A stretch of 64,000 bases of DNA. Source: Sphingobacteriales bacterium (GTDB lineage Bacteria > Bacteroidota > Bacteroidia > Chitinophagales > CAIOSU01). Both the position numbers and the translations under genes were made by a program. Of the stretch, positions 1-64,000 are shown piece after piece. The stretch spans positions 1 to 64,000 of the forward strand of contig JAIXUD010000017.1 in assembly GCA_027483645.1 (NCBI GenBank), read 5' to 3'. Within the stretch, counting starts at the first letter, position 1. Every line of letters starts with the position of its first letter. A model generated the notes under the pieces. That model ran no database searches, was not told the DNA's origin, and saw nothing but the letters and a program-made list of their open reading frames with translations.

Positions 1-802
<802 letters not shown>

Positions 803-826
803 CAGTTTATATCAACTTAACTACGA

Positions 827-1135
827 TTAATCTTTCTTGATTTGGAGCTCGGGCGAGGTAAATACCACAAGCTCCTTTTTATTTTTGCCCTTCTTATTCG
901 ATTTAGTGCCTTGTGCAGTCACAACCTGTAAATCAGGCGATGTATATACTACGAGGTTAGCATTGCTTCTATCTCCGTTACTTATTATTTGAAGCTCAGG
1001 GCTTGTGTATACAATAACATGCCGCTCCTTAGCAACATTATTGGCCGGAGCTTGACCCACATTTTGACCATTTGCCAAAAAAGACATCAACACACCTGTG
1101 CTGAGCAATAAACCATTTAAAATAAGCTTACCCAT
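827..1135 (-). CDS. Small secreted protein with three VVYTSPELQ repeats
   Basis: 102 aa from ATG at 1135, two bases after the stop of the upstream collagen-like gene; an in-frame TTG at 1144 would overlap that gene and is less likely. The N-terminus (MGKLILNGLLLSTGVLMSFLANGQ) looks like a signal peptide. The mature part holds three copies of a motif of the form (V/I)V(Y/F)TSP(E/D)LQ(I/V), preceded by H-V, N-L and E-L and separated by linkers rich in Gly, Asn, Lys and Ser. The last copy almost ends the protein. I do not recognise the family. Its place between two collagen-like genes suggests a shared transcript and possibly a shared extracellular structure; that is inference. Confidence 0.75.
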   Translation of the reverse strand: MGKLILNGLLLSTGVLMSFLANGQNVGQAPANNVAKERHVIVYTSPELQIISNGDRSNANLVVYTSPDLQVVTAQGTKSNKKGKNKKELVVFTSPELQIKKD

Positions 1136-1136
1136 A

Positions 1137-2321
1137 TCAGTCAACTATGATTAAACTTCGGTGAGCATTGTCTTGTGTAGCTGTATTATTGAAAAGTACG
1201 TTGGCATTATAGTCAACTATGGTAGAAAACAACCATTGTACAGAAATAGTAGTACTTACGCCTGCAGTAACAGTTACCGGCACGCTCATTGCTGCGCCCC
1301 AACCATTGTGCGACTCCAAACCAACGACATTGTCAAAATCGGCAGCACCCACTGAATAAACCGTGCCACGGCCATTGGCAGCAATACCGTTTACTAAGAT
1401 GCGAAAGCGCACAAATTGAGTTGCGGTAGGAATACCCGTATAAGTGCCCGATGCAGAGAAATAAACGGTTACCAATTGGTCGATAGGGGTAAAGGTCAGG
1501 GTCATATCAGGCACATTCGAAAAAGTAGCACTAACGGTGCGAGATACATCTGTGGCACCCCTAACACTATAGGTAGTGCTGCCTGGGCCTGTCGGGCCGG
1601 TTGGGCCGGTGGTGCCAACTCCCGTAGCACCGGTAGGGCCGGTTGGACCAGTGGCACCCGTAGCTCCGTTCAGGCCAGTGGCACCAGTTGCGCCATTTAA
1701 TCCAGTTGCTCCCGTTGCGCCGTTCAAACCAGTAGCACCATTCAATCCTGTTGCACCAGTGGCGCCAGTAGCTCCCGTAGCACCGGCAACACCAGCACCT
1801 GTAGGGCCTGTAGCACCAGTTGCACCATTCAATCCAGTTGCACCGGTCGCGCCAGTTGGGCCGGCAACACCCGCACCAGTAGCACCTGTTGCACCAGTTG
1901 CGCCATTAAGGCCTGTTGCTCCAGTAGCACCTGTCGCACCGGCAGGACCGGTTGCACCATTGGCACCCGCAGGACCGGTTGCACCATTGGCACCCGCAGG
2001 GCCTGGAGCACCGTTAGCCCCTGGGGGGCCAGCCGGACCAGCTGGGCCAATTGCTTGCACCCAAACGGTACCATCGAAATACCAAAAAGTGTTATCGCTT
2101 ATATCATATACCAACAAACCTTGAGCAGGGCTCGGAATAAGCAAGCGCTGTGTTTGGGTAACACGCGGAACCAAAATACCTTTATCGGTTGAGGTTAAAT
2201 CTAAAATGGCAGAAGGATTAGGGGTAGTGGTACCTACTCCTACATTATCTTGCGCTTGAGAGAACAAGGGCAAAATAGACACAATTACTACACCTAAGTA
2301 GCGCTTCAGCTGGTTGGTCAT
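1137..2321 (-). CDS. Collagen-like secreted protein
   Basis: 394 aa. Residues 1-24 are a signal peptide ending FSQAQ. Residues 25-90 carry the module [16 protein letters not shown] ... [10 protein letters not shown] ... [13 protein letters not shown], seen in many Bacteroidota collagen-like and tail-fibre-like proteins. Residues about 91-245 are uninterrupted Gly-X-Y repeats ([19 protein letters not shown]). Residues about 250-394 are a non-repetitive domain rich in Val, Thr and Ser, with the size and beta-strand-like pattern of trimerising C1q/BclA-type heads; that comparison is by eye. It is the first gene of a three-gene minus-strand run. The proline-rich frame on the opposite strand is an artefact of the repeats. 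Confidence 0.88.
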
Positions 2322-2536
2322 ACGTGTGGTTCGTTATTAGTTGGTTGAGTTGGACAGCAATTTCAAGAAATCACTTGGCACACCTCTATCAGTCTAGGGC
2401 TCGAAAATACATTGAAATTAAATGGCAATCAAGTATCTAGGAAAATATTTCTTGTTTTAACACAATTATTTTCCAAAAACAGGTGAAAAGACGTAACCGA
2501 GTACCTAAAGGTTGTAAGTAAAATCGAACAATCTTA

Positions 2537-3256
2537 TCACTTAATGATATTTTGCCTATCAACAACTTTCATAAACTCTTCCTTATAATTCTTGCCAATA
2601 GGTATCTGCTTGGCGCCAATTTCGACCGAATGGCTGGATATACTTTTTAATTTATCAACCGCTATTATAAAAGAACGGTGAACACGGATAAATTTTGCGG
2701 AAGGGAGGCGCTCTTCTAAGTTTTTCATGGTTTGGAGGGTAATGATGCGTTGCCCTGGTATAAATATCATTACATAATCTTTTAGGCCCTCTATATATAG
2801 TACATCACTAAGGTTAATCTTTACCATTTTTTTATCAGCCTTCACAAAAATATGGTCATCTTCATCGGCTATACTTTGCTGTTCTTCCTGTTTTTCGAGA
2901 GCTAAATAGTGAATGGCTTTATTTACTGCCTTGGTAAAACGATCAAAAGATATTGGCTTGAGCAAATAATCCATCGCATCCAGCTCAAAACCCTCAACCG
3001 CATGCTCTGCATGTGCTGTGGTAAATACGACAGCGGGCTTTACTTGCAGCGAGCGCAAAAACTCCAACCCGGAAATGCCAGGCATCTGTATGTCCAAAAA
3101 AACAATTTGGGCTTTGCTAGCGCGCAACAGCTCCATGGCCTCATAGGCATTGCTGCACTTGCCCACCAGCTGAAGGCTGGGAAGCTTGTTGACATAGTTT
3201 TCCAGCACATCTTGCGCTAGGGGTTCGTCATCCACGATAATGCATGTGTATTTCAA
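2537..3256 (-). CDS. LytTR-family response regulator
   Basis: 239 aa. Residues 1-120 are a receiver domain: acidic pair D9-D10, phosphoacceptor D55 in VFLDIQMPG, Thr at 79-80 and K100 in DYLLKPIS. Residues about 135-235 form a LytTR DNA-binding domain (IFVKADKKMVKINLSDVLYIEGLKDYV ... FIRVHRSFII), the type found in AlgR, LytR and AgrA. The start codon overlaps the end of the upstream histidine kinase gene by 4 bases, so the two are translationally coupled and surely cognate. The target genes are not evident; the collagen-like operon begins about 215 bases downstream on the same strand. Confidence 0.95.
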   Translation of the reverse strand: MKYTCIIVDDEPLAQDVLENYVNKLPSLQLVGKCSNAYEAMELLRASKAQIVFLDIQMPGISGLEFLRSLQVKPAVVFTTAHAEHAVEGFELDAMDYLLKPISFDRFTKAVNKAIHYLALEKQEEQQSIADEDDHIFVKADKKMVKINLSDVLYIEGLKDYVMIFIPGQRIITLQTMKNLEERLPSAKFIRVHRSFIIAVDKLKSISSHSVEIGAKQIPIGKNYKEEFMKVVDRQNIIK

Positions 3257-4284
3257 GACAGATCAAGTTTTAATTCGGTTAGGTAATAATCTGCAGCATC
3301 GTCAATTGTCAGTTTATGCTTACCGGGATATAACAATTCAAGTCGGGATCTTACGTTTTCAAGCCCTATGCCATGGCTAACGGTATTGTGGGGCTTTACA
3401 GGTTTACTATTACTTACCTTAAACTCAAGGCGAGTTCCCTCCAGTTTTACATCTATATGTATCCAACTGGGTTGTAGCCCATCAGCGCCATGCTTAAAAC
3501 TGTTCTCGATAAATGGAATTAGCAATAGTGGGGCAATCAATTGTCCGTTAGGTTCTTGGTTCAGGGTAAAACGAATATCGGTGCGGTCAAGTTGCCTTAT
3601 CTGTTGCAAGCCGATGTAATTCTGTAGGTAATTAATCTCAGCGGTCAATGTCACTACCCGCTCGTTGCTATCGTGTAGCATATACCGCATTATCTCCGAT
3701 AGCTTCAAAACCATCTCGGGCGCATCGTCAGATTTTTTGAGCGTAAGTGCATATAGATTGTTAAGGGTGTTGAACAAAAAGTGGGGATTGATTTGTGCTT
3801 TCAGGTACTTCAACTCTGCCTGAAGTTTTTCTCGTTCTAAGTCTTGCTTCTCCTGCTGGTCTTTGAACCATTTTCTAGAAAACTTGAGCGCAGTGGTAAG
3901 GGCCAACATTACCAACATATTAATAGATGAGCGCAGCAGCGTTTCCCAATAGCTGTATGGATATTCCACATTTGGGTAATTGATGTTGTGCGCCAACCTA
4001 TCAGCGGCGGCATGCAAGGGCACGGTAAGTAAAAGGCTTATTATCAACAAGCTTAAATACTCTGTAAACTTTCGGGCTTGCAGATAGCGGGGGATGAGCA
4101 CCAGCAGGTTGAGGTATACCATTACCGCATAAGCCATGGCTTGTAAAATAACCCCAGTGAAACTCTCCTTATAAGTAACATCGGGGTTATTGCCCAGCAC
4201 AAAGCCAAACAGGCTTACCAGCACCGACCAAAACAGGAGATGCAAAAACCAGCGGCTTTCCAATAAACGGTTTACAATACCCAT
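3253..4284 (-). CDS. LytS/YehU-type sensor histidine kinase
   Basis: 343 aa. Four predicted membrane segments lie within residues 12-135. A coiled-coil linker of about 20 residues rich in Glu, Lys and Gln follows. The His_kinase signature LKAQINPHFLFNTLNNLYAL places the phosphorylated histidine at about H168. The ATPase part has the N-box-like PFIENSFKHG and the glycine motif SHGIGLENVRSRL. There is no extracellular sensor domain beyond the short loops, so the input is probably membrane-related. It is cotranscribed with the LytTR regulator at 2537-3256 (4-base overlap). Confidence 0.95.
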   Translation of the reverse strand: MGIVNRLLESRWFLHLLFWSVLVSLFGFVLGNNPDVTYKESFTGVILQAMAYAVMVYLNLLVLIPRYLQARKFTEYLSLLIISLLLTVPLHAAADRLAHNINYPNVEYPYSYWETLLRSSINMLVMLALTTALKFSRKWFKDQQEKQDLEREKLQAELKYLKAQINPHFLFNTLNNLYALTLKKSDDAPEMVLKLSEIMRYMLHDSNERVVTLTAEINYLQNYIGLQQIRQLDRTDIRFTLNQEPNGQLIAPLLLIPFIENSFKHGADGLQPSWIHIDVKLEGTRLEFKVSNSKPVKPHNTVSHGIGLENVRSRLELLYPGKHKLTIDDAADYYLTELKLDLS

Positions 4285-4478
4285 GTTACAAAAGAACAGC
4301 TAAAGATAGTTGTGGTGCATTCCATTTTGCAACTATTTATATAAAGACACCAATACGCTCGACAAAACACGTTTAGCATCATAAATGTGCGATTCGTCTA
4401 AAAAAGAGGCTCATTAATAGAAAGATATTCGAATATACGCGTACGCAGGGATATATTCACTTTCAAACTCGCACTATT

Positions 4479-4739
4479 ATGTATCCAATTGTATTGGTTG
4501 CCTTCCCAGGGTTATTGTTTTCGGTACATCCGCCAGCCCGTGCGCATAGCGAAAGGCCAAATTTACCAGTAATAAGGGAATACAAAGCCCCTGCCGACTC
4601 TTGCAACACCTTTATCTACACCCCCAACAGCAAAACACCAGTATACTACAACGGGCAACTACTTACACCCGAAGTAATACATAAGCTAGGCCCGCTAGCA
4701 GCGCCATTATTATATGGGCTGGGCCAAGAATTAAGCTAG
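4479..4739 (+). CDS. Small possible exported protein, unknown
   Basis: 86 aa. It is the only reasonable open frame in the gap between the histidine kinase and the stand-alone receiver gene. The N-terminus is hydrophobic (MYPIVLVAFPGLLF) and could be an export signal, although it lacks an early Lys or Arg. The rest contains one Cys, a Tyr/Thr/Pro-rich centre and a Leu-rich end. I recognise no family. It is plausible because nothing overlaps it and it starts with ATG; it could equally be a chance frame. Confidence 0.4.
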   Translation: MYPIVLVAFPGLLFSVHPPARAHSERPNLPVIREYKAPADSCNTFIYTPNSKTPVYYNGQLLTPEVIHKLGPLAAPLLYGLGQELS

Positions 4740-4818
4740 CAAAATAAAATGATGGCTGGGATGTAACAGCTGTGATCAATGCCCAGATAGGTGCGGTTTG
4801 TGGAATGTAAATCCCTAT

Positions 4819-5214
4819 TTATTGCGCATGATATTCCCCAACTATCAACTCCCTTAAACGATTGGACATGATAGGTTTAGAAATAAACTCCCGTACACTT
4901 CTAAATTCCATAGCTCTTTTTCTATCGGAATCTTTCATCGAGTTTGTTAAGATAATTACAATCGTCTGCGGAAAACTATCATAAAATTCATCCTCAAACC
5001 GTGTAATAAACTCAAACCCATCAACATCTTCCATATCAATATCTACCAAGATAACATCGGGGAACCTTTGGGTTTCTAGTAAATATCTAAGCCCTGTAGC
5101 GCCACTATGTACTGCGCTAAAGCAATGGCCTAGCTCCATTTTCTTTACTAATATGGTGTACAGGGTAACCACATCGGGGTCATCGTCGATAAGCAATAAA
5201 TGCTGGTAACTCAT
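4819..5214 (-). CDS. Stand-alone receiver (CheY-like) response regulator
   Basis: 131 aa, a single receiver domain with no output domain. Acidic residues D10-D12 lie near the start, the phosphoacceptor is D58 in ILVDIDMEDVDGFEF, Thr follows in ILTNS, and the conserved Lys sits in REFISKPI. Such proteins act by protein contact in phosphorelays or motility systems. No kinase is adjacent on the same strand: the nearest is the LytS-type kinase at 3253-4284, which already has its own partner. The target is unknown. Confidence 0.9.
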   Translation of the reverse strand: MSYQHLLLIDDDPDVVTLYTILVKKMELGHCFSAVHSGATGLRYLLETQRFPDVILVDIDMEDVDGFEFITRFEDEFYDSFPQTIVIILTNSMKDSDRKRAMEFRSVREFISKPIMSNRLRELIVGEYHAQ

Positions 5215-5522
5215 ATTTTAGGCAATTTTTTGAGGTTCGAGTTAATGAAAGGCCGCTGCTGCGCAGTCTTTTCAATTTGGCATCAAGAATCCTTATTCAT
5301 TAACAAAAGCGAAATACAGACAACACCATTAACCCATCTATAACATAAAGGCTAAATGGATTTAAGTACGTATATTATGGGCAATTATTATGCCATAAAT
5401 TAGAATATTGCTAGCAATTGCTAGCTCTAATAAGGCAACAACTCATTTTACCAATTAATAACAAACCTATTACCCACTGTTCATTTTTTTGTTTAAATTA
5501 GTTGTAGCTAATTCCAATAATT
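5215..5522. other. Gene-free divergent spacer
   Basis: AT-rich 308-base region between the minus-strand receiver gene and the plus-strand Mpo1-like gene. It must hold promoters for both. I see no exact TAnnTTTG element. The only clear structure is the 16-base palindrome at 5410-5425. Confidence 0.5.
5410..5425. promoter_or_regulatory. Perfect 16-base palindrome GCTAGCAATTGCTAGC
   Basis: The sequence equals its own reverse complement and lies about 100 bases upstream of the Mpo1-like gene in a divergent spacer. Its size and position fit an operator for a dimeric regulator, but no regulator can be assigned and a chance palindrome is possible. Confidence 0.3.
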
Positions 5523-5882
5523 ATGGCAACCGAACGCAAATACAAAAGCTTCAAGCAGTTTTATCCTTACTACCTTACCGAGCATCAAGACCCTGTTTGC
5601 CAAGAGCTGCATTTCACAGGCACGTTAACGCTTCTGCTGATTTTGTTTATCGCCATATTGATACAAAAATGGTGGCTACTAGCCTTAATACCATTGGTGG
5701 GGTATGGTTTTGCATGGGTGGGCCATTTCTTTTTCGAGAAAAACAAACCCGCTACCTTCACCTATCCGCTATGGAGCCTAGGTTCAGACTTTGTGATGTT
5801 TTACCACATACTTACCAACCAGATTGGTCAAAAAATGGCGGATGCAAGGCGTACTATCAACGGCGAGCGCGTGAACAACTAA
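5523..5882 (+). CDS. Mpo1-like (DUF962) membrane protein
   Basis: 119 aa. It matches the Mpo1/YGL010w-like family: an early TEHQDPVCQELHFTGT block (H21, H30), two adjacent membrane segments (residues 33-50 and 52-70), and GHFFFEKNKPATF with H68. In yeast Mpo1 these histidines bind iron for 2-hydroxy fatty acid dioxygenation; bacterial members are mostly uncharacterised. The catalytic-type histidines are present, so activity is plausible. The next gene begins 41 bases downstream on the same strand, so the two may be cotranscribed. Confidence 0.85.
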   Translation: MATERKYKSFKQFYPYYLTEHQDPVCQELHFTGTLTLLLILFIAILIQKWWLLALIPLVGYGFAWVGHFFFEKNKPATFTYPLWSLGSDFVMFYHILTNQIGQKMADARRTINGERVNN

Positions 5883-5923
5883 ACTTGCCACAATTAACGG
5901 CTATATTTACACTAGCCGCTGCC

Positions 5924-7051
5924 ATGCCAAAGTTTTCATCACTATTTCGTTTAATGTTTTTGTTGCTGCTTGCGGCAGTAGTGCCATTTTTTGCCCAATC
6001 GCAAGCACCATCTAGCTGTACACAGGCCTTGTACTTTTATGAGTTAAGGCAGTTTAGCCAAGCACTAACTTTGTATGACCAATGCCTGATGGACCACCCT
6101 GAAGATGGGGTGATGTACTACAACCGCGGCAAAACCTGGTATGAACTGGGGTATATTGATAAGGCATTGGCAGACTTTGAAGCAGCCATAAAGCTTACCC
6201 CATCTTTTGTGCAATCGTACTACGCACTTAGCGAACACTACCTTAGCAAACGCGAAGAGCCAAATGCGGTAAGGTGGATGAATGAACTGCTGGCGCGATA
6301 CCCTAGCTCTGCAACTGCATACAACCTGCGGGGGTGGATTTACTTTAACTTTAACCACATACAGTTGGCTTATGCCGATTTTGATAAAGCGATAGGTTTG
6401 GACAGCCTCCATGCATCTGCTTATAATAACCGGGGCGCATCCCGATATAAGTTGCAGGATATTGAAGTAGCGAGCACTACGGACTTAACGCTGGCCAAAG
6501 GAGACTTTCTACAAGCCTTGCGGCTTGACCCTACCCTACCCAACCTACACCGAAACCTAGGCTATATTGAATACTCGCTAGGCAACTATGCCATGGCCGA
6601 GACCCTGCTTAACGCTGCAGCAGAGCATAACCCAAAAGATGCCATGGTGTATTACTACCGTGGCTTGCTATACGCCAAAACCAATAAACCCGATGCGGCC
6701 ATCGCGCAAATGGATAGGGCCCTGCAATACTACCCCAACCTGGGCATTGCTTGGCTGGAGAAAGGGAAAATACAATACAGCAAGCGCCGGTATACCGATG
6801 CCTTGGCCAGCTTTAACGGAGCGCTGACTGCAGAGCCAACCTTAGAGCCTGAAATACGCTACCAACTGGCCAGGGCATATGCGGCACAATTTGAGCGCGA
6901 CTTGATGCTGGAGCAACTAAAGCTAGCACAGAAACTAGGCTACTTTGACAAACTTACCGCCAAACAAGCATTCTTTAGCGATGCCATCTTCCAAAACTAT
7001 AGCAACTGGGAGGCGTATAAAGCTTTTGTGAAGAAGCTGCGGAGTATTTAG
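5924..7051 (+). CDS. Secreted TPR-repeat protein
   Basis: 375 aa from ATG at 5924. The same frame is open further upstream, but that part overlaps the Mpo1-like gene and is not protein-like; the chosen start gives a clear signal peptide (MPKFSSLFRLMFLLLLAAVV, cleavage near FAQSQA). The rest is a run of TPR units with typical patterns such as GVMYYNRGKTWYELGYIDKA, SAYNNRGASRYKL, MVYYYRGLLYAKTNKPDAA and IAWLEKGKIQYSKRRYTDA. It is probably a periplasmic scaffold or part of an envelope complex. Nothing nearby identifies the partner. Confidence 0.85.
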   Translation: MPKFSSLFRLMFLLLLAAVVPFFAQSQAPSSCTQALYFYELRQFSQALTLYDQCLMDHPEDGVMYYNRGKTWYELGYIDKALADFEAAIKLTPSFVQSYYALSEHYLSKREEPNAVRWMNELLARYPSSATAYNLRGWIYFNFNHIQLAYADFDKAIGLDSLHASAYNNRGASRYKLQDIEVASTTDLTLAKGDFLQALRLDPTLPNLHRNLGYIEYSLGNYAMAETLLNAAAEHNPKDAMVYYYRGLLYAKTNKPDAAIAQMDRALQYYPNLGIAWLEKGKIQYSKRRYTDALASFNGALTAEPTLEPEIRYQLARAYAAQFERDLMLEQLKLAQKLGYFDKLTAKQAFFSDAIFQNYSNWEAYKAFVKKLRSI

Positions 7052-7071
7052 TGTCCCAGTTTGTTGTGATT

Positions 7072-7116
7072 AAACCACCAAGAACACTAAGAAAAATGCA
7101 CCAAGAACACTAAGTA
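7072..7116. repeat. Short tandem word repeat (CCAAGAACACTAAG)
   Basis: Two copies of ACCAAGAACACTAAG-type words lie between the TPR gene and queA. Related words form the larger element at 10319-10415, so this is a small member of a dispersed intergenic family. Confidence 0.6.
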
Positions 7117-7150
7117 AGATATTATTGAAATTCGTTGGTGGGTAAAACAA

Positions 7151-8347
7151 CTACACCAACAGCAAACTACTATCACCGTAACTAAGAAAGCGGTATCGCT
7201 CTGCCAAGGCCGCATCATAAACCTTCCGCCAATCAGGACCCAAATAGGCGGCAACTAGCAATACCAAGGTGGTTTCGGGCAGATGAAAATTAGTAATTAG
7301 ACCATTCATCACCTTAAACTCATAACCTGGGTAGATGTAAATTTCGGTAGTGGCCGACATTTGCTGAACGCCAGCATACTCCAGCACCGCCTCTAGCGAG
7401 CGCAACGCCTCCTTTACTGGTATGTTTTCTTTAGCTAGTTCATAAGGTTCGTGCTGATAAAGGTGTAGCGGTTCGCCGGGCTCCCATAGTTGTAGCCTTC
7501 GCTTTACCCCAAACCAGTACAAGGTCTCCAATACTCTAAGGCTAGTAGTGCCTACAGCGATGATATTGCCTTCTTGCTTTTGAAGCTTATATATCAAATC
7601 TCGGGTTATTACCAATTGCTCCCGATGTATTTGGTGCTTAGTAGCATCCTCCTCTTTAACAGGCGCAAAGGTTCCAGCCCCTACGTGAAGGGTTACCTCT
7701 TCAGTTTTTATGCCTTTTGTTTCGAGGTCGGCCAATACGGCATCAGAGAAATGCAAACCTGCGGTTGGCGCAGCCACGGCACCTGGCTCTTTAGAGTATA
7801 CGGTTTGGTAAGTGTTGCTATCGGTAGCCGTTGCCCTGCGGTTAAGGTAGGGCGGCAAGGGCAATTCGCCACAAGTGGTCAATATTTCGGCAAAGGGCTG
7901 GTTACCAGTCCAAGTAAATTCCACGTGGTTCTTTTCGCGGTTTACCCATTCGGCGGTTAGGGATAAATCGCCAGGCAAAACCATGGTTAGGGTCTCGCCC
8001 GGTTTCCAGCGTTTTTTATTGCCAACCATGCACTCCCAAGTAGTTTGCTCGGCAGCAGCCATAGCCAGCGGTACCCAGGCTGGTGCAATTGGCTGCAACA
8101 AAAGCAGCTCAATAGTGGCGCCCGTGGCCCGTTGAAAGAATAAACGTGCAGGAATAACTTTGGAATTGTTAAACACCAGCAAGCTACCCTTTGGCAATAA
8201 AGCCGGCAACTCATCGAACCGTTGATGGCTTATCGAACCTTTGTTGTAAAACAATAGCTTCGATTGGTCTCGCGGCTCGTGCGGAGCTATAGCAATCAAC
8301 TCCTCGGGTAAGTGATAATGGTAGTCGGCAAGTAGGATTGGCCCCAA
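7151..8347 (-). CDS. queA: tRNA preQ1(34) S-adenosylmethionine ribosyltransferase-isomerase
   Basis: 398 aa. QueA transfers and isomerises the ribose of SAM onto preQ1 in tRNA, giving epoxyqueuosine. Family signatures are the N-terminal YHYHLPEELIAIAPHEPRDQSKLL, FNNSKVIPARL, GAVAAPTAGLHFSD, LHVGAGTFAPVK and NFHLPETTLVLLVAAYLG. At 398 residues it is longer than the usual 340-360, as in one Bacteroidota QueA subgroup. The start is TTG at 8347; there is no closer ATG, and the conserved N-terminus begins within ten residues of it. A terminator-like hairpin lies immediately upstream. Confidence 0.95.
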   Translation of the reverse strand: MGPILLADYHYHLPEELIAIAPHEPRDQSKLLFYNKGSISHQRFDELPALLPKGSLLVFNNSKVIPARLFFQRATGATIELLLLQPIAPAWVPLAMAAAEQTTWECMVGNKKRWKPGETLTMVLPGDLSLTAEWVNREKNHVEFTWTGNQPFAEILTTCGELPLPPYLNRRATATDSNTYQTVYSKEPGAVAAPTAGLHFSDAVLADLETKGIKTEEVTLHVGAGTFAPVKEEDATKHQIHREQLVITRDLIYKLQKQEGNIIAVGTTSLRVLETLYWFGVKRRLQLWEPGEPLHLYQHEPYELAKENIPVKEALRSLEAVLEYAGVQQMSATTEIYIYPGYEFKVMNGLITNFHLPETTLVLLVAAYLGPDWRKVYDAALAERYRFLSYGDSSLLLV

Positions 8348-8385
8348 AATAAAGTACCGGAACTCAATTAGATCAGCTCCGGTAC
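8342..8385 (-). terminator. Hairpin terminator after secreted paralogue 1
   Basis: Inverted arms GTACCGGA (8354-8361) and TCCGGTAC (8378-8385) are followed on the minus strand by a T-rich tail (TTTATTTT). It ends transcription from the gene at 8435-9010. It also abuts the queA start, so it could influence queA expression by read-through. Confidence 0.65.
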
Positions 8386-8434
8386 AAAGTTAGGCATAAA
8401 GCCATTCACACAGCACAATTCATCCTCACTAAGC

Positions 8435-9010
8435 TTATTTACTAAACTCTTTTTTGCTTGCCACATTTGCATTGCTCTCTACATGGTAAGTTACTTTATC
8501 GCCAGTAACATGGTCAAGTATCACTATGTTAAACTCATTGCCCACACTGGCTGGTATCTCAATTCCAAACTGGTTGAACCATATACCATACTTGTACTCT
8601 TTGCCGGGAGCATTTTCAGGTAAGGCGGTAAAAAAATTCACGGTTCCGGTTACATCATACAACTGTACACTGAAGTTGTTGGCGTTTACTTCTGCCTCAG
8701 TTGCACGGTCAACCATAATATAAATGGTACCTGACTTAGGTACGGCTATAGGCATAACCATAGAAGCAGGGAGGGTAAACAAATTATGGGAAGGCAGGGA
8801 AAACATGATATTGGTGCGGGTAGTGCCGTCGCCAGTATCTTTTAATTTGGTTATCGATTGTTCTTTGATAACCTTGGTTTGGCCTGTTTTCCAATTTTTT
8901 AGTAATTCTACATCAATTACTTCGCTACGGATATCATTGATATTGGTTTGGGCAGATACTGCAGTGAAACACAGTAGGCTTAAAATGAGGGTGTAAAGGT
9001 TTGCTTTCAT
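8435..9010 (-). CDS. Secreted protein of tandem family, copy 1
   Basis: 191 aa from ATG at 9010; an upstream in-frame extension is unlikely because the chosen start gives a clean signal peptide (MKANLYTLILSLLCFTAVSAQ). The mature protein shares long blocks with the two neighbours: DVELLKNWKTGQ, ITKLKDTGDGTTRTN, VMPIAVPKSGTIYIMVDR and APGKEYKYGIWFNQFGIEIP. It is the last of three tandem minus-strand copies. I recognise no family; beta-rich composition and the lack of cysteines after the signal suggest a small extracytoplasmic beta protein. No catalytic motif is evident. Confidence 0.85.
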   Translation of the reverse strand: MKANLYTLILSLLCFTAVSAQTNINDIRSEVIDVELLKNWKTGQTKVIKEQSITKLKDTGDGTTRTNIMFSLPSHNLFTLPASMVMPIAVPKSGTIYIMVDRATEAEVNANNFSVQLYDVTGTVNFFTALPENAPGKEYKYGIWFNQFGIEIPASVGNEFNIVILDHVTGDKVTYHVESNANVASKKEFSK

Positions 9011-9263
9011 GGTATTGATTTTTTTAACGCTAACTAATTCTATATTACGTAAGGCAAATGCCGAGCCCCAAATGCTACTATTTAAACAACCTAGTGGCAG
9101 CAACGGTTAGCACTATATTCCTAGCTTCCAAGTCCAAACAAACGTAGAGAATTTACCCATTTGGGAAGTTAATCCGACCCCTGTATTAATATGCAGTAAA
9201 ACCCTTACTAGAAGCATTATAACCAACCTCTTACAGGCAATACAAACCTGCTCAAACAATCCC

Positions 9264-9300
9264 TAAAAAAGGAAAGCATCGAAACCGAGGTTCCGATGCT
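9264..9300 (-). terminator. Hairpin terminator after secreted paralogue 2
   Basis: On the minus strand AGCATCGGAACC pairs with GGTTTCGATGCT (one mismatch), followed by TTTCCTTTTTTAGGG. It follows the gene at 9356-9928. Its stem sequence is shared with the terminator at 10447-10490. Confidence 0.8.
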
Positions 9301-9355
9301 TAGTAAGGCTAAAAGCCATTCACACTCACAATTCAAATCTCACATAGCTTTTTGC

Positions 9356-9928
9356 TTAACGGTTTGCTACTTCGGTATTGGTTTCTTCCAAGTTGCTATC
9401 AACATTATAGCTTACGCTTTTACCGGTCAAGTTATCGGTAACCATTACTTGAAAGCTGCTACCAGCATAAGAAGGCACATCGATACCAAATTGGTTAAAC
9501 CAAATGCCGTATTTGTATTCTTTGCCAGCAGTGTTTTCAGGGGTTACTGAGTAAAGCTCTACGGTTCCTTCAGCATTATAGATGGTTACAGTAAAGTTGC
9601 TAGCGTTAACTGCATTTTTATCGGTACGGTCAACCATGATGTAAATGGTGCCAGCTTTCGGCACTGCTATAGGCATTACCATTAAGGTTGAATGCATAAA
9701 CAAGTTGTGCGATGGTAATGAGTACATTAGGTTGGTACGGGTAGAACCGTCGCCATCATCTTTCAATTTGGTGATGGTTTGGTTTTTAATAGTTTTTACT
9801 TGACCGGTATTCCAGTTTTTCAGAAGTTCAACATCAATAATTTCGCTGCGAAGATCTTTGGTGCTAGTTTGTGCTACTGCTGTAATGCTTATCATTCCTA
9901 TGATGAGTGTGTAGATAATGGCTTTCAT
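9356..9928 (-). CDS. Secreted protein of tandem family, copy 2
   Basis: 190 aa with signal peptide MKAIIYTLIIGMISITAVAQ. It is clearly homologous to copies 1 and 3 over its full length (DVELLKNWNTGQ, ITKLKDDGDGSTRTNLMYSLP, VMPIAVPKAGTIYIMVDR, AGKEYKYGIWFNQFGIDVP). The copies differ mainly in the central strand region and in the C-terminal tail. It is separated from the next copies by 345 and 617 bases and has its own terminator, so the units are probably transcribed singly. Function unknown. Confidence 0.87.
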   Translation of the reverse strand: MKAIIYTLIIGMISITAVAQTSTKDLRSEIIDVELLKNWNTGQVKTIKNQTITKLKDDGDGSTRTNLMYSLPSHNLFMHSTLMVMPIAVPKAGTIYIMVDRTDKNAVNASNFTVTIYNAEGTVELYSVTPENTAGKEYKYGIWFNQFGIDVPSYAGSSFQVMVTDNLTGKSVSYNVDSNLEETNTEVANR

Positions 9929-10318
9929 AATTAGTTATTTAATTTGTGATTGGTAATTCAATCGTACTAGACATAAGGCAAACGCCGTTCCTTAAATACC
10001 AACAAGGGCAAAACCTAACGTTAGTAAGCCTCTTAGCCATATCACACAATTAATACTATGGGATATACGTAGAGGTATTCCCGTATTGGGCAATAAAAGC
10101 GCCCCACATGTACCCACATCGTGGTATTTATGTGGTTTTTGGGGAATGTATAGCCCAAATATGGGAAACACACAAAAATGAACTGGCATTTAATGGGGAT
10201 AAACTGAATGGCAGCTGGATTGCTGGAGGTGGGATGGAGGTGTTGTTTGCTGGTAAAAGTGATAGGTTTGGAGATACCGCTGGAATTACTCTTTGCCATT
10301 CACATACTATCTAATTAT

Positions 10319-10415
10319 AACCACGAAGAACACAAAGGAAATCACAAAGAACACGAAGCCCGTAATATGTACTTAGTGATCTTAGTGCCTCTTGTCTTAG
10401 TGACCTTAGTGGTTT
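10319..10415. repeat. Palindromic intergenic word-repeat element
   Basis: The left half repeats ACCACGAAGAACACAAAG-type words; the right half is the inverse, built of CTTAGTGACCTTAGTGGTT-type words. The halves can fold back imperfectly. It is non-coding and related to the words at 7072-7116. Confidence 0.7.
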
Positions 10416-10446
10416 ACCTTTATTTGTAGCCCCAGTAGCGAAAGCC

Positions 10447-10490
10447 CCAAAACGAAAGCATCGGAACCGAGGGTATCGATTCCGATGCTG
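10447..10490 (-). terminator. Hairpin terminator after secreted paralogue 3
   Basis: Arms AGCATCGGAA (10458-10467 region) and TTCCGATGCT (10480-10489) are followed on the minus strand by TTTCGTTTTGGGG. It has the same stem as the terminator at 9264-9300, so the terminator was duplicated with the gene. Confidence 0.75.
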
Positions 10491-10545
10491 ATTGGGCATA
10501 AAGCCATTCACACCACACATTATCATTCGCACATAGGCTTTCTGC

Positions 10546-11133
10546 CTATCTTCCTGCAAAACGCTTTTCCATTTGTAAGTTATTCTGTTCCACATTGCTA
10601 TCTACCAAGTAGGTAACACTCTGGCTGGTGGTATTATCAGTAACCACTACATTGAACTGGTTTCCGGCGTAGCCTGGTACTTCAATCCCGAATTGGTTAA
10701 ACCATATACCGTATTTAAACTCTTTGCCTGCGCTGTTATCGGGAGTTACCGCATAAAGTTCTATTCTCCCAGACTTGTCATAGATCTGCACGGTAAAGTT
10801 GTTGGCATTTGCAGCCGCTTCGCTTTCGCGGTCAACCATAATATATACGGTACCGGTTTTAGCCACTTGTATAGGCATCACCATTAAAGTCGGGTGCATA
10901 AACATGCTTGTTGTTGGCGGAGAGTACATAAGGTTGGTACGGGTAGTACCATCGCCTGTATCTTTCAGTTTGGTAATGGATTGGTCTTGGATAATTTTCG
11001 TTTGTCCGGTTTTCCAATTTTTGAGCAGCTCAACATCCATCGCATCTTCACGAATATGTTGTATGCTAGTTTGTGCCGAAGCAACCCCGAATCCCAACAT
11101 TCCTATCATCACTGTGTAAATAATCGCTTTCAT
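10546..11133 (-). CDS. Secreted protein of tandem family, copy 3
   Basis: 195 aa with signal peptide MKAIIYTVMIGMLGFGVASAQ. The shared blocks are present (DVELLKNWKTGQ, ITKLKDTGDGTTRTNLMYSPP, VMPIQVAKTGTIYIMVDR-like, AGKEFKYGIWFNQFGIEVP), followed by a slightly longer basic tail (MEKRFAGR). It is the first of the three copies in transcription order. It shares the terminator stem and the downstream GCATAAAGCCATTCACAC block with its neighbours, so whole units were duplicated. No function can be assigned. Confidence 0.87.
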   Translation of the reverse strand: MKAIIYTVMIGMLGFGVASAQTSIQHIREDAMDVELLKNWKTGQTKIIQDQSITKLKDTGDGTTRTNLMYSPPTTSMFMHPTLMVMPIQVAKTGTVYIMVDRESEAAANANNFTVQIYDKSGRIELYAVTPDNSAGKEFKYGIWFNQFGIEVPGYAGNQFNVVVTDNTTSQSVTYLVDSNVEQNNLQMEKRFAGR

Positions 11134-11384
11134 GGCTGTAAATTTTTTATAAGGTTATTGTTTTTGTAAGTTTTGTTTTGATTGTTTCCTGTTTACTACT
11201 AGGCAAACGATGTTCCGAAACTTGAAAAATACTGAAATGTAGTGCTGATGAAGCTTTCCGAACTATACTGATTACTTACTTCGAAACTAACCGTGGAATC
11301 TGCACCCAAACTGTGGAACAGCGCACACTTGGTTGGGGAAAGCGCGGAAAAAATGTAGATAATGGTGGAATAGTGTAGAAGTAA

Positions 11385-12269
11385 TTACTTAGCCAGCATT
11401 AAAGCTAGTTCTGCTGCTACATCTAGCGGATGAAAACCGTGTATCATGGCTTTCCCACTATTCATTGATGCATCTTGGGGGCGTGGCGCAGGCATAGCTA
11501 CATCTGCTTGATTAGAAGCTACTATGTTTGGATTGGATACTTGGGCTAAGTTGGCAATCAACAGCCCTAACTCGTAGCGAGATAGCCTTTCGGACCCGCC
11601 AAGGTGGAAGAGGCCTTGAAAATGGTTGAGGGCGTGCAATAAGCCTTGCGCCGCCGAAATGCTAAATAGCGGTGAGCGATACTCATCAACAAATAAATGC
11701 AGTGCCTCTCCGTTGCTTAATTTCTCTAAATGTGCCTGCAAGAAACTCTTCGAGGTGGGCCCTGCTGGCCCAAGCATCAGTGGCATCCTGCATATAGCCG
11801 CTGCTGGATGTACTTTCGAAATCCACTCTTCCGCCTTTAGCTTTTGTTCCCCATAATAATTAATGGGGTTAGCCGCATCATCTTCAGTATAATTTCCTTT
11901 CTCACCATCAAAAACCATATCCGACGAGGTGAACACTAGTGGTATTTCTAATTCAGCAGCAAACTTGGCGATATTGATAGCTGCCTGTACGTTTATCTTA
12001 TCGGTCTCTGTACGATACTGCTGGCAATAGTTAACATCGCTATTGGCCGCCAGGTGGATAATAGCATCGGGGCGGGTTTCTCTTATGGTATTGCGCAATC
12101 CAGTTTCTTGGGTAATATCCAGCTTCAGCATTTGCATACCAGGCAACGCTAGGCTATGCGTATTGCCAATACCTAGTATCTGGTATTGCTCCTTTGCTTG
12201 GTGGTAAACACTAAACCCGAGGAAGCCCGTGGCGCCGGTAAGCAACAACCTTGGTTTCCGCGCCGTCAT
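11385..12269 (-). CDS. RmlD-like sugar-nucleotide reductase (SDR family)
   Basis: 294 aa. The N-terminal Rossmann motif is LLLTGATGFLG, followed by the NAD(P)-site segment DAIIHLAANSDVNYC and a YxxxK catalytic pair in YYGEQK. The overall pattern (FTSSDMVFDGEKGNYTEDD, SPLFSISAA) matches RmlD-like dTDP-4-dehydrorhamnose reductases and MAT2B-like proteins. No other dTDP-rhamnose genes are adjacent, so the substrate is uncertain. It begins one base after the stop of the lipoprotein gene at 12271-12822, so the two form an operon. Confidence 0.88.
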   Translation of the reverse strand: MTARKPRLLLTGATGFLGFSVYHQAKEQYQILGIGNTHSLALPGMQMLKLDITQETGLRNTIRETRPDAIIHLAANSDVNYCQQYRTETDKINVQAAINIAKFAAELEIPLVFTSSDMVFDGEKGNYTEDDAANPINYYGEQKLKAEEWISKVHPAAAICRMPLMLGPAGPTSKSFLQAHLEKLSNGEALHLFVDEYRSPLFSISAAQGLLHALNHFQGLFHLGGSERLSRYELGLLIANLAQVSNPNIVASNQADVAMPAPRPQDASMNSGKAMIHGFHPLDVAAELALMLAK

Positions 12270-12270
12270 G

Positions 12271-12822
12271 TTAGCGTTGGGTCTGGGTAAACTCGTTATT
12301 CAGCAATTGGAACACCCTGCCATCTTGTGTATTGTATTGCACCACACCATACCCTTTGGCAAAGTACACTTCGCCAACTCGGCCACTGCTGACATCGGTG
12401 CTATCCTTTTTAAAAAGGTACACCTCTTTATAGGTTACATCGCCCACCTTTAGCTCGGCCATCGGCTCAATTGGGTCGAAAGAACGATAGACGTCATCAA
12501 ACTTTAAGTATCGCTTAAACTCGCGTTCATCCTTCAATAGGTACACCTTGAAATAATCACCTTGCTCGGGATTGCTTACGGCCAGCTCTGCTTCAATTGG
12601 GTAGTAGGAGCGCTTTTGTATTGGGCTTTGCTGTGCCGTAACAAACAAGGTAACCTCATCGCCCACCGAATCGGGGTTTTGAAACAGGAGGTGGTCACCA
12701 TCATTATATACCAGCCAGCTTAGCTCTTCCTCGGTAAATGCACCTTCCATTCTACCTGGGCTACTGCATGAAGCAAGGCAAATTATGGCAATAATAAACA
12801 GGTAGTATTGAAGATATTTCAT
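12271..12822 (-). CDS. Lipoprotein, unknown function
   Basis: 183 aa from ATG at 12822; a TTG nine bases upstream is less likely because a promoter element sits there. Residues 1-20 are a lipoprotein signal with lipobox LASC (KYLQYYLFIIAIICLASCSS). The mature part is acidic and aromatic-rich with many predicted beta strands (DYFKVYLLKDEREFKRYLKFDDVYRSF) and no recognised domain. It probably sits in the outer membrane. It is cotranscribed with the RmlD-like gene. Confidence 0.82.
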   Translation of the reverse strand: MKYLQYYLFIIAIICLASCSSPGRMEGAFTEEELSWLVYNDGDHLLFQNPDSVGDEVTLFVTAQQSPIQKRSYYPIEAELAVSNPEQGDYFKVYLLKDEREFKRYLKFDDVYRSFDPIEPMAELKVGDVTYKEVYLFKKDSTDVSSGRVGEVYFAKGYGVVQYNTQDGRVFQLLNNEFTQTQR

Positions 12823-12828
12823 TGGGAG

Positions 12829-12836
12829 CAAAGATA
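12829..12836 (-). promoter_or_regulatory. -7 element TATCTTTG for the lipoprotein operon
   Basis: An exact match to the Bacteroidota TAnnTTTG element, six bases before the ATG at 12822. Transcription would start at or very near the start codon, giving a leaderless or nearly leaderless mRNA. Confidence 0.6.
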
Positions 12837-12926
12837 GATAAAAGGTGTGGTTAACGACCGTGGTATTTAGGTTTTATTTAATGCAGCGCTACTGTGTATA
12901 AGTGAATAGTGAAGGCATGTTTTTAC

Positions 12927-12934
12927 TATCTTTG
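12927..12934 (+). promoter_or_regulatory. -7 element TATCTTTG for ybaB
   Basis: An exact TAnnTTTG match 17 bases before the ybaB ATG at 12952. No clear TTTG -33 element is visible at the usual spacing. Confidence 0.6.
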
Positions 12935-12951
12935 GGCCAAAACTTGCAGAT

Positions 12952-13260
12952 ATGTTTGGAGATATTATGGGTAAGCTGGGCGAAATGCAACAGCGCATGG
13001 AGGACATGAAGAAGCGCCTTGATAGCATAACCGTAACTGGTGAGGCTGGCAGCGGCCTAGTGAAAGCAACAGTAACCGGTAACCGTAAGCTAGTAAACCT
13101 TCAAATATCGCCAGTGCTACTGCAAGAAAACGACGCAGAAGCCTTGGAAGACTTAGTTACCGTAGCCGTAAACCGTGCCTTAGAGCAAGCCGAGAAAGTA
13201 GCCGAAGCAGAAAGCGCTGCCATGGGCAGGGATATGCTGCCTGGCTTCCCGGGCATGTAA
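12952..13260 (+). CDS. ybaB: YbaB/EbfC family nucleoid-associated protein
   Basis: 102 aa. It starts MFGDIMGKLGEMQQRMEDMKKRL, with a long first helix, then the central sheet (ITVTGEAGSGLVKATVTGNRKLVNLQI) and a C-terminal helix, as in YbaB/EbfC. These small proteins form DNA-binding dimers and affect gene expression. In many bacteria the gene pairs with dnaX and recR, but here neither is adjacent. It ends one base before the convergent dienelactone hydrolase-like gene, leaving no room for a separate terminator. Confidence 0.93.
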   Translation: MFGDIMGKLGEMQQRMEDMKKRLDSITVTGEAGSGLVKATVTGNRKLVNLQISPVLLQENDAEALEDLVTVAVNRALEQAEKVAEAESAAMGRDMLPGFPGM

Positions 13261-14112
13261 TCACCCTCCTTTTTGAAAGAAACGCTTGCTCAGGAACTTG
13301 GTACTCTCAATAAACGCATCATCCGAAGCCGTCTTGTCAAAGTTTGGATTGCTTGGGTTGGCAAACGCATGAACGGCGTTGTATTCTTTTAGCACCAGTG
13401 TTTTGCCTGCAGACTTCATATCTGCTTGGAAGTTGTTTACCACCTCGCGGTTGATCCAATCATCTTGTGCAGCAAACACAAACAGCACGTCGGCCTGTAG
13501 GGTTTTTAGCTTTTCTAAGTCTTTCTCAGGCATGCCGTAGAACACCACAGCACCAGTGGCCTGTTTGCCAGCCATAAGCGTAGCCTGTAGCGACCAGCCG
13601 CCGCCTAGGCACCAGCCCAACGTAGCAATGTCAGCATTCTTACCTACAAACTTGATGGCTCCTTGTATAATGCTACGGGCACGGGCATCATCCAAGCCAC
13701 TCATTAGCTTACCCGCTTCTTCACGAGTGGTAGCTAGTTGGCCATCGTAAAGGTCGATAACAAGTACGTTTACGTCCTTCATTTGCTCAAAGTATTTCAC
13801 GGCTTCCTTCTTAATGTGGTCGTTAAGGCCCCACCATTCATGAAAAACAAAAAGCCACTTATCAGTTTTGTAAGCGGTAAGTATCTGGAAGGCATTGGCC
13901 GTTTTGCCATCAGGGGTTTTAAAGCCTACCATCTGCCCGAGGTCATCGGTATATACATACGGCAGCGGCTCAGCATGCGATTTTTTAAAATCATCATCGG
14001 CGGTAAGCATTGCAAATTCTTCGGTAGAGCTCATGCTACAGCAGGTGTGTTTTTGCGCGTTGATACCGGTTGTAACAACTAGTACGAATAGAACGGATAG
14101 TATGGTTCTCAT
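13261..14112 (-). CDS. Dienelactone hydrolase-family protein, secreted
   Basis: 283 aa from ATG at 14112, chosen because it gives a signal peptide (MRTILSVLFVLVVTTGINAQ). The alpha/beta hydrolase body has HEWWGLNDHIKKEA, nucleophile motif GWCLGGGW with Cys (typical of dienelactone hydrolases), acid region FAAQDDWINRE and catalytic His in AVHAFANP. Secretion is unusual for a ring-cleavage enzyme, so the substrate is probably an extracytoplasmic ester or lactone. It is convergent with ybaB with no gap between them. Confidence 0.88.
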   Translation of the reverse strand: MRTILSVLFVLVVTTGINAQKHTCCSMSSTEEFAMLTADDDFKKSHAEPLPYVYTDDLGQMVGFKTPDGKTANAFQILTAYKTDKWLFVFHEWWGLNDHIKKEAVKYFEQMKDVNVLVIDLYDGQLATTREEAGKLMSGLDDARARSIIQGAIKFVGKNADIATLGWCLGGGWSLQATLMAGKQATGAVVFYGMPEKDLEKLKTLQADVLFVFAAQDDWINREVVNNFQADMKSAGKTLVLKEYNAVHAFANPSNPNFDKTASDDAFIESTKFLSKRFFQKGG

Positions 14113-14194
14113 AGTGATTTTGGGGTTTTCGTAAGCTAACAAACTATGTTATCAATAGGTTTTTGATTTTAAAAATTAATGGCCTTATAAAGGA

Positions 14195-14202
14195 CAAAGG
14201 TA
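14195..14202 (-). promoter_or_regulatory. -7 element TACCTTTG for the hydrolase gene
   Basis: An exact TAnnTTTG match on the minus strand 83 bases upstream of the ATG at 14112, at the end of the NUDIX gene's downstream spacer. Confidence 0.45.
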
Positions 14203-14225
14203 AGATTCTCTTATGGTGATTGTTA

Positions 14226-14262
14226 ATTTTCAAATCAGCACATCTTCAAATCAGCAGATTAT
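14226..14262. repeat. TTTTCAAATCAGCA-type word repeat
   Basis: The words AATTTTCAAATCAGCACATC and TTCAAATCAGCA repeat here. The same words recur in the spacers at 51.5, 60.3, 61.5 and 62.6 kb. Confidence 0.6.
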
Positions 14263-14266
14263 CCAC

Positions 14267-14908
14267 CTACCACTCAACTCTTTTTAGCACCTCGTTCAGC
14301 TCACTTATCATCATGGCAGTGGCGCCCCATATAATTGGTCCCCCAAGGTCAAATGAAGGGGAATCAAGCTCCATATCGCGGACCTTTATACGCCTCATTG
14401 CGGCTATTGATGGGTCGGCCAGTAGTTTCAAGTCCGTTTCCAATATGGCTTCTACCTCCGTAAGCTGCGGCACAAATTCGGGCCGTTCGTAGCTAATGCC
14501 TATCACTGGCGTCACCAAGAAATTGCTGGGCGGTATGTATAGCTCGCTCAGCGGCCTTATCACCTCTACCTGCTCCGGTCTTACTCCCACCTCCTCCCAA
14601 GCTTCGCGCAATGCGGTTTGTATTAGGTCCTTGTCTTCGTCCTCCTTCTTCCCACCGGGGAAGGCAATCTGTGCGCTGTGTACCCCCTCATAAGTAGGGC
14701 GCTGTATAAGCACCGTATGCACGGCATCGTTGTGAGGATAAAACAATATGAGTACTGCACCTAGGCGAGCATTCTTATAATACTCCGCCCAAGTTTCGGG
14801 CTTCAAGCGTTGCGGTGGGGCCATGTTTGCTTGCGCTGCCCAACCGGGCAACTCCTGCGCAGCGGCTACCTTCAAATTACTCACAAACTCGCTGAAACCC
14901 TCCATCAA
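14267..14908 (-). CDS. NUDIX hydrolase, CoA pyrophosphatase type
   Basis: 213 aa. The signature VHSAQIAFPGGKKEDEDKDL followed by TALREAWEEVGV is the UPF0035/NUDT7-type NUDIX box, in which one residue is inserted relative to the canonical spacing, as in CoA diphosphatases. Such enzymes cleave CoA to 4'-phosphopantetheine and 3',5'-ADP. The start overlaps the end of the kynurenine monooxygenase gene by 4 bases, so the two are translationally coupled; a metabolic link is not obvious. Confidence 0.9.
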   Translation of the reverse strand: MMEGFSEFVSNLKVAAAQELPGWAAQANMAPPQRLKPETWAEYYKNARLGAVLILFYPHNDAVHTVLIQRPTYEGVHSAQIAFPGGKKEDEDKDLIQTALREAWEEVGVRPEQVEVIRPLSELYIPPSNFLVTPVIGISYERPEFVPQLTEVEAILETDLKLLADPSIAAMRRIKVRDMELDSPSFDLGGPIIWGATAMMISELNEVLKRVEW

Positions 14909-16272
14909 TAACTCTTTTCAATAGTATCAACCCATAAATCCATCAATTGTTCCGCATCGGGGCTTTCGGGTTGGCTGGCTATCAGTTGCATTTGGTCGCG
15001 GTTAGCCTTTGCGAAAAAGGCATCGTGTATATTGGCCCGGCGCAAAGCCTCAGCATATGGTACTTCGCTAAAGGTTACCATAGTATATAGCGGCACGTAC
15101 CGTGCTGGGTAGCGGCGGTGCAACTGTTTCTCCACCTGCTTTTGTAGTTGAAAGAATGGGTCGGCTACTAAATCGCGCATTTCTATAAAGTTGCGTACCG
15201 CTAACTCGGCTATGCCATCAGTATTGGGTTTGCGGTTGCGCTGGTAGGCGTCTAGCACGTGTGGCCAATCCTCATGAAACTCATCGGCCAGCTCGTTTAA
15301 TACCGTGCAATCCTCAAAGCCGCTATTCATGCCTTGCCCATAGAATGGCACTATGGCGTGCGAAGCATCGCCCATGAGGGCTATCTTGCCCTTATGCACC
15401 CATGGGTAGCATTTAATGGTAACTAGGGACGCCGTTGGGTTGCCGAAGAACTCCTCCACATAGTTGGGCATCAGCTCTATCAAATCAGGAAACTGCTCTT
15501 GGAAGAACGCTTCCACCTGCGGAACGGTAGTAAGGTTCTCGAACGCTATGGTACCTTCAAACGCCAAAAAGAGGGTACAAGTAAAACTTCCGTCCAAGTT
15601 GGGCAATGCGATCATCATAAAACTCTTACGTGGCCAAATGTGCAACGCACTGTGGTCCATACGGTAGCCACCGCCCTCGTCAGGGGGTATGCTCAGCTCT
15701 TTATAGCCATGGGGGAGGTAGTGCTGGCTGTAATCGAACCTATCGGTTTTTACCATACTGTTGCGCACCATAGAGAAGGCCCCATCAGTAGCAAAAATCA
15801 CATCGCTATGGGTAAGGAACTGCTTTCCTGTTAATGTATCTTCCAGCAGCACCTCGTTTTTCTGTTGGTCAATCTCGATGCTGCGGGTGTTGAAATGGAA
15901 GGTAACATTGGGGTGCTGCTCGGCCTCGTCCATCAACAAGGCATTCAAACCTCCACGCGAAATAGAGTTGATGTATTGCCCGTGCTCGCCATAAGGCTGC
16001 AAGCCACTGTTGCCGTTGGGCATGTGTACTAGCCGCCCGTGCATGGGTATGGCCATTTCTCGTATCCTCGGCTCCAAGCCTAACGTGCGCAGGGCACGCA
16101 AGCCTCTGTCGCTAAGCGCTAGGTTGATGGACCGGCCAGCAACCATCTCTTGCTTACGCATATCGGCGCGGCGCTCGTATACATTAACCTCGTAGCCCCT
16201 CTTGGCCATAAACAATGCCCAAAGAGAACCTACTAAGCCTGCGCCAATTATTGTTGCACGTTTCACCCGCAT
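14905..16272 (-). CDS. kmo: Kynurenine 3-monooxygenase
   Basis: 455 aa FAD-dependent hydroxylase that converts kynurenine to 3-hydroxykynurenine on the tryptophan-to-NAD route. The FAD motif is ATIIGAGLVGSLWALFMAKRG. Family-specific stretches are GRSINLALSDRGLRALRTLG, MHGRLVHMPNG, GQYINSISRGGLN, ALMGDASHAIVPFYGQGMNSGFEDC and RKPNTDGIAELAVRNF. The last helices (KQLHRRYPARYVPLYTMVTFSEVPY) are also typical of KMO. No other kynurenine-pathway gene is in the window. Confidence 0.97.
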   Translation of the reverse strand: MRVKRATIIGAGLVGSLWALFMAKRGYEVNVYERRADMRKQEMVAGRSINLALSDRGLRALRTLGLEPRIREMAIPMHGRLVHMPNGNSGLQPYGEHGQYINSISRGGLNALLMDEAEQHPNVTFHFNTRSIEIDQQKNEVLLEDTLTGKQFLTHSDVIFATDGAFSMVRNSMVKTDRFDYSQHYLPHGYKELSIPPDEGGGYRMDHSALHIWPRKSFMMIALPNLDGSFTCTLFLAFEGTIAFENLTTVPQVEAFFQEQFPDLIELMPNYVEEFFGNPTASLVTIKCYPWVHKGKIALMGDASHAIVPFYGQGMNSGFEDCTVLNELADEFHEDWPHVLDAYQRNRKPNTDGIAELAVRNFIEMRDLVADPFFQLQKQVEKQLHRRYPARYVPLYTMVTFSEVPYAEALRRANIHDAFFAKANRDQMQLIASQPESPDAEQLMDLWVDTIEKSY

Positions 16273-16337
16273 CCAAGTTTGATTGGTTGCAAATTACGGC
16301 TTTGTAAAGAGAATTGGGAAGAGCGCCCTGGATTATT

Positions 16338-16385
16338 GGCTTATCGTATCATTATCGTGTCAAATCGTATCAGTTACGATAAGGC
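16338..16385. repeat. Inverted word repeat (TTATCGTAT / TTACGATAA)
   Basis: The spacer between lspA and kmo contains GGCTTATCGTAT and, inverted, TTACGATAAGGC, with two further ATCGT words between. It is the same class of fold-back word repeat as the elements in the phage-like region. Confidence 0.6.
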
Positions 16386-16431
16386 ATCCAAATTGGGAAA
16401 TGGTAATACACCCTCAAATAATACGCAAATA

Positions 16432-17211
16432 TTAAACCCGCTCTGGCTTTGGTTCATCATTATCGCTAACCTCTTCAGGTTCCGAACTGTATGGCTCCGA
16501 ATCTGCTGCAAGCCTTGAAGATACGGGCGCTGAAAAAGTTTCTGGTGCGGGGATAGGTGCAACTGCTGCCACTGGGACGGTTTCAACCACCACTTCCTCA
16601 TCCTTAAAGTAACTCTTCTGGAAGAGCAATATCATAATAACACCGCCTGTAATGGCGGCATCGGCTATGTTGAATATCGGGCCGAAGAAGGTAAAATCTT
16701 TCCCTCCAAAAAACGGGATGGCATTCGGTACGTTAATTTCGAAAAGCCTGAACGAAAGCATGTCAACCACCCTACCGTGCAACCAAGTTTCATATCCACC
16801 TCCAGGTGGAAATAGGGTAGCAATAATACCTGTATTATCAGGACTTCCCGAAAATATTACCCCATAAAACACACTATCGATAATATTGCCAAGCGCACCT
16901 GCTAATATAAGCGAGATGCTCACAATCAAACCCTTTGCGGCCTTCTTATTGGTCAATACATATAAATAGTAGCCTATGAAAAATACGGCTGCTATGCGAA
17001 ACACCGTAAGGATTACCTTGCCATATTCACCGGCCAGTTTCCAACCGAAGGCCATACCCTCGTTCTCCACGAAATGCAAGGTAAACGCCTCACCAAAAAT
17101 AGGCAACGACTCGCCATGATAGAAGTTGAGCTTAATCCAAAACTTTAGTACCTGGTCGGCCAAAAGCACCAGAAAAGCAATCAAGATGGGTAGGCGATAC
17201 TTGTACAGCAC
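16432..17211 (-). CDS. lspA: Lipoprotein signal peptidase (signal peptidase II)
   Basis: 259 aa. Four membrane segments carry the SPase II blocks: ADQVLKFWI, FVENEGMAFGW, AGALGNIIDSVFYG (first catalytic Asp) and FNIADAAITGG (second catalytic Asp). The start is GTG at 17211, directly after the TAA of the upstream traR/dksA-like gene. An unusual C-terminal tail of about 70 residues rich in Val, Pro, Ala, Glu and Ser follows the last membrane helix; many LspA proteins end at about 165-210. It is the third gene of the ileS operon, as often seen in bacteria. Confidence 0.96.
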   Translation of the reverse strand: MLYKYRLPILIAFLVLLADQVLKFWIKLNFYHGESLPIFGEAFTLHFVENEGMAFGWKLAGEYGKVILTVFRIAAVFFIGYYLYVLTNKKAAKGLIVSISLILAGALGNIIDSVFYGVIFSGSPDNTGIIATLFPPGGGYETWLHGRVVDMLSFRLFEINVPNAIPFFGGKDFTFFGPIFNIADAAITGGVIMILLFQKSYFKDEEVVVETVPVAAVAPIPAPETFSAPVSSRLAADSEPYSSEPEEVSDNDEPKPERV

Positions 17212-17589
17212 TTATTTGTTCTGGGCGTTCTTAGCTTCGATACTTAAAGTAGCATGTGGCACGGCACGCAAACGCTCAGCGCTAATCAACTTGCCCGTGT
17301 CGCGGCAGATGCCGTAAGTTTTGTTCTCAATACGCACCAAAGCCTTTTCCAAGTGCTGAATATACTGAATCTGGCGGCTGGCCATTTGGTTTAGGTACTC
17401 ACGCTCCATAGTGGCCGAGCCATCTTCCAAGCCAGAGAACTTAGTGTCAGAATCGTCGCCAATATCGCCCGAACGGTTAATCTGCTCTTGCAAATATTTC
17501 AGTTCGTTGCGGGAATTTTCCAATTTATCCGTAATCAACTCTTTAAACTCTACGAGTTCGGCGTCACTGTAGCGGTTTTTCTCTGACAT
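17212..17589 (-). CDS. TraR/DksA-family protein with degenerate zinc finger
   Basis: 125 aa. A coiled-coil N-terminal half with Asp pair GDDSD precedes a DksA-type C-terminal segment, YGICRDTGKLISAERLRAVPHATLSIEAK. In DksA this region has four zinc-binding cysteines; here only one Cys remains, with Thr, Ser and Ala in the other places. The fold may be kept without zinc, as in some known DksA variants. It lies between ileS (5-base gap) and lspA (0-base gap) and is almost certainly cotranscribed with them. A transcription-regulator role through RNA polymerase is inferred from family. Confidence 0.88.
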   Translation of the reverse strand: MSEKNRYSDAELVEFKELITDKLENSRNELKYLQEQINRSGDIGDDSDTKFSGLEDGSATMEREYLNQMASRQIQYIQHLEKALVRIENKTYGICRDTGKLISAERLRAVPHATLSIEAKNAQNK

Positions 17590-17594
17590 AATTC

Positions 17595-20500
17595 TTACCT
17601 CGTTTTTTGAATCAGCACTTTTAGCTCAATACCATTTACTTCTACGGTATCGGCGTTGGAAACGTTCTCAGCTAAGGATAAGTTCTCGGCCAAAACTTCG
17701 GTGCAAATATAATCTTTAAAATTTAGTATGGCATTATCGATTTCAACATGTCTTTCTACCTCAACCATAATGCGGTCGGTTACATTGAAATCCTTGTCCT
17801 TGCGCAAGTTTTGGATACGGTTAATCAACTCACGGGCATTGCCTTCGTTTTTCAGCTCCTCACTTATGGTGATGTCTAAAGCTACCGTAAGGCTGCCTTG
17901 AGAAGCTACCAACCAGCCCGGAATATCTTCGCTGCTTATCTCTACTTCAGCCAGGGTGAGGTTGATAACTTCGCCGTTAAGGTTTAAATCATAGCTGCCA
18001 TCACGTTCCAATTTGGCAATATCGTCTTGGTTGAATGCTGATACCAAGTTGCCCACGTCCTTCATCTTCGGCCCTAGCTTGCTGCCGAGGGCTTTGAAGT
18101 TGGGCTTGATTTTTTTCTTGATAAAGCCGTCTGTATCGCGGATGTATTGTACTTCCTTCACGTTCACTTCCGCCAGCACCAAATCCTCAATACGGCTAAA
18201 GTGGCGCTGAAACTCATCGCTCAATACCGGCACCAATATCTTCTGCAACGGCTGGCGCACCCGTATATTTTCCTTTTTGCGCAAGGATAGGACCAAGGAA
18301 GAGGCTTCTTGCGCCATCTGCATTGAGATTTCCAAATCTGGGTCAATTACCGATTCATTTACCGTAGCAAAATCGGTGAGATGTACCGAGTCAAACTGTA
18401 ACCTGCTGCCGATGGCTTTTGCCTTCTCACGGGTGCAGTCCGTAAGGTTTTTATACAACCACTCCGAAAAGAACGGCGCCACTGGGCTCATCAGTTGACT
18501 GATGGTAAGCAGGCACTCAAACAACGTTTCATAAGCGGCCTTCTTATCGTCGGTCATCTCGCCACGCCAGAAACGTTTGCGGCAAAGGCGTACATACCAG
18601 TTGCTCAACTGCTCATCCACAAACTCCTGTATCAAGCGGCTGGCCTTAGTAGGCTCGTAATCGGCAAAGTTGGCATCCACCTCTTTTACCAAGCTGTTCA
18701 GTTTAGAGATAATCCAGCGGTCAATTTCCTTGCGGTCTTTTACCGGGGTTACGTTCTGCTCATCCATCACATAGCCATCAATGTTGGCATATAGGCTGAA
18801 GAAGGCATAAGTATTATAAAGCGTACCGAAAAACTTGCGCTGCACCTCGCCAATACCGGCCACGTCAAACTTCAAGTTATCCCACGGTTGAGCATTGCTC
18901 ATCATATACCAGCGGGTTGCGTCGGCACCGAACTTATCCAGCGTGCTGAAAGGGTCTACGGTATTGCCGAGGCTCTTGCTCATCTTGTTGCCGTCCTTAT
19001 CCAGCACCAAGCCGTTGGATACCACATTTTTGTAGGCAACTGAATCAAACAACAAGGCGCTCAACACGTGCAGGGTAAAGAACCAACCACGAGTTTGATC
19101 CACCCCTTCGCTAATGAAATCGGCAGGGAAGCTGCTCTTGAACTTATCCAAGTTCTCAAAAGGATAATGCCACTGCGCATACGGCATGGCACCGCTATCA
19201 AACCATACGTCCACCAAGTCGGCCTCGCGGCGCATTGACTTGCCCGATGCGGCGGATACCAGCACCACCTCATCCACATACGGCTTGTGCAAGTCAAAGT
19301 CGGCAGGCAGCTGGGCAGCCATTGCGCCTTTCTCCACAGCATAAGCCACCTGCTCGCGCAGCTCCGCTATCGAGCCAATGCACAGCTCTTCGGTAGCGTC
19401 TTCTGTGCGCCAAATAGGTAACGGGGTGCCCCAGTAGCGACTACGGCTCAGGTTCCAGTCCACCAAGTTTTCCAGCCAGTTACCGAAACGGCCCGTGCCG
19501 GTAGCGCTAGGTTTCCAGTTGATGGATTTGTTCAGCTCCACCAAACGATCTTTCACCGCCGTAGTGCGGATGAACCAGCTATCCAACGGATAGTACAAGA
19601 TTGGTTTGTTGGTACGCCAGCAATGTGGGTAGTTGTGCTCGTACTTCTCTACCTTAAATGCTTTGTTGGCCAATTTTAGCTTGTAGGTAATCTGCTCATC
19701 GGCGCTCATGTATTTGGTAAGCGCTATTTCGGTATATTTTGCTTTTTGCTTGTCAAGCTGTTGCACCAGTTCGTCGGCACTGTAGTAGTCAGCCTTTACA
19801 TATTCTCCAGCAAAGTCGGTTACTTCCTCTGTAAACTTACCTTGGCGGTTCACTAAAGTGAGCGAGCCAATGCCGTTTTGCTTGGCCACGCGCATATCAT
19901 CCGCACCAAAGCTAGGCGCGATATGCACGATGCCGGTACCGTCTTCGGTAGTCACAAAGTCGCCAAGGATAACGTGGAACGCATCGCCATCGGTAGGTTG
20001 TGCATACTGCAGCAGTTGCTCGTAGCGGATGCCTTCGAGGTCTTTGCCTTTAAATTCGCTTACTACTTGATAAGGGATGTCTTTCTGGCCCGCTTCGTAA
20101 GTCGCTAAATCAAGTCCTGCATTCTCTTCTTTAAAGTACTTGCCAAACAAGTCCTTAGCCAACACTACCGATATTGGTTGGAAGGTATAAGGGTTATAGG
20201 TTTTTACTTTTACATAGGTTACGTTTCCGCCCACTGCCAGCGCAGTGTTGCTCGGCAAAGTCCATGGCGTAGTTGTCCAAGCAAGGATGCACAACTGCTC
20301 GTTGGCATCGGTGTAAAACGACTCCGATTTATCATTCCTTACCACCTTAAACTGTGCCACAGCCGAAGTATCCTTCACATTCTTATAGCAGCCCGGCAAG
20401 TTCAGCTCATGCGAGCTCAAGCCCGTACCCGCCGCTGGCGAAAACGGTTGTATGGTGTAGCCCTTGTAGAGTAGGTCTTTTTTGTAAAGCTCCTTCAATA

Positions 20501-20987
20501 TCCACCAAAGCGTCTCGATGTAGTTGTTTTCGTAGGTAATGTACGGATCGTTCAAATCAACCCAATAGCCCATTTGCTGGGTAAGGCGGTTCCATACGTC
20601 GGTAAACTTCATTACATCTTTGCGGCAAGCCTCGTTGTAGTCGGCCACGCTGATGCTTTTGCCGATGTCTTCTTTGGTAATGCCGAGCTGTTTCTCCACA
20701 CCCAGCTCCACGGGCAGGCCGTGGGTATCCCAACCGCCCTTGCGGTCTACCTTAAAGCCTTTGAGGGTTTTGTAGCGGCAAAACAAATCCTTGATGGTGC
20801 GCGCCATTACGTGGTGGATGCCGGGCATACCGTTGGCCGATGGCGGACCTTCGTAAAACACAAAGTTGGGCGAGCCCTCGCGGTTGGTTACGCTGCGCTC
20901 AAACACCTGCTCGGCTTGCCAAAAATCGAGTATCTGTTTATCAATGGCGGGCAGGTTAAGGCCCTTATATTCGGGGTAATTTTTCAT
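17595..20987 (-). CDS. ileS: Isoleucyl-tRNA synthetase
   Basis: 1130 aa class I synthetase. It has the HIGH-type motif in GMPGIHHVMART near residue 55, the large editing (CP1) domain, the VDQTRGWFFTLHVLS block and KMSKS in DGNKMSKSLGN near residue 680. The C-terminal anticodon-binding and tail regions are complete; the length fits the long IleS type found in Bacteroidota and eukaryotes. It is the first gene of an operon with the traR/dksA-like gene and lspA. Its 5' region contains the inverted repeat at 21011-21057. Confidence 0.98.
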   Translation of the reverse strand: MKNYPEYKGLNLPAIDKQILDFWQAEQVFERSVTNREGSPNFVFYEGPPSANGMPGIHHVMARTIKDLFCRYKTLKGFKVDRKGGWDTHGLPVELGVEKQLGITKEDIGKSISVADYNEACRKDVMKFTDVWNRLTQQMGYWVDLNDPYITYENNYIETLWWILKELYKKDLLYKGYTIQPFSPAAGTGLSSHELNLPGCYKNVKDTSAVAQFKVVRNDKSESFYTDANEQLCILAWTTTPWTLPSNTALAVGGNVTYVKVKTYNPYTFQPISVVLAKDLFGKYFKEENAGLDLATYEAGQKDIPYQVVSEFKGKDLEGIRYEQLLQYAQPTDGDAFHVILGDFVTTEDGTGIVHIAPSFGADDMRVAKQNGIGSLTLVNRQGKFTEEVTDFAGEYVKADYYSADELVQQLDKQKAKYTEIALTKYMSADEQITYKLKLANKAFKVEKYEHNYPHCWRTNKPILYYPLDSWFIRTTAVKDRLVELNKSINWKPSATGTGRFGNWLENLVDWNLSRSRYWGTPLPIWRTEDATEELCIGSIAELREQVAYAVEKGAMAAQLPADFDLHKPYVDEVVLVSAASGKSMRREADLVDVWFDSGAMPYAQWHYPFENLDKFKSSFPADFISEGVDQTRGWFFTLHVLSALLFDSVAYKNVVSNGLVLDKDGNKMSKSLGNTVDPFSTLDKFGADATRWYMMSNAQPWDNLKFDVAGIGEVQRKFFGTLYNTYAFFSLYANIDGYVMDEQNVTPVKDRKEIDRWIISKLNSLVKEVDANFADYEPTKASRLIQEFVDEQLSNWYVRLCRKRFWRGEMTDDKKAAYETLFECLLTISQLMSPVAPFFSEWLYKNLTDCTREKAKAIGSRLQFDSVHLTDFATVNESVIDPDLEISMQMAQEASSLVLSLRKKENIRVRQPLQKILVPVLSDEFQRHFSRIEDLVLAEVNVKEVQYIRDTDGFIKKKIKPNFKALGSKLGPKMKDVGNLVSAFNQDDIAKLERDGSYDLNLNGEVINLTLAEVEISSEDIPGWLVASQGSLTVALDITISEELKNEGNARELINRIQNLRKDKDFNVTDRIMVEVERHVEIDNAILNFKDYICTEVLAENLSLAENVSNADTVEVNGIELKVLIQKTR

Positions 20988-21010
20988 ATCGATTTTCTAT
21001 TTGTCACAAA

Positions 21011-21057
21011 GGCGAGGCCTAGTTCACAATGGATATGTTGTAGAGCTAGACCTCGCC
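21011..21057. repeat. Long-stem inverted repeat upstream of ileS
   Basis: Arms GGCGAGGCCTAG (21011-21022) and CTAGACCTCGCC (21046-21057) pair with one mismatch across a 23-base loop. It lies between the dehydrogenase gene end and the ileS start, both on the minus strand. It could be a terminator for the former, although the T-tail is poor, or a leader structure for ileS. Confidence 0.5.
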
Positions 21058-21115
21058 GGGCGAAATTAAGTAATTGGATGCCAAATTAATGAAAGTGATT
21101 TGATAATAAAGGCTT

Positions 21116-22447
21116 TTATGCAGCCATGGCATCCGTAGAGCTGTCAGGATTTTTATTGCACCAAATTTTCAATAATTCCTCAATGATTTTAATGCCGCGG
21201 TGCCCATAGATAAGATGCAGCTCCTTAACACGCTGCTGAATAATGAACATGGCCAAAGTATATGGAGTTTTATCCGCCAAAATTGCTTCCTTAAGTAATT
21301 GCAAGGTAGTACGATGGATGTTATTTACCATCACTAAAAACTCTGATTGCACTATCCCCATGTGCTCTTGGTAAGCAGAAAATACGCCCATCCAATTGAT
21401 CCAAATTTCTGGCACATAAGTAATACCTTTTTGATGCAATACATCCACTAATTCTGGGCTGGAAAGCTGAGCATTCTCTCCACCACAAATAATCTTCACT
21501 TGCAAATGCTCAGCTTCGTTTGCGCCAATACTTAAGCTTGTAGCGTTAGGCGAAAAGATATCAGCAGGGGTGCTAATAAATTGCTGGTAATCAGTTGTAT
21601 TTGAAACTTGGCTTGGGTAAGCGGATAATAGCTTCTGAACCGATTTTTGATTGTACGGATCAAAAATAACCAAGTTGGCCCCCGCTTTAGCCAAGCTTTC
21701 TGCCAATGGATAACCTACGTTGCCCAAACCTTTAAGGAGTATTTTCTTTCCCTCCAAGGTAGAGTTATCCGAGAATACTACTTGGCAACTAGCTTCAATT
21801 GCCTTAAAAATGCCCATTGCGGTATATGGCGATGGGTTTCCACAGCCACCACTCTTTTGGTTAAGGCAGCTAACGTGAACACACTTCTGCAGCATAGCAT
21901 CCATATCGGCGCTATTAAGGTTCACATCCTCACCAGCAAGGTAAAGCCCCTGTAATGATGAAACGAAACCGGCCATCTGGTACATAACATGCAATCGTGT
22001 GGGAGACATGTTACCAAGAATAGACGCTTTGCCCTCATCAATATTCTCAAATATTTTGTGGGTATACGGCATTATTACCGCCTTTGCGCCACCTTCCCAA
22101 ATGTTTGCAGCAGCATTTTTTAAGGTCATGCCGTGAGATAAACGCAACACATCGTCAACGCCTTCAGCAAAAGTGCTGTAGTATTTTAGTCGTACCCCAC
22201 CTTCTGGCCGTCCTCTTTTTGATGAATGGATGGAAACAATAAAAATACAGCCCGTACTTTCATCTATTTTAATTAATACTGCTTCATGATCCTTATACTC
22301 TCTTGATTCAATAATATAAGGTATCAAAAAACTGGCTTCGGGGTTGCTACAATGAATTTTCCCGTTGATGTTAGCGACCATGAAACGATCAACGTTTTTG
22401 GAAAGCAGATGCTTCGCTACAAATTCCGTACTGATTTTGGTAGACAT
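21116..22447 (-). CDS. Glu/Leu/Phe/Val dehydrogenase-family protein
   Basis: 443 aa from ATG at 22447. The substrate domain has RLSHGMTLKNAAAN followed by WEGGAKAVIMPY, which aligns with the two active-site lysines of leucine and glutamate dehydrogenases. The NAD domain has GLGNVGYPLAESLAKAGANLVIFDPY. It is longer than typical leucine dehydrogenase (about 365 aa): an N-terminal segment of about 60 residues and a helical C-terminus extend it. Amino acid deamination is likely, but the substrate is uncertain. Its base composition is poorer in GC than ileS next door, like the following gene. Confidence 0.85.
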   Translation of the reverse strand: MSTKISTEFVAKHLLSKNVDRFMVANINGKIHCSNPEASFLIPYIIESREYKDHEAVLIKIDESTGCIFIVSIHSSKRGRPEGGVRLKYYSTFAEGVDDVLRLSHGMTLKNAAANIWEGGAKAVIMPYTHKIFENIDEGKASILGNMSPTRLHVMYQMAGFVSSLQGLYLAGEDVNLNSADMDAMLQKCVHVSCLNQKSGGCGNPSPYTAMGIFKAIEASCQVVFSDNSTLEGKKILLKGLGNVGYPLAESLAKAGANLVIFDPYNQKSVQKLLSAYPSQVSNTTDYQQFISTPADIFSPNATSLSIGANEAEHLQVKIICGGENAQLSSPELVDVLHQKGITYVPEIWINWMGVFSAYQEHMGIVQSEFLVMVNNIHRTTLQLLKEAILADKTPYTLAMFIIQQRVKELHLIYGHRGIKIIEELLKIWCNKNPDSSTDAMAA

Positions 22448-22479
22448 ACTTTTTGGTTTTATTGGGTTAATCAATAAAT

Positions 22480-22487
22480 CAAAAGTA
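22480..22487 (-). promoter_or_regulatory. -7 element TACTTTTG for the dehydrogenase gene
   Basis: An exact TAnnTTTG match on the minus strand, 32 bases upstream of the ATG at 22447. The -33 region is AT-rich without a clear TTTG. Confidence 0.55.
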
Positions 22488-22617
22488 CGGCTATTAAATG
22501 ATAAATAAAAGTACGTATCACCGCAACTAATTGTAAATCAATTTATTAAAGGTTATCTAGTTTATTAACTTGTAAAGTTAGAGGGCATATTTATAAAGTC
22601 TTTCGAGTTTATAAACT

Positions 22618-24282
22618 TTAGTGCTCCAGCAATAATTCTTTATGGTTTTTCATGAGCACATTTGGTATATCCTTTATTGTAAAGTGCTTTTTGCTCTCCG
22701 ATAACTTGTTTACAATAAGTAAATGATGAAAATTCTCGGTTAGTACCTTTGGCAGAACATTAAGCTTTAAAGGGAAAATAAAAGTAAGCCTACCTAGCTC
22801 TATAGCTGCGCCCACTTTTACGAGTGCCGATGAGCTAAGCGAATCGGGCATGATTAATAATGCCATCCTGCTTTCCCGTAACTTTTGCAGGTCGTTTTCA
22901 AGTATTTTTTTAGGCTCGCTCTCCCAGTGGTTGTCTTTATAATGGCAATTAAATACACGGGGCGAAAAGTAAATTTTCTGTATCCCCATACGTTTTAGGG
23001 TATCATTTGCCTCATAAATTGTCTCATCTTCCGGCATTGTTTTCTCAATTTCGTGCTCTACGTCCGGAATTTTAAAAAAAGTATTACTTATCTCTTTCCG
23101 TAATCTTTGTTTTTCACCCTCTTCCATTGAGCCACCCGGCATTATAATAAACAGATCATAGTTTATAATAGTACTGTACTTCTTTTGGGCAAAAGACTTA
23201 TCCTTCTGTTTTTTGAAAAACGTTTCCAGCGAATTGAAATCATAAATTCCCTTTGCGCTCTTTGTAAAGTTCTTCCATTTATCCTGTAAATATTTGGCGA
23301 TGGGTGTCGGAATAAATTTTTTCCAATCGGTTTTATGCGAAAGTTCTATTTGCAGTGAATACAACGTGCGGTTGCCGTGCTTCAACGACAATGGTACAGA
23401 TACTTCCCTTATTTCTTGGTTCTTGCTTCTTAATTTGGAAACTTCAATTGGTGATTCTATTGTTTTCCCGTGAGCATTCTCCAATATAAATGTGCCGCTT
23501 ACAATAAAGTCGCCCACTTCATAATCAATATATTGGCCCAGGAATACGGATTTACTTGTTATGCGAGAAGGAACATACACGCGTAAATGCAGGTCCTTTT
23601 TATCAATATAGTTATTCTTCAGATCAAGGGAAATGACATTTTTACTATAAACTACCGGCTCAACAATTTCAAAATCATTTACATCGTTTGAGCCGAACAT
23701 TTTCCCTTGCCCCTCACTATCAATATAAAGCACAAATCGGCTAATTGTTGAGCACAGGCATAACGATGAGGGGTTGTATTCGTGATAATAAAAATACCAT
23801 AACGTATCAAAGATGTCTGAATCAGCGGAACTTGGGGAAGCCAGTTTTTGCATCTTCGTGGTTGGCTGGCTATTCTCTGCAAATAGGGAATCAATGTGCA
23901 GGATGAAATCTTCAATTCCCAACTGAGAGCTAGTTTCCGTATTATATCTATCCGTTAAGATTGTTATGGCCTCTCTAAATTTTTTGCCATCACTATGAAT
24001 AATCAAGGGATGTCTATCACGATCCTTAAATCGATTTTCCTTATGATAAAACCATTCGAAACAAAGGTGTTTTTGTTTGAGTTCTAAAACTTTGGCAAAA
24101 GAACTACTGTACCTTTTCGCCCAACCTTCCTCACTATTATATGCTACAATAATTTCCTTATGAAAGTCACTTATCAGTTCCCTCATCGTCCTGTCGTCCT
24201 GTGAAACCAATAAGCTATGTGAAACATCAATTAAAAGAATTAATGTTTGGGGATTAATGAAGTTGCTTTTTGGGGAAGCCAT
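22618..24282 (-). CDS. Unknown protein: vWA-like N-terminus, Rossmann-like C-terminus
   Basis: 554 aa, a single-gene unit. Residues 14-40 (LILLIDVSHSLLVSQDDRTM) resemble the first strand and DxSxS metal site of a von Willebrand A domain. The middle (about 190-330) is beta-rich. The C-terminal 170 residues begin YDLFIIMPGGSMEEGE and end with ALLIMPDSLSSSALVKVGAA followed by IELGRLTFIFPL, the shape of nucleoside-deoxyribosyltransferase/TIR-like Rossmannoid domains, which end in an S-x-x-E-x-G-x-A-type helix; the expected Glu is replaced by Val or Lys here. GC content by eye is about 37-40% in sampled lines against 50-58% in ileS. I know no named family. A stress or defence effector role is a guess from the domain combination and composition. 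Confidence 0.8.
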   Translation of the reverse strand: MASPKSNFINPQTLILLIDVSHSLLVSQDDRTMRELISDFHKEIIVAYNSEEGWAKRYSSSFAKVLELKQKHLCFEWFYHKENRFKDRDRHPLIIHSDGKKFREAITILTDRYNTETSSQLGIEDFILHIDSLFAENSQPTTKMQKLASPSSADSDIFDTLWYFYYHEYNPSSLCLCSTISRFVLYIDSEGQGKMFGSNDVNDFEIVEPVVYSKNVISLDLKNNYIDKKDLHLRVYVPSRITSKSVFLGQYIDYEVGDFIVSGTFILENAHGKTIESPIEVSKLRSKNQEIREVSVPLSLKHGNRTLYSLQIELSHKTDWKKFIPTPIAKYLQDKWKNFTKSAKGIYDFNSLETFFKKQKDKSFAQKKYSTIINYDLFIIMPGGSMEEGEKQRLRKEISNTFFKIPDVEHEIEKTMPEDETIYEANDTLKRMGIQKIYFSPRVFNCHYKDNHWESEPKKILENDLQKLRESRMALLIMPDSLSSSALVKVGAAIELGRLTFIFPLKLNVLPKVLTENFHHLLIVNKLSESKKHFTIKDIPNVLMKNHKELLLEH

Positions 24283-24315
24283 AGTGGGGCATATAGTTGA
24301 CGTAACCTAATATGG

Positions 24316-24323
24316 CAAATATA
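24316..24323 (-). promoter_or_regulatory. -7 element TATATTTG for the vWA/Rossmann gene
   Basis: An exact TAnnTTTG match on the minus strand, 33 bases before the ATG at 24282. The spacing equals that of the dehydrogenase gene downstream. Confidence 0.5.
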
Positions 24324-24482
24324 GAATAATAATACCTCTATTATTCTTTTTCTTGGTATTTGTATTTATTCGTGTAACCTGATCTGTTCAATGCTAATAG
24401 GACAAAACACAAAACTGGCAGGGGTAAGCATTAAGCTAGCATTGGTAATAGCAATAAACTACAGAAATTAAACTCCTAAATC

Positions 24483-26837
24483 CTATGCCTTCCCCATCAA
24501 GTGCCGCTTACGCTTCGGCACCCTGTCAAACATTAGCAACAAAGCTGGCAGCAGCAGCAAGTTCGCAAACAAAGAGGCTATTAATGTAATGGAAATAAGC
24601 AGCCCCATATACTTCGTTCCATCAAAATTGGAAGCTATGAAGGTACTGAAACCAAAGAAAAGGATAAGCGAGGTATAGATAATACTCACGCCACTTTCGC
24701 GAAGGGTAAAGGAAATGGTGTGGGGAATGTTCCAAAGGTGCCGCTCCAAATCGAGCTTATACTTGGCGAGGAAGTGGATGGTATTATCCACCGATATGCC
24801 GAACGCGACACTGAACACCAATACGGTAGAGGGCTTGAGCGGAATATCCCAATAGCCCATAAGCCCAGCAGTAAGCAACAGGGGTATTAAGTTCGGTATC
24901 AATGATATGATAAGCATGCGCACACTGCGGAACATAAAGGCCATGATACCGGCAATTAATGCCAAAGCGCTAATTACACTGCTCACCAAGCCTTGGGTAA
25001 GGTAGGCATTGCCTTCCATCACTACTATGCTGGTGCCAGTATAGCTTACATTATACTCATCTTTAGGGAAGATAGGCAGGAAGATACTATCCAAAGCCGC
25101 GTACAATTCAGATAAGCGGTTGGAGCCAATATCCGGTATCTGCACACTAATGCGCGCAATACTGCGGGTGCTATCCATAAAGTTGTTAATGATACTGCCT
25201 TGGCCTTGCTGGGTAGTATCATTCCCCGTATTCTGTAAGTAGGTAAAGATGAAGGTGCCTTCTGGTGCCAAACCGCCGGTTTTCGGCAAGCGGTAGCGCT
25301 CCGGGTTGCCGTTGTAGTAGGCTTGGGTAATGAATTTCAACCCATTTACTACAGACATTGGCTTGCCAAAAAACTCACTATTACTCATGGATTCTTGGGC
25401 CTCTTCAATCTTTTTCAAATTGGCAGGCTTCATTACACCACCCTTCTCCTTGGTATCAATCAATATCTCCAAAGGCATTACCCCCGTGAAATGTTTCTCC
25501 AAAAACTTCAGGTCGCGGTAGGCGTCCGATGATTTAGGTACATCATCCAAAATATAGCCACGGGTTTTCAATAAAGTAACACCATAGCCAGAAACCAGCA
25601 TCACAACAATAGAAATGGCAATAATCCCCTTAGGGTGTTTTTGGGTTACGCTATCCAGTTGGTTGAGGGAGCCTTGCAGGGCCTTCCTATCCAAATGCTT
25701 TATGTGGCGCGCCTTTGGCACTGGCAAATAGCTAAAAATTACCGGTATTGCTATTAGTGAAATAAAGAATAGCAGCGCAGTCATAATACCTGCTATCAAA
25801 CCAAACTCCTCCAACATTCTACTGCCGGTAAAGCAAAATACCCAGAACCCGATAGCCGTTGTAAGATTTACAAAGAACGTTGTATAACCAATACGCGTAA
25901 TCATGTTGGCAAGTGCACGCACCTTGTTGCCGTGCTTGGCGTATTCGCTGTGGTATTTATTAATAAGGTATATGCAATTGGGTATACCCGTAATGATAAT
26001 TAGATTGGGGATAAGGGCTGTAAGTATATTGATTTTATAACCGAATATCACCAAGAAACCCATTGTCCATACCACGCCTATACCTACCACCACCATGGAG
26101 AAAAACACCACCGTTACTGAACGGAATAGCAGCATAAGCACGGCAATCAACACAATTACCGCTACAATAAGTACTTGGGCAAGTTCGCGCTGTATAAGCT
26201 CTAGCCTATAAGTACGGATAACGGGTAAGCCACTTCGGTGTACCGTTGTTTTGGTACTTACTTCAAAATTATCGGCCATGGCCTCAATACGCCTTTCCAG
26301 GGCAAGTTTGGCCTTTAGCTCTAGTTTTTTCTCCTGCAATGGTATTACCATTACCGTTACATCCGAGCCCTCATTGTATACCAAACCATGGTAAAAAGGC
26401 ATACGTTTCCACTCTTCCTCAATAGCGGCTACTTCCGCATCGGTGGTTGGTGCCTGTGCTGGAAACTTCTGTACCACAAACTTTCTTTCTTCGGTATCTT
26501 TACCTAAGGAAATACCATGCGCTATGCTGAGTAACTGCCCAACCCCATCGAGTGATTGAATGCTATCTCCAAGCGTTTTCCAGCGATTGTAAAACTTTAA
26601 ATCGAACAAGGGCTTGTGCTCAACCGCCAGTACCATAAGGTTGCCTTGCTGGCCAAACTCGGCCAAAAAGCTTCGCAAATCCTTCATGCTTTGGTGGTCT
26701 TCGGGTATTACCCGGCTTATCTCGTAGTCGGTCTGTATCTTCGACCCTAGCACGCCCATCAACACTGTTGATAGTATCAGAAACACTCCTAGGAGCGTGC
26801 GATAACGCAGAATAAATTTGGCTATTGGGTACCACAT
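24483..26837 (-). CDS. MMPL/RND-superfamily exporter with sterol-sensing-like domains
   Basis: 784 aa. There are two repeats of one membrane segment, a large periplasmic loop and a block of five membrane segments, 12 in all, as in MMPL and hydrophobe/amphiphile RND transporters. The first block runs about residues 220-365 (LIQRELAQVLIVAVIVLIAV ... NLIIITGIPNCIYLINKYHSEY), the second about 630-780 (FSVAFGISVDNTIHFLAKYK). The conserved Asp in GISVDNTIH fits a proton-relay residue. It moves lipids or hydrophobic compounds by family analogy. It has no membrane-fusion or outer-membrane partner nearby. It is divergent from porZ. Confidence 0.92.
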   Translation of the reverse strand: MWYPIAKFILRYRTLLGVFLILSTVLMGVLGSKIQTDYEISRVIPEDHQSMKDLRSFLAEFGQQGNLMVLAVEHKPLFDLKFYNRWKTLGDSIQSLDGVGQLLSIAHGISLGKDTEERKFVVQKFPAQAPTTDAEVAAIEEEWKRMPFYHGLVYNEGSDVTVMVIPLQEKKLELKAKLALERRIEAMADNFEVSTKTTVHRSGLPVIRTYRLELIQRELAQVLIVAVIVLIAVLMLLFRSVTVVFFSMVVVGIGVVWTMGFLVIFGYKINILTALIPNLIIITGIPNCIYLINKYHSEYAKHGNKVRALANMITRIGYTTFFVNLTTAIGFWVFCFTGSRMLEEFGLIAGIMTALLFFISLIAIPVIFSYLPVPKARHIKHLDRKALQGSLNQLDSVTQKHPKGIIAISIVVMLVSGYGVTLLKTRGYILDDVPKSSDAYRDLKFLEKHFTGVMPLEILIDTKEKGGVMKPANLKKIEEAQESMSNSEFFGKPMSVVNGLKFITQAYYNGNPERYRLPKTGGLAPEGTFIFTYLQNTGNDTTQQGQGSIINNFMDSTRSIARISVQIPDIGSNRLSELYAALDSIFLPIFPKDEYNVSYTGTSIVVMEGNAYLTQGLVSSVISALALIAGIMAFMFRSVRMLIISLIPNLIPLLLTAGLMGYWDIPLKPSTVLVFSVAFGISVDNTIHFLAKYKLDLERHLWNIPHTISFTLRESGVSIIYTSLILFFGFSTFIASNFDGTKYMGLLISITLIASLFANLLLLPALLLMFDRVPKRKRHLMGKA

Positions 26838-26855
26838 AGCAGTTCAAAAGAGCGT

Positions 26856-26863
26856 CAAAGTTA
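26856..26863 (-). promoter_or_regulatory. -7 element TAACTTTG for the exporter gene
   Basis: An exact TAnnTTTG match, 18 bases upstream of the ATG at 26837, in a spacer shared with the porZ promoter. Confidence 0.55.
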
Positions 26864-26897
26864 GTACATTGTGCTAGAAATAAGGTAAAGGCCTTGT

Positions 26898-26905
26898 TAT
26901 CTTTG
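26898..26905 (+). promoter_or_regulatory. -7 element TATCTTTG for porZ
   Basis: An exact TAnnTTTG match on the plus strand, 34 bases away from the opposing element at 26856-26863. It gives an untranslated leader of about 80 bases if translation starts at 26993. Confidence 0.5.
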
Positions 26906-26992
26906 TGGCACGGGTGCCTTTTGCACCTTGTATAATAAGCATTGCAGTTAGTGCGTTTTATGCGCGAGCGTTCATCCATTTTTAGCCCTGTT

Positions 26993-29293
26993 ATGAGGTA
27001 TTGTTTTTTGGTTATACTGTTTGCATTACTAAGTTGTAGCACCGTTTGGTCTCAAAACCTAAGTATAGGGCAATGGTACGCGCATCTGCCTCACGAAGGC
27101 GGTAGAAAAGTGATTGATACTGGTGACGAAATATTTGTGCTTACCGACGTTTATTACTTTTCTTACAACAAAACCACTGGTAATATTCAGCGATTCGATA
27201 AAGTTTCGGGGCTAAACGATGTACAAGTTGACCATTTGGTATACGGTGAGCAGGTGGATGCTTTAATAATTGCCTACCAGAATACCAACATCGATATAAT
27301 AAAGAATGGCAACACCATTATCAACGTATCCGACATTTTGCGCAAGAGCATAAGCGGTGTAAAAGAAATTAATGCCGTATTAATTGAAGATAGCATAGCC
27401 TACTTTGCCACAACCTTCGGTATTGCAGTGTTCGATATTGAAAAAGAAGAATTTAGGGATACTTACATCATTGGCGATGATGGCCGGCAGGTAAGTGTTA
27501 TTGATGTTTCTTTTGAAGCCGACAGTATGTATGCCCTTACCAGTGAAGGATTGAAGAAAGCACCTTCGACCGGTGCTAATTTGGCCAACTACCAAAACTG
27601 GGAGAACATTGGTAATGCTAGCGGCCTGCCCGTTTCTAATGGCAGGGCACTGGAAATGGTGGGCGACACTACCTACATCCTGTTTAGCGATTCCGTATAC
27701 AGAGGCGTAAACGGAAACTGGCAGTTTTACTACGCCGACACTACCCATGTCATTAATACCATTAAAGCCACTAACAACATTTTGTACATCCTTGAGTCAG
27801 ACTCAGTGCCACTAGGCCGGTTAACTTACAACAACAATGGCAATTGGGAGTACATTGGCGATGGCCAACTAAACATACCTAGTGATGTAACCCAAGATAG
27901 TAACGGCATACTTTGGGTAGCTGATGGATATAAGAGTTTGGTAAAAATTGAGCCCGGTGGTGCATTGACCAGTATAGTACCAAATGGCCCTAATTCATTT
28001 GCTATTACTGGGATGAGCTACAAAAACGGTGCGCTGTGGGTAGCACCCGGCGGCGCTGGAAGCAACTGGAACTATATCCTCAACTATAAAGGTTTTTCTT
28101 CGCTTCAAAATAATTTTTGGAGCCAATACAACCGCTTTAATGTTCCGCTGCTAGAAGAGGTACTTAATATTTTTGCAGTAACAACCAGCCCAGTGACCGA
28201 CAAAATCTACTTCGGCTCCTATTGGGATGGCGTGCTAATATGGGATGGTGCAACAATCGTAAAATTCAATAAGGATAATACCAACGGCGTACTAAAAGGC
28301 ACTATTGGTGATGAGCAGCGTACCCGCATAAGCAGCCTAACCTTGGATGATGCTGGCAACCTATGGGTGAGCAACTATGGCTCGCCCACGCCCCTCTCTG
28401 CTTACACCACTGATGGCACATGGGTAGGTATGAGAACACCATCAATCAATTCGGGCGTAATAAGTAAAGTAGTAATAGATGATTTCAACCAAAAATGGGC
28501 AGTAATACCTAACCAAGGCCTACTGGTGTATAACCATGGTGCCGACATTGCAAATACCAGCGATGATGAAGGGAGAATATTAACCTCGGCGACTGGCAAT
28601 GGCGCCTTGCCAAATAACGACGTGGTATCAGTAGCAAAAGATAAACAAGGCCAGATTTGGGTAGGTACCTCGCAAGGGTTGGCTATATTTTATTGCGCTG
28701 GTTCGGTGCTTTCGCAAGGCTGCGATGCACAGCGCATTATAGTAAGCCGAGACGGCTTTAATGGCTACTTGCTGGAAAACGAACGTATCAACTACATATT
28801 GGTGGATGGTGCTGATAGAAAATGGGTAGCTACCAATAATGGCTTATGGGTTTTTTCGCCAGATGGTACCGAAGAGCTGGCATACTACACCCAAGAAAAT
28901 AGCCCATTGCTTTCTGATAATGTAATCTCATTGGGCTACGACGGCGAACATGGTGTAATGTACATTAGTACCGACCGAGGGCTAATGTCGCTGCGTACCG
29001 AAGCTACCGAAGGAACTATTACCTATATTGACCCAATAGAAGTTTTCCCTAACCCGATAAGGGAAACCTACAGCGGCCCAATAGCCATTCGTGGTTTACC
29101 TAGCGATGCCGAAGTGCGTATTACAGATGTAACCGGTATGCTCATTTATCAAACCCAGGCCTTTGGCGGACAAGCCGTATGGGATGGGAAAGATTACACG
29201 GGCCGTAAAGCCAAAACCGGCGTTTACTTGGTGTTCTCAGTAAATGAGGACGGAACGGAATCAAAACCTACCAAGCTCCTCTTCATCAAATAA
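26993..29293 (+). CDS. porZ: PorZ-like type IX secretion protein
   Basis: 766 aa from ATG at 26993, which gives signal peptide MRYCFLVILFALLSCSTVWS; in-frame ATG at 26960 is possible. Repeated propeller blades (NGNTIINVSDILRKS, QIWVGTSQGLAIFY, RKWVATNNGLWVFSPDG, VMYISTDRGLMSL) form two beta-propellers as in PorZ. The C-terminal about 85 residues are a type A sorting domain (VFPNPI, IRGLPSDAEVRITDVTGMLI, WDGKDYTGRKAKTGVYLV). PorZ is a surface component of the sortase/attachment complex of the type IX system. The next gene is recO, 21 bases downstream, an arrangement common in this phylum. Confidence 0.88.
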   Translation: MRYCFLVILFALLSCSTVWSQNLSIGQWYAHLPHEGGRKVIDTGDEIFVLTDVYYFSYNKTTGNIQRFDKVSGLNDVQVDHLVYGEQVDALIIAYQNTNIDIIKNGNTIINVSDILRKSISGVKEINAVLIEDSIAYFATTFGIAVFDIEKEEFRDTYIIGDDGRQVSVIDVSFEADSMYALTSEGLKKAPSTGANLANYQNWENIGNASGLPVSNGRALEMVGDTTYILFSDSVYRGVNGNWQFYYADTTHVINTIKATNNILYILESDSVPLGRLTYNNNGNWEYIGDGQLNIPSDVTQDSNGILWVADGYKSLVKIEPGGALTSIVPNGPNSFAITGMSYKNGALWVAPGGAGSNWNYILNYKGFSSLQNNFWSQYNRFNVPLLEEVLNIFAVTTSPVTDKIYFGSYWDGVLIWDGATIVKFNKDNTNGVLKGTIGDEQRTRISSLTLDDAGNLWVSNYGSPTPLSAYTTDGTWVGMRTPSINSGVISKVVIDDFNQKWAVIPNQGLLVYNHGADIANTSDDEGRILTSATGNGALPNNDVVSVAKDKQGQIWVGTSQGLAIFYCAGSVLSQGCDAQRIIVSRDGFNGYLLENERINYILVDGADRKWVATNNGLWVFSPDGTEELAYYTQENSPLLSDNVISLGYDGEHGVMYISTDRGLMSLRTEATEGTITYIDPIEVFPNPIRETYSGPIAIRGLPSDAEVRITDVTGMLIYQTQAFGGQAVWDGKDYTGRKAKTGVYLVFSVNEDGTESKPTKLLFIK

Positions 29294-29314
29294 CAACCCT
29301 ATCTTTAACCGCTG

Positions 29315-30022
29315 ATGCTGGTTAAAACGAATGGGATAGTGCTGCATACCATTAAATACTCCGAAACGAGTATCGTAAGCCGCATATTCACCCGCGAGCT
29401 GGGCCTGCAATCGTATATGGTGAACGGTGTGCGAGGCGCTAAAGGCAATAAAGCCGCTTTGTTTAGGGCAGGCAATGTGTTGGAGGTCGTATCTTATTTC
29501 AAACGGGAGCACAAAGGATTGCAGCGCCTCAAGGAATACAACTTTGGCATTATCTATCAGCAAATCCCTTTCCATATTATTAAAAGCTCATTGGCACTAT
29601 TCCTTATCGATATATTGAACAAGGTGATAAAGGAAGAGGAACCTCACCCCGAGCTATACGACTTTGTAGAAAGCTCTTTCCAACAGTTGGATGACACATC
29701 GGTGGAACTGGGTAATTACCATTTGCGGTTTTTAGCAGGGCTGGCCCAAGAGCTCGGCTTCCACCCCGGTGGCAGTTATAATACGGCGAAGCCTTATTTG
29801 GACTTAAAGGAAGGGCATTTCTTAATTGGTCCACCCGCGCATCCCCTTTATTTAGAACCCCACTTAGCTGCCTTCTTTTATAATGCCGAAACGGCCCCAC
29901 TGTCCATGGGCGATAAGCGTGTACTACTGGATAAGGTGTTGCAATTTTATGCAGCCCATATTGAAAACTTCGGGACGGTAAAATCGTGGGACATACTGCG
30001 AGAAGTGTTGGCAAACAAATAG
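29315..30022 (+). CDS. recO: DNA repair protein RecO
   Basis: 235 aa. The N-terminal OB-fold has KTNGIVLHTIKYSETSIVSRIFTRE and a basic VNGVRGAKGNKAALF. The helical C-terminal domain follows (HLRFLAGLAQELGFHPGG). RecO loads RecA with RecR in gap repair. The zinc-finger cysteines found in some RecO proteins are absent, as in other Bacteroidota. It lies 21 bases after porZ and 33 bases before the membrane protein gene, so the three may share a transcript. Confidence 0.93.
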   Translation: MLVKTNGIVLHTIKYSETSIVSRIFTRELGLQSYMVNGVRGAKGNKAALFRAGNVLEVVSYFKREHKGLQRLKEYNFGIIYQQIPFHIIKSSLALFLIDILNKVIKEEEPHPELYDFVESSFQQLDDTSVELGNYHLRFLAGLAQELGFHPGGSYNTAKPYLDLKEGHFLIGPPAHPLYLEPHLAAFFYNAETAPLSMGDKRVLLDKVLQFYAAHIENFGTVKSWDILREVLANK

Positions 30023-30055
30023 ATTAGTAGATTTACAGAAACAGCATCTAATAAA

Positions 30056-31678
30056 ATGCCCAATAAAAAACGGCTAATTACAACATGGTTAGGCTTTTGG
30101 ATAGTAACCATGCTGCTTTATCGGCATGGCTATGGCAACCAGTTTATTGATGATTATATAGCTGGCATAGTGCGCTTTATGGATGAGGGCTGGGCAGGCT
30201 TTGCCGATTCTTACGATTTCCCTAGCTTATATTATGGCCACAACATAGTCTTTTACGGCTTCTACAGCGTTTTTGGGTCTTCTGCACTCGCTTGGTTTCT
30301 ATTGTTTACAGGTCTGCATAGTTTAAATGCGGCGTTCGGTTATGGGTTTATCAAGCGTCTATTTACTAATAACGGTTTTCAAGCATCCACTGCTGGGGCC
30401 TTGGTAGCTGCACTGCTGTTTTTGGTTTCGCCCTACCAAACAGAAAACGTAATATGGGGGGCTACCTTGCACTATGCCGTATCCATGCTATGCATGTGGG
30501 GCATTATGTGGTTGTATGCCGGTTATCTGGATTCGGGTAAGGCATGGATGCTTTGGCTCAGCTACCTCATGTTCGCGTTCTCGCTACTCACGCTCGAAAT
30601 CTCGCTAGTCTTCCCCGGAATTTTTATGATAGTTTTTGGTTTGCTTTGGCGGCCGGTAGCTGGTTTAAAAGGTCTGTTCTCTCATTTCAAACCGATAGCG
30701 TTGCCCATGGGCTTGCTTATTGGGCTCTATCTTATAGGTACCTATTGGTTAAAGGGGCATTTCATCGGCCATTATGGCAGCGATACGCACTTGAAATTTA
30801 GCGCCGTGCAGCTATTGGGCTCGTTGTGGCAATACCTGGCCAAGCTATTGGGCTTTGTTCATTATTACCCTTTTCACATCAAGGAGTTCATCTATTTAAA
30901 CCTAGTTAAAGCCACGGTGGCCTTTGGCTTGTTGGCAGTAGCTATTGGCATCTGGGTAGTGCTTTGGAAGTACCGCAAACCCTTGGCATGGTTTGCGTTG
31001 GGCTGGATGGGGCTGGTGTTTATAGCACTGTTGCCGGTGCTCAACATGTACTTCATGTTTCTCAATCAAGGGGAAAACGACAGGTTATCGTACCTCGCAT
31101 CCGTGTTTATCTATGCCATTCCAGTTTTGCTATTGATGTGGTTTGCCCGCCGGTTGGTTTGGGCATATGGGGCTGTGGTGCTGGTGGTAAGTGTTTTCTT
31201 CTTAAACACCCAAACCACCAAATGGCAACATGCTGCTACCCTGCAAGCCCAAGCCGCAGATAGCCCGCTGTTTTATGGCACTAAAGGCAATATCTATTTA
31301 CTCAACCTACCGTGCTATTATCAAGGCGTATATGTATATAGAAGATTCCACCGGTTGCACTGGGCTAGGCAGTTTTATGGCTTGCCCGATTTGAGCAACC
31401 AATTACAATACGTGGTTTCTGCCAATATGCAACTGCCTACCGATTCGGTTATCGCCGTGGCCCTGCCCGAACCTAATACATTTAAGGTAGAGCTCTCTAC
31501 ATGGGGCAACTGGTTTTGGTACCATATGAATGGCGCTCAAAACCGCACCGAAGAGGAAATGACCATCACTTTGGATGAATGGGGCCACAGCTATACACTA
31601 TATTTGCCAAACCTAAAGCCCGAAGACCGATTACTGTATTTCACCCATAATGGGTGGCAAGCAGTAAAGTACCCTTAA
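30056..31678 (+). CDS. Polytopic membrane protein, GT-C glycosyltransferase-like
   Basis: 540 aa with about 10-12 predicted membrane segments in the first 400 residues and a soluble C-terminal part of about 130 residues. The first extracytoplasmic loop (NQFIDDYIAGIVRFMDEGWAGF) has an acidic DD pair in the position of GT-C catalytic or metal residues, and SPYQTENVIWGATLHYAVS resembles the second conserved loop. These features fit lipid-linked-sugar-dependent glycosyltransferases, but similarity is by pattern only and the target is unknown. It begins 33 bases after recO. Confidence 0.7.
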   Translation: MPNKKRLITTWLGFWIVTMLLYRHGYGNQFIDDYIAGIVRFMDEGWAGFADSYDFPSLYYGHNIVFYGFYSVFGSSALAWFLLFTGLHSLNAAFGYGFIKRLFTNNGFQASTAGALVAALLFLVSPYQTENVIWGATLHYAVSMLCMWGIMWLYAGYLDSGKAWMLWLSYLMFAFSLLTLEISLVFPGIFMIVFGLLWRPVAGLKGLFSHFKPIALPMGLLIGLYLIGTYWLKGHFIGHYGSDTHLKFSAVQLLGSLWQYLAKLLGFVHYYPFHIKEFIYLNLVKATVAFGLLAVAIGIWVVLWKYRKPLAWFALGWMGLVFIALLPVLNMYFMFLNQGENDRLSYLASVFIYAIPVLLLMWFARRLVWAYGAVVLVVSVFFLNTQTTKWQHAATLQAQAADSPLFYGTKGNIYLLNLPCYYQGVYVYRRFHRLHWARQFYGLPDLSNQLQYVVSANMQLPTDSVIAVALPEPNTFKVELSTWGNWFWYHMNGAQNRTEEEMTITLDEWGHSYTLYLPNLKPEDRLLYFTHNGWQAVKYP

Positions 31679-31690
31679 ACTATACCTACT

Positions 31691-32317
31691 ATGCCGATAA
31701 ATATGCCAGGCCGTAAAGTGAAAATAGCAGGTGTAATAATAGTTTTGCTACTATGCCTTTTTCTTTTCCGCTACCCCATAATGCGGGGCATGGGCAACTT
31801 TTTAATTGCTACCGACGAACCGCAGCAGGTGCCTGTGGCATTTGTACTTTCTGGTGGGCCATTTGATAGAGGAAGAGAGGCCGTGCGCCTGTACAACATG
31901 GGCATGGTTGAAACCATCATCTGCACTGGCGAAACCGTTCCACAAGATATTATTGCACTAGGGCTAGATCATAGCGAGGGCGACATTACCAAAATACTGA
32001 TGCTGAACCAAGGGGTGCCCGAAAACAAAATAGTGTTGATAGAGGAAGGCACCAGCACGCTGGAAGAATCGGACATTATATTGGCCTACTGCAAGCAAAA
32101 TGGGCTAAAAAAGATTGGCGTAATCTCTTCCATGTTCCACACACGTCGCATTAAAGGCGTGTTTAAGAATAAGTTTGAGGAAGCAGGAATTGAAGTTTTG
32201 ATATTCGGCGCTAAAGCCGATGCTTACGATGAGCAAGCCTGGTGGGGCAGCGAATATGGCTTAATTAACCTAAACAATGAGTACATTAAGATTGTGTACT
32301 ACTGGTTGAAGTATTAA
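31691..32317 (+). CDS. DUF218 (YdcF/SanA/ElyC-like) membrane-anchored protein
   Basis: 208 aa. One N-terminal membrane anchor (GVIIVLLLCLFLFRYP) is followed by a DUF218 Rossmann-type domain: VAFVLSGGPFDRGREAVRLY, TIICTGE, EEGTSTLEESDIILAYC and VISSMFHTRRIKGVF. Family members are linked to envelope and peptidoglycan-precursor homeostasis; the biochemical activity is unclear. It begins 12 bases after the GT-C-like gene and is likely cotranscribed. A second DUF218 protein lies at 39715-40356. Confidence 0.88.
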   Translation: MPINMPGRKVKIAGVIIVLLLCLFLFRYPIMRGMGNFLIATDEPQQVPVAFVLSGGPFDRGREAVRLYNMGMVETIICTGETVPQDIIALGLDHSEGDITKILMLNQGVPENKIVLIEEGTSTLEESDIILAYCKQNGLKKIGVISSMFHTRRIKGVFKNKFEEAGIEVLIFGAKADAYDEQAWWGSEYGLINLNNEYIKIVYYWLKY

Positions 32318-32326
32318 AAATTGAAG

Positions 32327-32887
32327 CTAGTTTCTCCTTGGTCCTTTGGAAGCATAAAACTCCTCAAGCGATTTAGCAGTGGTTATCTTTAGCAACCTTC
32401 CCAATTTGCCAATTAAAGGGAATACCTTTTTTTGAACCCACAGTGGCACCTCGGTCAAGTAATACTCACCTGGCGATTGCGCCAATACAAAAGTAGCATC
32501 AAAAGGCGAGGGGGCTTTGGCACCTTTTCGATTGGAAACCTCAAAAATTTGGGTGAGGGTATATTCGATATTTAATGCTGGGGTAAATACCGCTTTGGTT
32601 ATCACTTCTTTTCCATTTTTGGCAAAACAGCGGTGCGATGCACCTGGTGGTACCGTAAATGATTGCCCCTCCGTTAAAATCACCTCCTTACCATCGCAGG
32701 TAACGCACAGAGTGCCCGATTCAACTTCAAAATATTCGGTTTGAAGTGGATGCATATGCATCGGTGGGCCCCCACCATCAGCAGGTAAATATAACCTGAG
32801 TTCAAGATGATCCACCTTCACGTTCTGGGGAGCATTTAAAAAAGTGATTTTCTCCCCACTAGCCCTAATTTCGATGGTTCTTCCCAT
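32327..32887 (-). CDS. Cupin-domain protein
   Basis: 186 aa from ATG at 32887. A single cupin barrel shows motif 1 (GGPPMHMHPLQTEYFEVESG, metal-type His pair and Glu) and motif 2 (GQSFTVPPGASHRCFAKNG). The C-terminal 60 residues are helical (VQKKVFPLIGKLGRLLKI). Substrate and function are unknown. It is convergent with the DUF218 gene; 9 bases separate the two stops. Confidence 0.85.
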   Translation of the reverse strand: MGRTIEIRASGEKITFLNAPQNVKVDHLELRLYLPADGGGPPMHMHPLQTEYFEVESGTLCVTCDGKEVILTEGQSFTVPPGASHRCFAKNGKEVITKAVFTPALNIEYTLTQIFEVSNRKGAKAPSPFDATFVLAQSPGEYYLTEVPLWVQKKVFPLIGKLGRLLKITTAKSLEEFYASKGPRRN

Positions 32888-33055
32888 AACAAACACTATG
32901 ATTTTAATAATCAATTAGCCATAAAGTTAATGATAGTAGCCATAAAATTGACGTGCTTCCCCCTAAAATCTGTTAATGCCATACCTTAACCAGCCTTGCA
33001 AGCGTTAACCCTCGCAACCTTTTATTAACTTCGCCCTTCTTTTGTAGAGCCTTGC

Positions 33056-33964
33056 ATGTCGGTTAAAGTAGAACATCTTACCAAGTTATATGGCGCACAG
33101 CGTGCGGTGGACGATATTTCGTTCGAAGTGCGCACGGGCGAGGTATTGGGTTTCCTAGGGCCGAACGGCGCGGGTAAAAGCACTACCATGAAGATTGTTA
33201 CCTGCTTTATCCCTCAAAGCAGCGGAAAGGCAACCGTAGCGGGCTTCGATACCATAGACCAGCCGATGGACGTGCGCCGAAAAATAGGTTACCTGCCAGA
33301 GAGCAACCCCCTCTACTACGACATGTATGTGCGCGAGTACTTGGAGTTTATCGGCCGGGTGCACAAGCTGAGCAACATTAAGCAGCGCATTGATGAAATG
33401 GTGGAGCTTACGGGCCTCACCCGCGAGCGTCACAAGAAGATAGGCCAGCTAAGTAAAGGCTACAAACAGCGTGTAGGCATCGCTCAAGCCATGCTGCACA
33501 ACCCCGATGTGTTAATACTTGACGAGCCCACCAGCGGCCTCGACCCGAACCAGTTGGTGGAGATACGCAGCCTGATTAAGAATCTGGGAAAAGAGAAAAC
33601 GGTTATCCTCTCCACCCACATCATGCAGGAAGTGCAGGCCATGTGCGATAGGGTAATCATCATCAACAAAGGTAAACTGGTGGCCGATGATACCCCGGAG
33701 CACCTGCAACAGCGCACCGCAGGAGAAACCATAGTGCGCGTAGAGTTCCGCGAAACACCTGAATTGAAACTACTGGCTGCGATTAGTGGAGTAAAGAGCG
33801 TGAAAAAAGAGAAAGAAAACCAATGGCTTATATACTCCCAGCCGGGCAAAGACCCACGGGAAGAGATTTTCCGCTTTGCGACAGATAAGGGATTGACACT
33901 ATTGACATTGAATAAAGAGCAATCATCGCTGGAGAACGTTTTCCAAGAATTAACCAACAAATAA
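33056..33964 (+). CDS. gldA: Gliding-motility ABC transporter ATPase GldA
   Basis: 302 aa ABC ATPase. Walker A GPNGAGKST, Q-loop region GYLPESNPLYYDMYVREYLEF, signature LSKGYKQRVGIAQA, Walker B VLILDEPTSGLDPNQ and H-loop STHIMQE are all intact. The C-terminal about 80 residues are the extension of GldA-like proteins. With GldF and GldG it forms an ABC complex required for gliding in Flavobacterium; similar operons exist in non-gliding species. The gene is followed by gldF after 10 bases. Confidence 0.93.
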   Translation: MSVKVEHLTKLYGAQRAVDDISFEVRTGEVLGFLGPNGAGKSTTMKIVTCFIPQSSGKATVAGFDTIDQPMDVRRKIGYLPESNPLYYDMYVREYLEFIGRVHKLSNIKQRIDEMVELTGLTRERHKKIGQLSKGYKQRVGIAQAMLHNPDVLILDEPTSGLDPNQLVEIRSLIKNLGKEKTVILSTHIMQEVQAMCDRVIIINKGKLVADDTPEHLQQRTAGETIVRVEFRETPELKLLAAISGVKSVKKEKENQWLIYSQPGKDPREEIFRFATDKGLTLLTLNKEQSSLENVFQELTNK

Positions 33965-33974
33965 GAAGTACTAG

Positions 33975-34709
33975 ATGCTAAGTATATACCGCAAAGAGAT
34001 CAATGCCTTCTTCAGCTCGCTGATAGGGTATATCGCTATTGTGGTATTCTTGGTGATTACGGGCCTTATTGTTTGGGTATTCCCTGATACCAACGTGCTG
34101 GATTATGGCTACGCCTCTTTGGAGAGCCTGTTCTTTGTAGCACCTTGGGTTTACTTGTTTTTGATTCCAGCCATCACTATGCGCTCGTTTGCTGAGGAGA
34201 TAAGTAACGGCACCATCGAGATGCTTACTACCAAGCCCTTGCGCGAGTTGGACATCATCCTTGGTAAATACTTCGCTGCGCTTACACTGGTGCTGTTTTC
34301 GCTGTTACCTACGCTTATCTATTTTGTTACTGTTTATCAACTGGGCGCACCCAAAGGCAATTTGGATAGTGGCGCCATCTGGGGTTCCTATATCGGTTTG
34401 CTGTTTCTGGGTTCGGCGTTTGTGGCTATGGGTATGTTTGCCTCCTCCATTACCAGCAACCAAATTGTATCGTTTGTGCTGGCGGCGTTCCTGTGTTTCT
34501 TCTTCCATTGGTCGTTCGATTTTTTGAGCGGATTGGAACTGTTCTACGCCAAGATTGATGACGTTATTGAAGCCATCGGCATCAACGCGCACTATATAAG
34601 CATTAGCCGTGGCGTGGTGGATACGAGAGATTTGGTGTATTTCATCAGCTTTACGGCCATATTTATCCTGTTAACTAAAACAGTGCTGGAGAGCAGGAAG
34701 TGGAAATGA
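33975..34709 (+). CDS. gldF: Gliding-motility ABC permease GldF
   Basis: 244 aa ABC-2-type permease with six predicted membrane segments. The first cytoplasmic part MLSIYRKEINAFFSSLIGYI and the motif MRSFAEEISNGTIEMLTTKP, then LRELDIILGKYFAALTL, are typical of GldF/ABC-2 permeases. It is the second gene of the gldA-gldF-gldG operon; its TGA overlaps the gldG ATG. Confidence 0.92.
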   Translation: MLSIYRKEINAFFSSLIGYIAIVVFLVITGLIVWVFPDTNVLDYGYASLESLFFVAPWVYLFLIPAITMRSFAEEISNGTIEMLTTKPLRELDIILGKYFAALTLVLFSLLPTLIYFVTVYQLGAPKGNLDSGAIWGSYIGLLFLGSAFVAMGMFASSITSNQIVSFVLAAFLCFFFHWSFDFLSGLELFYAKIDDVIEAIGINAHYISISRGVVDTRDLVYFISFTAIFILLTKTVLESRKWK

Positions 34710-36439
34710 AAAACAAATCGCTACGCTTACGGTCGATGGTGCGCCTGGCAATTTTGCTGGTGATTGTGGTGTTGCTCAACATCATCAGCCAGAACGTTTA
34801 TACCCGTCTCGATTTAACAACCGAAAAACGTTACACTTTAGCCAATGCTAGTAATGAGTTGCTTCGCAACTTGGATGATGTAGTATATGTGCAAGTTTAC
34901 TTGGAGGGTAAATTCCCTGCAGGTTTTAAGCGCCTTCGCAACGCTACCGAAGAGATGTTGTACGAGTTTGCCAACGTATCGGGCGGCAAGGTGCAGTATC
35001 GGTTTGTTGACCCATCGGCAGTAGAAACCCAGCAGCGCGAACTGCTTTATAAAGACCTATACGATAAGGGCTTATTGCCTACCAACCTACAAGTAAAAGA
35101 AACTGATGGCAGCACACAGCAAATCATTTTCCCAGGCTTATTGATGCGCTACCGCGGGCAGGAAGTGCCTGTAAACTTGCTAGAGAACCGTCCCGGCTTT
35201 GGACCCGACGAGGCTTTAAACGTATCTATCGAGCTGTTGGAATACAAGATTGCCAATGGCATTAAAAAAGTAAGTCAACGTAGCAGCCCTCGTATTGGCA
35301 TCGTGCAAGGCCAAGGCGAACTGGAACAGAAGTATCTGGCTGACATTATTACCACCCTTACAGACTTGAAGTATGATGTGAAGATGGTGGACCTGCCTAG
35401 CACCCTTTCAGTGGCTAAGAGCTTTGAAACGCTCATTATTCCTAAGCCTACCAAGCCCTTCCAAGAGCAGGATAAATTTAAGTTGGACCAATTCGCCATG
35501 CACGGCGGCAGCATACTATGGCTAATTGATGCCACCGACGCGGATATGGATAGCCTGCGGGGCAAACCTTACCACATGGCCGCGGCACGTGACCTGAATT
35601 TGGATGACCAGCTGTTCCGCTACGGGGTGCGCTTCAATAGCGACTTGGTACAGGACATGCAGAGCAACGTGATACCGATTGTAGTAGGCGAGGGCAACCC
35701 ACCACAAACGGAGCTGCTACCTTGGCCTTACTTCCCCGTACTTACGTCTTACAGCAGCGATCCAAACGATGTACGCCTACCCAAAGCGCATACCATAGTA
35801 CGAAACTTAGATGCGGTGGCCACCCAATTTATTGGCACCATTGATACCATACGGGTACCGGGCATTAAGAAAACGCCGTTACTATTTACCTCACGCAATA
35901 GTAAAGCGGTATTGACGCCTGCTCGCATTCACTTTGCGATACTCAAAGAGCAACCCGACCCAGCCAATTACAATAAAGCGTATATGCCCGTGGCGTATCT
36001 GCTAGAAGGAAACTTTACATCGGTATTTAAGAACCGCCTTTCGCCAGAAACCATTAAGACCCTGAACGATTCGTTGAAGAATGTTGGTTTTAAGGATGCA
36101 GGAGATTATGCCAAAATGATAGTAATAGCCGACGGCGACATTATAGCCAACCAAGTTGCGAACGACGGCAACCCATACTTACTGGGGTATTACCCTTTTA
36201 CCCAGCAAACCTTTGCCAACAAGGATTTTATACTTAATTGTATTGAATACCTTACCGACGACGCGCAGTTGATTGAAACCCGTAACAAGGAAATCAAACT
36301 TCGTATGCTGGATAAGCAGCAGGTGCGAGACCAGAAGTTGGGCTGGCAGGTGTTGAATATGGCAGTACCTGTAGCGTTGGTGGCACTGTTTGGGCTGGTC
36401 TATAATTTTATTCGCCGACGTAAATATGCCCGCAACTGA
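34706..36439 (+). CDS. gldG: Gliding-motility ABC auxiliary protein GldG
   Basis: 577 aa. The ATG at 34706 overlaps the gldF stop in an ATGA; an in-frame GTG at 34700 is less likely. There is an N-terminal membrane segment (AILLVIVVLLNIISQNVYTR), a long periplasmic ABC-transporter-auxiliary (GldG/DUF4350-like) domain with RFDLTTEKRYTL-type start and PRIGIVQGQGE block, and a C-terminal membrane segment (VLNMAVPVALVALFGLVY) ending in Arg and Lys. It is the third gene of the ABC operon, ending in a TGATG overlap with the DUF4340 gene. Confidence 0.92.
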   Translation: MKNKSLRLRSMVRLAILLVIVVLLNIISQNVYTRLDLTTEKRYTLANASNELLRNLDDVVYVQVYLEGKFPAGFKRLRNATEEMLYEFANVSGGKVQYRFVDPSAVETQQRELLYKDLYDKGLLPTNLQVKETDGSTQQIIFPGLLMRYRGQEVPVNLLENRPGFGPDEALNVSIELLEYKIANGIKKVSQRSSPRIGIVQGQGELEQKYLADIITTLTDLKYDVKMVDLPSTLSVAKSFETLIIPKPTKPFQEQDKFKLDQFAMHGGSILWLIDATDADMDSLRGKPYHMAAARDLNLDDQLFRYGVRFNSDLVQDMQSNVIPIVVGEGNPPQTELLPWPYFPVLTSYSSDPNDVRLPKAHTIVRNLDAVATQFIGTIDTIRVPGIKKTPLLFTSRNSKAVLTPARIHFAILKEQPDPANYNKAYMPVAYLLEGNFTSVFKNRLSPETIKTLNDSLKNVGFKDAGDYAKMIVIADGDIIANQVANDGNPYLLGYYPFTQQTFANKDFILNCIEYLTDDAQLIETRNKEIKLRMLDKQQVRDQKLGWQVLNMAVPVALVALFGLVYNFIRRRKYARN

Positions 36440-37494
36440 TGAAAAATAATCTCATTTATCTAGTGATTGCTATCGTGCTGGCGGGTGTGGTAGGTTATTT
36501 GGTTTGGAACAATAGCAACAAAAACAAACCCGTAGATGCCCAAGATTTTGCGGTAACCAGCGTGGATGACATTGAGCGCATATTTATAGCCGACAAAGAA
36601 GGCCGCACTATAACCCTCGATAAAAAGGACGACCACTGGCTGGTAAACGAGAAATACAAAGCCATGCCCGCCAAGGTTGATTTGTTGCTGAGTACTTTAA
36701 AGAGCTTTGTGATATACGCGCCAGTGCCTGATGCAGCTATGGACAATGCCGTGAAGGAATTGGCGGTGTTTGGAGTAAAAGTAGAACTGTATGATGATGC
36801 AGATGATCAACCCTTCAAAGTATACTTTGTGGGCAGGCCCAATCAGGGGCAGACGGCCAACCATATGCTGATGCAGATTGATGGCAAATCGGCGGAGAAG
36901 CCTTACTTGGTAAATATTCCTGGTTTTATTGGCGATTTACAGACCCGCTTTCTGTTGACTGAGAAAGACTGGCGTGACTTGAACATCTTTAACTACAAGC
37001 TAGATGAGATAAAAGAGGTAAGCATCATTTACCATGATTTGCCAGCTTCTTCATTTGTTATCAACGTTGATGATAAAGATAACTATACCTTAAGGCACCC
37101 AGACAATAACACCGCCGCACCGCAAGAGCAGCTGTTTAATGCGGGCATCGGCAAATTTTTGGACTCATTTGGCAACATTAATGCCGAGGCTGAGGCTAAT
37201 GATTTTGCTTACAAAGACAGTGTGATAAACGGCCCTAAGTTTGCGACCATAACCATAAAAGGAACTGAGGGTAAAGATAGCGAGCTGATATTGTACCGCA
37301 TGCCTGCAAATAGGCGCACCAAGAGTTTATTCGACCCTCAAGGAAACCCAATCCAATTTGACCCGGACCACTACTATGCATCCTTTAATGGTGGCAAAGA
37401 TTTTGCTTTGGCTCAACACTATGTATTAGGTAAAATCCTTCGCTCCTACTCTGATTTCATCGTGAAACCAGCAGATAATCCTGCCGGGTTGTAA
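36439..37494 (+). CDS. DUF4340 domain protein
   Basis: 351 aa. One N-terminal membrane segment (LIYLVIAIVLAGVVGYLVW) precedes a periplasmic DUF4340 domain (FAVTSVDDIERIFIADKEGRTITLDKKDDHWLVNEKY). It starts on the stop codon of gldG (TGATG). DUF4340 genes commonly follow GldG-like genes in other phyla, so it is probably part of the same ABC-linked complex. Biochemical role unknown. Confidence 0.9.
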   Translation: MKNNLIYLVIAIVLAGVVGYLVWNNSNKNKPVDAQDFAVTSVDDIERIFIADKEGRTITLDKKDDHWLVNEKYKAMPAKVDLLLSTLKSFVIYAPVPDAAMDNAVKELAVFGVKVELYDDADDQPFKVYFVGRPNQGQTANHMLMQIDGKSAEKPYLVNIPGFIGDLQTRFLLTEKDWRDLNIFNYKLDEIKEVSIIYHDLPASSFVINVDDKDNYTLRHPDNNTAAPQEQLFNAGIGKFLDSFGNINAEAEANDFAYKDSVINGPKFATITIKGTEGKDSELILYRMPANRRTKSLFDPQGNPIQFDPDHYYASFNGGKDFALAQHYVLGKILRSYSDFIVKPADNPAGL

Positions 37495-37578
37495 CTGGTC
37501 CTTTTTTAAACTATTACTGTCTATGGCGGTCTAATACCGCAACAAGATTCCGAAAAAAATCAGGAACTTGTGACAGCT

Positions 37579-38466
37579 ATGAAAACTCTCTATACCACTA
37601 TAGTTCTATTTACCGCCTTGTGCTTTGCCCTTCCCCATCAGGCCATGGCGCAATTGGATATTCCTCAAAAAAGCCCCAAAGCCAATGTGTCGTTTCGGGT
37701 GGGACTCACCGATGTATCCATCCACTATTCCAGCCCTGGGGTTCGGGGCCGGGGCATTTGGGGTAAGTTGGTACCTTATGATAGAGTATGGCGCGCCGGT
37801 GCCAACGAGGCCACTATTGTGCAGTTTAGTACTCCCGTAAACATTGGTGGCAAGCAATTGCCAAAGGGGAAGTATAGCTTGTTTCTTATCCCGGCCAAGG
37901 ATGGAAACTGGACGGCCATATTCAATAAAGTATGGGACCAATGGGGTGCCTACCAATACGACCAAAGCCAAGATGAACTCAGGGTATCAGTAGCTGTAAA
38001 GAACCTAGGTGAAGTGGTCGAGCACCTCAGATACCGGGTTACAGAAAAGTCCATAGAGCAAGGCATGATAGTAATGGAATGGGAGCGCAAGCAGATTATT
38101 ATTCCCTTCAATACCGACGCCATCAACCTCAGCCTGAAAAACGTAAATGAGGCTCTCAAGACCGCGAAGGAAGATGACAAGTGGTGGATACATGCAGAGG
38201 CTGCTGAATTTCTATTGGAAAACAACGGCGATACGGAAAGGGCGTTATTTTATGCCAACCAAAGCATCGCGCTAAAGCCCTGTGTGCGTAACTACTGGGT
38301 AAAGGCCCAAGTATTGGCCAAAAAGAAAGACCTTGCGGGTGCCATAGCAGCGGCAGAAAAGGCGTTGACCTTCAGTAAGAAAGATGATGAAGAGAAGGAA
38401 TTCTACGCCTCAGTAAAAACACAAATGGATGTAGCTACGCAGCAATGGAAAAAGCAGAAGAAATAA
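37579..38466 (+). CDS. DUF2911 protein with TPR-like C-terminus, secreted
   Basis: 295 aa from ATG at 37579, with signal peptide MKTLYTTIVLFTALCFALPH cleaved near AMAQ. The DUF2911 core (VSIHYSSPGVRGRGIWG, VWRAGANEATIVQFSTPV, GKYSLFLIPAKDGNWTAIFNK) occupies residues 30-180. The rest holds paired helices of TPR type (ALFYANQSIALKPCVRNYWVKAQVLAKKKDLAGAI shown here in parts). The function of DUF2911 is not established. It converges with the enoyl-CoA hydratase gene; the stops are one base apart. Confidence 0.87.
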   Translation: MKTLYTTIVLFTALCFALPHQAMAQLDIPQKSPKANVSFRVGLTDVSIHYSSPGVRGRGIWGKLVPYDRVWRAGANEATIVQFSTPVNIGGKQLPKGKYSLFLIPAKDGNWTAIFNKVWDQWGAYQYDQSQDELRVSVAVKNLGEVVEHLRYRVTEKSIEQGMIVMEWERKQIIIPFNTDAINLSLKNVNEALKTAKEDDKWWIHAEAAEFLLENNGDTERALFYANQSIALKPCVRNYWVKAQVLAKKKDLAGAIAAAEKALTFSKKDDEEKEFYASVKTQMDVATQQWKKQKK

Positions 38467-38467
38467 C

Positions 38468-39247
38468 TCAATTCCCTTTAAACGCTGCTTTGCGCTTTTC
38501 TAAAAACGCACCTACTCCCTCTTTGTAGTCATTGGTAGCACCTGCTATATCTTGGCATTGAGCCTCATATTCCAGCATGGTATCCAAATCGCTATGGAAA
38601 GATTTGTTGAGCATCTTCTTCATCAGCGCAATAGCCTTGGTAGGTGCGTTGGCGTAATAATCGGTAACGGCTTTTACGGCAGCATCCAATTCGGCGGCAG
38701 GCACCACGCGGTTTACCAAGCCAAGCTGAAGGGCTTCAGCGGCTTTTACCCTAGTGCCCATAGTAGATAGCTCAAAAGCCCTAGCAGAACCCACCAATCG
38801 AGGCAGGAAATATGATGCGCCCGAATCGAGCACGAGGCCAATATTCACAAATACCTCAATCAAGCTCGCATCTTCGCTGGCTACAATAAAATCGCAAGCC
38901 AATGCCAACGAACAACCCGCACCTGCAGCTACACCATTCAGACGGCAAATAACGGGCTTAGGCATATTACGTATAGCGCGGATAATGGGATTATAGCGCT
39001 TATGTATAGAATCGGAGAAACTGCGGTTGGGCTGTGCTATGGCGGCCTTAAGGTCTTGGCCAGAGCAGAAGGCTTTGCCCTCGCCGGTAAGCACTACTAC
39101 CCGCACCTCGCCATCGCGCTCGGCTTTCTTTAGTGCATCTTGTATTTCGTAAGTAATCTCGTCATTAAAGGCGTTGAATACATCGGGCCTGTTGAAGGTG
39201 ATGGTGGCAACTTTATCGGCAACGGTATATAGCAGTGTGTTGTACAT
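38468..39247 (-). CDS. Enoyl-CoA hydratase/isomerase, PaaG-like
   Basis: 259 aa crotonase-fold enzyme. FNRPDVFNAFNDEIT begins the fold; oxyanion-hole residues lie in AFCSGQDLKA and GVAAGAGCSLALACD. FCSGQDLK is the form found in the ring-epoxide isomerase PaaG of phenylacetate degradation, rather than in plain beta-oxidation hydratases. The next conserved segments (FVNIGLVLDSGASYFLPRLV, ALQLGLVNRVV) also fit. No other paa genes are in view, so a general fatty-acid role remains possible. Confidence 0.88.
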   Translation of the reverse strand: MYNTLLYTVADKVATITFNRPDVFNAFNDEITYEIQDALKKAERDGEVRVVVLTGEGKAFCSGQDLKAAIAQPNRSFSDSIHKRYNPIIRAIRNMPKPVICRLNGVAAGAGCSLALACDFIVASEDASLIEVFVNIGLVLDSGASYFLPRLVGSARAFELSTMGTRVKAAEALQLGLVNRVVPAAELDAAVKAVTDYYANAPTKAIALMKKMLNKSFHSDLDTMLEYEAQCQDIAGATNDYKEGVGAFLEKRKAAFKGN

Positions 39248-39367
39248 GGCGTGGTTTTGCGGTAAAAATACGAAACAGGGCTAACAATTTTTTACAACCG
39301 CAGCAACCCAAATGGCCTTCCGCTCGTCTACCACTTAATAAGATTTTTAGAAATTCATCAAAATAAT

Positions 39368-39399
39368 TTTGCAGTTGTGCAACCTTAATTGTACTTTTG
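39368..39399 (+). promoter_or_regulatory. Bacteroidota promoter TTTG-N20-TACTTTTG
   Basis: A -33 TTTG at 39368-39371 and an exact -7 element TACTTTTG at 39392-39399 are separated by 20 bases. This is the best full match to the phylum consensus in the window. Transcription would run through 39449-39544 towards the DUF218 gene at 39715. Confidence 0.65.
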
Positions 39400-39448
39400 C
39401 ACTCTCGTTTAAAAAGACCATAATTTTTTAATTTATAAAACCATCGAA

Positions 39449-39544
39449 GTGAAAGCACTATTTTCCCTTATCTTATTCGTGATGAGCAGCTTTTTTATAT
39501 TTTTTGTTGTGCTGTTTTTCTGGTTAATGCCAGCTCGCGATTAA
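39449..39544 (+). CDS. Possible 31-residue membrane peptide
   Basis: GTG-initiated frame of 31 codons that encodes one hydrophobic helix (ALFSLILFVMSSFFIFFVVL) ending in PARD. It lies about 45 bases downstream of the promoter at 39368-39399 in an otherwise gene-free stretch. It could be a real small membrane protein or chance coding in T-rich DNA. Confidence 0.25.
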   Translation: MKALFSLILFVMSSFFIFFVVLFFWLMPARD

Positions 39545-39714
39545 GCATTTTTATCGCTTCCCATGCGATGTAGGGAATAGTGTGCCATTGGTTTTCTTCC
39601 TCCTTTTTTAATTCTCGAATGTTAATAACCGCCCATTTCTGTTGAAAGAAATCGGGAGTAGATTTGACTATTTATCAAAAACCTGCGTTATATTAGTAAA
39701 GGCTAAAAACAGGT

Positions 39715-40356
39715 GTGAAACGATATATTACCATCGGGCTTTGGGGAACGCTAGCAATATTTCTATTGTGCAGTGCCAGCTATTGGTATATAGCCAACGT
39801 AACCAGCCCGCACATCCATACCGACATTACCAGCCTAGGCGTATACGATGTGGCCTTGGTACTTGGTACCTCCAAATATTCCAAAGCAGGCAACCGAAAC
39901 ATGTACTTTTACCACCGAATTGATGCGGCAGTAGCGTTATACAATTCGGGCAAGGTAAAAAAGATACTAGTAAGCGGGGATAACTCCCAAAAGGAGTACA
40001 ATGAACCTTTCGATATGTTGAAAGCCCTAATGGAACGAGGCATACCGCGCAAAGATATTGTGTTGGACTATGCTGGTTTCCGCACTTTCGATTCTATGGT
40101 AAGGGCTAAAGAGGTATTTGGCCAAAAGCGCTTCGTAGTGATTAGCCAAAAATTCCACCTAGAGCGAGCCCTTTACATCGGCATGAATAAGGATATGGAT
40201 GTGGTAGGTTTTGTGGCCAAAGACCCAACAAGGGCCAATATACCGCTGTTTGCAAGAGAGATTATGGCCCGCACCAAAGCCGTACTCGATTGCCAATTGC
40301 TGGGTACCACACCCAAGTTTCTCGGGCAGAAGGAAGTTATCAATATGGATATTTAA
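39715..40356 (+). CDS. SanA-like DUF218 protein
   Basis: 213 aa starting with GTG at 39715. It has an N-terminal membrane anchor (ITIGLWGTLAIFLLCSASYW) and then the SanA form of DUF218: VALVLGTSKYSKAGNRNMYF, KKILVSGDN, ERGIPRKDIVLDYAGFRTFDSM and VVISQKFHLERALYI. SanA proteins influence envelope permeability. It differs clearly from the DUF218 protein at 31691-32317. It is preceded by the promoter at 39368-39399. Confidence 0.9.
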   Translation: MKRYITIGLWGTLAIFLLCSASYWYIANVTSPHIHTDITSLGVYDVALVLGTSKYSKAGNRNMYFYHRIDAAVALYNSGKVKKILVSGDNSQKEYNEPFDMLKALMERGIPRKDIVLDYAGFRTFDSMVRAKEVFGQKRFVVISQKFHLERALYIGMNKDMDVVGFVAKDPTRANIPLFAREIMARTKAVLDCQLLGTTPKFLGQKEVINMDI

Positions 40357-40498
40357 ACCGTTCCCATCCGTCAATCTAGCCCATTCAAATACTTAAGAGG
40401 CTTAACCCAAAAGTTAAAAAGAGTGAAATTCAATTTCATTTGGTGCCCCATGCATCGTTTAGCTTTACATTAACATCTTCTTATTCTCAAATAATCTC

Positions 40499-40506
40499 TA
40501 AATTTG
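40499..40506 (+). promoter_or_regulatory. -7 element TAAATTTG for the parvulin operon
   Basis: An exact TAnnTTTG match 60 bases before the ATG at 40567. No clear -33 TTTG is present. Confidence 0.45.
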
Positions 40507-40566
40507 CCAGCCGGATATTACTTTAGCCGGTATTACGTTTCAAATTCGTTAAAGCGAAAACCGATC

Positions 40567-42744
40567 ATGAGATCAACTACCATCATTACCAAGGGCCTAT
40601 TCTTTCTTCTCTTATTCGTTGCCACAAACTTGGTTGCACAAGACCAGCCAAAACAACCACAACCCAATACCAAGCCTATCCCAAAGGGAGCAGTGGTTGC
40701 GCCAGGTGCTAGCGGTAAACCTACTCAAGTAAAGCAGGCTCCAAGCGCCAGAACTCAGTTAAATAATGCCCCAGTTACCTTAGCTCCTAATGGCGCGCCA
40801 AAACCAACTGGCGAACCCGCCGATGTCAATAAAAATGGCGCTGACAAACCGGCCACCAGTGATATGGTGCTATTTACCCTTGGCGGCCAGCCAGTTTATT
40901 TGTCGGAGTTTGCCTACGTGTACAACAAGAACAATGTAGACGATAAAAACAGCTACACCCAAACATCGCTAGAGGAGTACCTTGACCTATACATCAAGTT
41001 TAGGCTTAAGGTTAAGGAAGCCGAAGCCCTTGGTATGGATACCCTTACCTCGCTAAGCGCCGAATTGGAAACTTATCGCAAGCAACTATCAAAGCAATAT
41101 TTGTATGACCGTGAGGTGAGCGAGAAGCTTTTGCAAGAAGCTTATGACCGCTCTAAGTTTGAGGTGAACGCAAGCCATATCCTTATCGGTATTGATGAGC
41201 CAGGCCTACCTGCTGATACTTTGAAAGCCTACAAAACCGCCGTGCAACTGCGTACCCGCATATTGAAAGGCGAAGACTTTGGCGAATTGGCCAAGAAATA
41301 CTCTAAAGACCCTTCAGCCCAAACCAACAACGGCAACATTGGCTACTTTACAGTGTTGCAAACCGTATACCCATTTGAAACCGTTGCCTACGAAACTAAG
41401 AAGAACGAAATCTCTATGCCAGTTCGCACCCGTTTCGGTTACCACTTGGTAAAAGTAAACGACATTCGCGAGGCACAAGGTGAGATTACGGTCGCACACA
41501 TTTTGTTGAAAATACCAGTGGGTGCCGACAAGGCGATGATTGACCAAGTGCGCTCTCAAGCAGATAATATTTACAACCAAGCCTTAAAAGGCGACCTACC
41601 CTTCGAAAACCTAGTATCGCTTTACAGCGAAGACAACACCACCAAAACCAAAGGTGGCCTATTGCCGCCATTTGGCACAGGCCGTATGGTGGAAGAGTTT
41701 GAGGCTTCTGCCTTTGGCTTGACCAAAGATGGCGATGTGAGCAAGCCCGTGCAAACAGATTATGGTTTCCACATTATTAAGCGCATCAGCAAAAAGGCCC
41801 AGCCTACTTTTGAAGAAAGCAAAGGCGAACTGAAAAAGAAAATAGAGCGCGATACCCGTTCGGAGATTGCGAAATCGAAGTTGATGGATGGCATCAAAAA
41901 GGAATACAAATACACCGAGAACATCAAAGCCCGCCAAGAGTTGTTTAAATTAATCGGCACTGCTTTGCCAGAAGGTAAGTTTGTATGGGAAGATAAAACA
42001 GCCCTTACCAAAACCTTGTTTACCATTGGCAACAAAACATACACCCAGGCTGACTTTGTAACTTACCTGGAAAGCAAACAGAAGAAGAAACGTACCGAGC
42101 CTGCACAAATTGTATTTGACCAGTATTTTGAAGTGTTTCAAGAAGAGATGCTGCTAGCCTACGAAGAGAGCCAACTGGAGCGCAAATATCCTGATTTCAA
42201 AAACTTGATGCGCGAATACCGAGATGGCATATTGCTGTTTGACCTTACCGACAAAAAAGTGTGGAGCCGTGCCGTGAAAGACACTACCGGTTTGGCTGCT
42301 TTCTATGAAGGTGTAAAAACCAAGTATTTGTACCCTGAACGCGTAAAAGTAACCACCTACACCGTAACCGATCCGAAGCTAGCAGAGAAGGTGAAGAAAT
42401 ATGCAGTAAAAAATGGTTCTGCCGCTACCATAGCCAAATACAACAAAAAGGGCAAAACCATCGTTACTACCAGCGAAGGCATTTTTGAGAAGGGCCAACA
42501 GCCACTTGCCGATGCTACTGGCTGGAAGGTCGGTTACGGCGAAATAAGCAGTACCGAAGGCAACAGCAAATTTGTAAACGTTACCGAAGTATTGACCCCA
42601 TCTCCGAAGCCATTGAATGAGGTGAAGGGTTTTGTAGTATCGGAGTATCAAGATTACTTGGAGAAAGAATGGATTAAGGAGTTGCAAACCCGTTACCCGG
42701 TAGTGGTAAATAAAGAGGTACTGAACACCTTAGTGAAGAAGTAA
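40567..42744 (+). CDS. Periplasmic peptidylprolyl isomerase with two parvulin domains
   Basis: 725 aa from ATG at 40567, chosen for its signal peptide (GLFFLLLFVATNLVAQ). A Pro/Asn-rich linker (about 27-110) precedes an N-terminal chaperone part with the segment VYLSEFAYVYNKNN, then two PpiC domains at about 198-300 (VNASHILIGIDEPGLP) and 305-410 (ITVAHILLKIPVGADK). The C-terminal half (KKYAVKNG...) resembles the second half of large Bacteroidota PpiC proteins. It assists folding of outer-membrane proteins. It is followed by two more parvulin-type genes and moxR. Confidence 0.93.
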   Translation: MRSTTIITKGLFFLLLFVATNLVAQDQPKQPQPNTKPIPKGAVVAPGASGKPTQVKQAPSARTQLNNAPVTLAPNGAPKPTGEPADVNKNGADKPATSDMVLFTLGGQPVYLSEFAYVYNKNNVDDKNSYTQTSLEEYLDLYIKFRLKVKEAEALGMDTLTSLSAELETYRKQLSKQYLYDREVSEKLLQEAYDRSKFEVNASHILIGIDEPGLPADTLKAYKTAVQLRTRILKGEDFGELAKKYSKDPSAQTNNGNIGYFTVLQTVYPFETVAYETKKNEISMPVRTRFGYHLVKVNDIREAQGEITVAHILLKIPVGADKAMIDQVRSQADNIYNQALKGDLPFENLVSLYSEDNTTKTKGGLLPPFGTGRMVEEFEASAFGLTKDGDVSKPVQTDYGFHIIKRISKKAQPTFEESKGELKKKIERDTRSEIAKSKLMDGIKKEYKYTENIKARQELFKLIGTALPEGKFVWEDKTALTKTLFTIGNKTYTQADFVTYLESKQKKKRTEPAQIVFDQYFEVFQEEMLLAYEESQLERKYPDFKNLMREYRDGILLFDLTDKKVWSRAVKDTTGLAAFYEGVKTKYLYPERVKVTTYTVTDPKLAEKVKKYAVKNGSAATIAKYNKKGKTIVTTSEGIFEKGQQPLADATGWKVGYGEISSTEGNSKFVNVTEVLTPSPKPLNEVKGFVVSEYQDYLEKEWIKELQTRYPVVVNKEVLNTLVKK

Positions 42745-42782
42745 TAGCAGGGCTTACCTACTAGAAGAACATAAATAATTAA

Positions 42783-42816
42783 GCAGAGACGTTGTTCGCA
42801 ACGTCTTTGCTATTTT
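42783..42816 (+). terminator. Hairpin terminator after the large parvulin gene
   Basis: A 12-base stem (GCAGAGACGTTG and CAACGTCTTTGC, with one G-T pair) has a TTCG loop and is followed by TATTTTG. It separates the 725-aa isomerase from the next gene, which therefore needs its own promoter or read-through. Confidence 0.75.
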
Positions 42817-42870
42817 GTAAAAACAAAGAATCGATACCTGAGCTACTTCAGCACAAAATATTATCTCCTC

Positions 42871-43707
42871 TTGCTTTTTCCGGTGCTACTAGCCTCGGCA
42901 TCATGTGGCTGGTTTGAAAAAAATGAACGCGAAGGCGACCCGATTGTGGCAGAAGTAAATGGCAAATACCTCTACCAATCGGATATTGCGGAAATGGGAG
43001 CTAAAGGTTTAACCCCGGCAGATAGTGCCGAGGTAATTAAAAATTTTGTTGATGCTTGGGTGAAGAAGCAATTGATACTTGGAAAGGCAGAAGAATATTT
43101 ATCGCCCGAGCAGCTGGATATAGAGAAACGCGTTCAAGACTATCGGGAGTCGCTAATTATATACCATTATGAGAACGAGCTGATAAAGCAAAAAATGGAC
43201 ACCTTGGTGGGCGACAATGAGGTGATAGCCTACTTTGAGCAATACAAAGAGAACTTTTTGCTTACGGAGGACATTGCGCAGTTTTACTACGTAAAGCTGC
43301 CAAAAGATGCCCCTAAACTTGATGATGCCCGGCGCATGTTCCGTTCCGACAAAACGGAAGACAAAGAAATGCTTAAAGAGCACTGCATGCAATATGCTGC
43401 CGACTTCTATCTGCAAGACAGTATCTGGTACGAGTTGAGCGGTATTTACAAGCAAATACCCATCGACCAGCTACAATTGCGCACCCTAAGTAAGAATAAG
43501 CTTTCGGGAGAAGTGGAAGATTCCCTGTATATTTATCTGCTGAAAGTAAACGACTTTAGAGAGCAGCAGCAACCAGCGCCATTGAACTATATTAAGGAGG
43601 ATGTAGCCAAAATCATCCTTAACAAGCGAAAAATGGAACTGATTAATACTACTTATGAGAATTTATATAAAGATGCCGTGGAAAACGGTGATTTCAAGCA
43701 ATACTAA
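42871..43707 (+). CDS. SurA-N-like lipoprotein (parvulin operon)
   Basis: At least 278 aa. The TTG at 42871 is the first conventional start, but it leaves only 11 residues before the lipobox (LLASASCGW). The frame is open upstream to 42775 and encodes Lys/Tyr residues followed by YYLLLLFPVLLASASC, a much better lipoprotein signal, without ATG, GTG or TTG; CTG at 42838 would fit. The mature protein has IVAEVNGKYLYQSDIAEMG, as in SurA N-domains, and a helical remainder, but no complete PpiC domain. It precedes the SurA-like gene by one base. Confidence 0.82.
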   Translation: MLFPVLLASASCGWFEKNEREGDPIVAEVNGKYLYQSDIAEMGAKGLTPADSAEVIKNFVDAWVKKQLILGKAEEYLSPEQLDIEKRVQDYRESLIIYHYENELIKQKMDTLVGDNEVIAYFEQYKENFLLTEDIAQFYYVKLPKDAPKLDDARRMFRSDKTEDKEMLKEHCMQYAADFYLQDSIWYELSGIYKQIPIDQLQLRTLSKNKLSGEVEDSLYIYLLKVNDFREQQQPAPLNYIKEDVAKIILNKRKMELINTTYENLYKDAVENGDFKQY

Positions 43708-43708
43708 A

Positions 43709-45067
43709 ATGCGGATATCCATTCTTTTCTTGTGCCTATTTGCAAGCCTTTCAGGGCTTAAGGCCGATACCATCTTGGTTGATAAAGTAGTTGCTGTAGT
43801 AGGTGATAAGGTAATTTTGCTTTCGGACATTGAGCTACAATACGAGCAGTTAAAAATTGAGCAGGATATACCTGAAAGTGCCAAATGTGAGCTATTAGAT
43901 GGCATCCTTACCTCTAAGCTCTTCCTAGAAGCTGCCTTGCAAGATAGTATTGTGGTGAGCGACGAAGAAGTTGAAAGCGAGCTAGACCGCAGGATTGAGT
44001 ACTTCATCTCCATGCTCGGCGGGCAAGACCAACTAGAAACCTACTACGGTAAAAGCACCTTAGAAATTAAAAACGAGTTTAGGACCGACATCCGAGAGCA
44101 GCTACTATCGCAGCGCATGCAAAGTAAAATTTACGGCAACGTAAAGGTTGGCCCTGCAGATGTTAAAAACTTCTTCGGCACTATACCCACAGATAGCCTA
44201 CCCTATTTTAACGCCGAAGTGGAAATTGGCCAAATCGTAATGACCCCAAAAGCATCGGAATTTAGTAAAGAACAGGCGCTAAAGAAGGCTAATGAAATTT
44301 TGAATATGCTAGAAAGCGGGGAAGATTTCTGTTACCTAGTAAGCCGATACTCGAACGACCCAAGCAATACCGATAAGTGCGGCGACCTTGGGATGGTTGG
44401 CCGTGGCGATTTTGTAACCGAGTTTGAGGCAGCCGCATTTGCTTTAAATGAAGGCGAGCACTCCGATGTGGTGGAAACCAAGTTCGGCTTCCATATTATA
44501 CAAATGGTAAAAAAGAAAGGAAATCGAATACAAGTACGCCATATATTGATTGTGCCATCGGTACTTAGCTCTGACCATGAATTAGTTAAAAGCAAAATGG
44601 ACCTGATTCGAGATTCGTTAACTAATGGAAAGTTATCATTTACTACCGCCGTGATGAGATACTCGGAAGATGACGAAACTAAAAACCAGGGCGGCATGCT
44701 AGTAAACCCTGTAACCGGCAATACGTACTTTGAAGTGGGCCAATTGGATAAAGACACCTACTTTGCACTAGAAGGCTTAAAGGCAGGTGATTATTCGCAG
44801 CCGCTGCTTACCACACTGCCTACCGGCCTACCGGCTTACCGAATTATGTTGCTGAAGAGCGAGACCGCACCCCACGTGGCCAACTTGCAGCAAGACTATT
44901 ACAAAATACAAGCAGCAGCGCTCAAGAAAAAGCAAGATGAAGCCTTGGATGCTTGGTTGTTATACAGAATAAGCGAAACCTATGTATGGGTAAGTCCAGA
45001 TTATAAAGGCTGCTTTACGATACAGAAATGGTACAAAAACAATAATCCAGAAACAACCTATGAGTAA
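43709..45067 (+). CDS. surA: SurA-like periplasmic chaperone/peptidylprolyl isomerase
   Basis: 452 aa from ATG at 43709, one base after the preceding stop. Signal peptide MRISILFLCLFASLSGLKAD. The SurA N-domain (VDKVVAVVGDKVILLSDIELQ, then LLDGILTSKLFLEAAL) is followed by two PpiC domains at about 167-268 (EIGQIVMTP) and 271-375 (IQVRHILIVPS). It escorts outer-membrane proteins through the periplasm. Its stop overlaps the moxR start by 8 bases. Confidence 0.93.
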   Translation: MRISILFLCLFASLSGLKADTILVDKVVAVVGDKVILLSDIELQYEQLKIEQDIPESAKCELLDGILTSKLFLEAALQDSIVVSDEEVESELDRRIEYFISMLGGQDQLETYYGKSTLEIKNEFRTDIREQLLSQRMQSKIYGNVKVGPADVKNFFGTIPTDSLPYFNAEVEIGQIVMTPKASEFSKEQALKKANEILNMLESGEDFCYLVSRYSNDPSNTDKCGDLGMVGRGDFVTEFEAAAFALNEGEHSDVVETKFGFHIIQMVKKKGNRIQVRHILIVPSVLSSDHELVKSKMDLIRDSLTNGKLSFTTAVMRYSEDDETKNQGGMLVNPVTGNTYFEVGQLDKDTYFALEGLKAGDYSQPLLTTLPTGLPAYRIMLLKSETAPHVANLQQDYYKIQAAALKKKQDEALDAWLLYRISETYVWVSPDYKGCFTIQKWYKNNNPETTYE

Positions 45068-46025
45068 GCATAACTCTGATGTGGAGGCCGTAGATGCCTT
45101 GAGTGCCAAGTATAAAGCATTACGAAGCGAGATAGCAAAGATTATTGTAGGGCAGGACAAAGTTATTGAAACCATCCTAATAGCCATTTTTAGCGACGGA
45201 CACAGCCTTTTGGTGGGCGTGCCTGGACTTGCTAAGACTTTGCTGGTTAATACCATTGCGGAGGCGCTAGACCTACAATTTAAACGGATACAGTTTACGC
45301 CCGACTTGATGCCTTCGGACATTACCGGTTCGGAGATATACGAGCAAGGCCACGGCTTCAAATTTATTAAAGGCCCCATCTTCGCCAACATCATTTTGGC
45401 GGATGAGATTAACCGTACACCGCCCAAGACCCAAGCAGCGTTGCTGGAGGCCATGCAAGAGCGTGCCGTAACCGCCGCTGGCCACAACCACAAGTTGGAT
45501 AGGCCGTTCTTTGTACTAGCCACCCAAAACCCAATTGAGCAAGAGGGTACCTATCCGCTGCCAGAAGCGCAGTTGGACCGCTTTATGTTCAATATTATTG
45601 TGGACTACCCTAGCTATGAGGAAGAAGTACAGGTAGTGAAAAACACCACCACCAACCGCGATGTAAAAGTGCAAAAGCAACTTACTGCGCAGGAGATAGT
45701 GGACATACAGCAACTGATACGCCGTGTACCCATTGCCGACAATGTATTGGAGTATGCCGTAACCTTGGCACACAAAACCCGCCCAGGTACTGCCAAAGCC
45801 ACCGCCGATGTAAACAACTACCTCAGCTGGGGAGCAGGCCCGCGTGCATCACAGTTCTTGGTGCTGGGTGCTAAATGCCACGCCATCCTGCATGGCAAGT
45901 ACTCGCCCGATATTGAAGATGTGCGCGCTGTAGCCTTGCCCATACTACGCCATAGGGTAGTGAAGAACTACAAAGCAGAAGCTGAAGGCATCACCATCGA
46001 CCAGATTTTGACCAAGTTGTTCTAA
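45060..46025 (+). CDS. MoxR-family AAA+ ATPase
   Basis: 321 aa. Walker A GVPGLAKT, Walker B ILADEINRTPPKTQAALLEAMQE, and the MoxR-type lid (AEGITIDQIL) are all intact. MoxR ATPases act as chaperones, usually with DUF58/vWA partners (Bat operon) encoded next to them; here none follows, because the next gene is on the other strand. It is coupled to surA by an 8-base overlap, an arrangement common in Bacteroidota. Confidence 0.94.
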   Translation: MSKHNSDVEAVDALSAKYKALRSEIAKIIVGQDKVIETILIAIFSDGHSLLVGVPGLAKTLLVNTIAEALDLQFKRIQFTPDLMPSDITGSEIYEQGHGFKFIKGPIFANIILADEINRTPPKTQAALLEAMQERAVTAAGHNHKLDRPFFVLATQNPIEQEGTYPLPEAQLDRFMFNIIVDYPSYEEEVQVVKNTTTNRDVKVQKQLTAQEIVDIQQLIRRVPIADNVLEYAVTLAHKTRPGTAKATADVNNYLSWGAGPRASQFLVLGAKCHAILHGKYSPDIEDVRAVALPILRHRVVKNYKAEAEGITIDQILTKLF

Positions 46026-46044
46026 ATCATAGCTTGCAAGCCAT

Positions 46045-46079
46045 AAAAAATGCCCCGATCAATCGACCGGGGCATTTTT
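46045..46079. terminator. Bidirectional terminator between moxR and the aldose epimerase
   Basis: A G/C-rich stem (TGCCCCG and CGGGGCA) is flanked by A-runs on the left and T-runs on the right, so it can end transcription from both sides. It serves the converging moxR and aldose 1-epimerase genes. Confidence 0.9.
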
Positions 46080-46103
46080 GTTTATAGTACATCTCGTTAG
46101 CAA

Positions 46104-47057
46104 TTACTTCACCGTTACGCCGTAGGTACCGGTAAAAATCTCGCCAGGTTGCAACACAATCAAGCCAATACCATTATTAAAAGCATCAGGCGCGCACGTC
46201 ATCGGCTCAATAGCAATAGATTGACGATCCTCTGGTATGTATATCTGGAAGAAATTGTATTTGCTCTTACCTATTTCTTGCCAAACCGTAATCTGGAAGT
46301 GGCGGTCAGGGTCGTATAGTTGTATGTAAGCAGTGTCTTCGCGCTCCTTTACATTAATAGCAAAGGGGGTATCAAATGCTTCCTTACCAATGGTTTCGAG
46401 CTCAGTAAAGCGCTTGTATGGCTTCTTTTTACCGGTTGGTATCAATCCAGCATCTACTTCTATCTCGTCGCAATCAGGCAATACCAGTTGTAGGCGGTCA
46501 ACCAAAGTACCAGTTTTAAAGTACGGGTGCCAACCATCGCCAAAAGGCATAGGCTCATTACCGATGTTTTTAACCGTGGTTACGCACTCAAATCCATCTT
46601 CCGACAAGGCATAGATAATGTTCATGCGGAATTGGAACGGATAGCCATCGGTTTTGCCATTGTGAGAGTATTCAAATTCCACATTGCACTCCGTACTGCT
46701 TTCTGAATGGCTGATTAAATCAAAAGGCTTATTAAATATAAAGCCATGGATGGAGTTCTTTTTACCATCACCGTTCTTTGGCAACTGGTAATCCTTGCCG
46801 TCAAACTTGTATTTGCCATCTTTAATGCGGTTAGGGAAAGGAGCCAACTTGGCACCTTTAAACCACTGCTTTTTTGACATTTCGCGGCTATCATTGGTGC
46901 CGCGCAACAGCGGAATGTTCTTCTTATTGGCTTGCAGCACCAATTCGTTGGTATTGCAACCATAATCATGGATAATGGTAACATATTCACCCGATAGAAC
47001 ATTGTTCAATTCTAGCTGCGTCAAACTCCCAAACGAATCTTCCTGTATTTTGAACAT
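46104..47057 (-). CDS. Aldose 1-epimerase-family protein
   Basis: 317 aa. Galactose-mutarotase fold: LAPFPNRIKDGKYKFDGKDY, NSIHGFIF (first His), FGDGWHPYFKTG (second His) and the catalytic-Glu region SIAIEPMTCAPDAFNNG. All expected active-site positions are present, so sugar mutarotation is likely. It is monocistronic and is the last chromosomal gene before the phage-like cluster begins. Confidence 0.92.
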   Translation of the reverse strand: MFKIQEDSFGSLTQLELNNVLSGEYVTIIHDYGCNTNELVLQANKKNIPLLRGTNDSREMSKKQWFKGAKLAPFPNRIKDGKYKFDGKDYQLPKNGDGKKNSIHGFIFNKPFDLISHSESSTECNVEFEYSHNGKTDGYPFQFRMNIIYALSEDGFECVTTVKNIGNEPMPFGDGWHPYFKTGTLVDRLQLVLPDCDEIEVDAGLIPTGKKKPYKRFTELETIGKEAFDTPFAINVKEREDTAYIQLYDPDRHFQITVWQEIGKSKYNFFQIYIPEDRQSIAIEPMTCAPDAFNNGIGLIVLQPGEIFTGTYGVTVK

Positions 47058-47291
47058 GGCGGTAAGATATGAAAAAAGTTATTTCCCCAAAAAAAGAAAC
47101 GACAATTTTACTGGCTTTAACTTTTTATTTACTTGGGCGCAATAATAACACGTGTGTACTGAAAGGTCAAATAATATGTTGCTTTTCGCAAAAGAAAAGG
47201 TGCGAGTAAAATTTATGGAAAATGCCAGCTATTAATAATCAATAGTTTAGCTAAATTACAATAAACTATTTTTATTTTATTGTCGAATTGG

Positions 47292-47323
47292 TTTGCAGAA
47301 TATAAAATCGGTTTATAACTTAG
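47292..47323 (+). promoter_or_regulatory. Promoter-like TTTG-N20-TAACTTAG
   Basis: TTTG at 47292-47295 and TAACTTAG at 47316-47323 (one base off TAnnTTTG) are 20 bases apart. It lies 10 bases before the first gene of the phage-like cluster. Confidence 0.45.
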
Positions 47324-47333
47324 TGTTGTTCGG

Positions 47334-47999
47334 ATGATGATTGAAGCATTCGACAGCAAAAAAATGATAGACCTTACCAAAGTAACCATCGCTCAATTTA
47401 TCGCCTATTGCAAGCTGGTAGATGGGCTGCAACCGGAGTTAGACAAGCGTTTCCCAGATAAGACCGGCATTACCGGCGTGGATTTGCTAACTCGCTATCC
47501 TGAATATGTAGAAGCTGTTGTAAAGTTTTGGACCGGATGGGATACCGTGAAAGATAAAGACATGGATATGGTATTGGGCATATTTACCGTAGTGGATAAA
47601 TTGACCGTGATACAAGCGCCAGTTGCCTTAAAAGCATTTGAGCAAGAAGGTGAATGGTACCATGCGCCCGCCGACCTACAGTTGCTTAACAAAGTGGCCC
47701 CGATGGGTAAAGCCAGCTTCGGCCAAGCACTTGAAGCGGTGCAAATTGAGCAATTGATGCAGGGCAAATATGAAATGATACCTTATGTGCTGGCCACATT
47801 GTTTTTGCGCAGCGATGAAACCGTTGACGATTTTGAAATAGGCCAGCGCGCCGCCATCATGGAGCGGTTGCCATTAACCACCGCCATGAACGCCTATTTT
47901 TTTTTAGCCTGTTCCGCGAGCACCTGGTTAAAACGTATCAGCCGCTATTTAGAGGCGAAGGAGATGCCAAAGCATCGCAAGCAGGAGTTGGTAAGCTAA
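47334..47999 (+). CDS. Tail-assembly-chaperone-like protein, zero-frame product
   Basis: 221 aa, first gene of the phage-type cluster. Residues 1-185 are mostly helical. At 47897-47905 is a run of nine T after GCC TA; the zero frame continues for about 31 poor-looking residues (LACSASTWLKRISRYLEAKE) and stops. The -1 frame instead continues for 94 codons of protein-like sequence to 48187 (see next entry). This G/GT-type layout is typical of tail assembly chaperones that use a programmed -1 slip. The position at the head of a tail cluster supports that role; sequence similarity is weak to my eye. Confidence 0.75.
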   Translation: MMIEAFDSKKMIDLTKVTIAQFIAYCKLVDGLQPELDKRFPDKTGITGVDLLTRYPEYVEAVVKFWTGWDTVKDKDMDMVLGIFTVVDKLTVIQAPVALKAFEQEGEWYHAPADLQLLNKVAPMGKASFGQALEAVQIEQLMQGKYEMIPYVLATLFLRSDETVDDFEIGQRAAIMERLPLTTAMNAYFFLACSASTWLKRISRYLEAKEMPKHRKQELVS

Positions 48000-48187
48000 A
48001 CCAATTTGGCTGGTACAACCTACTATATACCGCAGTCGCGGGCCAACTGGCGCAGTTGGAATATATTAAAACCATAAACGTACATACGGCATTTCAATTC
48101 CTCACGCGCCAGCGTGAGGAGCAGCGCTTTACCGAGCGCCTGCAGAAAGCCTATGCGGATGAGGCAAAAGCCAGAAGGAAAAGATGA
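47903..48187 (+). CDS. -1 frame extension of the tail-assembly-chaperone-like gene
   Basis: After a one-base slip on T9 the reading frame gives FSLFREHLVKTYQPLFRGEG, then KLNQFGWYNLLYTAVAGQLA, LEYIKTINVHTAFQFLTRQR and a basic end ARRKR before TGA at 48185. It has no start codon of its own near its beginning and its composition matches the gene upstream, so it is the C-terminal part of a 284-aa fusion product. FGWYNLLY resembles the conserved aromatic block of T-type extensions in other tail chaperones. A single-base sequencing error in the T run would give the same picture. Confidence 0.75.
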   Translation, partial: FSLFREHLVKTYQPLFRGEGDAKASQAGVGKLNQFGWYNLLYTAVAGQLAQLEYIKTINVHTAFQFLTRQREEQRFTERLQKAYADEAKARRKR

Positions 48188-48355
48188 AATGTGAAATAGG
48201 AAATGTGAAATAGCAAACAAAGAAATGGAAACGATGAAATGCGAAATGGAAAATCCCCAAAAACAAGTAAAACCGAAAAACGAGGTTTCACATTTCCCAT
48301 TTCATCTTTTTCATTTTAATGCTGTTTCCCATTTCCCATTTCATGTTTCTCATTT
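48188..48355. repeat. GAAATGTGAAAT / ATTTCACATTTC fold-back repeat
   Basis: Several copies of GAAATGTGAAAT- and GAAATGCGAAATGG-type words are followed by their inverse (TTTCACATTTCCCATTTCAT and variants). The element overlaps the nominal N-terminal codons of the next gene. Confidence 0.7.
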
Positions 48356-49058
48356 AGCTAATCCCCTGCCGCGTGTGTTGCTAGCCGCTCCTATTTCCCG
48401 CAATAAGGAGTACATTCTCCAAGATTGGCTGCAGCATATTACCGGGTTCACATACCCGGCCTACGACATCTTCTTGGTGGACAATAGCCCCGACCCGGCT
48501 TTCCACCAAGAAGTATGGCGCAGGGGATTCCAATGCGGTTATTACCCACCGCAAGGCAAGCGGGCACCCGATTTTATTGCCGATAGTCAAAACATGCTGC
48601 GGCAGTACTTTCTGGAGAACGATTATGACTACTTTTTTAGCCTGGAGTGTGACAACTTTCCGCCGCACAACATTATTGAGCTCATGCTCAGTTACCGGGC
48701 CGACAACATAAACATACCCTACTTCCTTAAGCAAGGGCCAGCTACTGCGCTAGGCGTGCAGCTATCGGTAATCAATTACCAAGGCTGGTGTGCCAACAAG
48801 GTAATGGCACCTTACGAGGGCATAGGGGCTTTCGATGGGCGGGTGAAGCGATACTTTGCCCCATCCATCGGTTGCTCGCTCTTTAGTAAGAAACTGATGC
48901 AGCAGCTCAAGTTCCGCACCTGCCGCAGCAACCCGATGGCCTTTAGCGACAGCTTTTGGCACTTGGATAGCAACCGCATTGGCATCAAACCATTGGTGCA
49001 CATGGGCGTGCTATGCGAGCACCGCAGGTTTACCTGGAAGTACAACAGATCACTTTAA
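48225..49058 (+). CDS. Glycosyltransferase-like protein 1 (GT2-type)
   Basis: 277 aa if started at ATG 48225, but the first about 45 residues come from the word repeat (HFPFHLFHFNAVSHFPFH) and are probably not native; the real fold begins at LPRVLLAAPISRNKEYIL, possibly from GTG at 48375. It shows a nucleotide-sugar-transferase start, LVDNSPDPAF, and an acidic SLECDNFPPHN motif like the DxD metal site of GT-A enzymes. It is one of four glycosyltransferase-like genes in the cluster. Acceptor unknown; capsid, tail or host-surface glycosylation are options. Confidence 0.7.
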   Translation: METMKCEMENPQKQVKPKNEVSHFPFHLFHFNAVSHFPFHVSHLANPLPRVLLAAPISRNKEYILQDWLQHITGFTYPAYDIFLVDNSPDPAFHQEVWRRGFQCGYYPPQGKRAPDFIADSQNMLRQYFLENDYDYFFSLECDNFPPHNIIELMLSYRADNINIPYFLKQGPATALGVQLSVINYQGWCANKVMAPYEGIGAFDGRVKRYFAPSIGCSLFSKKLMQQLKFRTCRSNPMAFSDSFWHLDSNRIGIKPLVHMGVLCEHRRFTWKYNRSL

Positions 49059-49074
49059 GCTAATTGGGAGTTCA

Positions 49075-49127
49075 GTAAATTCTAGCAATCACATACCGCT
49101 CCAAACCAATTAACCAATAACCAAATT
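49075..49127. repeat. TTAACCAATAACCAA word repeat
   Basis: Words of AACCAATTAACCAATAACCAA type precede the small membrane protein gene. Related words occur at 52397-52453 and 54886-54980. Confidence 0.5.
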
Positions 49128-49304
49128 ATGATAACCTTATCTCGACTCAAGCCCTTATTACTGGTGCTATCGGTACCGCTATTGCTCATCATTGCCTTTG
49201 CCGTGGCAGCCAAAGGCGGCTGGCCCCAACTCTGGAATTTCATCTTCGGATATGCCGTGGGTGCTTTTTATGCTTGGATTAATTGGCAGAAGAAAGTGGG
49301 TTGA
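49128..49304 (+). CDS. Small two-helix membrane protein
   Basis: 58 aa. Two hydrophobic segments (LLLVLSVPLLLIIAFAVAA and WNFIFGYAVGAFYAWIN) are joined by KGGWPQL and flanked by Lys residues. It is separate from both neighbours and preceded by a word repeat. Small phage membrane proteins of this size can be holins, but the sequence does not prove it; a role in the envelope is equally possible. It ends just before the 19-base inverted repeat. Confidence 0.65.
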   Translation: MITLSRLKPLLLVLSVPLLLIIAFAVAAKGGWPQLWNFIFGYAVGAFYAWINWQKKVG

Positions 49305-49310
49305 TCCGGG

Positions 49311-49453
49311 TGTCTGAATCAGAATTTTCATAATTAGAAAATTTTAGAATTCAGACAAAAGTTCTATCAGCATGTAATGCCTTTTCTGATAATACATCAA
49401 TCTCCATCATACAATTCTGTAATTCTTTAATTCAGAAAATTCTGATTCAGACA
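49311..49453. repeat. Perfect 19-base inverted repeat in spacer
   Basis: Arms TGTCTGAATCAGAATTTTC (49311-49329) and its exact complement (49435-49453) enclose shorter copies of the same words (AGAATTCAGACA, TTAATTCAGAAAA). It fills the spacer before the coiled-coil gene at 49458. Confidence 0.85.
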
Positions 49454-49457
49454 ACAA

Positions 49458-49931
49458 ATGCAAAAACTCGAGCTCCCACAAGCGCTAGACGACATCCGCG
49501 CGAAGATATTGCTGCTGGAACAGCGCCTGTTGTTAATAGCCGAAGGTATAGAACTATACAGCAAATTGGCTACTGAAGAAACCGACCCTGTAAAAAACTA
49601 CCAATACCGCGAGCAGGCCAGCAAACGACAGGAAGAACTAATAGTGTACAACGAGCAGTGGCGCTCGCAACAGGTGTATCTTACCGAATTTGAGAACGAC
49701 TTAAAACAACAGCAAGCCCTGCGGCAAAAGCAGCTGGCACACTTAAAGGAGCACCGCCAACAGGTACTGGATACGGCCAAGGAAAGATTGAAAAAAGGCG
49801 ACCTGCCCGAACAGGAAAAAACGATTATCAATGCTCTCAGGGAGCAGTTTATCAAAGATCAGTTCACCACTGATGAAGAGCGCATTGTGCGCTTCAGGGA
49901 ATTAGTGAATGCCTTGCAGCGCGTGCAGTAG
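49458..49931 (+). CDS. Coiled-coil protein of the phage-like cluster
   Basis: 157 aa, highly charged and almost entirely helical (LLLEQRLLLIAEGIELYSKL, EFENDLKQQQALRQKQLAHL, DTAKERLKKGDLPEQEKTII). No signal peptide or known motif. Its size and place fit a small structural or scaffolding-like protein. Function unknown. Confidence 0.75.
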   Translation: MQKLELPQALDDIRAKILLLEQRLLLIAEGIELYSKLATEETDPVKNYQYREQASKRQEELIVYNEQWRSQQVYLTEFENDLKQQQALRQKQLAHLKEHRQQVLDTAKERLKKGDLPEQEKTIINALREQFIKDQFTTDEERIVRFRELVNALQRVQ

Positions 49932-49977
49932 TAGTTTTTGTCTTGTGTCTTGTGTCTAAAAATCTTGTGTCTAATTT
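49932..49977. repeat. TCTTGTGTCTTGTGTCT word repeat
   Basis: Three TTGTGTCT units lie just before the next ATG. They are the inverse of the AGACACAAG words at 60.2, 61.4 and 62.5 kb. Confidence 0.7.
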
Positions 49978-50580
49978 ATGTTCACCCTCATTACCAATTG
50001 GTACCACGAGCCTAATAGCGACCGGCGGGCCGAGCTACTCTACTGCCTGAACCGTAACCTGGAGCATCCACTGATAACGCGAATATGGCTTATGGCTGAA
50101 GGCAATGCCGAGGTACCGCATCACCCAAAAATAAGGGTGAAACACATCGCCAAGCGGGCCAAGTTTAAGGATATGATACAATTGGCGAATGAACAAGCAG
50201 GCATAGTGGCCATTGCCAATACCGACATCTACTTTGACGAAACACTGGAAGCGGCAAAGTTTATAAAACCCCACGAGTGCTATGCCCTTACCCGCTGGGA
50301 TGTTACCAGCCGCAAAAGGCTGCGGTTTTATGGAAAATGCTGCAGCCAAGATGCCTGGTTGCTACGCCCGCCCATCGAAATGAAAGGTGGTGACTATAGC
50401 CCCGGCAAACCCGGCTGCGATAACAAGCTGGCTTGGGAACTAGCGGAAGCAGGTTTAAGGGTGAGTAACCCTTCCAAGACTATCAAGGCTTGCCACTTAC
50501 ACCTCACTGGCCTACGGCGCTACACCCGCAAAGATGCGGTGCCTGGGCCATACTTAACCCTACAACCTATCAACCTATGA
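49978..50580 (+). CDS. Glycosyltransferase-like protein 2
   Basis: 200 aa. GIVAIANTDIYFDETLEAAK has the strand-DxD-strand look of GT-A metal sites, and earlier CLNRNLEHPLITRIWLMAEG and later RRPPIEMKGGDY-type segments fit a short nucleotide-sugar-dependent transferase. The stop overlaps the start of the next glycosyltransferase-like gene in an ATGA. Specificity is unknown. Confidence 0.65.
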   Translation: MFTLITNWYHEPNSDRRAELLYCLNRNLEHPLITRIWLMAEGNAEVPHHPKIRVKHIAKRAKFKDMIQLANEQAGIVAIANTDIYFDETLEAAKFIKPHECYALTRWDVTSRKRLRFYGKCCSQDAWLLRPPIEMKGGDYSPGKPGCDNKLAWELAEAGLRVSNPSKTIKACHLHLTGLRRYTRKDAVPGPYLTLQPINL

Positions 50581-51479
50581 ATGTACTATATGTAAGCCTT
50601 GGCGACCACCAACATTCGCTTAGGAAAGCTTTAAGCAATCTTGGTAACCTAACAGAAGTAAATTGGCGCAAGGATGCGCAGGTGAACCACACCTTGCAGC
50701 GATTGGCGAACCAACAGCGGTTTGATTTGTGCTTCTTCCAACTGCAAACACCCGGCATCATTCAACCGGCTACCTTACATGCCTTGAGTGGCTACAAGGT
50801 AAACTGGACGGGCGATGTGCGTTTCCCTACCCCGCAATGGTATGCGGATATGGCCCCATACTTTGACATTACGCTGTTTACCAACGAGTATGATGTACAT
50901 GTGCTACGCAAGAAGGGTTTGAACGCCGATTATATGGCCATGGGTTTTGAGGATGAGATATTTGTGCCCAGCGAACCCGCCGAGCACATAGCCGATGTGG
51001 TATTTATGGCCAACAACTATGGCAACGCTTTCCCCTTAAGCGGTTTCCGTACCGAGGTGGTACAAACCCTTAGCAAACAGAAGGATTTCACCTTTGCAGT
51101 ATGCGGCAGCGGCTGGCCCTTCGCGACCGAGAACCTGAATAAAAAGCCCGAACGCGAGGCGGCCATCTACCGCGGGGCGAAAATGGCCATAAACCTCAGT
51201 CACTTCGATTACCCAAGGTATAGCAGTGGCCGCATGTTCAACATACTGGGTAGCGGTACCCTATGTTTATCGCACCATTACCAAGGCATAGAAGATGACT
51301 TTAAAGTGGGCACCCACTTGGATACCTTCCGCACGATACCCGAACTGGTGGAAATGATAAAATACTACGTGCGCAACGACAAGGCGGCCCTAAGGATTGC
51401 CACTAACGGCTACGAACTAGCCCACCAAGAAATGACTTGGGATAAGCGGATTGCTTCCCTAGTATCAAGTATCAAGTAG
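50577..51479 (+). CDS. Glycosyltransferase-like protein 3 (GT-B/CgeB type)
   Basis: 300 aa from ATG at 50577 (ATGA overlap with the previous stop). N-terminal half: MNVLYVSLGDHQHSL, then TPGIIQPATLHALSGYKVNW. C-terminal half: AIYRGAKMAINLSHFDYPRY, GRMFNILGSGTLCLSHHYQG and ELVEMIKYYVRNDKAALRIA, the donor-binding signatures of GT-B proteins with the Glyco_trans_1_2 domain found in CgeB-like spore-surface proteins. Two Rossmann halves are complete. Donor and acceptor are unknown. Confidence 0.82.
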   Translation: MNVLYVSLGDHQHSLRKALSNLGNLTEVNWRKDAQVNHTLQRLANQQRFDLCFFQLQTPGIIQPATLHALSGYKVNWTGDVRFPTPQWYADMAPYFDITLFTNEYDVHVLRKKGLNADYMAMGFEDEIFVPSEPAEHIADVVFMANNYGNAFPLSGFRTEVVQTLSKQKDFTFAVCGSGWPFATENLNKKPEREAAIYRGAKMAINLSHFDYPRYSSGRMFNILGSGTLCLSHHYQGIEDDFKVGTHLDTFRTIPELVEMIKYYVRNDKAALRIATNGYELAHQEMTWDKRIASLVSSIK

Positions 51480-51620
51480 TGAGTATCAAGCACTGCTTCA
51501 AGCTGCACGTGCTCTATTTACCATTATCATTTACATCCCTTGTTTGCACATTGGTACATCGCCATATCTGTAAATCAGCACATCAATTTTCAAATTTCCT
51601 CATTTCCTCATTTTCAAATT
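51476..51620. repeat. Mosaic word repeat (AGTATCAAG, CATTTTCAAATT)
   Basis: AAGTATCAAGTA-type words, ACTGCTTCAA, GGTACATCG, AATCAGCACATC and TTTTCAAATTTCC words follow each other before the ATG at 51626. The same words reappear in the spacers at 60.2-60.4, 61.4-61.6 and 62.5-62.7 kb. Confidence 0.7.
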
Positions 51621-51625
51621 AAAAA

Positions 51626-52396
51626 ATGGTCCTTGCCGCTATATACAACACATTTGATGGGGAAGAACTGCTGGAAGGCAGCATTGCCCAAATCATCAAG
51701 CAGGTTGATGAGGTTTTAATCGTATATCAGCTAGAATCAAACATTGGGGAGCATTACCCCGAGCTCTTGACCACTTTGGCTGTCATTAAAGAACGCTGGC
51801 CACAAGTGCGGTTACAAAAGTACGCCCCAAACCTAGCCATGTCGCCCGCTAACAACGAACGCACAAAAAGGCAGATTGGGCTAGATTGGGCAATAAAGCT
51901 TGGGTGTACGCATTTCCTGTTTATCGATAATGATGAGTACTATGATACCGTTGCTTTCGAAGCGGAAAAGCAAAAAGTAATAGATGCCAAGGCCGACACT
52001 TCTGCTTGTAGGCTATACACATACTACCAGAAACCCATTTACCGCCTTCAGCCCATCGAAAACTATTGGGTGCCGTTTATTGGCAGGCTAACACTAGGCA
52101 TAAGGGCAGGGGGTAAGTTCCCCGTACTGGTAGACCCCACACGAGGCGTGCAACCTACAGGCCGCTGCTTCCTATTTGCCGAAGGTGATTTAGTAATGCA
52201 TCACTATAGCTACGTGAGACGCAACATTGCCCGCAAACTGCGCAACAGCAGCGCCGCCCGAAACTTTGGGAACATCCACCAAAAAGTGGCGCTGTTCAAC
52301 CAATGGCAGCTAGGGCAACCGCTGGTCAACTTCCCGAAACACAGCATCCAAGAAGTGCATGATCTGTTCAACATTGGCAGTCAATTGGTAGGCTAA
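51626..52396 (+). CDS. Glycosyltransferase-like protein 4 (GT2 type)
   Basis: 256 aa. The GT-A pattern is clear: MVLAAIYNTFDGEELLEGSI at the start, then THFLFIDNDEYYDTVAFEAE with D-N-D metal residues, and later VMHHYSYVRRNIARKLRNSS. Similar to small glycosyltransferases often carried by Bacteroidota phage-type clusters. It is the fourth in this cassette. Acceptor unknown. Confidence 0.8.
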   Translation: MVLAAIYNTFDGEELLEGSIAQIIKQVDEVLIVYQLESNIGEHYPELLTTLAVIKERWPQVRLQKYAPNLAMSPANNERTKRQIGLDWAIKLGCTHFLFIDNDEYYDTVAFEAEKQKVIDAKADTSACRLYTYYQKPIYRLQPIENYWVPFIGRLTLGIRAGGKFPVLVDPTRGVQPTGRCFLFAEGDLVMHHYSYVRRNIARKLRNSSAARNFGNIHQKVALFNQWQLGQPLVNFPKHSIQEVHDLFNIGSQLVG

Positions 52397-52453
52397 TCAA
52401 ACTAATTACTGATTAACCAATGAACGAATAACCAATAACATATCAACCAAACC
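52397..52453. repeat. AACCAATGAACGAATAACCAA word repeat
   Basis: Short TTAACCAAT/AACCAATAAC words before ATG 52454, matching those at 49075-49127 and 54886-54980. Confidence 0.5.
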
Positions 52454-52927
52454 ATGACTATAACCCAACTAATTACTGAACTGGGAACTATTGCTCAGGC
52501 GCAAACCGGCCTCAACGGATTGGTATATGGCGAGCCAGTGGAGATAAATAGCCAGCGAAATAGGGATTACCCATTACTGTTTGTTGACCGCAACATACGC
52601 ATCGAGGGTATGAACCTGAAGACGAGGCAGCGGGTGTACAACCTGAAACTTTCCTTCTTTGACCGCTACCCGCGGCCGGAAGAAATTACCACTGCCAGCG
52701 AGACCAAGCAGCGCGACCTAGAAATATTGGCCGAGCAGTTTTTACAGGAATTTAAAGAACGGTACAAAGCCAATGGCCACCCCTGGAAAATTGAGAACGA
52801 AGAAAAACTGACCGGCAACTGGCAGTACCGCAAGCACCAGGACCGCCTAATTGAACTAACCTACAACCTACAGATACGTTGCCAAGGCGAATGCTTGGCC
52901 GGAACCTTTAACTACCCAACGCTATGA
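52454..52927 (+). CDS. Tail-completion-like protein
   Basis: 157 aa, short N-terminal helix, then beta-rich core (LFVDRNIRIEGMNLKTRQRV, YNLKLSFFDRYPRPEEI) and a long helix with the ELTYNLQIRCQGE end. Size, position and shape resemble tail terminator/neck proteins of siphophages. It overlaps the HK97-gp10-like gene by 4 bases. No direct motif proof. Confidence 0.6.
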   Translation: MTITQLITELGTIAQAQTGLNGLVYGEPVEINSQRNRDYPLLFVDRNIRIEGMNLKTRQRVYNLKLSFFDRYPRPEEITTASETKQRDLEILAEQFLQEFKERYKANGHPWKIENEEKLTGNWQYRKHQDRLIELTYNLQIRCQGECLAGTFNYPTL

Positions 52928-53226
52928 AAAACCTAGAGCAAGCATTGCAACAAGCGGCTGCCCGCCTTGATGCGGCCATAAAACTGGAACTGCAAAACCG
53001 CAAACACATAAAAACCGGTAAGCTAGCCAACTCCGTAAAAACCAATATAGTACGCGGCCCAAAAGGCGCCTCGCTACAAACCCAGATGGAAGATTATGGC
53101 AGGCAACTGAATGACCGAAGTGGCTTTATGGATGCTGCCATCAATAGTGAGGAAGATGCCATCACTCGCATGATTGAAGATGCGGTGCAGCATGATTTGA
53201 ATGATTACTTGGATCAAGAAATTTAA
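52924..53226 (+). CDS. HK97-gp10-like head-tail protein
   Basis: 100 aa: helical AAARLDAAIKLELQNRKHI, then KTGKLANSVKTNIVRG as in gp10-type proteins, and a helical end. Proteins of this type join the head to the tail. Overlaps the preceding gene by 4 bases and precedes the large tail protein by 6 bases. Pattern similarity only. Confidence 0.6.
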   Translation: MKNLEQALQQAAARLDAAIKLELQNRKHIKTGKLANSVKTNIVRGPKGASLQTQMEDYGRQLNDRSGFMDAAINSEEDAITRMIEDAVQHDLNDYLDQEI

Positions 53227-53232
53227 TCGCCC

Positions 53233-54885
53233 ATGGCTACAATAAGCATAACGCTGGAGCCGCCAGCTATTGCAGCGGTAAATAACCCGGTGCTATATAA
53301 GATTTTTGGTGCACCATATAATGAGATGCATTTGGCAAAAATCAGCATTTACTATATACCTGCGCCTAACGCACTGGCAGTACCTATTACTAGTTGGGAG
53401 CAACAGCCAGAACCAGGGCCGGTACCGGTATTCAACTTTAATATTTCGCAGGCAATACAAGAGCATCTTAGCTACTTTATACACCCGCCCAATGCTAGCG
53501 GAGTGCAATCACCCATGGAGACCATCCTAAAGTTTCAGATACAGTTTCAGGTGCTTACTTTTATTAACGGGGTAAAAACGCCCAATAGCAATACCATTAC
53601 CAAATCGTTTTGGGGGGTTAATGCCTCTTTGCAGCACAATGAGCCCAACCTAAACCCATACTTACTTGATGGCAGCCAAAAGCAATTTTTAACCCATGGA
53701 CCTGCTGAAAAAGACATCCGAACAGGGGATAGCGAGGTACTCTCGGTACTTACTAACAATACCCAAGGCTCGTTTATGCTAAAGGTAAAAAGCTATGATG
53801 CTATTGGCAACGAAACTAAACAAGAGCTACCCATGAGTTCGTTTCTCACAAAAAAACGCCTTGACTTGCCAGTTGGACCCGGTAACATCGCACAGCAGTG
53901 GCCTGGCTTCTTAACCAACAAAACCCGCTACGAAGTAGTAGTGGAACCCGCTACCACCAACCTATTTAAAGCAGGCGATAATGGGACCTTTGACAGTAAC
54001 ATCACCAATATTTTTGCAAACCCTGGCGTAACAGTAACCCATAATACCACAAGAAAAAAGTCGGGTGCCGCTTCGTTGCAGATGCAGCTTTATGATGCCA
54101 CCACCACAGAACCGATTGCCTGGCTTTCTAGCTACCACACCCTACAGCCCAACACCTACTACGAGCTAAAAGCACATGTATATGTAGAATACCTCGATGT
54201 GCTTTCGTGGGGTTTGATATTAATGCAAGATGGCTTTAGCGATGCTGTGGTGCTCAACCAAGACTTTGCCAAGGTTTACATTCGGGCTTTCCACCAAGCC
54301 CAGTACCAAAACTACTTTGATCAATGGATACCGCTAACACTTGCTTTTAGAACAGGCAATGATGTAACCGGTAGGTTTGGAATGAAGTTCACAGGTACCA
54401 TGCAAACCTTACAAGCATTTGTTGACGATGTGACCCTTATGGGCCAGGTAGCTGCAGCCCGCAAAATAACCTACCACATAAAACCTGCCTGCGGCCACGA
54501 AACCCGCGTGCACTTCCTTAACCGCCTAGGCGCTATGGATAGCTACACCTTTACCGGCACCGAGCGAAGGAATATAAGAACCGAAGGCAACACTTACCAG
54601 AGGCTTAAACCCTTTAACTACCCTTCCAACGCCCGCGGCAGGCAGGTACTGCAAAAGAACGCTACCGTGCGCCTCTCCTGTTCCAGCGATGTGCTGAGGC
54701 CCGACGAAATGCTCTGGCTAGAGGAATTGCTTACTAGCCCGGCAGTATACGTACAGCAAGACAACCAGAATGTGCCAGTAATACTGCGCGATGGCGAATT
54801 CGAGATTATCGACCCTACTAAAAACATCCACCGCTTGCGAGTAGAGCTGGAATATGCCAACGATATGCTATTGCAGCGAGGGTGA
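53233..54885 (+). CDS. Tail/baseplate protein with a CBM-like insertion
   Basis: 550 aa. N-terminal about 240 residues are beta-rich (NPVLYKIFGAPYNEMHLAKI, YEVVVEPATT). Residues about 242-404 (TNLFKAGDNGTFDSNITNIF, KKSGAASLQMQLY, PNTYYELKAHVYVE, DDVTLMG) have the look of a CBM4/9-like sugar-binding domain. The remainder (FTGTERRNIRTEGNTYQRL, LWLEELLTSPAVYVQQ) resembles distal-tail proteins. A receptor- or polysaccharide-binding role is likely from position and the module. Confidence 0.75.
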   Translation: MATISITLEPPAIAAVNNPVLYKIFGAPYNEMHLAKISIYYIPAPNALAVPITSWEQQPEPGPVPVFNFNISQAIQEHLSYFIHPPNASGVQSPMETILKFQIQFQVLTFINGVKTPNSNTITKSFWGVNASLQHNEPNLNPYLLDGSQKQFLTHGPAEKDIRTGDSEVLSVLTNNTQGSFMLKVKSYDAIGNETKQELPMSSFLTKKRLDLPVGPGNIAQQWPGFLTNKTRYEVVVEPATTNLFKAGDNGTFDSNITNIFANPGVTVTHNTTRKKSGAASLQMQLYDATTTEPIAWLSSYHTLQPNTYYELKAHVYVEYLDVLSWGLILMQDGFSDAVVLNQDFAKVYIRAFHQAQYQNYFDQWIPLTLAFRTGNDVTGRFGMKFTGTMQTLQAFVDDVTLMGQVAAARKITYHIKPACGHETRVHFLNRLGAMDSYTFTGTERRNIRTEGNTYQRLKPFNYPSNARGRQVLQKNATVRLSCSSDVLRPDEMLWLEELLTSPAVYVQQDNQNVPVILRDGEFEIIDPTKNIHRLRVELEYANDMLLQRG

Positions 54886-54980
54886 GTTTGGTTATCGGTT
54901 GATCTGTTAATTGGTTAATCGGTAATGAAAACAATACCCTTTAAACTAATCAACAGATCAACTAATTAACCAATCAACTA
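54886..54980. repeat. Fold-back word repeat (GATCTGTTAATTGGTTAAT)
   Basis: GATCTGTTAATTGGTTAATC is followed about 55 bases on by AATCAACAGATC and ATTAACCAATCAAC, its approximate complement. Non-coding spacer before the 66-aa gene. Confidence 0.7.
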
Positions 54981-55181
54981 ATGAAGGCTCAACTAAACGA
55001 ATACCTCTATATAACCCGTGCAAATGAGCAAATGCTGCTGCACCTAGAGGCGGAGATTGATGATTTCCTGGATTTGCTAAATGCACTTCGTAGCCGTGGT
55101 TTTCGGTTTAAAGTGATTGGCAAGGCAGAATACTATTACCTAAAAGACACCTTAAAACTCGCCGGCTACACGGCAAAATAA
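54981..55181 (+). CDS. Small unknown protein of the phage-like cluster
   Basis: 66 aa, helical (EQMLLHLEAEIDDFLDLLNA) with a basic, aromatic end (RGFRFKVIGKAEYYYLKD). Precedes the large tail gene by 7 bases, so it is cotranscribed with it. No recognised family. Confidence 0.65.
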   Translation: MKAQLNEYLYITRANEQMLLHLEAEIDDFLDLLNALRSRGFRFKVIGKAEYYYLKDTLKLAGYTAK

Positions 55182-55188
55182 GAAGGCG

Positions 55189-57828
55189 ATGCAAAATATT
55201 ACCATAGACATATTTAACTCAACGCAGCCAACAATCTTGGGTAGCCTTGAAATTAGCGACCACGATGACTTTCCTTTGGCACTGAGCATGTCACTGGCCA
55301 ATATCAGGGATATTACCAAACGCTCCGGCATTAGCTCCAAAACATTTAAGGTGCCAGCGAGCAAAAACAACAACAAAACCCTGCAATACCTATACCACAT
55401 TGCGGTTTCGGCACAAACCATTACCGATGGGGTAAAGGCAGTGATTAAAGTTGACAACCAACCGCTCTTTACTGGTCAGCTTAAAATAAGCAACCTACAG
55501 CAAACCTTGTCTCCCGAATATTACGAGATGGAGTTTACGGGCGACAACCTTGACTGGACCAATACGCTTAAAGAGCTGAAGCTGAATGAGCTGGAGTTTA
55601 GCAATCCGCATATCCCCGCCAGAGTTTTGACGAACGGCAGTTGGAGCAATGAAAACCTGCCCAGTGGCAACGGTAAGGTATACCTTACCCGCCAAACTGT
55701 TGAAGCAAGTTGGCATGGTACGGTAGATAGCGGCTGGGACTATGTGTACAGCCTGAAAAGCTATGGCCGCTGGCTGAACGCTTATAGCCATGTAACTATT
55801 GAAGAAATGCGGCCCGATATTTACTTCCGTAGCATCCTTACAAAAGCATTTGCCGCGGCTGGGTATAGCTTGAGCAGTACTTTTCTGGATAGCGCATTTT
55901 TTAAAAGGCTGGTGCTACCCTATACAGGTAAAAGTTTCGAGCTTACTGCCGATGAGGTGGCGCTTTATAACCGTGAGTTGATTTACCGACAAGGCCCTTA
56001 TCAGCCCACTGTTTCACAATCGAGCGGCGGCTATGAAAAAAAGTTTGTTGATTTATCCAGGTTGCTGCAAGTTACTGGTAACTCTAGCTTGATGCAGGTA
56101 TATCAAGATACTGTTGAAATAAAGTACACCCAACCTCCTTTTCCCCTACAAGTAAAAATTGATTGCCTCGGTTTTAGTACCAACTCAAAAGGTAGGTACA
56201 ACCTCTCCTTTGGCCATGATATTTATGCCTCTAATGATGGCAACCTAGATTTCTTTATTGCCGAATACGGCAATGGTATAGTTGACCATAGTACCCTCGT
56301 ATCGCTTGGCTCATTTGAACTCACCACGGGTAGGCAATTTGTGGAGTTTTCGGCTCAAGATGTTTTGTTGAAAGCCAATACCAGTTATGTACTAGTTGCT
56401 ATCAACTATACGGTAACCATACTCATGGTATATTTCTTTCCCACTTCAGGGCCGAAATCGTACTTCAAGATTGCTAAGCAAGCCGCCATATATGAAGGCA
56501 ATCAATACACCTTGGGCGCAACCTTGCCCGATATACCCGTATTAGACTTACTAACCGGTTTGGTGAACATGTTTAACCTATACATACAAACCGATACCGA
56601 GAACAAAGTTGTAACCATTGAACCACGAAACACCTTTTATAAACCCATTACCAAAGCCGTGGATTGGTCTAGCAAGCTAGATATTAGCCAAGCCATACAA
56701 ACCACTTACTTGGATGATTATAACCGCGAGATACAGTTTGTATTTAAGGAAGATAACAACGACACGATTGTAAAAAAACTTAAAGAGGCTAATATGCTTG
56801 CCCCAGGTTCCTTTAGCTATAACCTGCCCAAGCGATACAAAGAAGGCAAGCAGCAACTAGGCAATAAAACATTCGCCTACACCGAAATGCGCGCTGATAA
56901 TTACCAAATTCCTAATGCACAATCGGCAGCTACTTATCTGCCCCATTTTTGGAGCGGAGATAGCGAGCCCCCCGAGCCTACTTACTCGTTTGCCCCGCGT
57001 GTGCTGTACTATGCCGGTATGATTACTGGGTCGTGGGCTGGCAAACCAACCCGATGGGGATGGTACAACGATGGCAATTTGCTTGATACCTACCCCGTTG
57101 CTACGCGCAATGCACCGGGCAATGAGCTGGCATATAACACCACCAGCGGTTTTATAGCCAAATATTACCAAAATGACTTAGCCCAAATTACGGAAGGCAA
57201 AGTGGTAACCGCTCACTTTAAACTTAGCCTGGCAGACGTGCGCCAGCTTGACCTAAGCGTGCCGGTGTATATAAGCCACCCACAGTTAGCGGGTTATTAC
57301 TGGATACAGACAGTTCACGATTTCATCCCGACGCGATCGGGTACTACAAAAGTTGAGTTAATACCTATACACATTCCAGTATCAATAGATTTTGCCTATA
57401 ATCAGCAGGTGCAACTTCGACAAGCTACCCCAGGTGTTGGCCTTGGTATTGGCATCAACGCCGCCACTACCGCTTTGGGCGCAATAGCAAAACAACCATC
57501 GGTAGTGTTACAAAACGGTAGCCATAATGTTGCGTCGCTCAATGGCGGCTCCATAGCTTTCGGCAACGGCACCATGGCGCTGGGGGCACAGCAGCATGTA
57601 CTGGGCAACTACAATGTAGCCAGCGAGAACGATATTATCCAAATAGGCGCTGGCACATCCAACGCTGACCGCTACCGCGCACTCACGTTTACCCAAGAGG
57701 GCAACTTCTTGGTTCAAGGCGGCTACCTATACACCACCGATGGCCGCGAGATCATGTTCGCCTCTCAGCGCAATGCCCAAGGGCAGCCTAGGCGGTATGA
57801 TAAGCTGCATTTGAGTGGCGATAAATAA
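55189..57828 (+). CDS. Large tail/baseplate hub-fibre protein
   Basis: 879 aa. N-terminal SGISSKTFKVPASKNNNKTL and YYEMEFTGDNLDWTNTLKEL are typical of Bacteroidota phage tail proteins. A long beta-rich body follows. Near residues 780-830 are YadA-head-like repeats (GSIAFGNGTMALGAQQHVLG NYN, TSNADRYRALTFTQEGN) and a C-terminal segment YTTDGREIMFASQR. That head-like motif suggests a trimeric fibre tip. It lies between the small gene and the tape measure and is probably a receptor-contacting baseplate protein. Confidence 0.78.
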   Translation: MQNITIDIFNSTQPTILGSLEISDHDDFPLALSMSLANIRDITKRSGISSKTFKVPASKNNNKTLQYLYHIAVSAQTITDGVKAVIKVDNQPLFTGQLKISNLQQTLSPEYYEMEFTGDNLDWTNTLKELKLNELEFSNPHIPARVLTNGSWSNENLPSGNGKVYLTRQTVEASWHGTVDSGWDYVYSLKSYGRWLNAYSHVTIEEMRPDIYFRSILTKAFAAAGYSLSSTFLDSAFFKRLVLPYTGKSFELTADEVALYNRELIYRQGPYQPTVSQSSGGYEKKFVDLSRLLQVTGNSSLMQVYQDTVEIKYTQPPFPLQVKIDCLGFSTNSKGRYNLSFGHDIYASNDGNLDFFIAEYGNGIVDHSTLVSLGSFELTTGRQFVEFSAQDVLLKANTSYVLVAINYTVTILMVYFFPTSGPKSYFKIAKQAAIYEGNQYTLGATLPDIPVLDLLTGLVNMFNLYIQTDTENKVVTIEPRNTFYKPITKAVDWSSKLDISQAIQTTYLDDYNREIQFVFKEDNNDTIVKKLKEANMLAPGSFSYNLPKRYKEGKQQLGNKTFAYTEMRADNYQIPNAQSAATYLPHFWSGDSEPPEPTYSFAPRVLYYAGMITGSWAGKPTRWGWYNDGNLLDTYPVATRNAPGNELAYNTTSGFIAKYYQNDLAQITEGKVVTAHFKLSLADVRQLDLSVPVYISHPQLAGYYWIQTVHDFIPTRSGTTKVELIPIHIPVSIDFAYNQQVQLRQATPGVGLGIGINAATTALGAIAKQPSVVLQNGSHNVASLNGGSIAFGNGTMALGAQQHVLGNYNVASENDIIQIGAGTSNADRYRALTFTQEGNFLVQGGYLYTTDGREIMFASQRNAQGQPRRYDKLHLSGDK

Positions 57829-57849
57829 TAGTAATAAAACGTACAAATT

Positions 57850-59229
57850 ATGGCAAAGGAAATAGCCTTCCAGATTCAAGTGGAAGATGCTGCACTGCAG
57901 CAATTGTTGAAAGACCTAGGTAACTTGGTTACCTTATATGATAAGGTGGCCAAAAGCCAAGATGGCAGCACCACGGCTAGCCAGCAATATGCCCAAATAC
58001 AAGCACAAATATTGCAAACGGAAAAACAGCTAATACAGGCAGGCAGCCAAAGCATCGCTGTTAATGAGAAACAGCAGGCGACCATCAAAACTATATCCGC
58101 GCTCACCACCAGGCAAGAGCAAGAAGACAAGAAAGCTACAGACACCATTGCTAAGGTAAATGCGGAGAAAACAAAGCTTACCCAAACCCTCAATGGGTTG
58201 AACCTTAAAACCGTAGCCGGGCAAGAAGCTTACGCCACCTATCGGGAGCAACTGCAAGGGGTTATGATGGAATTGGGGCAATGCGAAGTAGCCCTGAAAA
58301 GCACCACAGCAACAGCCGATAACCTCTCAGTAAATTTCGGGGCGGCATTTTTGAAAATTCAAGATAGCGTAAGGGATACAGGCAACACCTTCAAAAGCTT
58401 AAAGCAGAACCTCGATTTGGCAAGTATAACCTCCCAGATGAGCGAAGCCCTGAATGTAATAGACCAGATAAGCGAATTGCGCCTACAAAACGACCTAGCC
58501 CGAATAGATAGCAAGCGCGATGCCGAAATTGCCTCCGTAAACGCCAGCGTGCTATCGCAAGAAGAAAGGGACAAGCGCATTGCCGACATCAATGCTAAGT
58601 TTGACAAACAGGCTGAGGCTAGACAGAAGGCCGCCGCTAAACGGGATAAAGCCATTGCTACAACCAAAACCATTATAGCAGGGGCGCAAGCCGTGGTGCA
58701 AGGTATCGCACAGTTTGGCCCACCACCTAGCCCTTTGGGAATTGCGGCAATTGCCTCGGCTGCGGTAACTACAGGATTACAGTTGGCAACAATCGCCAAG
58801 CAAAAGTTTGCAAATGGCGGCTACATCCCTTTCGAAACTGGGGGCATGATACAGGGTGGGCCACATAGCCAAGGCGGGGTGCCGTTTCTATCGGGCGGTA
58901 ACTTGATGGAGGCCGAAGGCGGTGAGCTGATAGTGAACCGCAACATATGGCGCAGGCCCGATTTTGTAAAGAACATATCGGAAATGAATGCCCTTACCGG
59001 CGGCAAGCGGTTTTTTGCAGCAGGCGGTATGGTACCTACGGTTTCTCCACCAAGCTATTTAAGCAATTCAACCATTCAATCCGAAGGATTGGATAGCGAC
59101 ATGCTCATAAAAGGGCTTCGTGGGGTAATTGCCAAAGAAGTAGGCAGCCTCAAAATAGTGAACAATGTGGTGGATACTACCAGCCAGCAGCAACGGTTGC
59201 TGAACATACAAACGGGGGCTAGCTTCTAA
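57850..59229 (+). CDS. Tape-measure-like protein
   Basis: 459 aa. Residues 1-270 are long charged helices (QAQILQTEKQLIQAGSQSIA, QNDLARIDSKRDAEIASVNA). Residues about 275-320 are a hydrophobic Ala/Gly-rich stretch (LGIAAIASAAVTTGLQLATI). Then FANGGYIPFETGGMIQGG, the Gly-rich repeat common at tape-measure ends. It would set tail length (about 70 nm if 459 residues are helical), quite short. Overlaps the next gene by one base (TAATG). Confidence 0.82.
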   Translation: MAKEIAFQIQVEDAALQQLLKDLGNLVTLYDKVAKSQDGSTTASQQYAQIQAQILQTEKQLIQAGSQSIAVNEKQQATIKTISALTTRQEQEDKKATDTIAKVNAEKTKLTQTLNGLNLKTVAGQEAYATYREQLQGVMMELGQCEVALKSTTATADNLSVNFGAAFLKIQDSVRDTGNTFKSLKQNLDLASITSQMSEALNVIDQISELRLQNDLARIDSKRDAEIASVNASVLSQEERDKRIADINAKFDKQAEARQKAAAKRDKAIATTKTIIAGAQAVVQGIAQFGPPPSPLGIAAIASAAVTTGLQLATIAKQKFANGGYIPFETGGMIQGGPHSQGGVPFLSGGNLMEAEGGELIVNRNIWRRPDFVKNISEMNALTGGKRFFAAGGMVPTVSPPSYLSNSTIQSEGLDSDMLIKGLRGVIAKEVGSLKIVNNVVDTTSQQQRLLNIQTGASF

Positions 59230-59420
59230 TGGACACGATACTTACTGAAGCTTACTTAAAGAAGCTCCGCTGGCAGCACTGCAATGCCTGCCCGCATCTC
59301 AAAAACAAACTGTTCCGCTTCTGGACTTTTAAACCGTTGGCGCGCTGCGGCGTATGTGGTTGTTTTTTGAAAGCAAAAATATCCTTAAAACCCATGAAAT
59401 GCCCGATAGGCAAATGGTAA
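59229..59420 (+). CDS. Small zinc-ribbon-like protein
   Basis: 63 aa. Cysteines are arranged CNAC ... CGVCGC ... CPIG, a likely zinc ribbon, with basic residues between. Starts on the stop of the tape measure (TAATG) and ends on the start of the next gene (TAATG), so the three are translationally coupled. Role unknown. Confidence 0.75.
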   Translation: MDTILTEAYLKKLRWQHCNACPHLKNKLFRFWTFKPLARCGVCGCFLKAKISLKPMKCPIGKW

Positions 59421-59674
59421 TGAGCAAACAATACAAAGGCATAGAAAACATAACCGCCACTGATAAGGAACTGGTACGGCGACTATTTACCCACTGGCAA
59501 CAAAACCGTCACCAACCCAATAGGGAGGAGGTGAAAACCCTCTTCGGTAAGTACCATGAGTACGTGTACAAAAGCCCGAGCGACCTATCGTGCCCGAGTT
59601 GTGTACAGTTTATTTATGACTATTGGGATAGGATAACGGCCAATTGGAAAGCAACTATCTCTCAACACACTTAA
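59420..59674 (+). CDS. Small unknown protein with CPSC motif
   Basis: 84 aa from the ATG at 59420 (an ATG at 59414 is also in frame). Helical: TATDKELVRRLFTHWQQNRH, EYVYKSPSDLSCPSCVQFIYD. The CPSC pair could bind metal. Its 3' end overlaps the minus-strand gene at 59655 by 20 bases. No family recognised. Confidence 0.7.
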   Translation: MSKQYKGIENITATDKELVRRLFTHWQQNRHQPNREEVKTLFGKYHEYVYKSPSDLSCPSCVQFIYDYWDRITANWKATISQHT

Positions 59675-60182
59675 GGGTACGAATCCAGAAGTCGGCACGC
59701 AAGGGCGCCACTTGGTCGAAACCAATGCCGTACACACTTTCACTCACCTTTAAGATGGGTGACTTGGTAAGAATGGCAACCTGCTCGGGGGTGAGGAATA
59801 TGGAAGCCCCAATCATGTAATTGGCATAGCGCACCCGCTGGGCACCGCTACCTTCTTTAAACTCTTCTAGCTTAAGGGTAAGGGTGGTGCTATCCTTAAA
59901 CATGAAGGTAAGCATCAAGGGTTTTTTAGGATCGAATTTTTGCTTCTCCTCCAAAGCATAAGGGTGGATATTCCAATCAACGATAGCCTGTATGTAGCCG
60001 TTCCGGTTCTGTACATATATGCCCAGCGTACGGTTGGGGATGGTGTAGATAATCTCCTTCTTGGTAGACTTTACAAACTCATCTTTAATACTCTTGTGGA
60101 TGAGCAAGTTACAGTCTTCGTTTTGGGCATTTAGCCCCAAAGAGGCCAATGTTAAGAGGGCAATGATGGGTAGGTATTTCAT
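59655..60182 (-). CDS. Secreted protein, reverse-strand cargo gene
   Basis: 175 aa, the only minus-strand gene in the cluster. Signal peptide MKYLPIIALLTLASLGLNAQ. The mature part is beta-rich with a single early Cys (EDCNLLIHKSI, NRTLGIYVQNRNGYIQAIVD, KPLMLTFMFKDSTTLTLKLE). Its own -7 element lies 8 bases before the start. Host-like secretion, reverse strand and own promoter are the marks of a moron or of a host gene caught in the cluster. Function unknown. Confidence 0.82.
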   Translation of the reverse strand: MKYLPIIALLTLASLGLNAQNEDCNLLIHKSIKDEFVKSTKKEIIYTIPNRTLGIYVQNRNGYIQAIVDWNIHPYALEEKQKFDPKKPLMLTFMFKDSTTLTLKLEEFKEGSGAQRVRYANYMIGASIFLTPEQVAILTKSPILKVSESVYGIGFDQVAPLRADFWIRTLKCVER

Positions 60183-60189
60183 GTTGGTG

Positions 60190-60197
60190 CAAAGTTA
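60190..60197 (-). promoter_or_regulatory. -7 element TAACTTTG for the cargo gene
   Basis: An exact TAnnTTTG match on the minus strand, seven bases upstream of the ATG at 60182. It gives a very short leader, as for the lipoprotein at 12271-12822. Confidence 0.6.
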
Positions 60198-60201
60198 GTG
60201 T

Positions 60202-60361
60202 ATTAGACACAAGATTTTAGAAATGTCATCCTGAGCGTAGTCGAAGGACGCAAGACACAAGACTGCTTCAATTTATGCAGTGTATGTAATAACCATGCCA
60301 ATATTTAGGGGCCACTCCCATTTTCAAATTTTCAAATTCCCTCATTTTCAAATTTTCATAC
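60202..60361. repeat. Mosaic word repeat with GTCATCCTGAGCGTAGTCGA block
   Basis: It contains AGACACAAG words, the GTCATCCTGAGCGTAGTCGA-type block that is widespread in Bacteroidota intergenic DNA, the unit AAGACACAAGACTGCTTCAA shared with 61.4 and 62.5 kb, and TTTTCAAATTTTCAAATT words before ATG 60363. Confidence 0.75.
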
Positions 60362-60362
60362 G

Positions 60363-61442
60363 ATGGATCATCCGCAATCAACTAAGAGTTGGTACAACAT
60401 TAAAAGTAGCTTGTCCGATACCGGGCTTATTGAAGTGTACATTGATAACGAAATAGGTGAGTTCGGTATTACGGCGCGCCAGTTTCTCAACGAGATAAAG
60501 CCGCATGCCGGCAAGCCCGTGCGCCTGCACATCAACAGCCCAGGCGGTAGCTTGATAGATGCATTTGCCATTTACGATTTCGTAAAACTGCAAGGCTATC
60601 ACCTCAGCGCCTACATCAGCGGCATTGCCGCCAGTGCCGCAACCGTGGTGGCCGCCGCCGCTAAGGAGAGCTTCATTGGCGAGCACAGCTACTTTTTCAT
60701 CCACAACCCATACTACGCTGGCGGCAGCCACGCCAAAGGCGTGGGGATGCAAGGCGACTTGGACAAGATGAAGAACGACCTACTGGACATTTACCAGCGT
60801 AAAACAGGCCTCGACAAAAACCGCATCAGCGCCATGATGGATGCCGAAACCCTACTGAGTGCTGAAGAGGCACTTGAGATGGGCTTTGTGGATGGTATAG
60901 TGCGCGAAATGCAAGTAGCTGCCCTGATGCTAGATGAGAGCTTGAAGCGAATACCCGATGCTGCCGTGGCCAACCGTCTAGCCTTTCGCCTTGGGCTGGG
61001 CCAAGTGCAGCCACAAAACTCCACCAAACTGATTGATAAAGCCGTGGAGGCCATTGGTAGGCTGGAGCAAGGTATTAAGCACCGCCTATATCCGCAAAAC
61101 AGTATTCAACCCAATATTTCTAAACAATCCAAACCCAAACCAAAAATGGAGAACATCCAAGCATTGGAGCAGAAGCTGGAGGAGCTAATCCAACAGCTTA
61201 ACGAACTGCTCGCACAGTTGGCAGGCGACGAGAAAGCCCCCGCCAAAGAAACCCCCAAGCCCGCCCCTGGCAAAGAGGAGCCACAAAAAACGGTGGAGAA
61301 CCTGGAGCGCGAACTACAGCGCCTAAAAGCCCGCCGCATTGATACCGGCAACCCTGGTGCCGATGCCGACCCTAACCGCAACGAACGTGGCAAGAAAAAC
61401 GGCTGGAACTATGTAAGCACCTATTTGCAGAACCGCTTTTAA
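60363..61442 (+). CDS. ClpP-like prohead (head maturation) protease
   Basis: 359 aa. ClpP/S14 fold in residues 20-190: HINSPGGSLIDAFAIYDFV, nucleophile S91 in GIAASAATVVAAAA, base H114 in YFFIHNPYYAGG, and the Asp-rich region DLDKMKNDLLDIY. The C-terminal 110 residues are Lys/Glu-rich and coiled-coil (LEQKLEELIQQLNELLAQLA), a likely scaffold domain fused to the protease, as in other HK97-type heads. It precedes the capsid gene. Confidence 0.93.
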   Translation: MDHPQSTKSWYNIKSSLSDTGLIEVYIDNEIGEFGITARQFLNEIKPHAGKPVRLHINSPGGSLIDAFAIYDFVKLQGYHLSAYISGIAASAATVVAAAAKESFIGEHSYFFIHNPYYAGGSHAKGVGMQGDLDKMKNDLLDIYQRKTGLDKNRISAMMDAETLLSAEEALEMGFVDGIVREMQVAALMLDESLKRIPDAAVANRLAFRLGLGQVQPQNSTKLIDKAVEAIGRLEQGIKHRLYPQNSIQPNISKQSKPKPKMENIQALEQKLEELIQQLNELLAQLAGDEKAPAKETPKPAPGKEEPQKTVENLERELQRLKARRIDTGNPGADADPNRNERGKKNGWNYVSTYLQNRF

Positions 61443-61556
61443 TCATTAGACACAAGAAGCAAGACACAAGACTGCTTCAATTGCTGATGTACACAATTGG
61501 TACATCAATCATCATTTTCAAATTTTCAAATCATCAAATTTTCAAATTAACACACT
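61443..61556. repeat. Mosaic word repeat before the capsid gene
   Basis: Contains AGACACAAG words, GACTGCTTCAAT, GATGTACACAATTGGTACAT (a near-palindrome) and TTTTCAAATTTTCAAATC words leading to ATG 61557. Confidence 0.75.
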
Positions 61557-62510
61557 ATGGCCAACGCTATTAGTATTGTGGAGACTTGGAGCACGGAGCA
61601 CGTGGCCGAGATTTTCCTGAAACCGGTTTTTACAGCCGAAAACATTATTGACACCTATGGGGTAGACCCAACCGTAAACCGCTCTAAAACCATTGTTTTG
61701 GCCGAAGAGCTAAAACGCATCATCCAGAAAAAGGAAACGTGTGGTTTTAACCCTATCGGTGCTTTTGCTTTGGGCGAAAAAACCATCCGCACCGAGCCTT
61801 GCGCCGTGAACATGGAACAGTGTGCCACCGCTTTTTACGAAACGGTTTTCAAACAAAACCTGAAACGCGGCAGCGACATTTACGACCTGAGTGGTACCGT
61901 GTTGGAAAAAGCCATGGTAGATCGTGTAACCAGCGCCATAAGCAACGACATTTTTGAGCTTTGCTGGTTTGGTAACACCGCACATGCCACTACCTTCTTC
62001 AAAACGTTTGATGGTTGGTTTAAGCTGCTAGAAAATGGCAGCTGCCCGAAAATCACCATTAGCACCACGGGCAATTTGGCATCTGATGAGGCCATTGATA
62101 TACTGCGCGATATGTACAAAGCATCAAATGCGCTGCGTGCCGTAAAGCCCAAGGACAAGGTTTTCTTGGTAACCGACAGCCTATTTAGCAACCTAATGGA
62201 GACCTTCGAAAACATGGATACCGATACCGGCCTTGCCCGCTTAGCCGATGGCGGACCGCTTACCTTCCGTGGCATACCGGTGGAGAGCCAACTGGCTTGG
62301 GATACCTCTATTGCCGGACAAACCTTGCCCGATCCGCACAGGGCGGTTTACACCAAAAAAGAGAACCTCATCATCGGTACCGATGTAAAAAACCCAGGCA
62401 GCGATGCCAAGTTGTTCTTGGATGAGTTGACCGAGAAGTTCTACTTCAAAGCCAACTTCGATCTAGGCGTGCAGTACTTGTTTGATGAGTACGTGGTGTA
62501 TGCGCGATAG
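61557..62510 (+). CDS. Major capsid-like protein
   Basis: 317 aa. Located directly after the prohead protease. The body is alpha/beta (AENIIDTYGVDPTVNRSKTI, LEKAMVDRVTSAISNDIFEL, DEAIDILRDMYKASNALRAV, VKPKDKVFLVTDSLFSNLME) with a C-terminal strand-rich part, as expected of HK97-fold capsids. Size and place support the call; sequence similarity to a named family is not evident to me. Confidence 0.8.
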   Translation: MANAISIVETWSTEHVAEIFLKPVFTAENIIDTYGVDPTVNRSKTIVLAEELKRIIQKKETCGFNPIGAFALGEKTIRTEPCAVNMEQCATAFYETVFKQNLKRGSDIYDLSGTVLEKAMVDRVTSAISNDIFELCWFGNTAHATTFFKTFDGWFKLLENGSCPKITISTTGNLASDEAIDILRDMYKASNALRAVKPKDKVFLVTDSLFSNLMETFENMDTDTGLARLADGGPLTFRGIPVESQLAWDTSIAGQTLPDPHRAVYTKKENLIIGTDVKNPGSDAKLFLDELTEKFYFKANFDLGVQYLFDEYVVYAR

Positions 62511-62513
62511 TAT

Positions 62514-62660
62514 TTAGACACAAGTATCAAGACACAAGACACAAGACTGCTTCAATATACCGATGTGCCGATGTATCACCAATCGCACTTTAAATAATTG
62601 GTACATCAGCACATCGGTACATTGGTACATTAATTTTCAAATCTTCAAATCAACAACATT
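62514..62660. repeat. Mosaic word repeat before the tail tube gene
   Basis: AGACACAAGACACAAGACTG, GATGTGCCGATGTATC, GGTACATCAGCACATCGGTA, and CAAATCTTCAAATC words. The GGTACATCAGCACATCGGTA stretch can pair with the earlier CCGATGTGCCGATG. Confidence 0.75.
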
Positions 62661-63233
62661 ATGTCTTTTTTAACCCAAGGATTCGCACTTACGTGCGATG
62701 ACAACAGTACCATTGGTGGTATCCGGCGACTATTTTTAATTAACCGCGACTCCGTGGAGACCTTTTTGGCTTCTACAGTTGACCATTCTTACACGGATGT
62801 AACGGTAGCAGACACGGCCGACGTTGCTAGCCAGTGGCACCAGTTTGAGTTTGCCGATTATAGCCTCAACGCGACTTTCGAAAACTCGCTGGAGGATAAC
62901 GGCACCAACTTCGTTTCGTACACCGTTACCGGCTTTATTCCGCGCCAAGAGAAGGAGAAAGCCGACCGCTTGCAGAAGGCCATCAAATCGTGCAAACTGA
63001 TTGCAATTGCCGAAAACAACCAAGGCCAAGCATTTGTGTACGGTTACGATGAGCGCCTGAAAACCAGTGCTGCCCTGCGTGCCGGTGTAAATGGCGAAAC
63101 CGGTAGCGACCTTGCCGACCGCAATGGCTATGAGTTCCGCCTCGAAGGTCGCGGTAGCGACATACCCCGCCAGTATGTGGGCACCATTGTAGCGAGTGCA
63201 GGTGCCGGAACTGCTACCATTACGTTTAGCTAA
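62661..63233 (+). CDS. Tail tube-like protein
   Basis: 190 aa, beta-rich (DDNSTIGGIRRLFLINRDSV, SQWHQFEFADYSLNATFENS, FVSYTVTGFIPRQEKEKADR). Size, composition and place after the capsid gene fit a major tail protein. No motif is decisive. Confidence 0.65.
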   Translation: MSFLTQGFALTCDDNSTIGGIRRLFLINRDSVETFLASTVDHSYTDVTVADTADVASQWHQFEFADYSLNATFENSLEDNGTNFVSYTVTGFIPRQEKEKADRLQKAIKSCKLIAIAENNQGQAFVYGYDERLKTSAALRAGVNGETGSDLADRNGYEFRLEGRGSDIPRQYVGTIVASAGAGTATITFS

Positions 63234-63234
63234 A

Positions 63235-63395
63235 CTCAGTTACGAGTTACGAGTTGCGGGTTACGAGTTGTAGTTAAACGGATCAAAGATAAAAATGAGT
63301 ATCTCTGGACGCAATACTTACTTGCCTCAACATCCACATAATGCAACTGGCAACCCGTAACTCGCAACCCGCAACATTTTTTACCCTAAAATTCC
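63235..63395. repeat. Fold-back word repeat GTTACGAGTTGCGGG / CCCGTAACTCGCAACC
   Basis: Words AGTTACGAGTTGCGGGTTAC at 63238-63265 are followed about 100 bases on by AACCCGTAACTCGCAACCCG, the approximate inverse. It is in the spacer before the portal gene. Confidence 0.75.
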
Positions 63396-63405
63396 CTTTA
63401 CCTCA

Positions 63406-64000
63406 ATGCAAACCCCCGCCGATAACACACACGAACCCAAAAAACCCGGCCAAATAATCGGTTACCAAGTGCTTAACCCCAAACGGCCTATGAAACCGCT
63501 GGAAAGTGCGGTGCCCGACATCCGCACCCCGTGGATACCTTTTTTTGACGATAGCAACAACCTGTTTATCAACCAACTGGTACACCACTACGAAAACAGC
63601 AGCACACACCGCACCGCCATCAACACCAAGCTGGTATACACCGTAGGCGATGGCTTAATGGTGAACCGTAAGGATGGGCAGCCCTACCAAAAAGACAACA
63701 AACTAGAGCATTGGCTGGCAGAGGTGAACGCAGAGGGCGAGAGCTTACAGGAGCTGTTTGAGCGTTGGGCGCTGGATTATATACTTACCGGCAACTTCGC
63801 CATTGAAACTGCCGAAGAAGGCCGCAGGCTAAACCTATACCACCGCGATGTAACGGAGGTTCGCTTGGGGAAACCCACTGGCCCGTCAATTAAAAAAGCA
63901 TACCTAAGCCAACATTGGAGCCAAGCACTCACTGGCCACAACCCTGGCAACAAGTATGAGGTTAAGGAGATACCCATATTCCAGTTTGATGATGCACAAG
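63406..64000 (+). CDS. Portal-like protein (3' end beyond window)
   Basis: 198 codons seen, from ATG at 63406 to the right edge with no stop. RTPWIPFFDDSNNLFINQLV, HHYENSSTHRTAINTKLVYT, VGDGLMVNRKDG, LQELFERWALDYILTGNFAI and NLYHRDVTEVRLGK match the entrance region of HK97-type portals. It is unusual that the portal comes after capsid and tail tube rather than before. A terminase may follow beyond the window. Confidence 0.85.
   Translation, partial: MQTPADNTHEPKKPGQIIGYQVLNPKRPMKPLESAVPDIRTPWIPFFDDSNNLFINQLVHHYENSSTHRTAINTKLVYTVGDGLMVNRKDGQPYQKDNKLEHWLAEVNAEGESLQELFERWALDYILTGNFAIETAEEGRRLNLYHRDVTEVRLGKPTGPSIKKAYLSQHWSQALTGHNPGNKYEVKEIPIFQFDDAQ

Follow-up and report, generated by a model that had tools for sequence, protein, structure and literature searches.

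A probable programmed -1 frameshift at a T run, conserved among divergent Bacteroidota prophages and phages, in a putative tail gene

The first gene of a virus-like gene cluster of a freshwater Bacteroidota bacterium, here called the slip gene, contains a run of nine T beyond which the -1 reading frame stays open well past the end of the zero frame. Is this break a built-in switch by which one start gives two products, or has a single T been lost from a gene that is truly in one frame? The window, that is, the whole 64-kb stretch of DNA that was analysed, contains the following features at this locus.

47364..47999, plus strand: zero-frame coding sequence, short product of 211 aa from the conserved start; an ATG upstream at 47334 is not conserved
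47897..47905, plus strand: T9 slip run, zero-frame codons TAT TTT TTT TTA, nine T in all five genus genomes
47897..47903, plus strand: core -1 heptamer U UUU UUU in register (NNT TTT TTT), common to seven lineages
47900..47906, plus strand: second heptamer U UUU UUA, overlapping the first
47906..47999, plus strand: doubly coded stretch with reduced substitution, encoding the 30-aa zero-frame tail and the first part of the -1 extension
47906..48187, plus strand: -1 extension, 93 aa past the slip and then TGA, long product of 274 aa

The preliminary description of this DNA proposed a programmed or transcriptional slip at the run and placed it correctly: T9 lies at 47897-47905 within a zero frame of 221 codons (47334-47999), and the -1 frame has no stop from there until the TGA at 48185-48187. 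From the first T onward the -1 frame comprises 96 codons, with neither ATG nor GTG and a single TTG (codon 54). T9 is the sole run of T or A of at least 8 in the window, and in the shuffled segment 93 codons stay open about 1% of the time; with a unique run and a chance of this size, the evidence from the single sequence is suggestive only. As a whole explanation, to which we assign a probability of about 0.6, slippage at the run would give two products from one start, and these would form a tail chaperone pair of the G/GT type.

All five available genomes of the genus carry the slip gene as a single copy; two other genera of the family lack it, as does every other genome of an order-wide sample of 399. 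In each of the five, the run is exactly T9, both frames are open, they overlap by 100 nt, and the -1 extension has 96 codons; protein identity among these genomes is 72-78%. The conserved start is ATG 47364, from which the short and long products have 211 and 274 aa. The long frameshift product of the preliminary description is supported, but not its length of 284 aa, which depends on the start at 47334 that relatives do not share. Pairwise difference falls from 21.8% upstream to 12.6% in the doubly coded stretch, and zero-frame wobble sites are variable in 70% of codons upstream and in 37% of codons within it. The zero-frame tail of 30 aa, earlier called poor, is conserved within the genus because the DNA there appears to be read in two frames; between lineages it is indeed unconserved.

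The same arrangement is found far beyond the genus. Seven lineages were recognised, namely the genus, the prophages G168, G265, G474 and G411, the prophage family f61 and the P12024 phages. In the six besides the genus, the corresponding gene heads the tail block and has a run of seven to nine T and a comparable -1 extension. G168 and G265 are distant prophages reached through their portal proteins (27% and 25% identity), and the tail block of each begins with a 240-aa ORF in which a run of exactly nine T lies close to the 3' end, followed by about 100 codons of -1 extension. An IMG/VR relative of G168, 70% identical, has T9 and the same architecture. Prophages anchored on DUF6712 added G474, with T9, and the five genomes of f61, with a T7 run, and a search with the f61 extension recovered G411, with T9. 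Scanning IMG/VR by homology to the f61 extension, without use of the T run, gave 71 close loci, all of which read (C/T)AT TTT TTT at the slip, with T7 in 54, T8 in 8 and T9 in 9. Their extensions measure 84-90 aa and their zero-frame tails 22-55 aa. Both slip codons encode Phe as TTT in every row; TTC, by contrast, accounts for 10-56% of rows at the other invariant Phe columns. Because these 71 loci are interrelated, they are counted as one lineage. Many of the contigs that carry f61-type slip genes (L061-L130) are about 20-28 kb long, and such elements, whether small or defective prophages or GTA-like, may form a family. The search of viral contigs with the genus proteins returned nothing real; its candidate L020 was rejected as a chance match in a T4-like phage.

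Isolated phages were reached through a fold search only. A tblastn search of INPHARED with the proteins of the genus, G168, G265, f61 and G474 gave no matches. The AlphaFold model of the f61 N part (pLDDT 88, pTM 0.80) matched uncharacterised phage proteins in BFVD, including I6R9M9 of Nonlabens phage P12024S. In this phage (JQ823122), gene 38, directly 3' of the terminase gene, has T9 at 23578-23586, and its -1 frame reads FFLSFRERLRDLYPELY..., close to FFFSLFREHLVKTYQPLF of the window. The record annotates genes 38 and 39 as two separate hypothetical proteins, with the shift unmentioned. Judged by coordinates, P12024L has the same arrangement. Both Nonlabens phages thus share the T9 in the gene after TerL, the -1 extension and an N part with the same predicted fold, and differ in that the annotation has two hypothetical proteins. 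Flavobacterium phage 6H (L157 10352-10927) gave a weak fold match, and its frames look broken near T6 and A7 runs, by a shift or by sequencing indels.

The two frames also behave as one protein when lineages are compared. In profile comparisons the extensions align between several lineages and the zero-frame tails do not, and the alignment of the long product of the window with that of G168 (E 2e-8) spans the slip. Because some pairs of lineages align weakly on their own, homology over all seven rests on chains of pairs together with position and architecture. The homologue in G443 has no T run and encodes the whole protein in a single 244-aa frame. Its alignment with the f61 long product is end to end (E 4e-17), and that with the window crosses the slip (E 2.6e-6). 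The preliminary description had held that unbroken homologues without a T run would speak against a shift. Such a homologue does exist, but it supports the finding, since it matches the frameshift product of a relative from end to end. G443 manages without the shift, so that two products may not be needed everywhere. The extension domain without the usual N part was seen in unbroken ORFs of about 170-210 aa (L132-L135, L143), those of L132-L135 lying directly 3' of a TerL-like gene; the genes suggest a split or unshifted form of the slip system.

These comparisons bear on the first question. A missing T in a gene that is truly in one frame would appear identical to a slip site in the window, as the preliminary description pointed out, and G454 does have an unbroken copy with a T7 run where its sister G411 has T9. 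However, compared with G411, G454 has splits in its portal and tape-measure genes too, so that this genome looks error-prone; its unbroken T7 frame was discounted and the genome set aside. The broken arrangement recurs in five genus genomes, 71 viral contigs and two sequenced phage isolates. Independent genomes exclude an assembly error, and the chance that any error of this kind explains the locus is close to nil. Homopolymer runs can also act as contingency loci, and a run whose length changes in the DNA could toggle the long product on and off between cells. Against such phase variation, the length of the f61 run varies only with the following codon and the relation of the frames is constant, a T7 run is short for slipped-strand mispairing, and, with G454 set aside, neither the 71 f61 loci nor the other lineages include any case of the long product fused on. 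Because no locus is in the fused state, phase variation is very improbable. Kept in seven groups of Bacteroidota phages and prophages that diverge from one another, the arrangement is, on the evidence of the sequences, that of a built-in switch and not of a sequencing error. This recurrence strongly supports the proposal of a programmed -1 shift at the T run with two products, one short and one long, as does the retention of the T run and both frames in all five aligned genus genomes and in further lineages. Programmed recoding is almost certain as a reading of the sequences; that slippage occurs, and how often, is inferred.

How the frame would be changed can be read from the register of the run. 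Both U UUU UUU and U UUU UUA follow the X XXY YYZ pattern of -1 ribosomal frameshift sites and are in register for tandem -1 slippage. Two tRNA-Phe on UUU UUU would re-pair one base upstream, on U UUU UUU. A majority of ribosomes would stay in the zero frame and make the 211-aa protein, and a minority would move back by one base on the U run, yielding the 274-aa protein, where a conserved domain of 93 residues takes the place of the final 30. Alternatively, RNA polymerase may add or drop a U on the run, so that part of the mRNA pool encodes the long product. This would fit the absence of any detectable or significant RNA structure downstream as a stimulator, both in the genus and across the 71 f61 loci; such stimulators of -1 frameshifting are common but not universal. 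T9, found in six of the seven lineages, is long enough for polymerase slippage in bacteria (reviewed in PMC5009743). However, any T9 contains U UUU UUU, and therefore the loci with T7 runs carry the information on mechanism. Only T7 is present in 54 of the 71 f61 loci, always in the register of U UUU UUU, and such a run is short for polymerase, although common descent makes these loci count for less than independent cases. Because NNT TTT TTT is common to all lineages, ribosomal slippage by two tRNA-Phe is favoured and is probably the cause of the shift, and transcriptional slippage is a possible but rather unlikely one. The T7, T8 and T9 runs form a natural series for separating ribosome from polymerase slippage as the driver of recoding in bacteria in which Shine-Dalgarno pairing is rarely used.

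What the two products do is suggested by analogy and by the position of the gene, upstream of the tail block. Tail genes of the window that bear on this position are as follows.

52454..53226, plus strand: two small tail/neck-like genes, 157 aa and 100 aa; the 100-aa product has a weak match to phrog_5 (tail completion/Neck1), E 0.087
57850..59229, plus strand: tape-measure-like gene, phrog_3336, E 0.0026

The slip gene adjoins TerL in f61, P12024S and G411, and lies two genes after TerL in G168. Beyond it, these four have tail terminator-like and neck-like genes, then two large genes, then the tape measure; the capsid and portal genes come after the tape measure in f61, G168 and G265. Related prophages have counterparts of the two small genes closely 3' of the slip gene. 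In the window's cluster TerL comes after the portal gene, outside the window at L007:12364, and the tape-measure-like gene is not adjacent to the slip gene, lying about 10 kb downstream with several genes between. In lambda-type phages, the chaperone gene instead adjoins the tape measure, between it and the gene of the major tail protein. A conserved slippery sequence at the joint of the two frames agrees with the G/GT type. Searches with the slip gene against Pfam, PHROG and PDB found no match to a known chaperone and no informative family or solved fold. The AlphaFold model of the genus protein, made with five rows, is poor (pLDDT 51), and the f61 N-part model gave nothing significant against PDB; the mixed alignment A6, in which N and extension rows were misaligned, was left out of folding. 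Because the gene is not beside the tape measure and has no family or structure match, it is described here as working like a tail assembly chaperone and is not filed as a member of that class.

Slippage on A/T runs, transcriptional or ribosomal, is also a feature of dnaX and IS elements, which are likewise cases of homopolymer-driven recoding of the -1 type; their proteins are unrelated to those of the slip gene. The closest parallel is the conserved -1 frameshift in the tail assembly chaperones of dsDNA tailed phages, as in gpG/gpGT of lambda (Levin 1993; Xu 2004; PMC5009743). Like gpG/gpGT, the slip gene encodes a small protein with a minor form extended in the -1 frame, ahead of the tail block. 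In contrast to gpG/gpGT, with which it has no sequence match, it slips on a site of U only, 7-9 long, for which no stimulator was detected, and is several genes from the tape measure and beside TerL in several lineages. Prophage-borne two-frame tail chaperone genes are also known from the HK97-like cluster of frameshifted genes found via GeneTack, for which frameshifting was measured at 7% (PMC3711429). That cluster resembles an HK97 protein, whereas for the slip family neither Pfam models nor functionally annotated PHROGs gave a match. The family was not found described in the literature searched, and the recoding is a conserved one of known kind in an unnamed protein family.

The TerL neighbour in several lineages, the distance from the tape measure and the extension domain in unbroken ORFs right after TerL (L132-L135) would also fit a gene that is recoded without being a tail chaperone at all: its product would then belong to the virion or to packaging, and a minor part of it would be extended, as with T7 gene 10A/10B. 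Against this, the slip gene heads the tail block in several lineages, and tail chaperones typically have a -1 shift of this kind, close to the 3' end of a small gene that precedes the tape measure (PMC5009743). A role in tail assembly seems the reasonable expectation, and the virion or packaging role is doubtful. As a tail-assembly chaperone pair of the G/GT type, the short and long forms would serve the phage-like particle encoded downstream.

The setting of the gene raises the question of what kind of particle this would be. The cluster holds complete head, tail and packaging genes, from 47334-64000 of the window on to about 73.6 kb of the contig (L007:1-13611). Three further features help to describe it.

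46104..47057, minus strand: host aldose-1-epimerase-like gene, neighbour in all five genomes, marking a fixed chromosomal site
60363..61442, plus strand: head maturation protease, ClpP type
61557..62510, plus strand: major capsid-like protein, phrog_1623, E 4.7e-14

From the slip gene to TerL, about 26 kb, the cluster is colinear in two other genomes of the genus (G003, G005), and in another two (G002, G004) it is so to the contig ends. Nearly all genes for which dS was estimable have a dN/dS ratio of about 0.03-0.25, and synonymous sites are close to saturation. No integrase was found on the contig of the cluster, and its holin belongs to GTA_holin_3TM (PF11351, E 2e-11). A vertically inherited, integrase-free head-tail-packaging cluster under purifying selection has the features expected of a gene transfer agent (GTA). 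It is a possible domesticated, GTA-like candidate, and the slip-gene cluster points to such a particle in Bacteroidota.

Automatic annotation splits or truncates the slip protein, as in P12024S. Recognition of the shift would give a likely name to a tail gene in many phages and prophages of Bacteroidota, in which most tail-module genes are "hypothetical". A wider reading is tentative: an unnamed, Bacteroidota-wide family of two-product tail assembly factors might use a stimulator-free slip on a U run, and the genus might keep this switch in a vertically inherited GTA, the first in Bacteroidota.

Other parts of the cluster gave minor observations. Between the slip and tail genes (48225-52396), up to four glycosyltransferase-like genes, one of them above the Pfam cut-off (PF13524), and a coiled-coil-like gene are conserved alongside; the glycosyltransferase-like proteins perhaps modify the particle. 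The large tail genes at 55189-57828 and 53233-54885 have 36-47% identity within the genus, whereas the portal and capsid genes have 84-91%, as expected for receptor-binding parts. Just 3' of TerL, at L007:13852-17262, lies a gene for a 1136-aa collagen-like protein of Gly-X-Y repeats.
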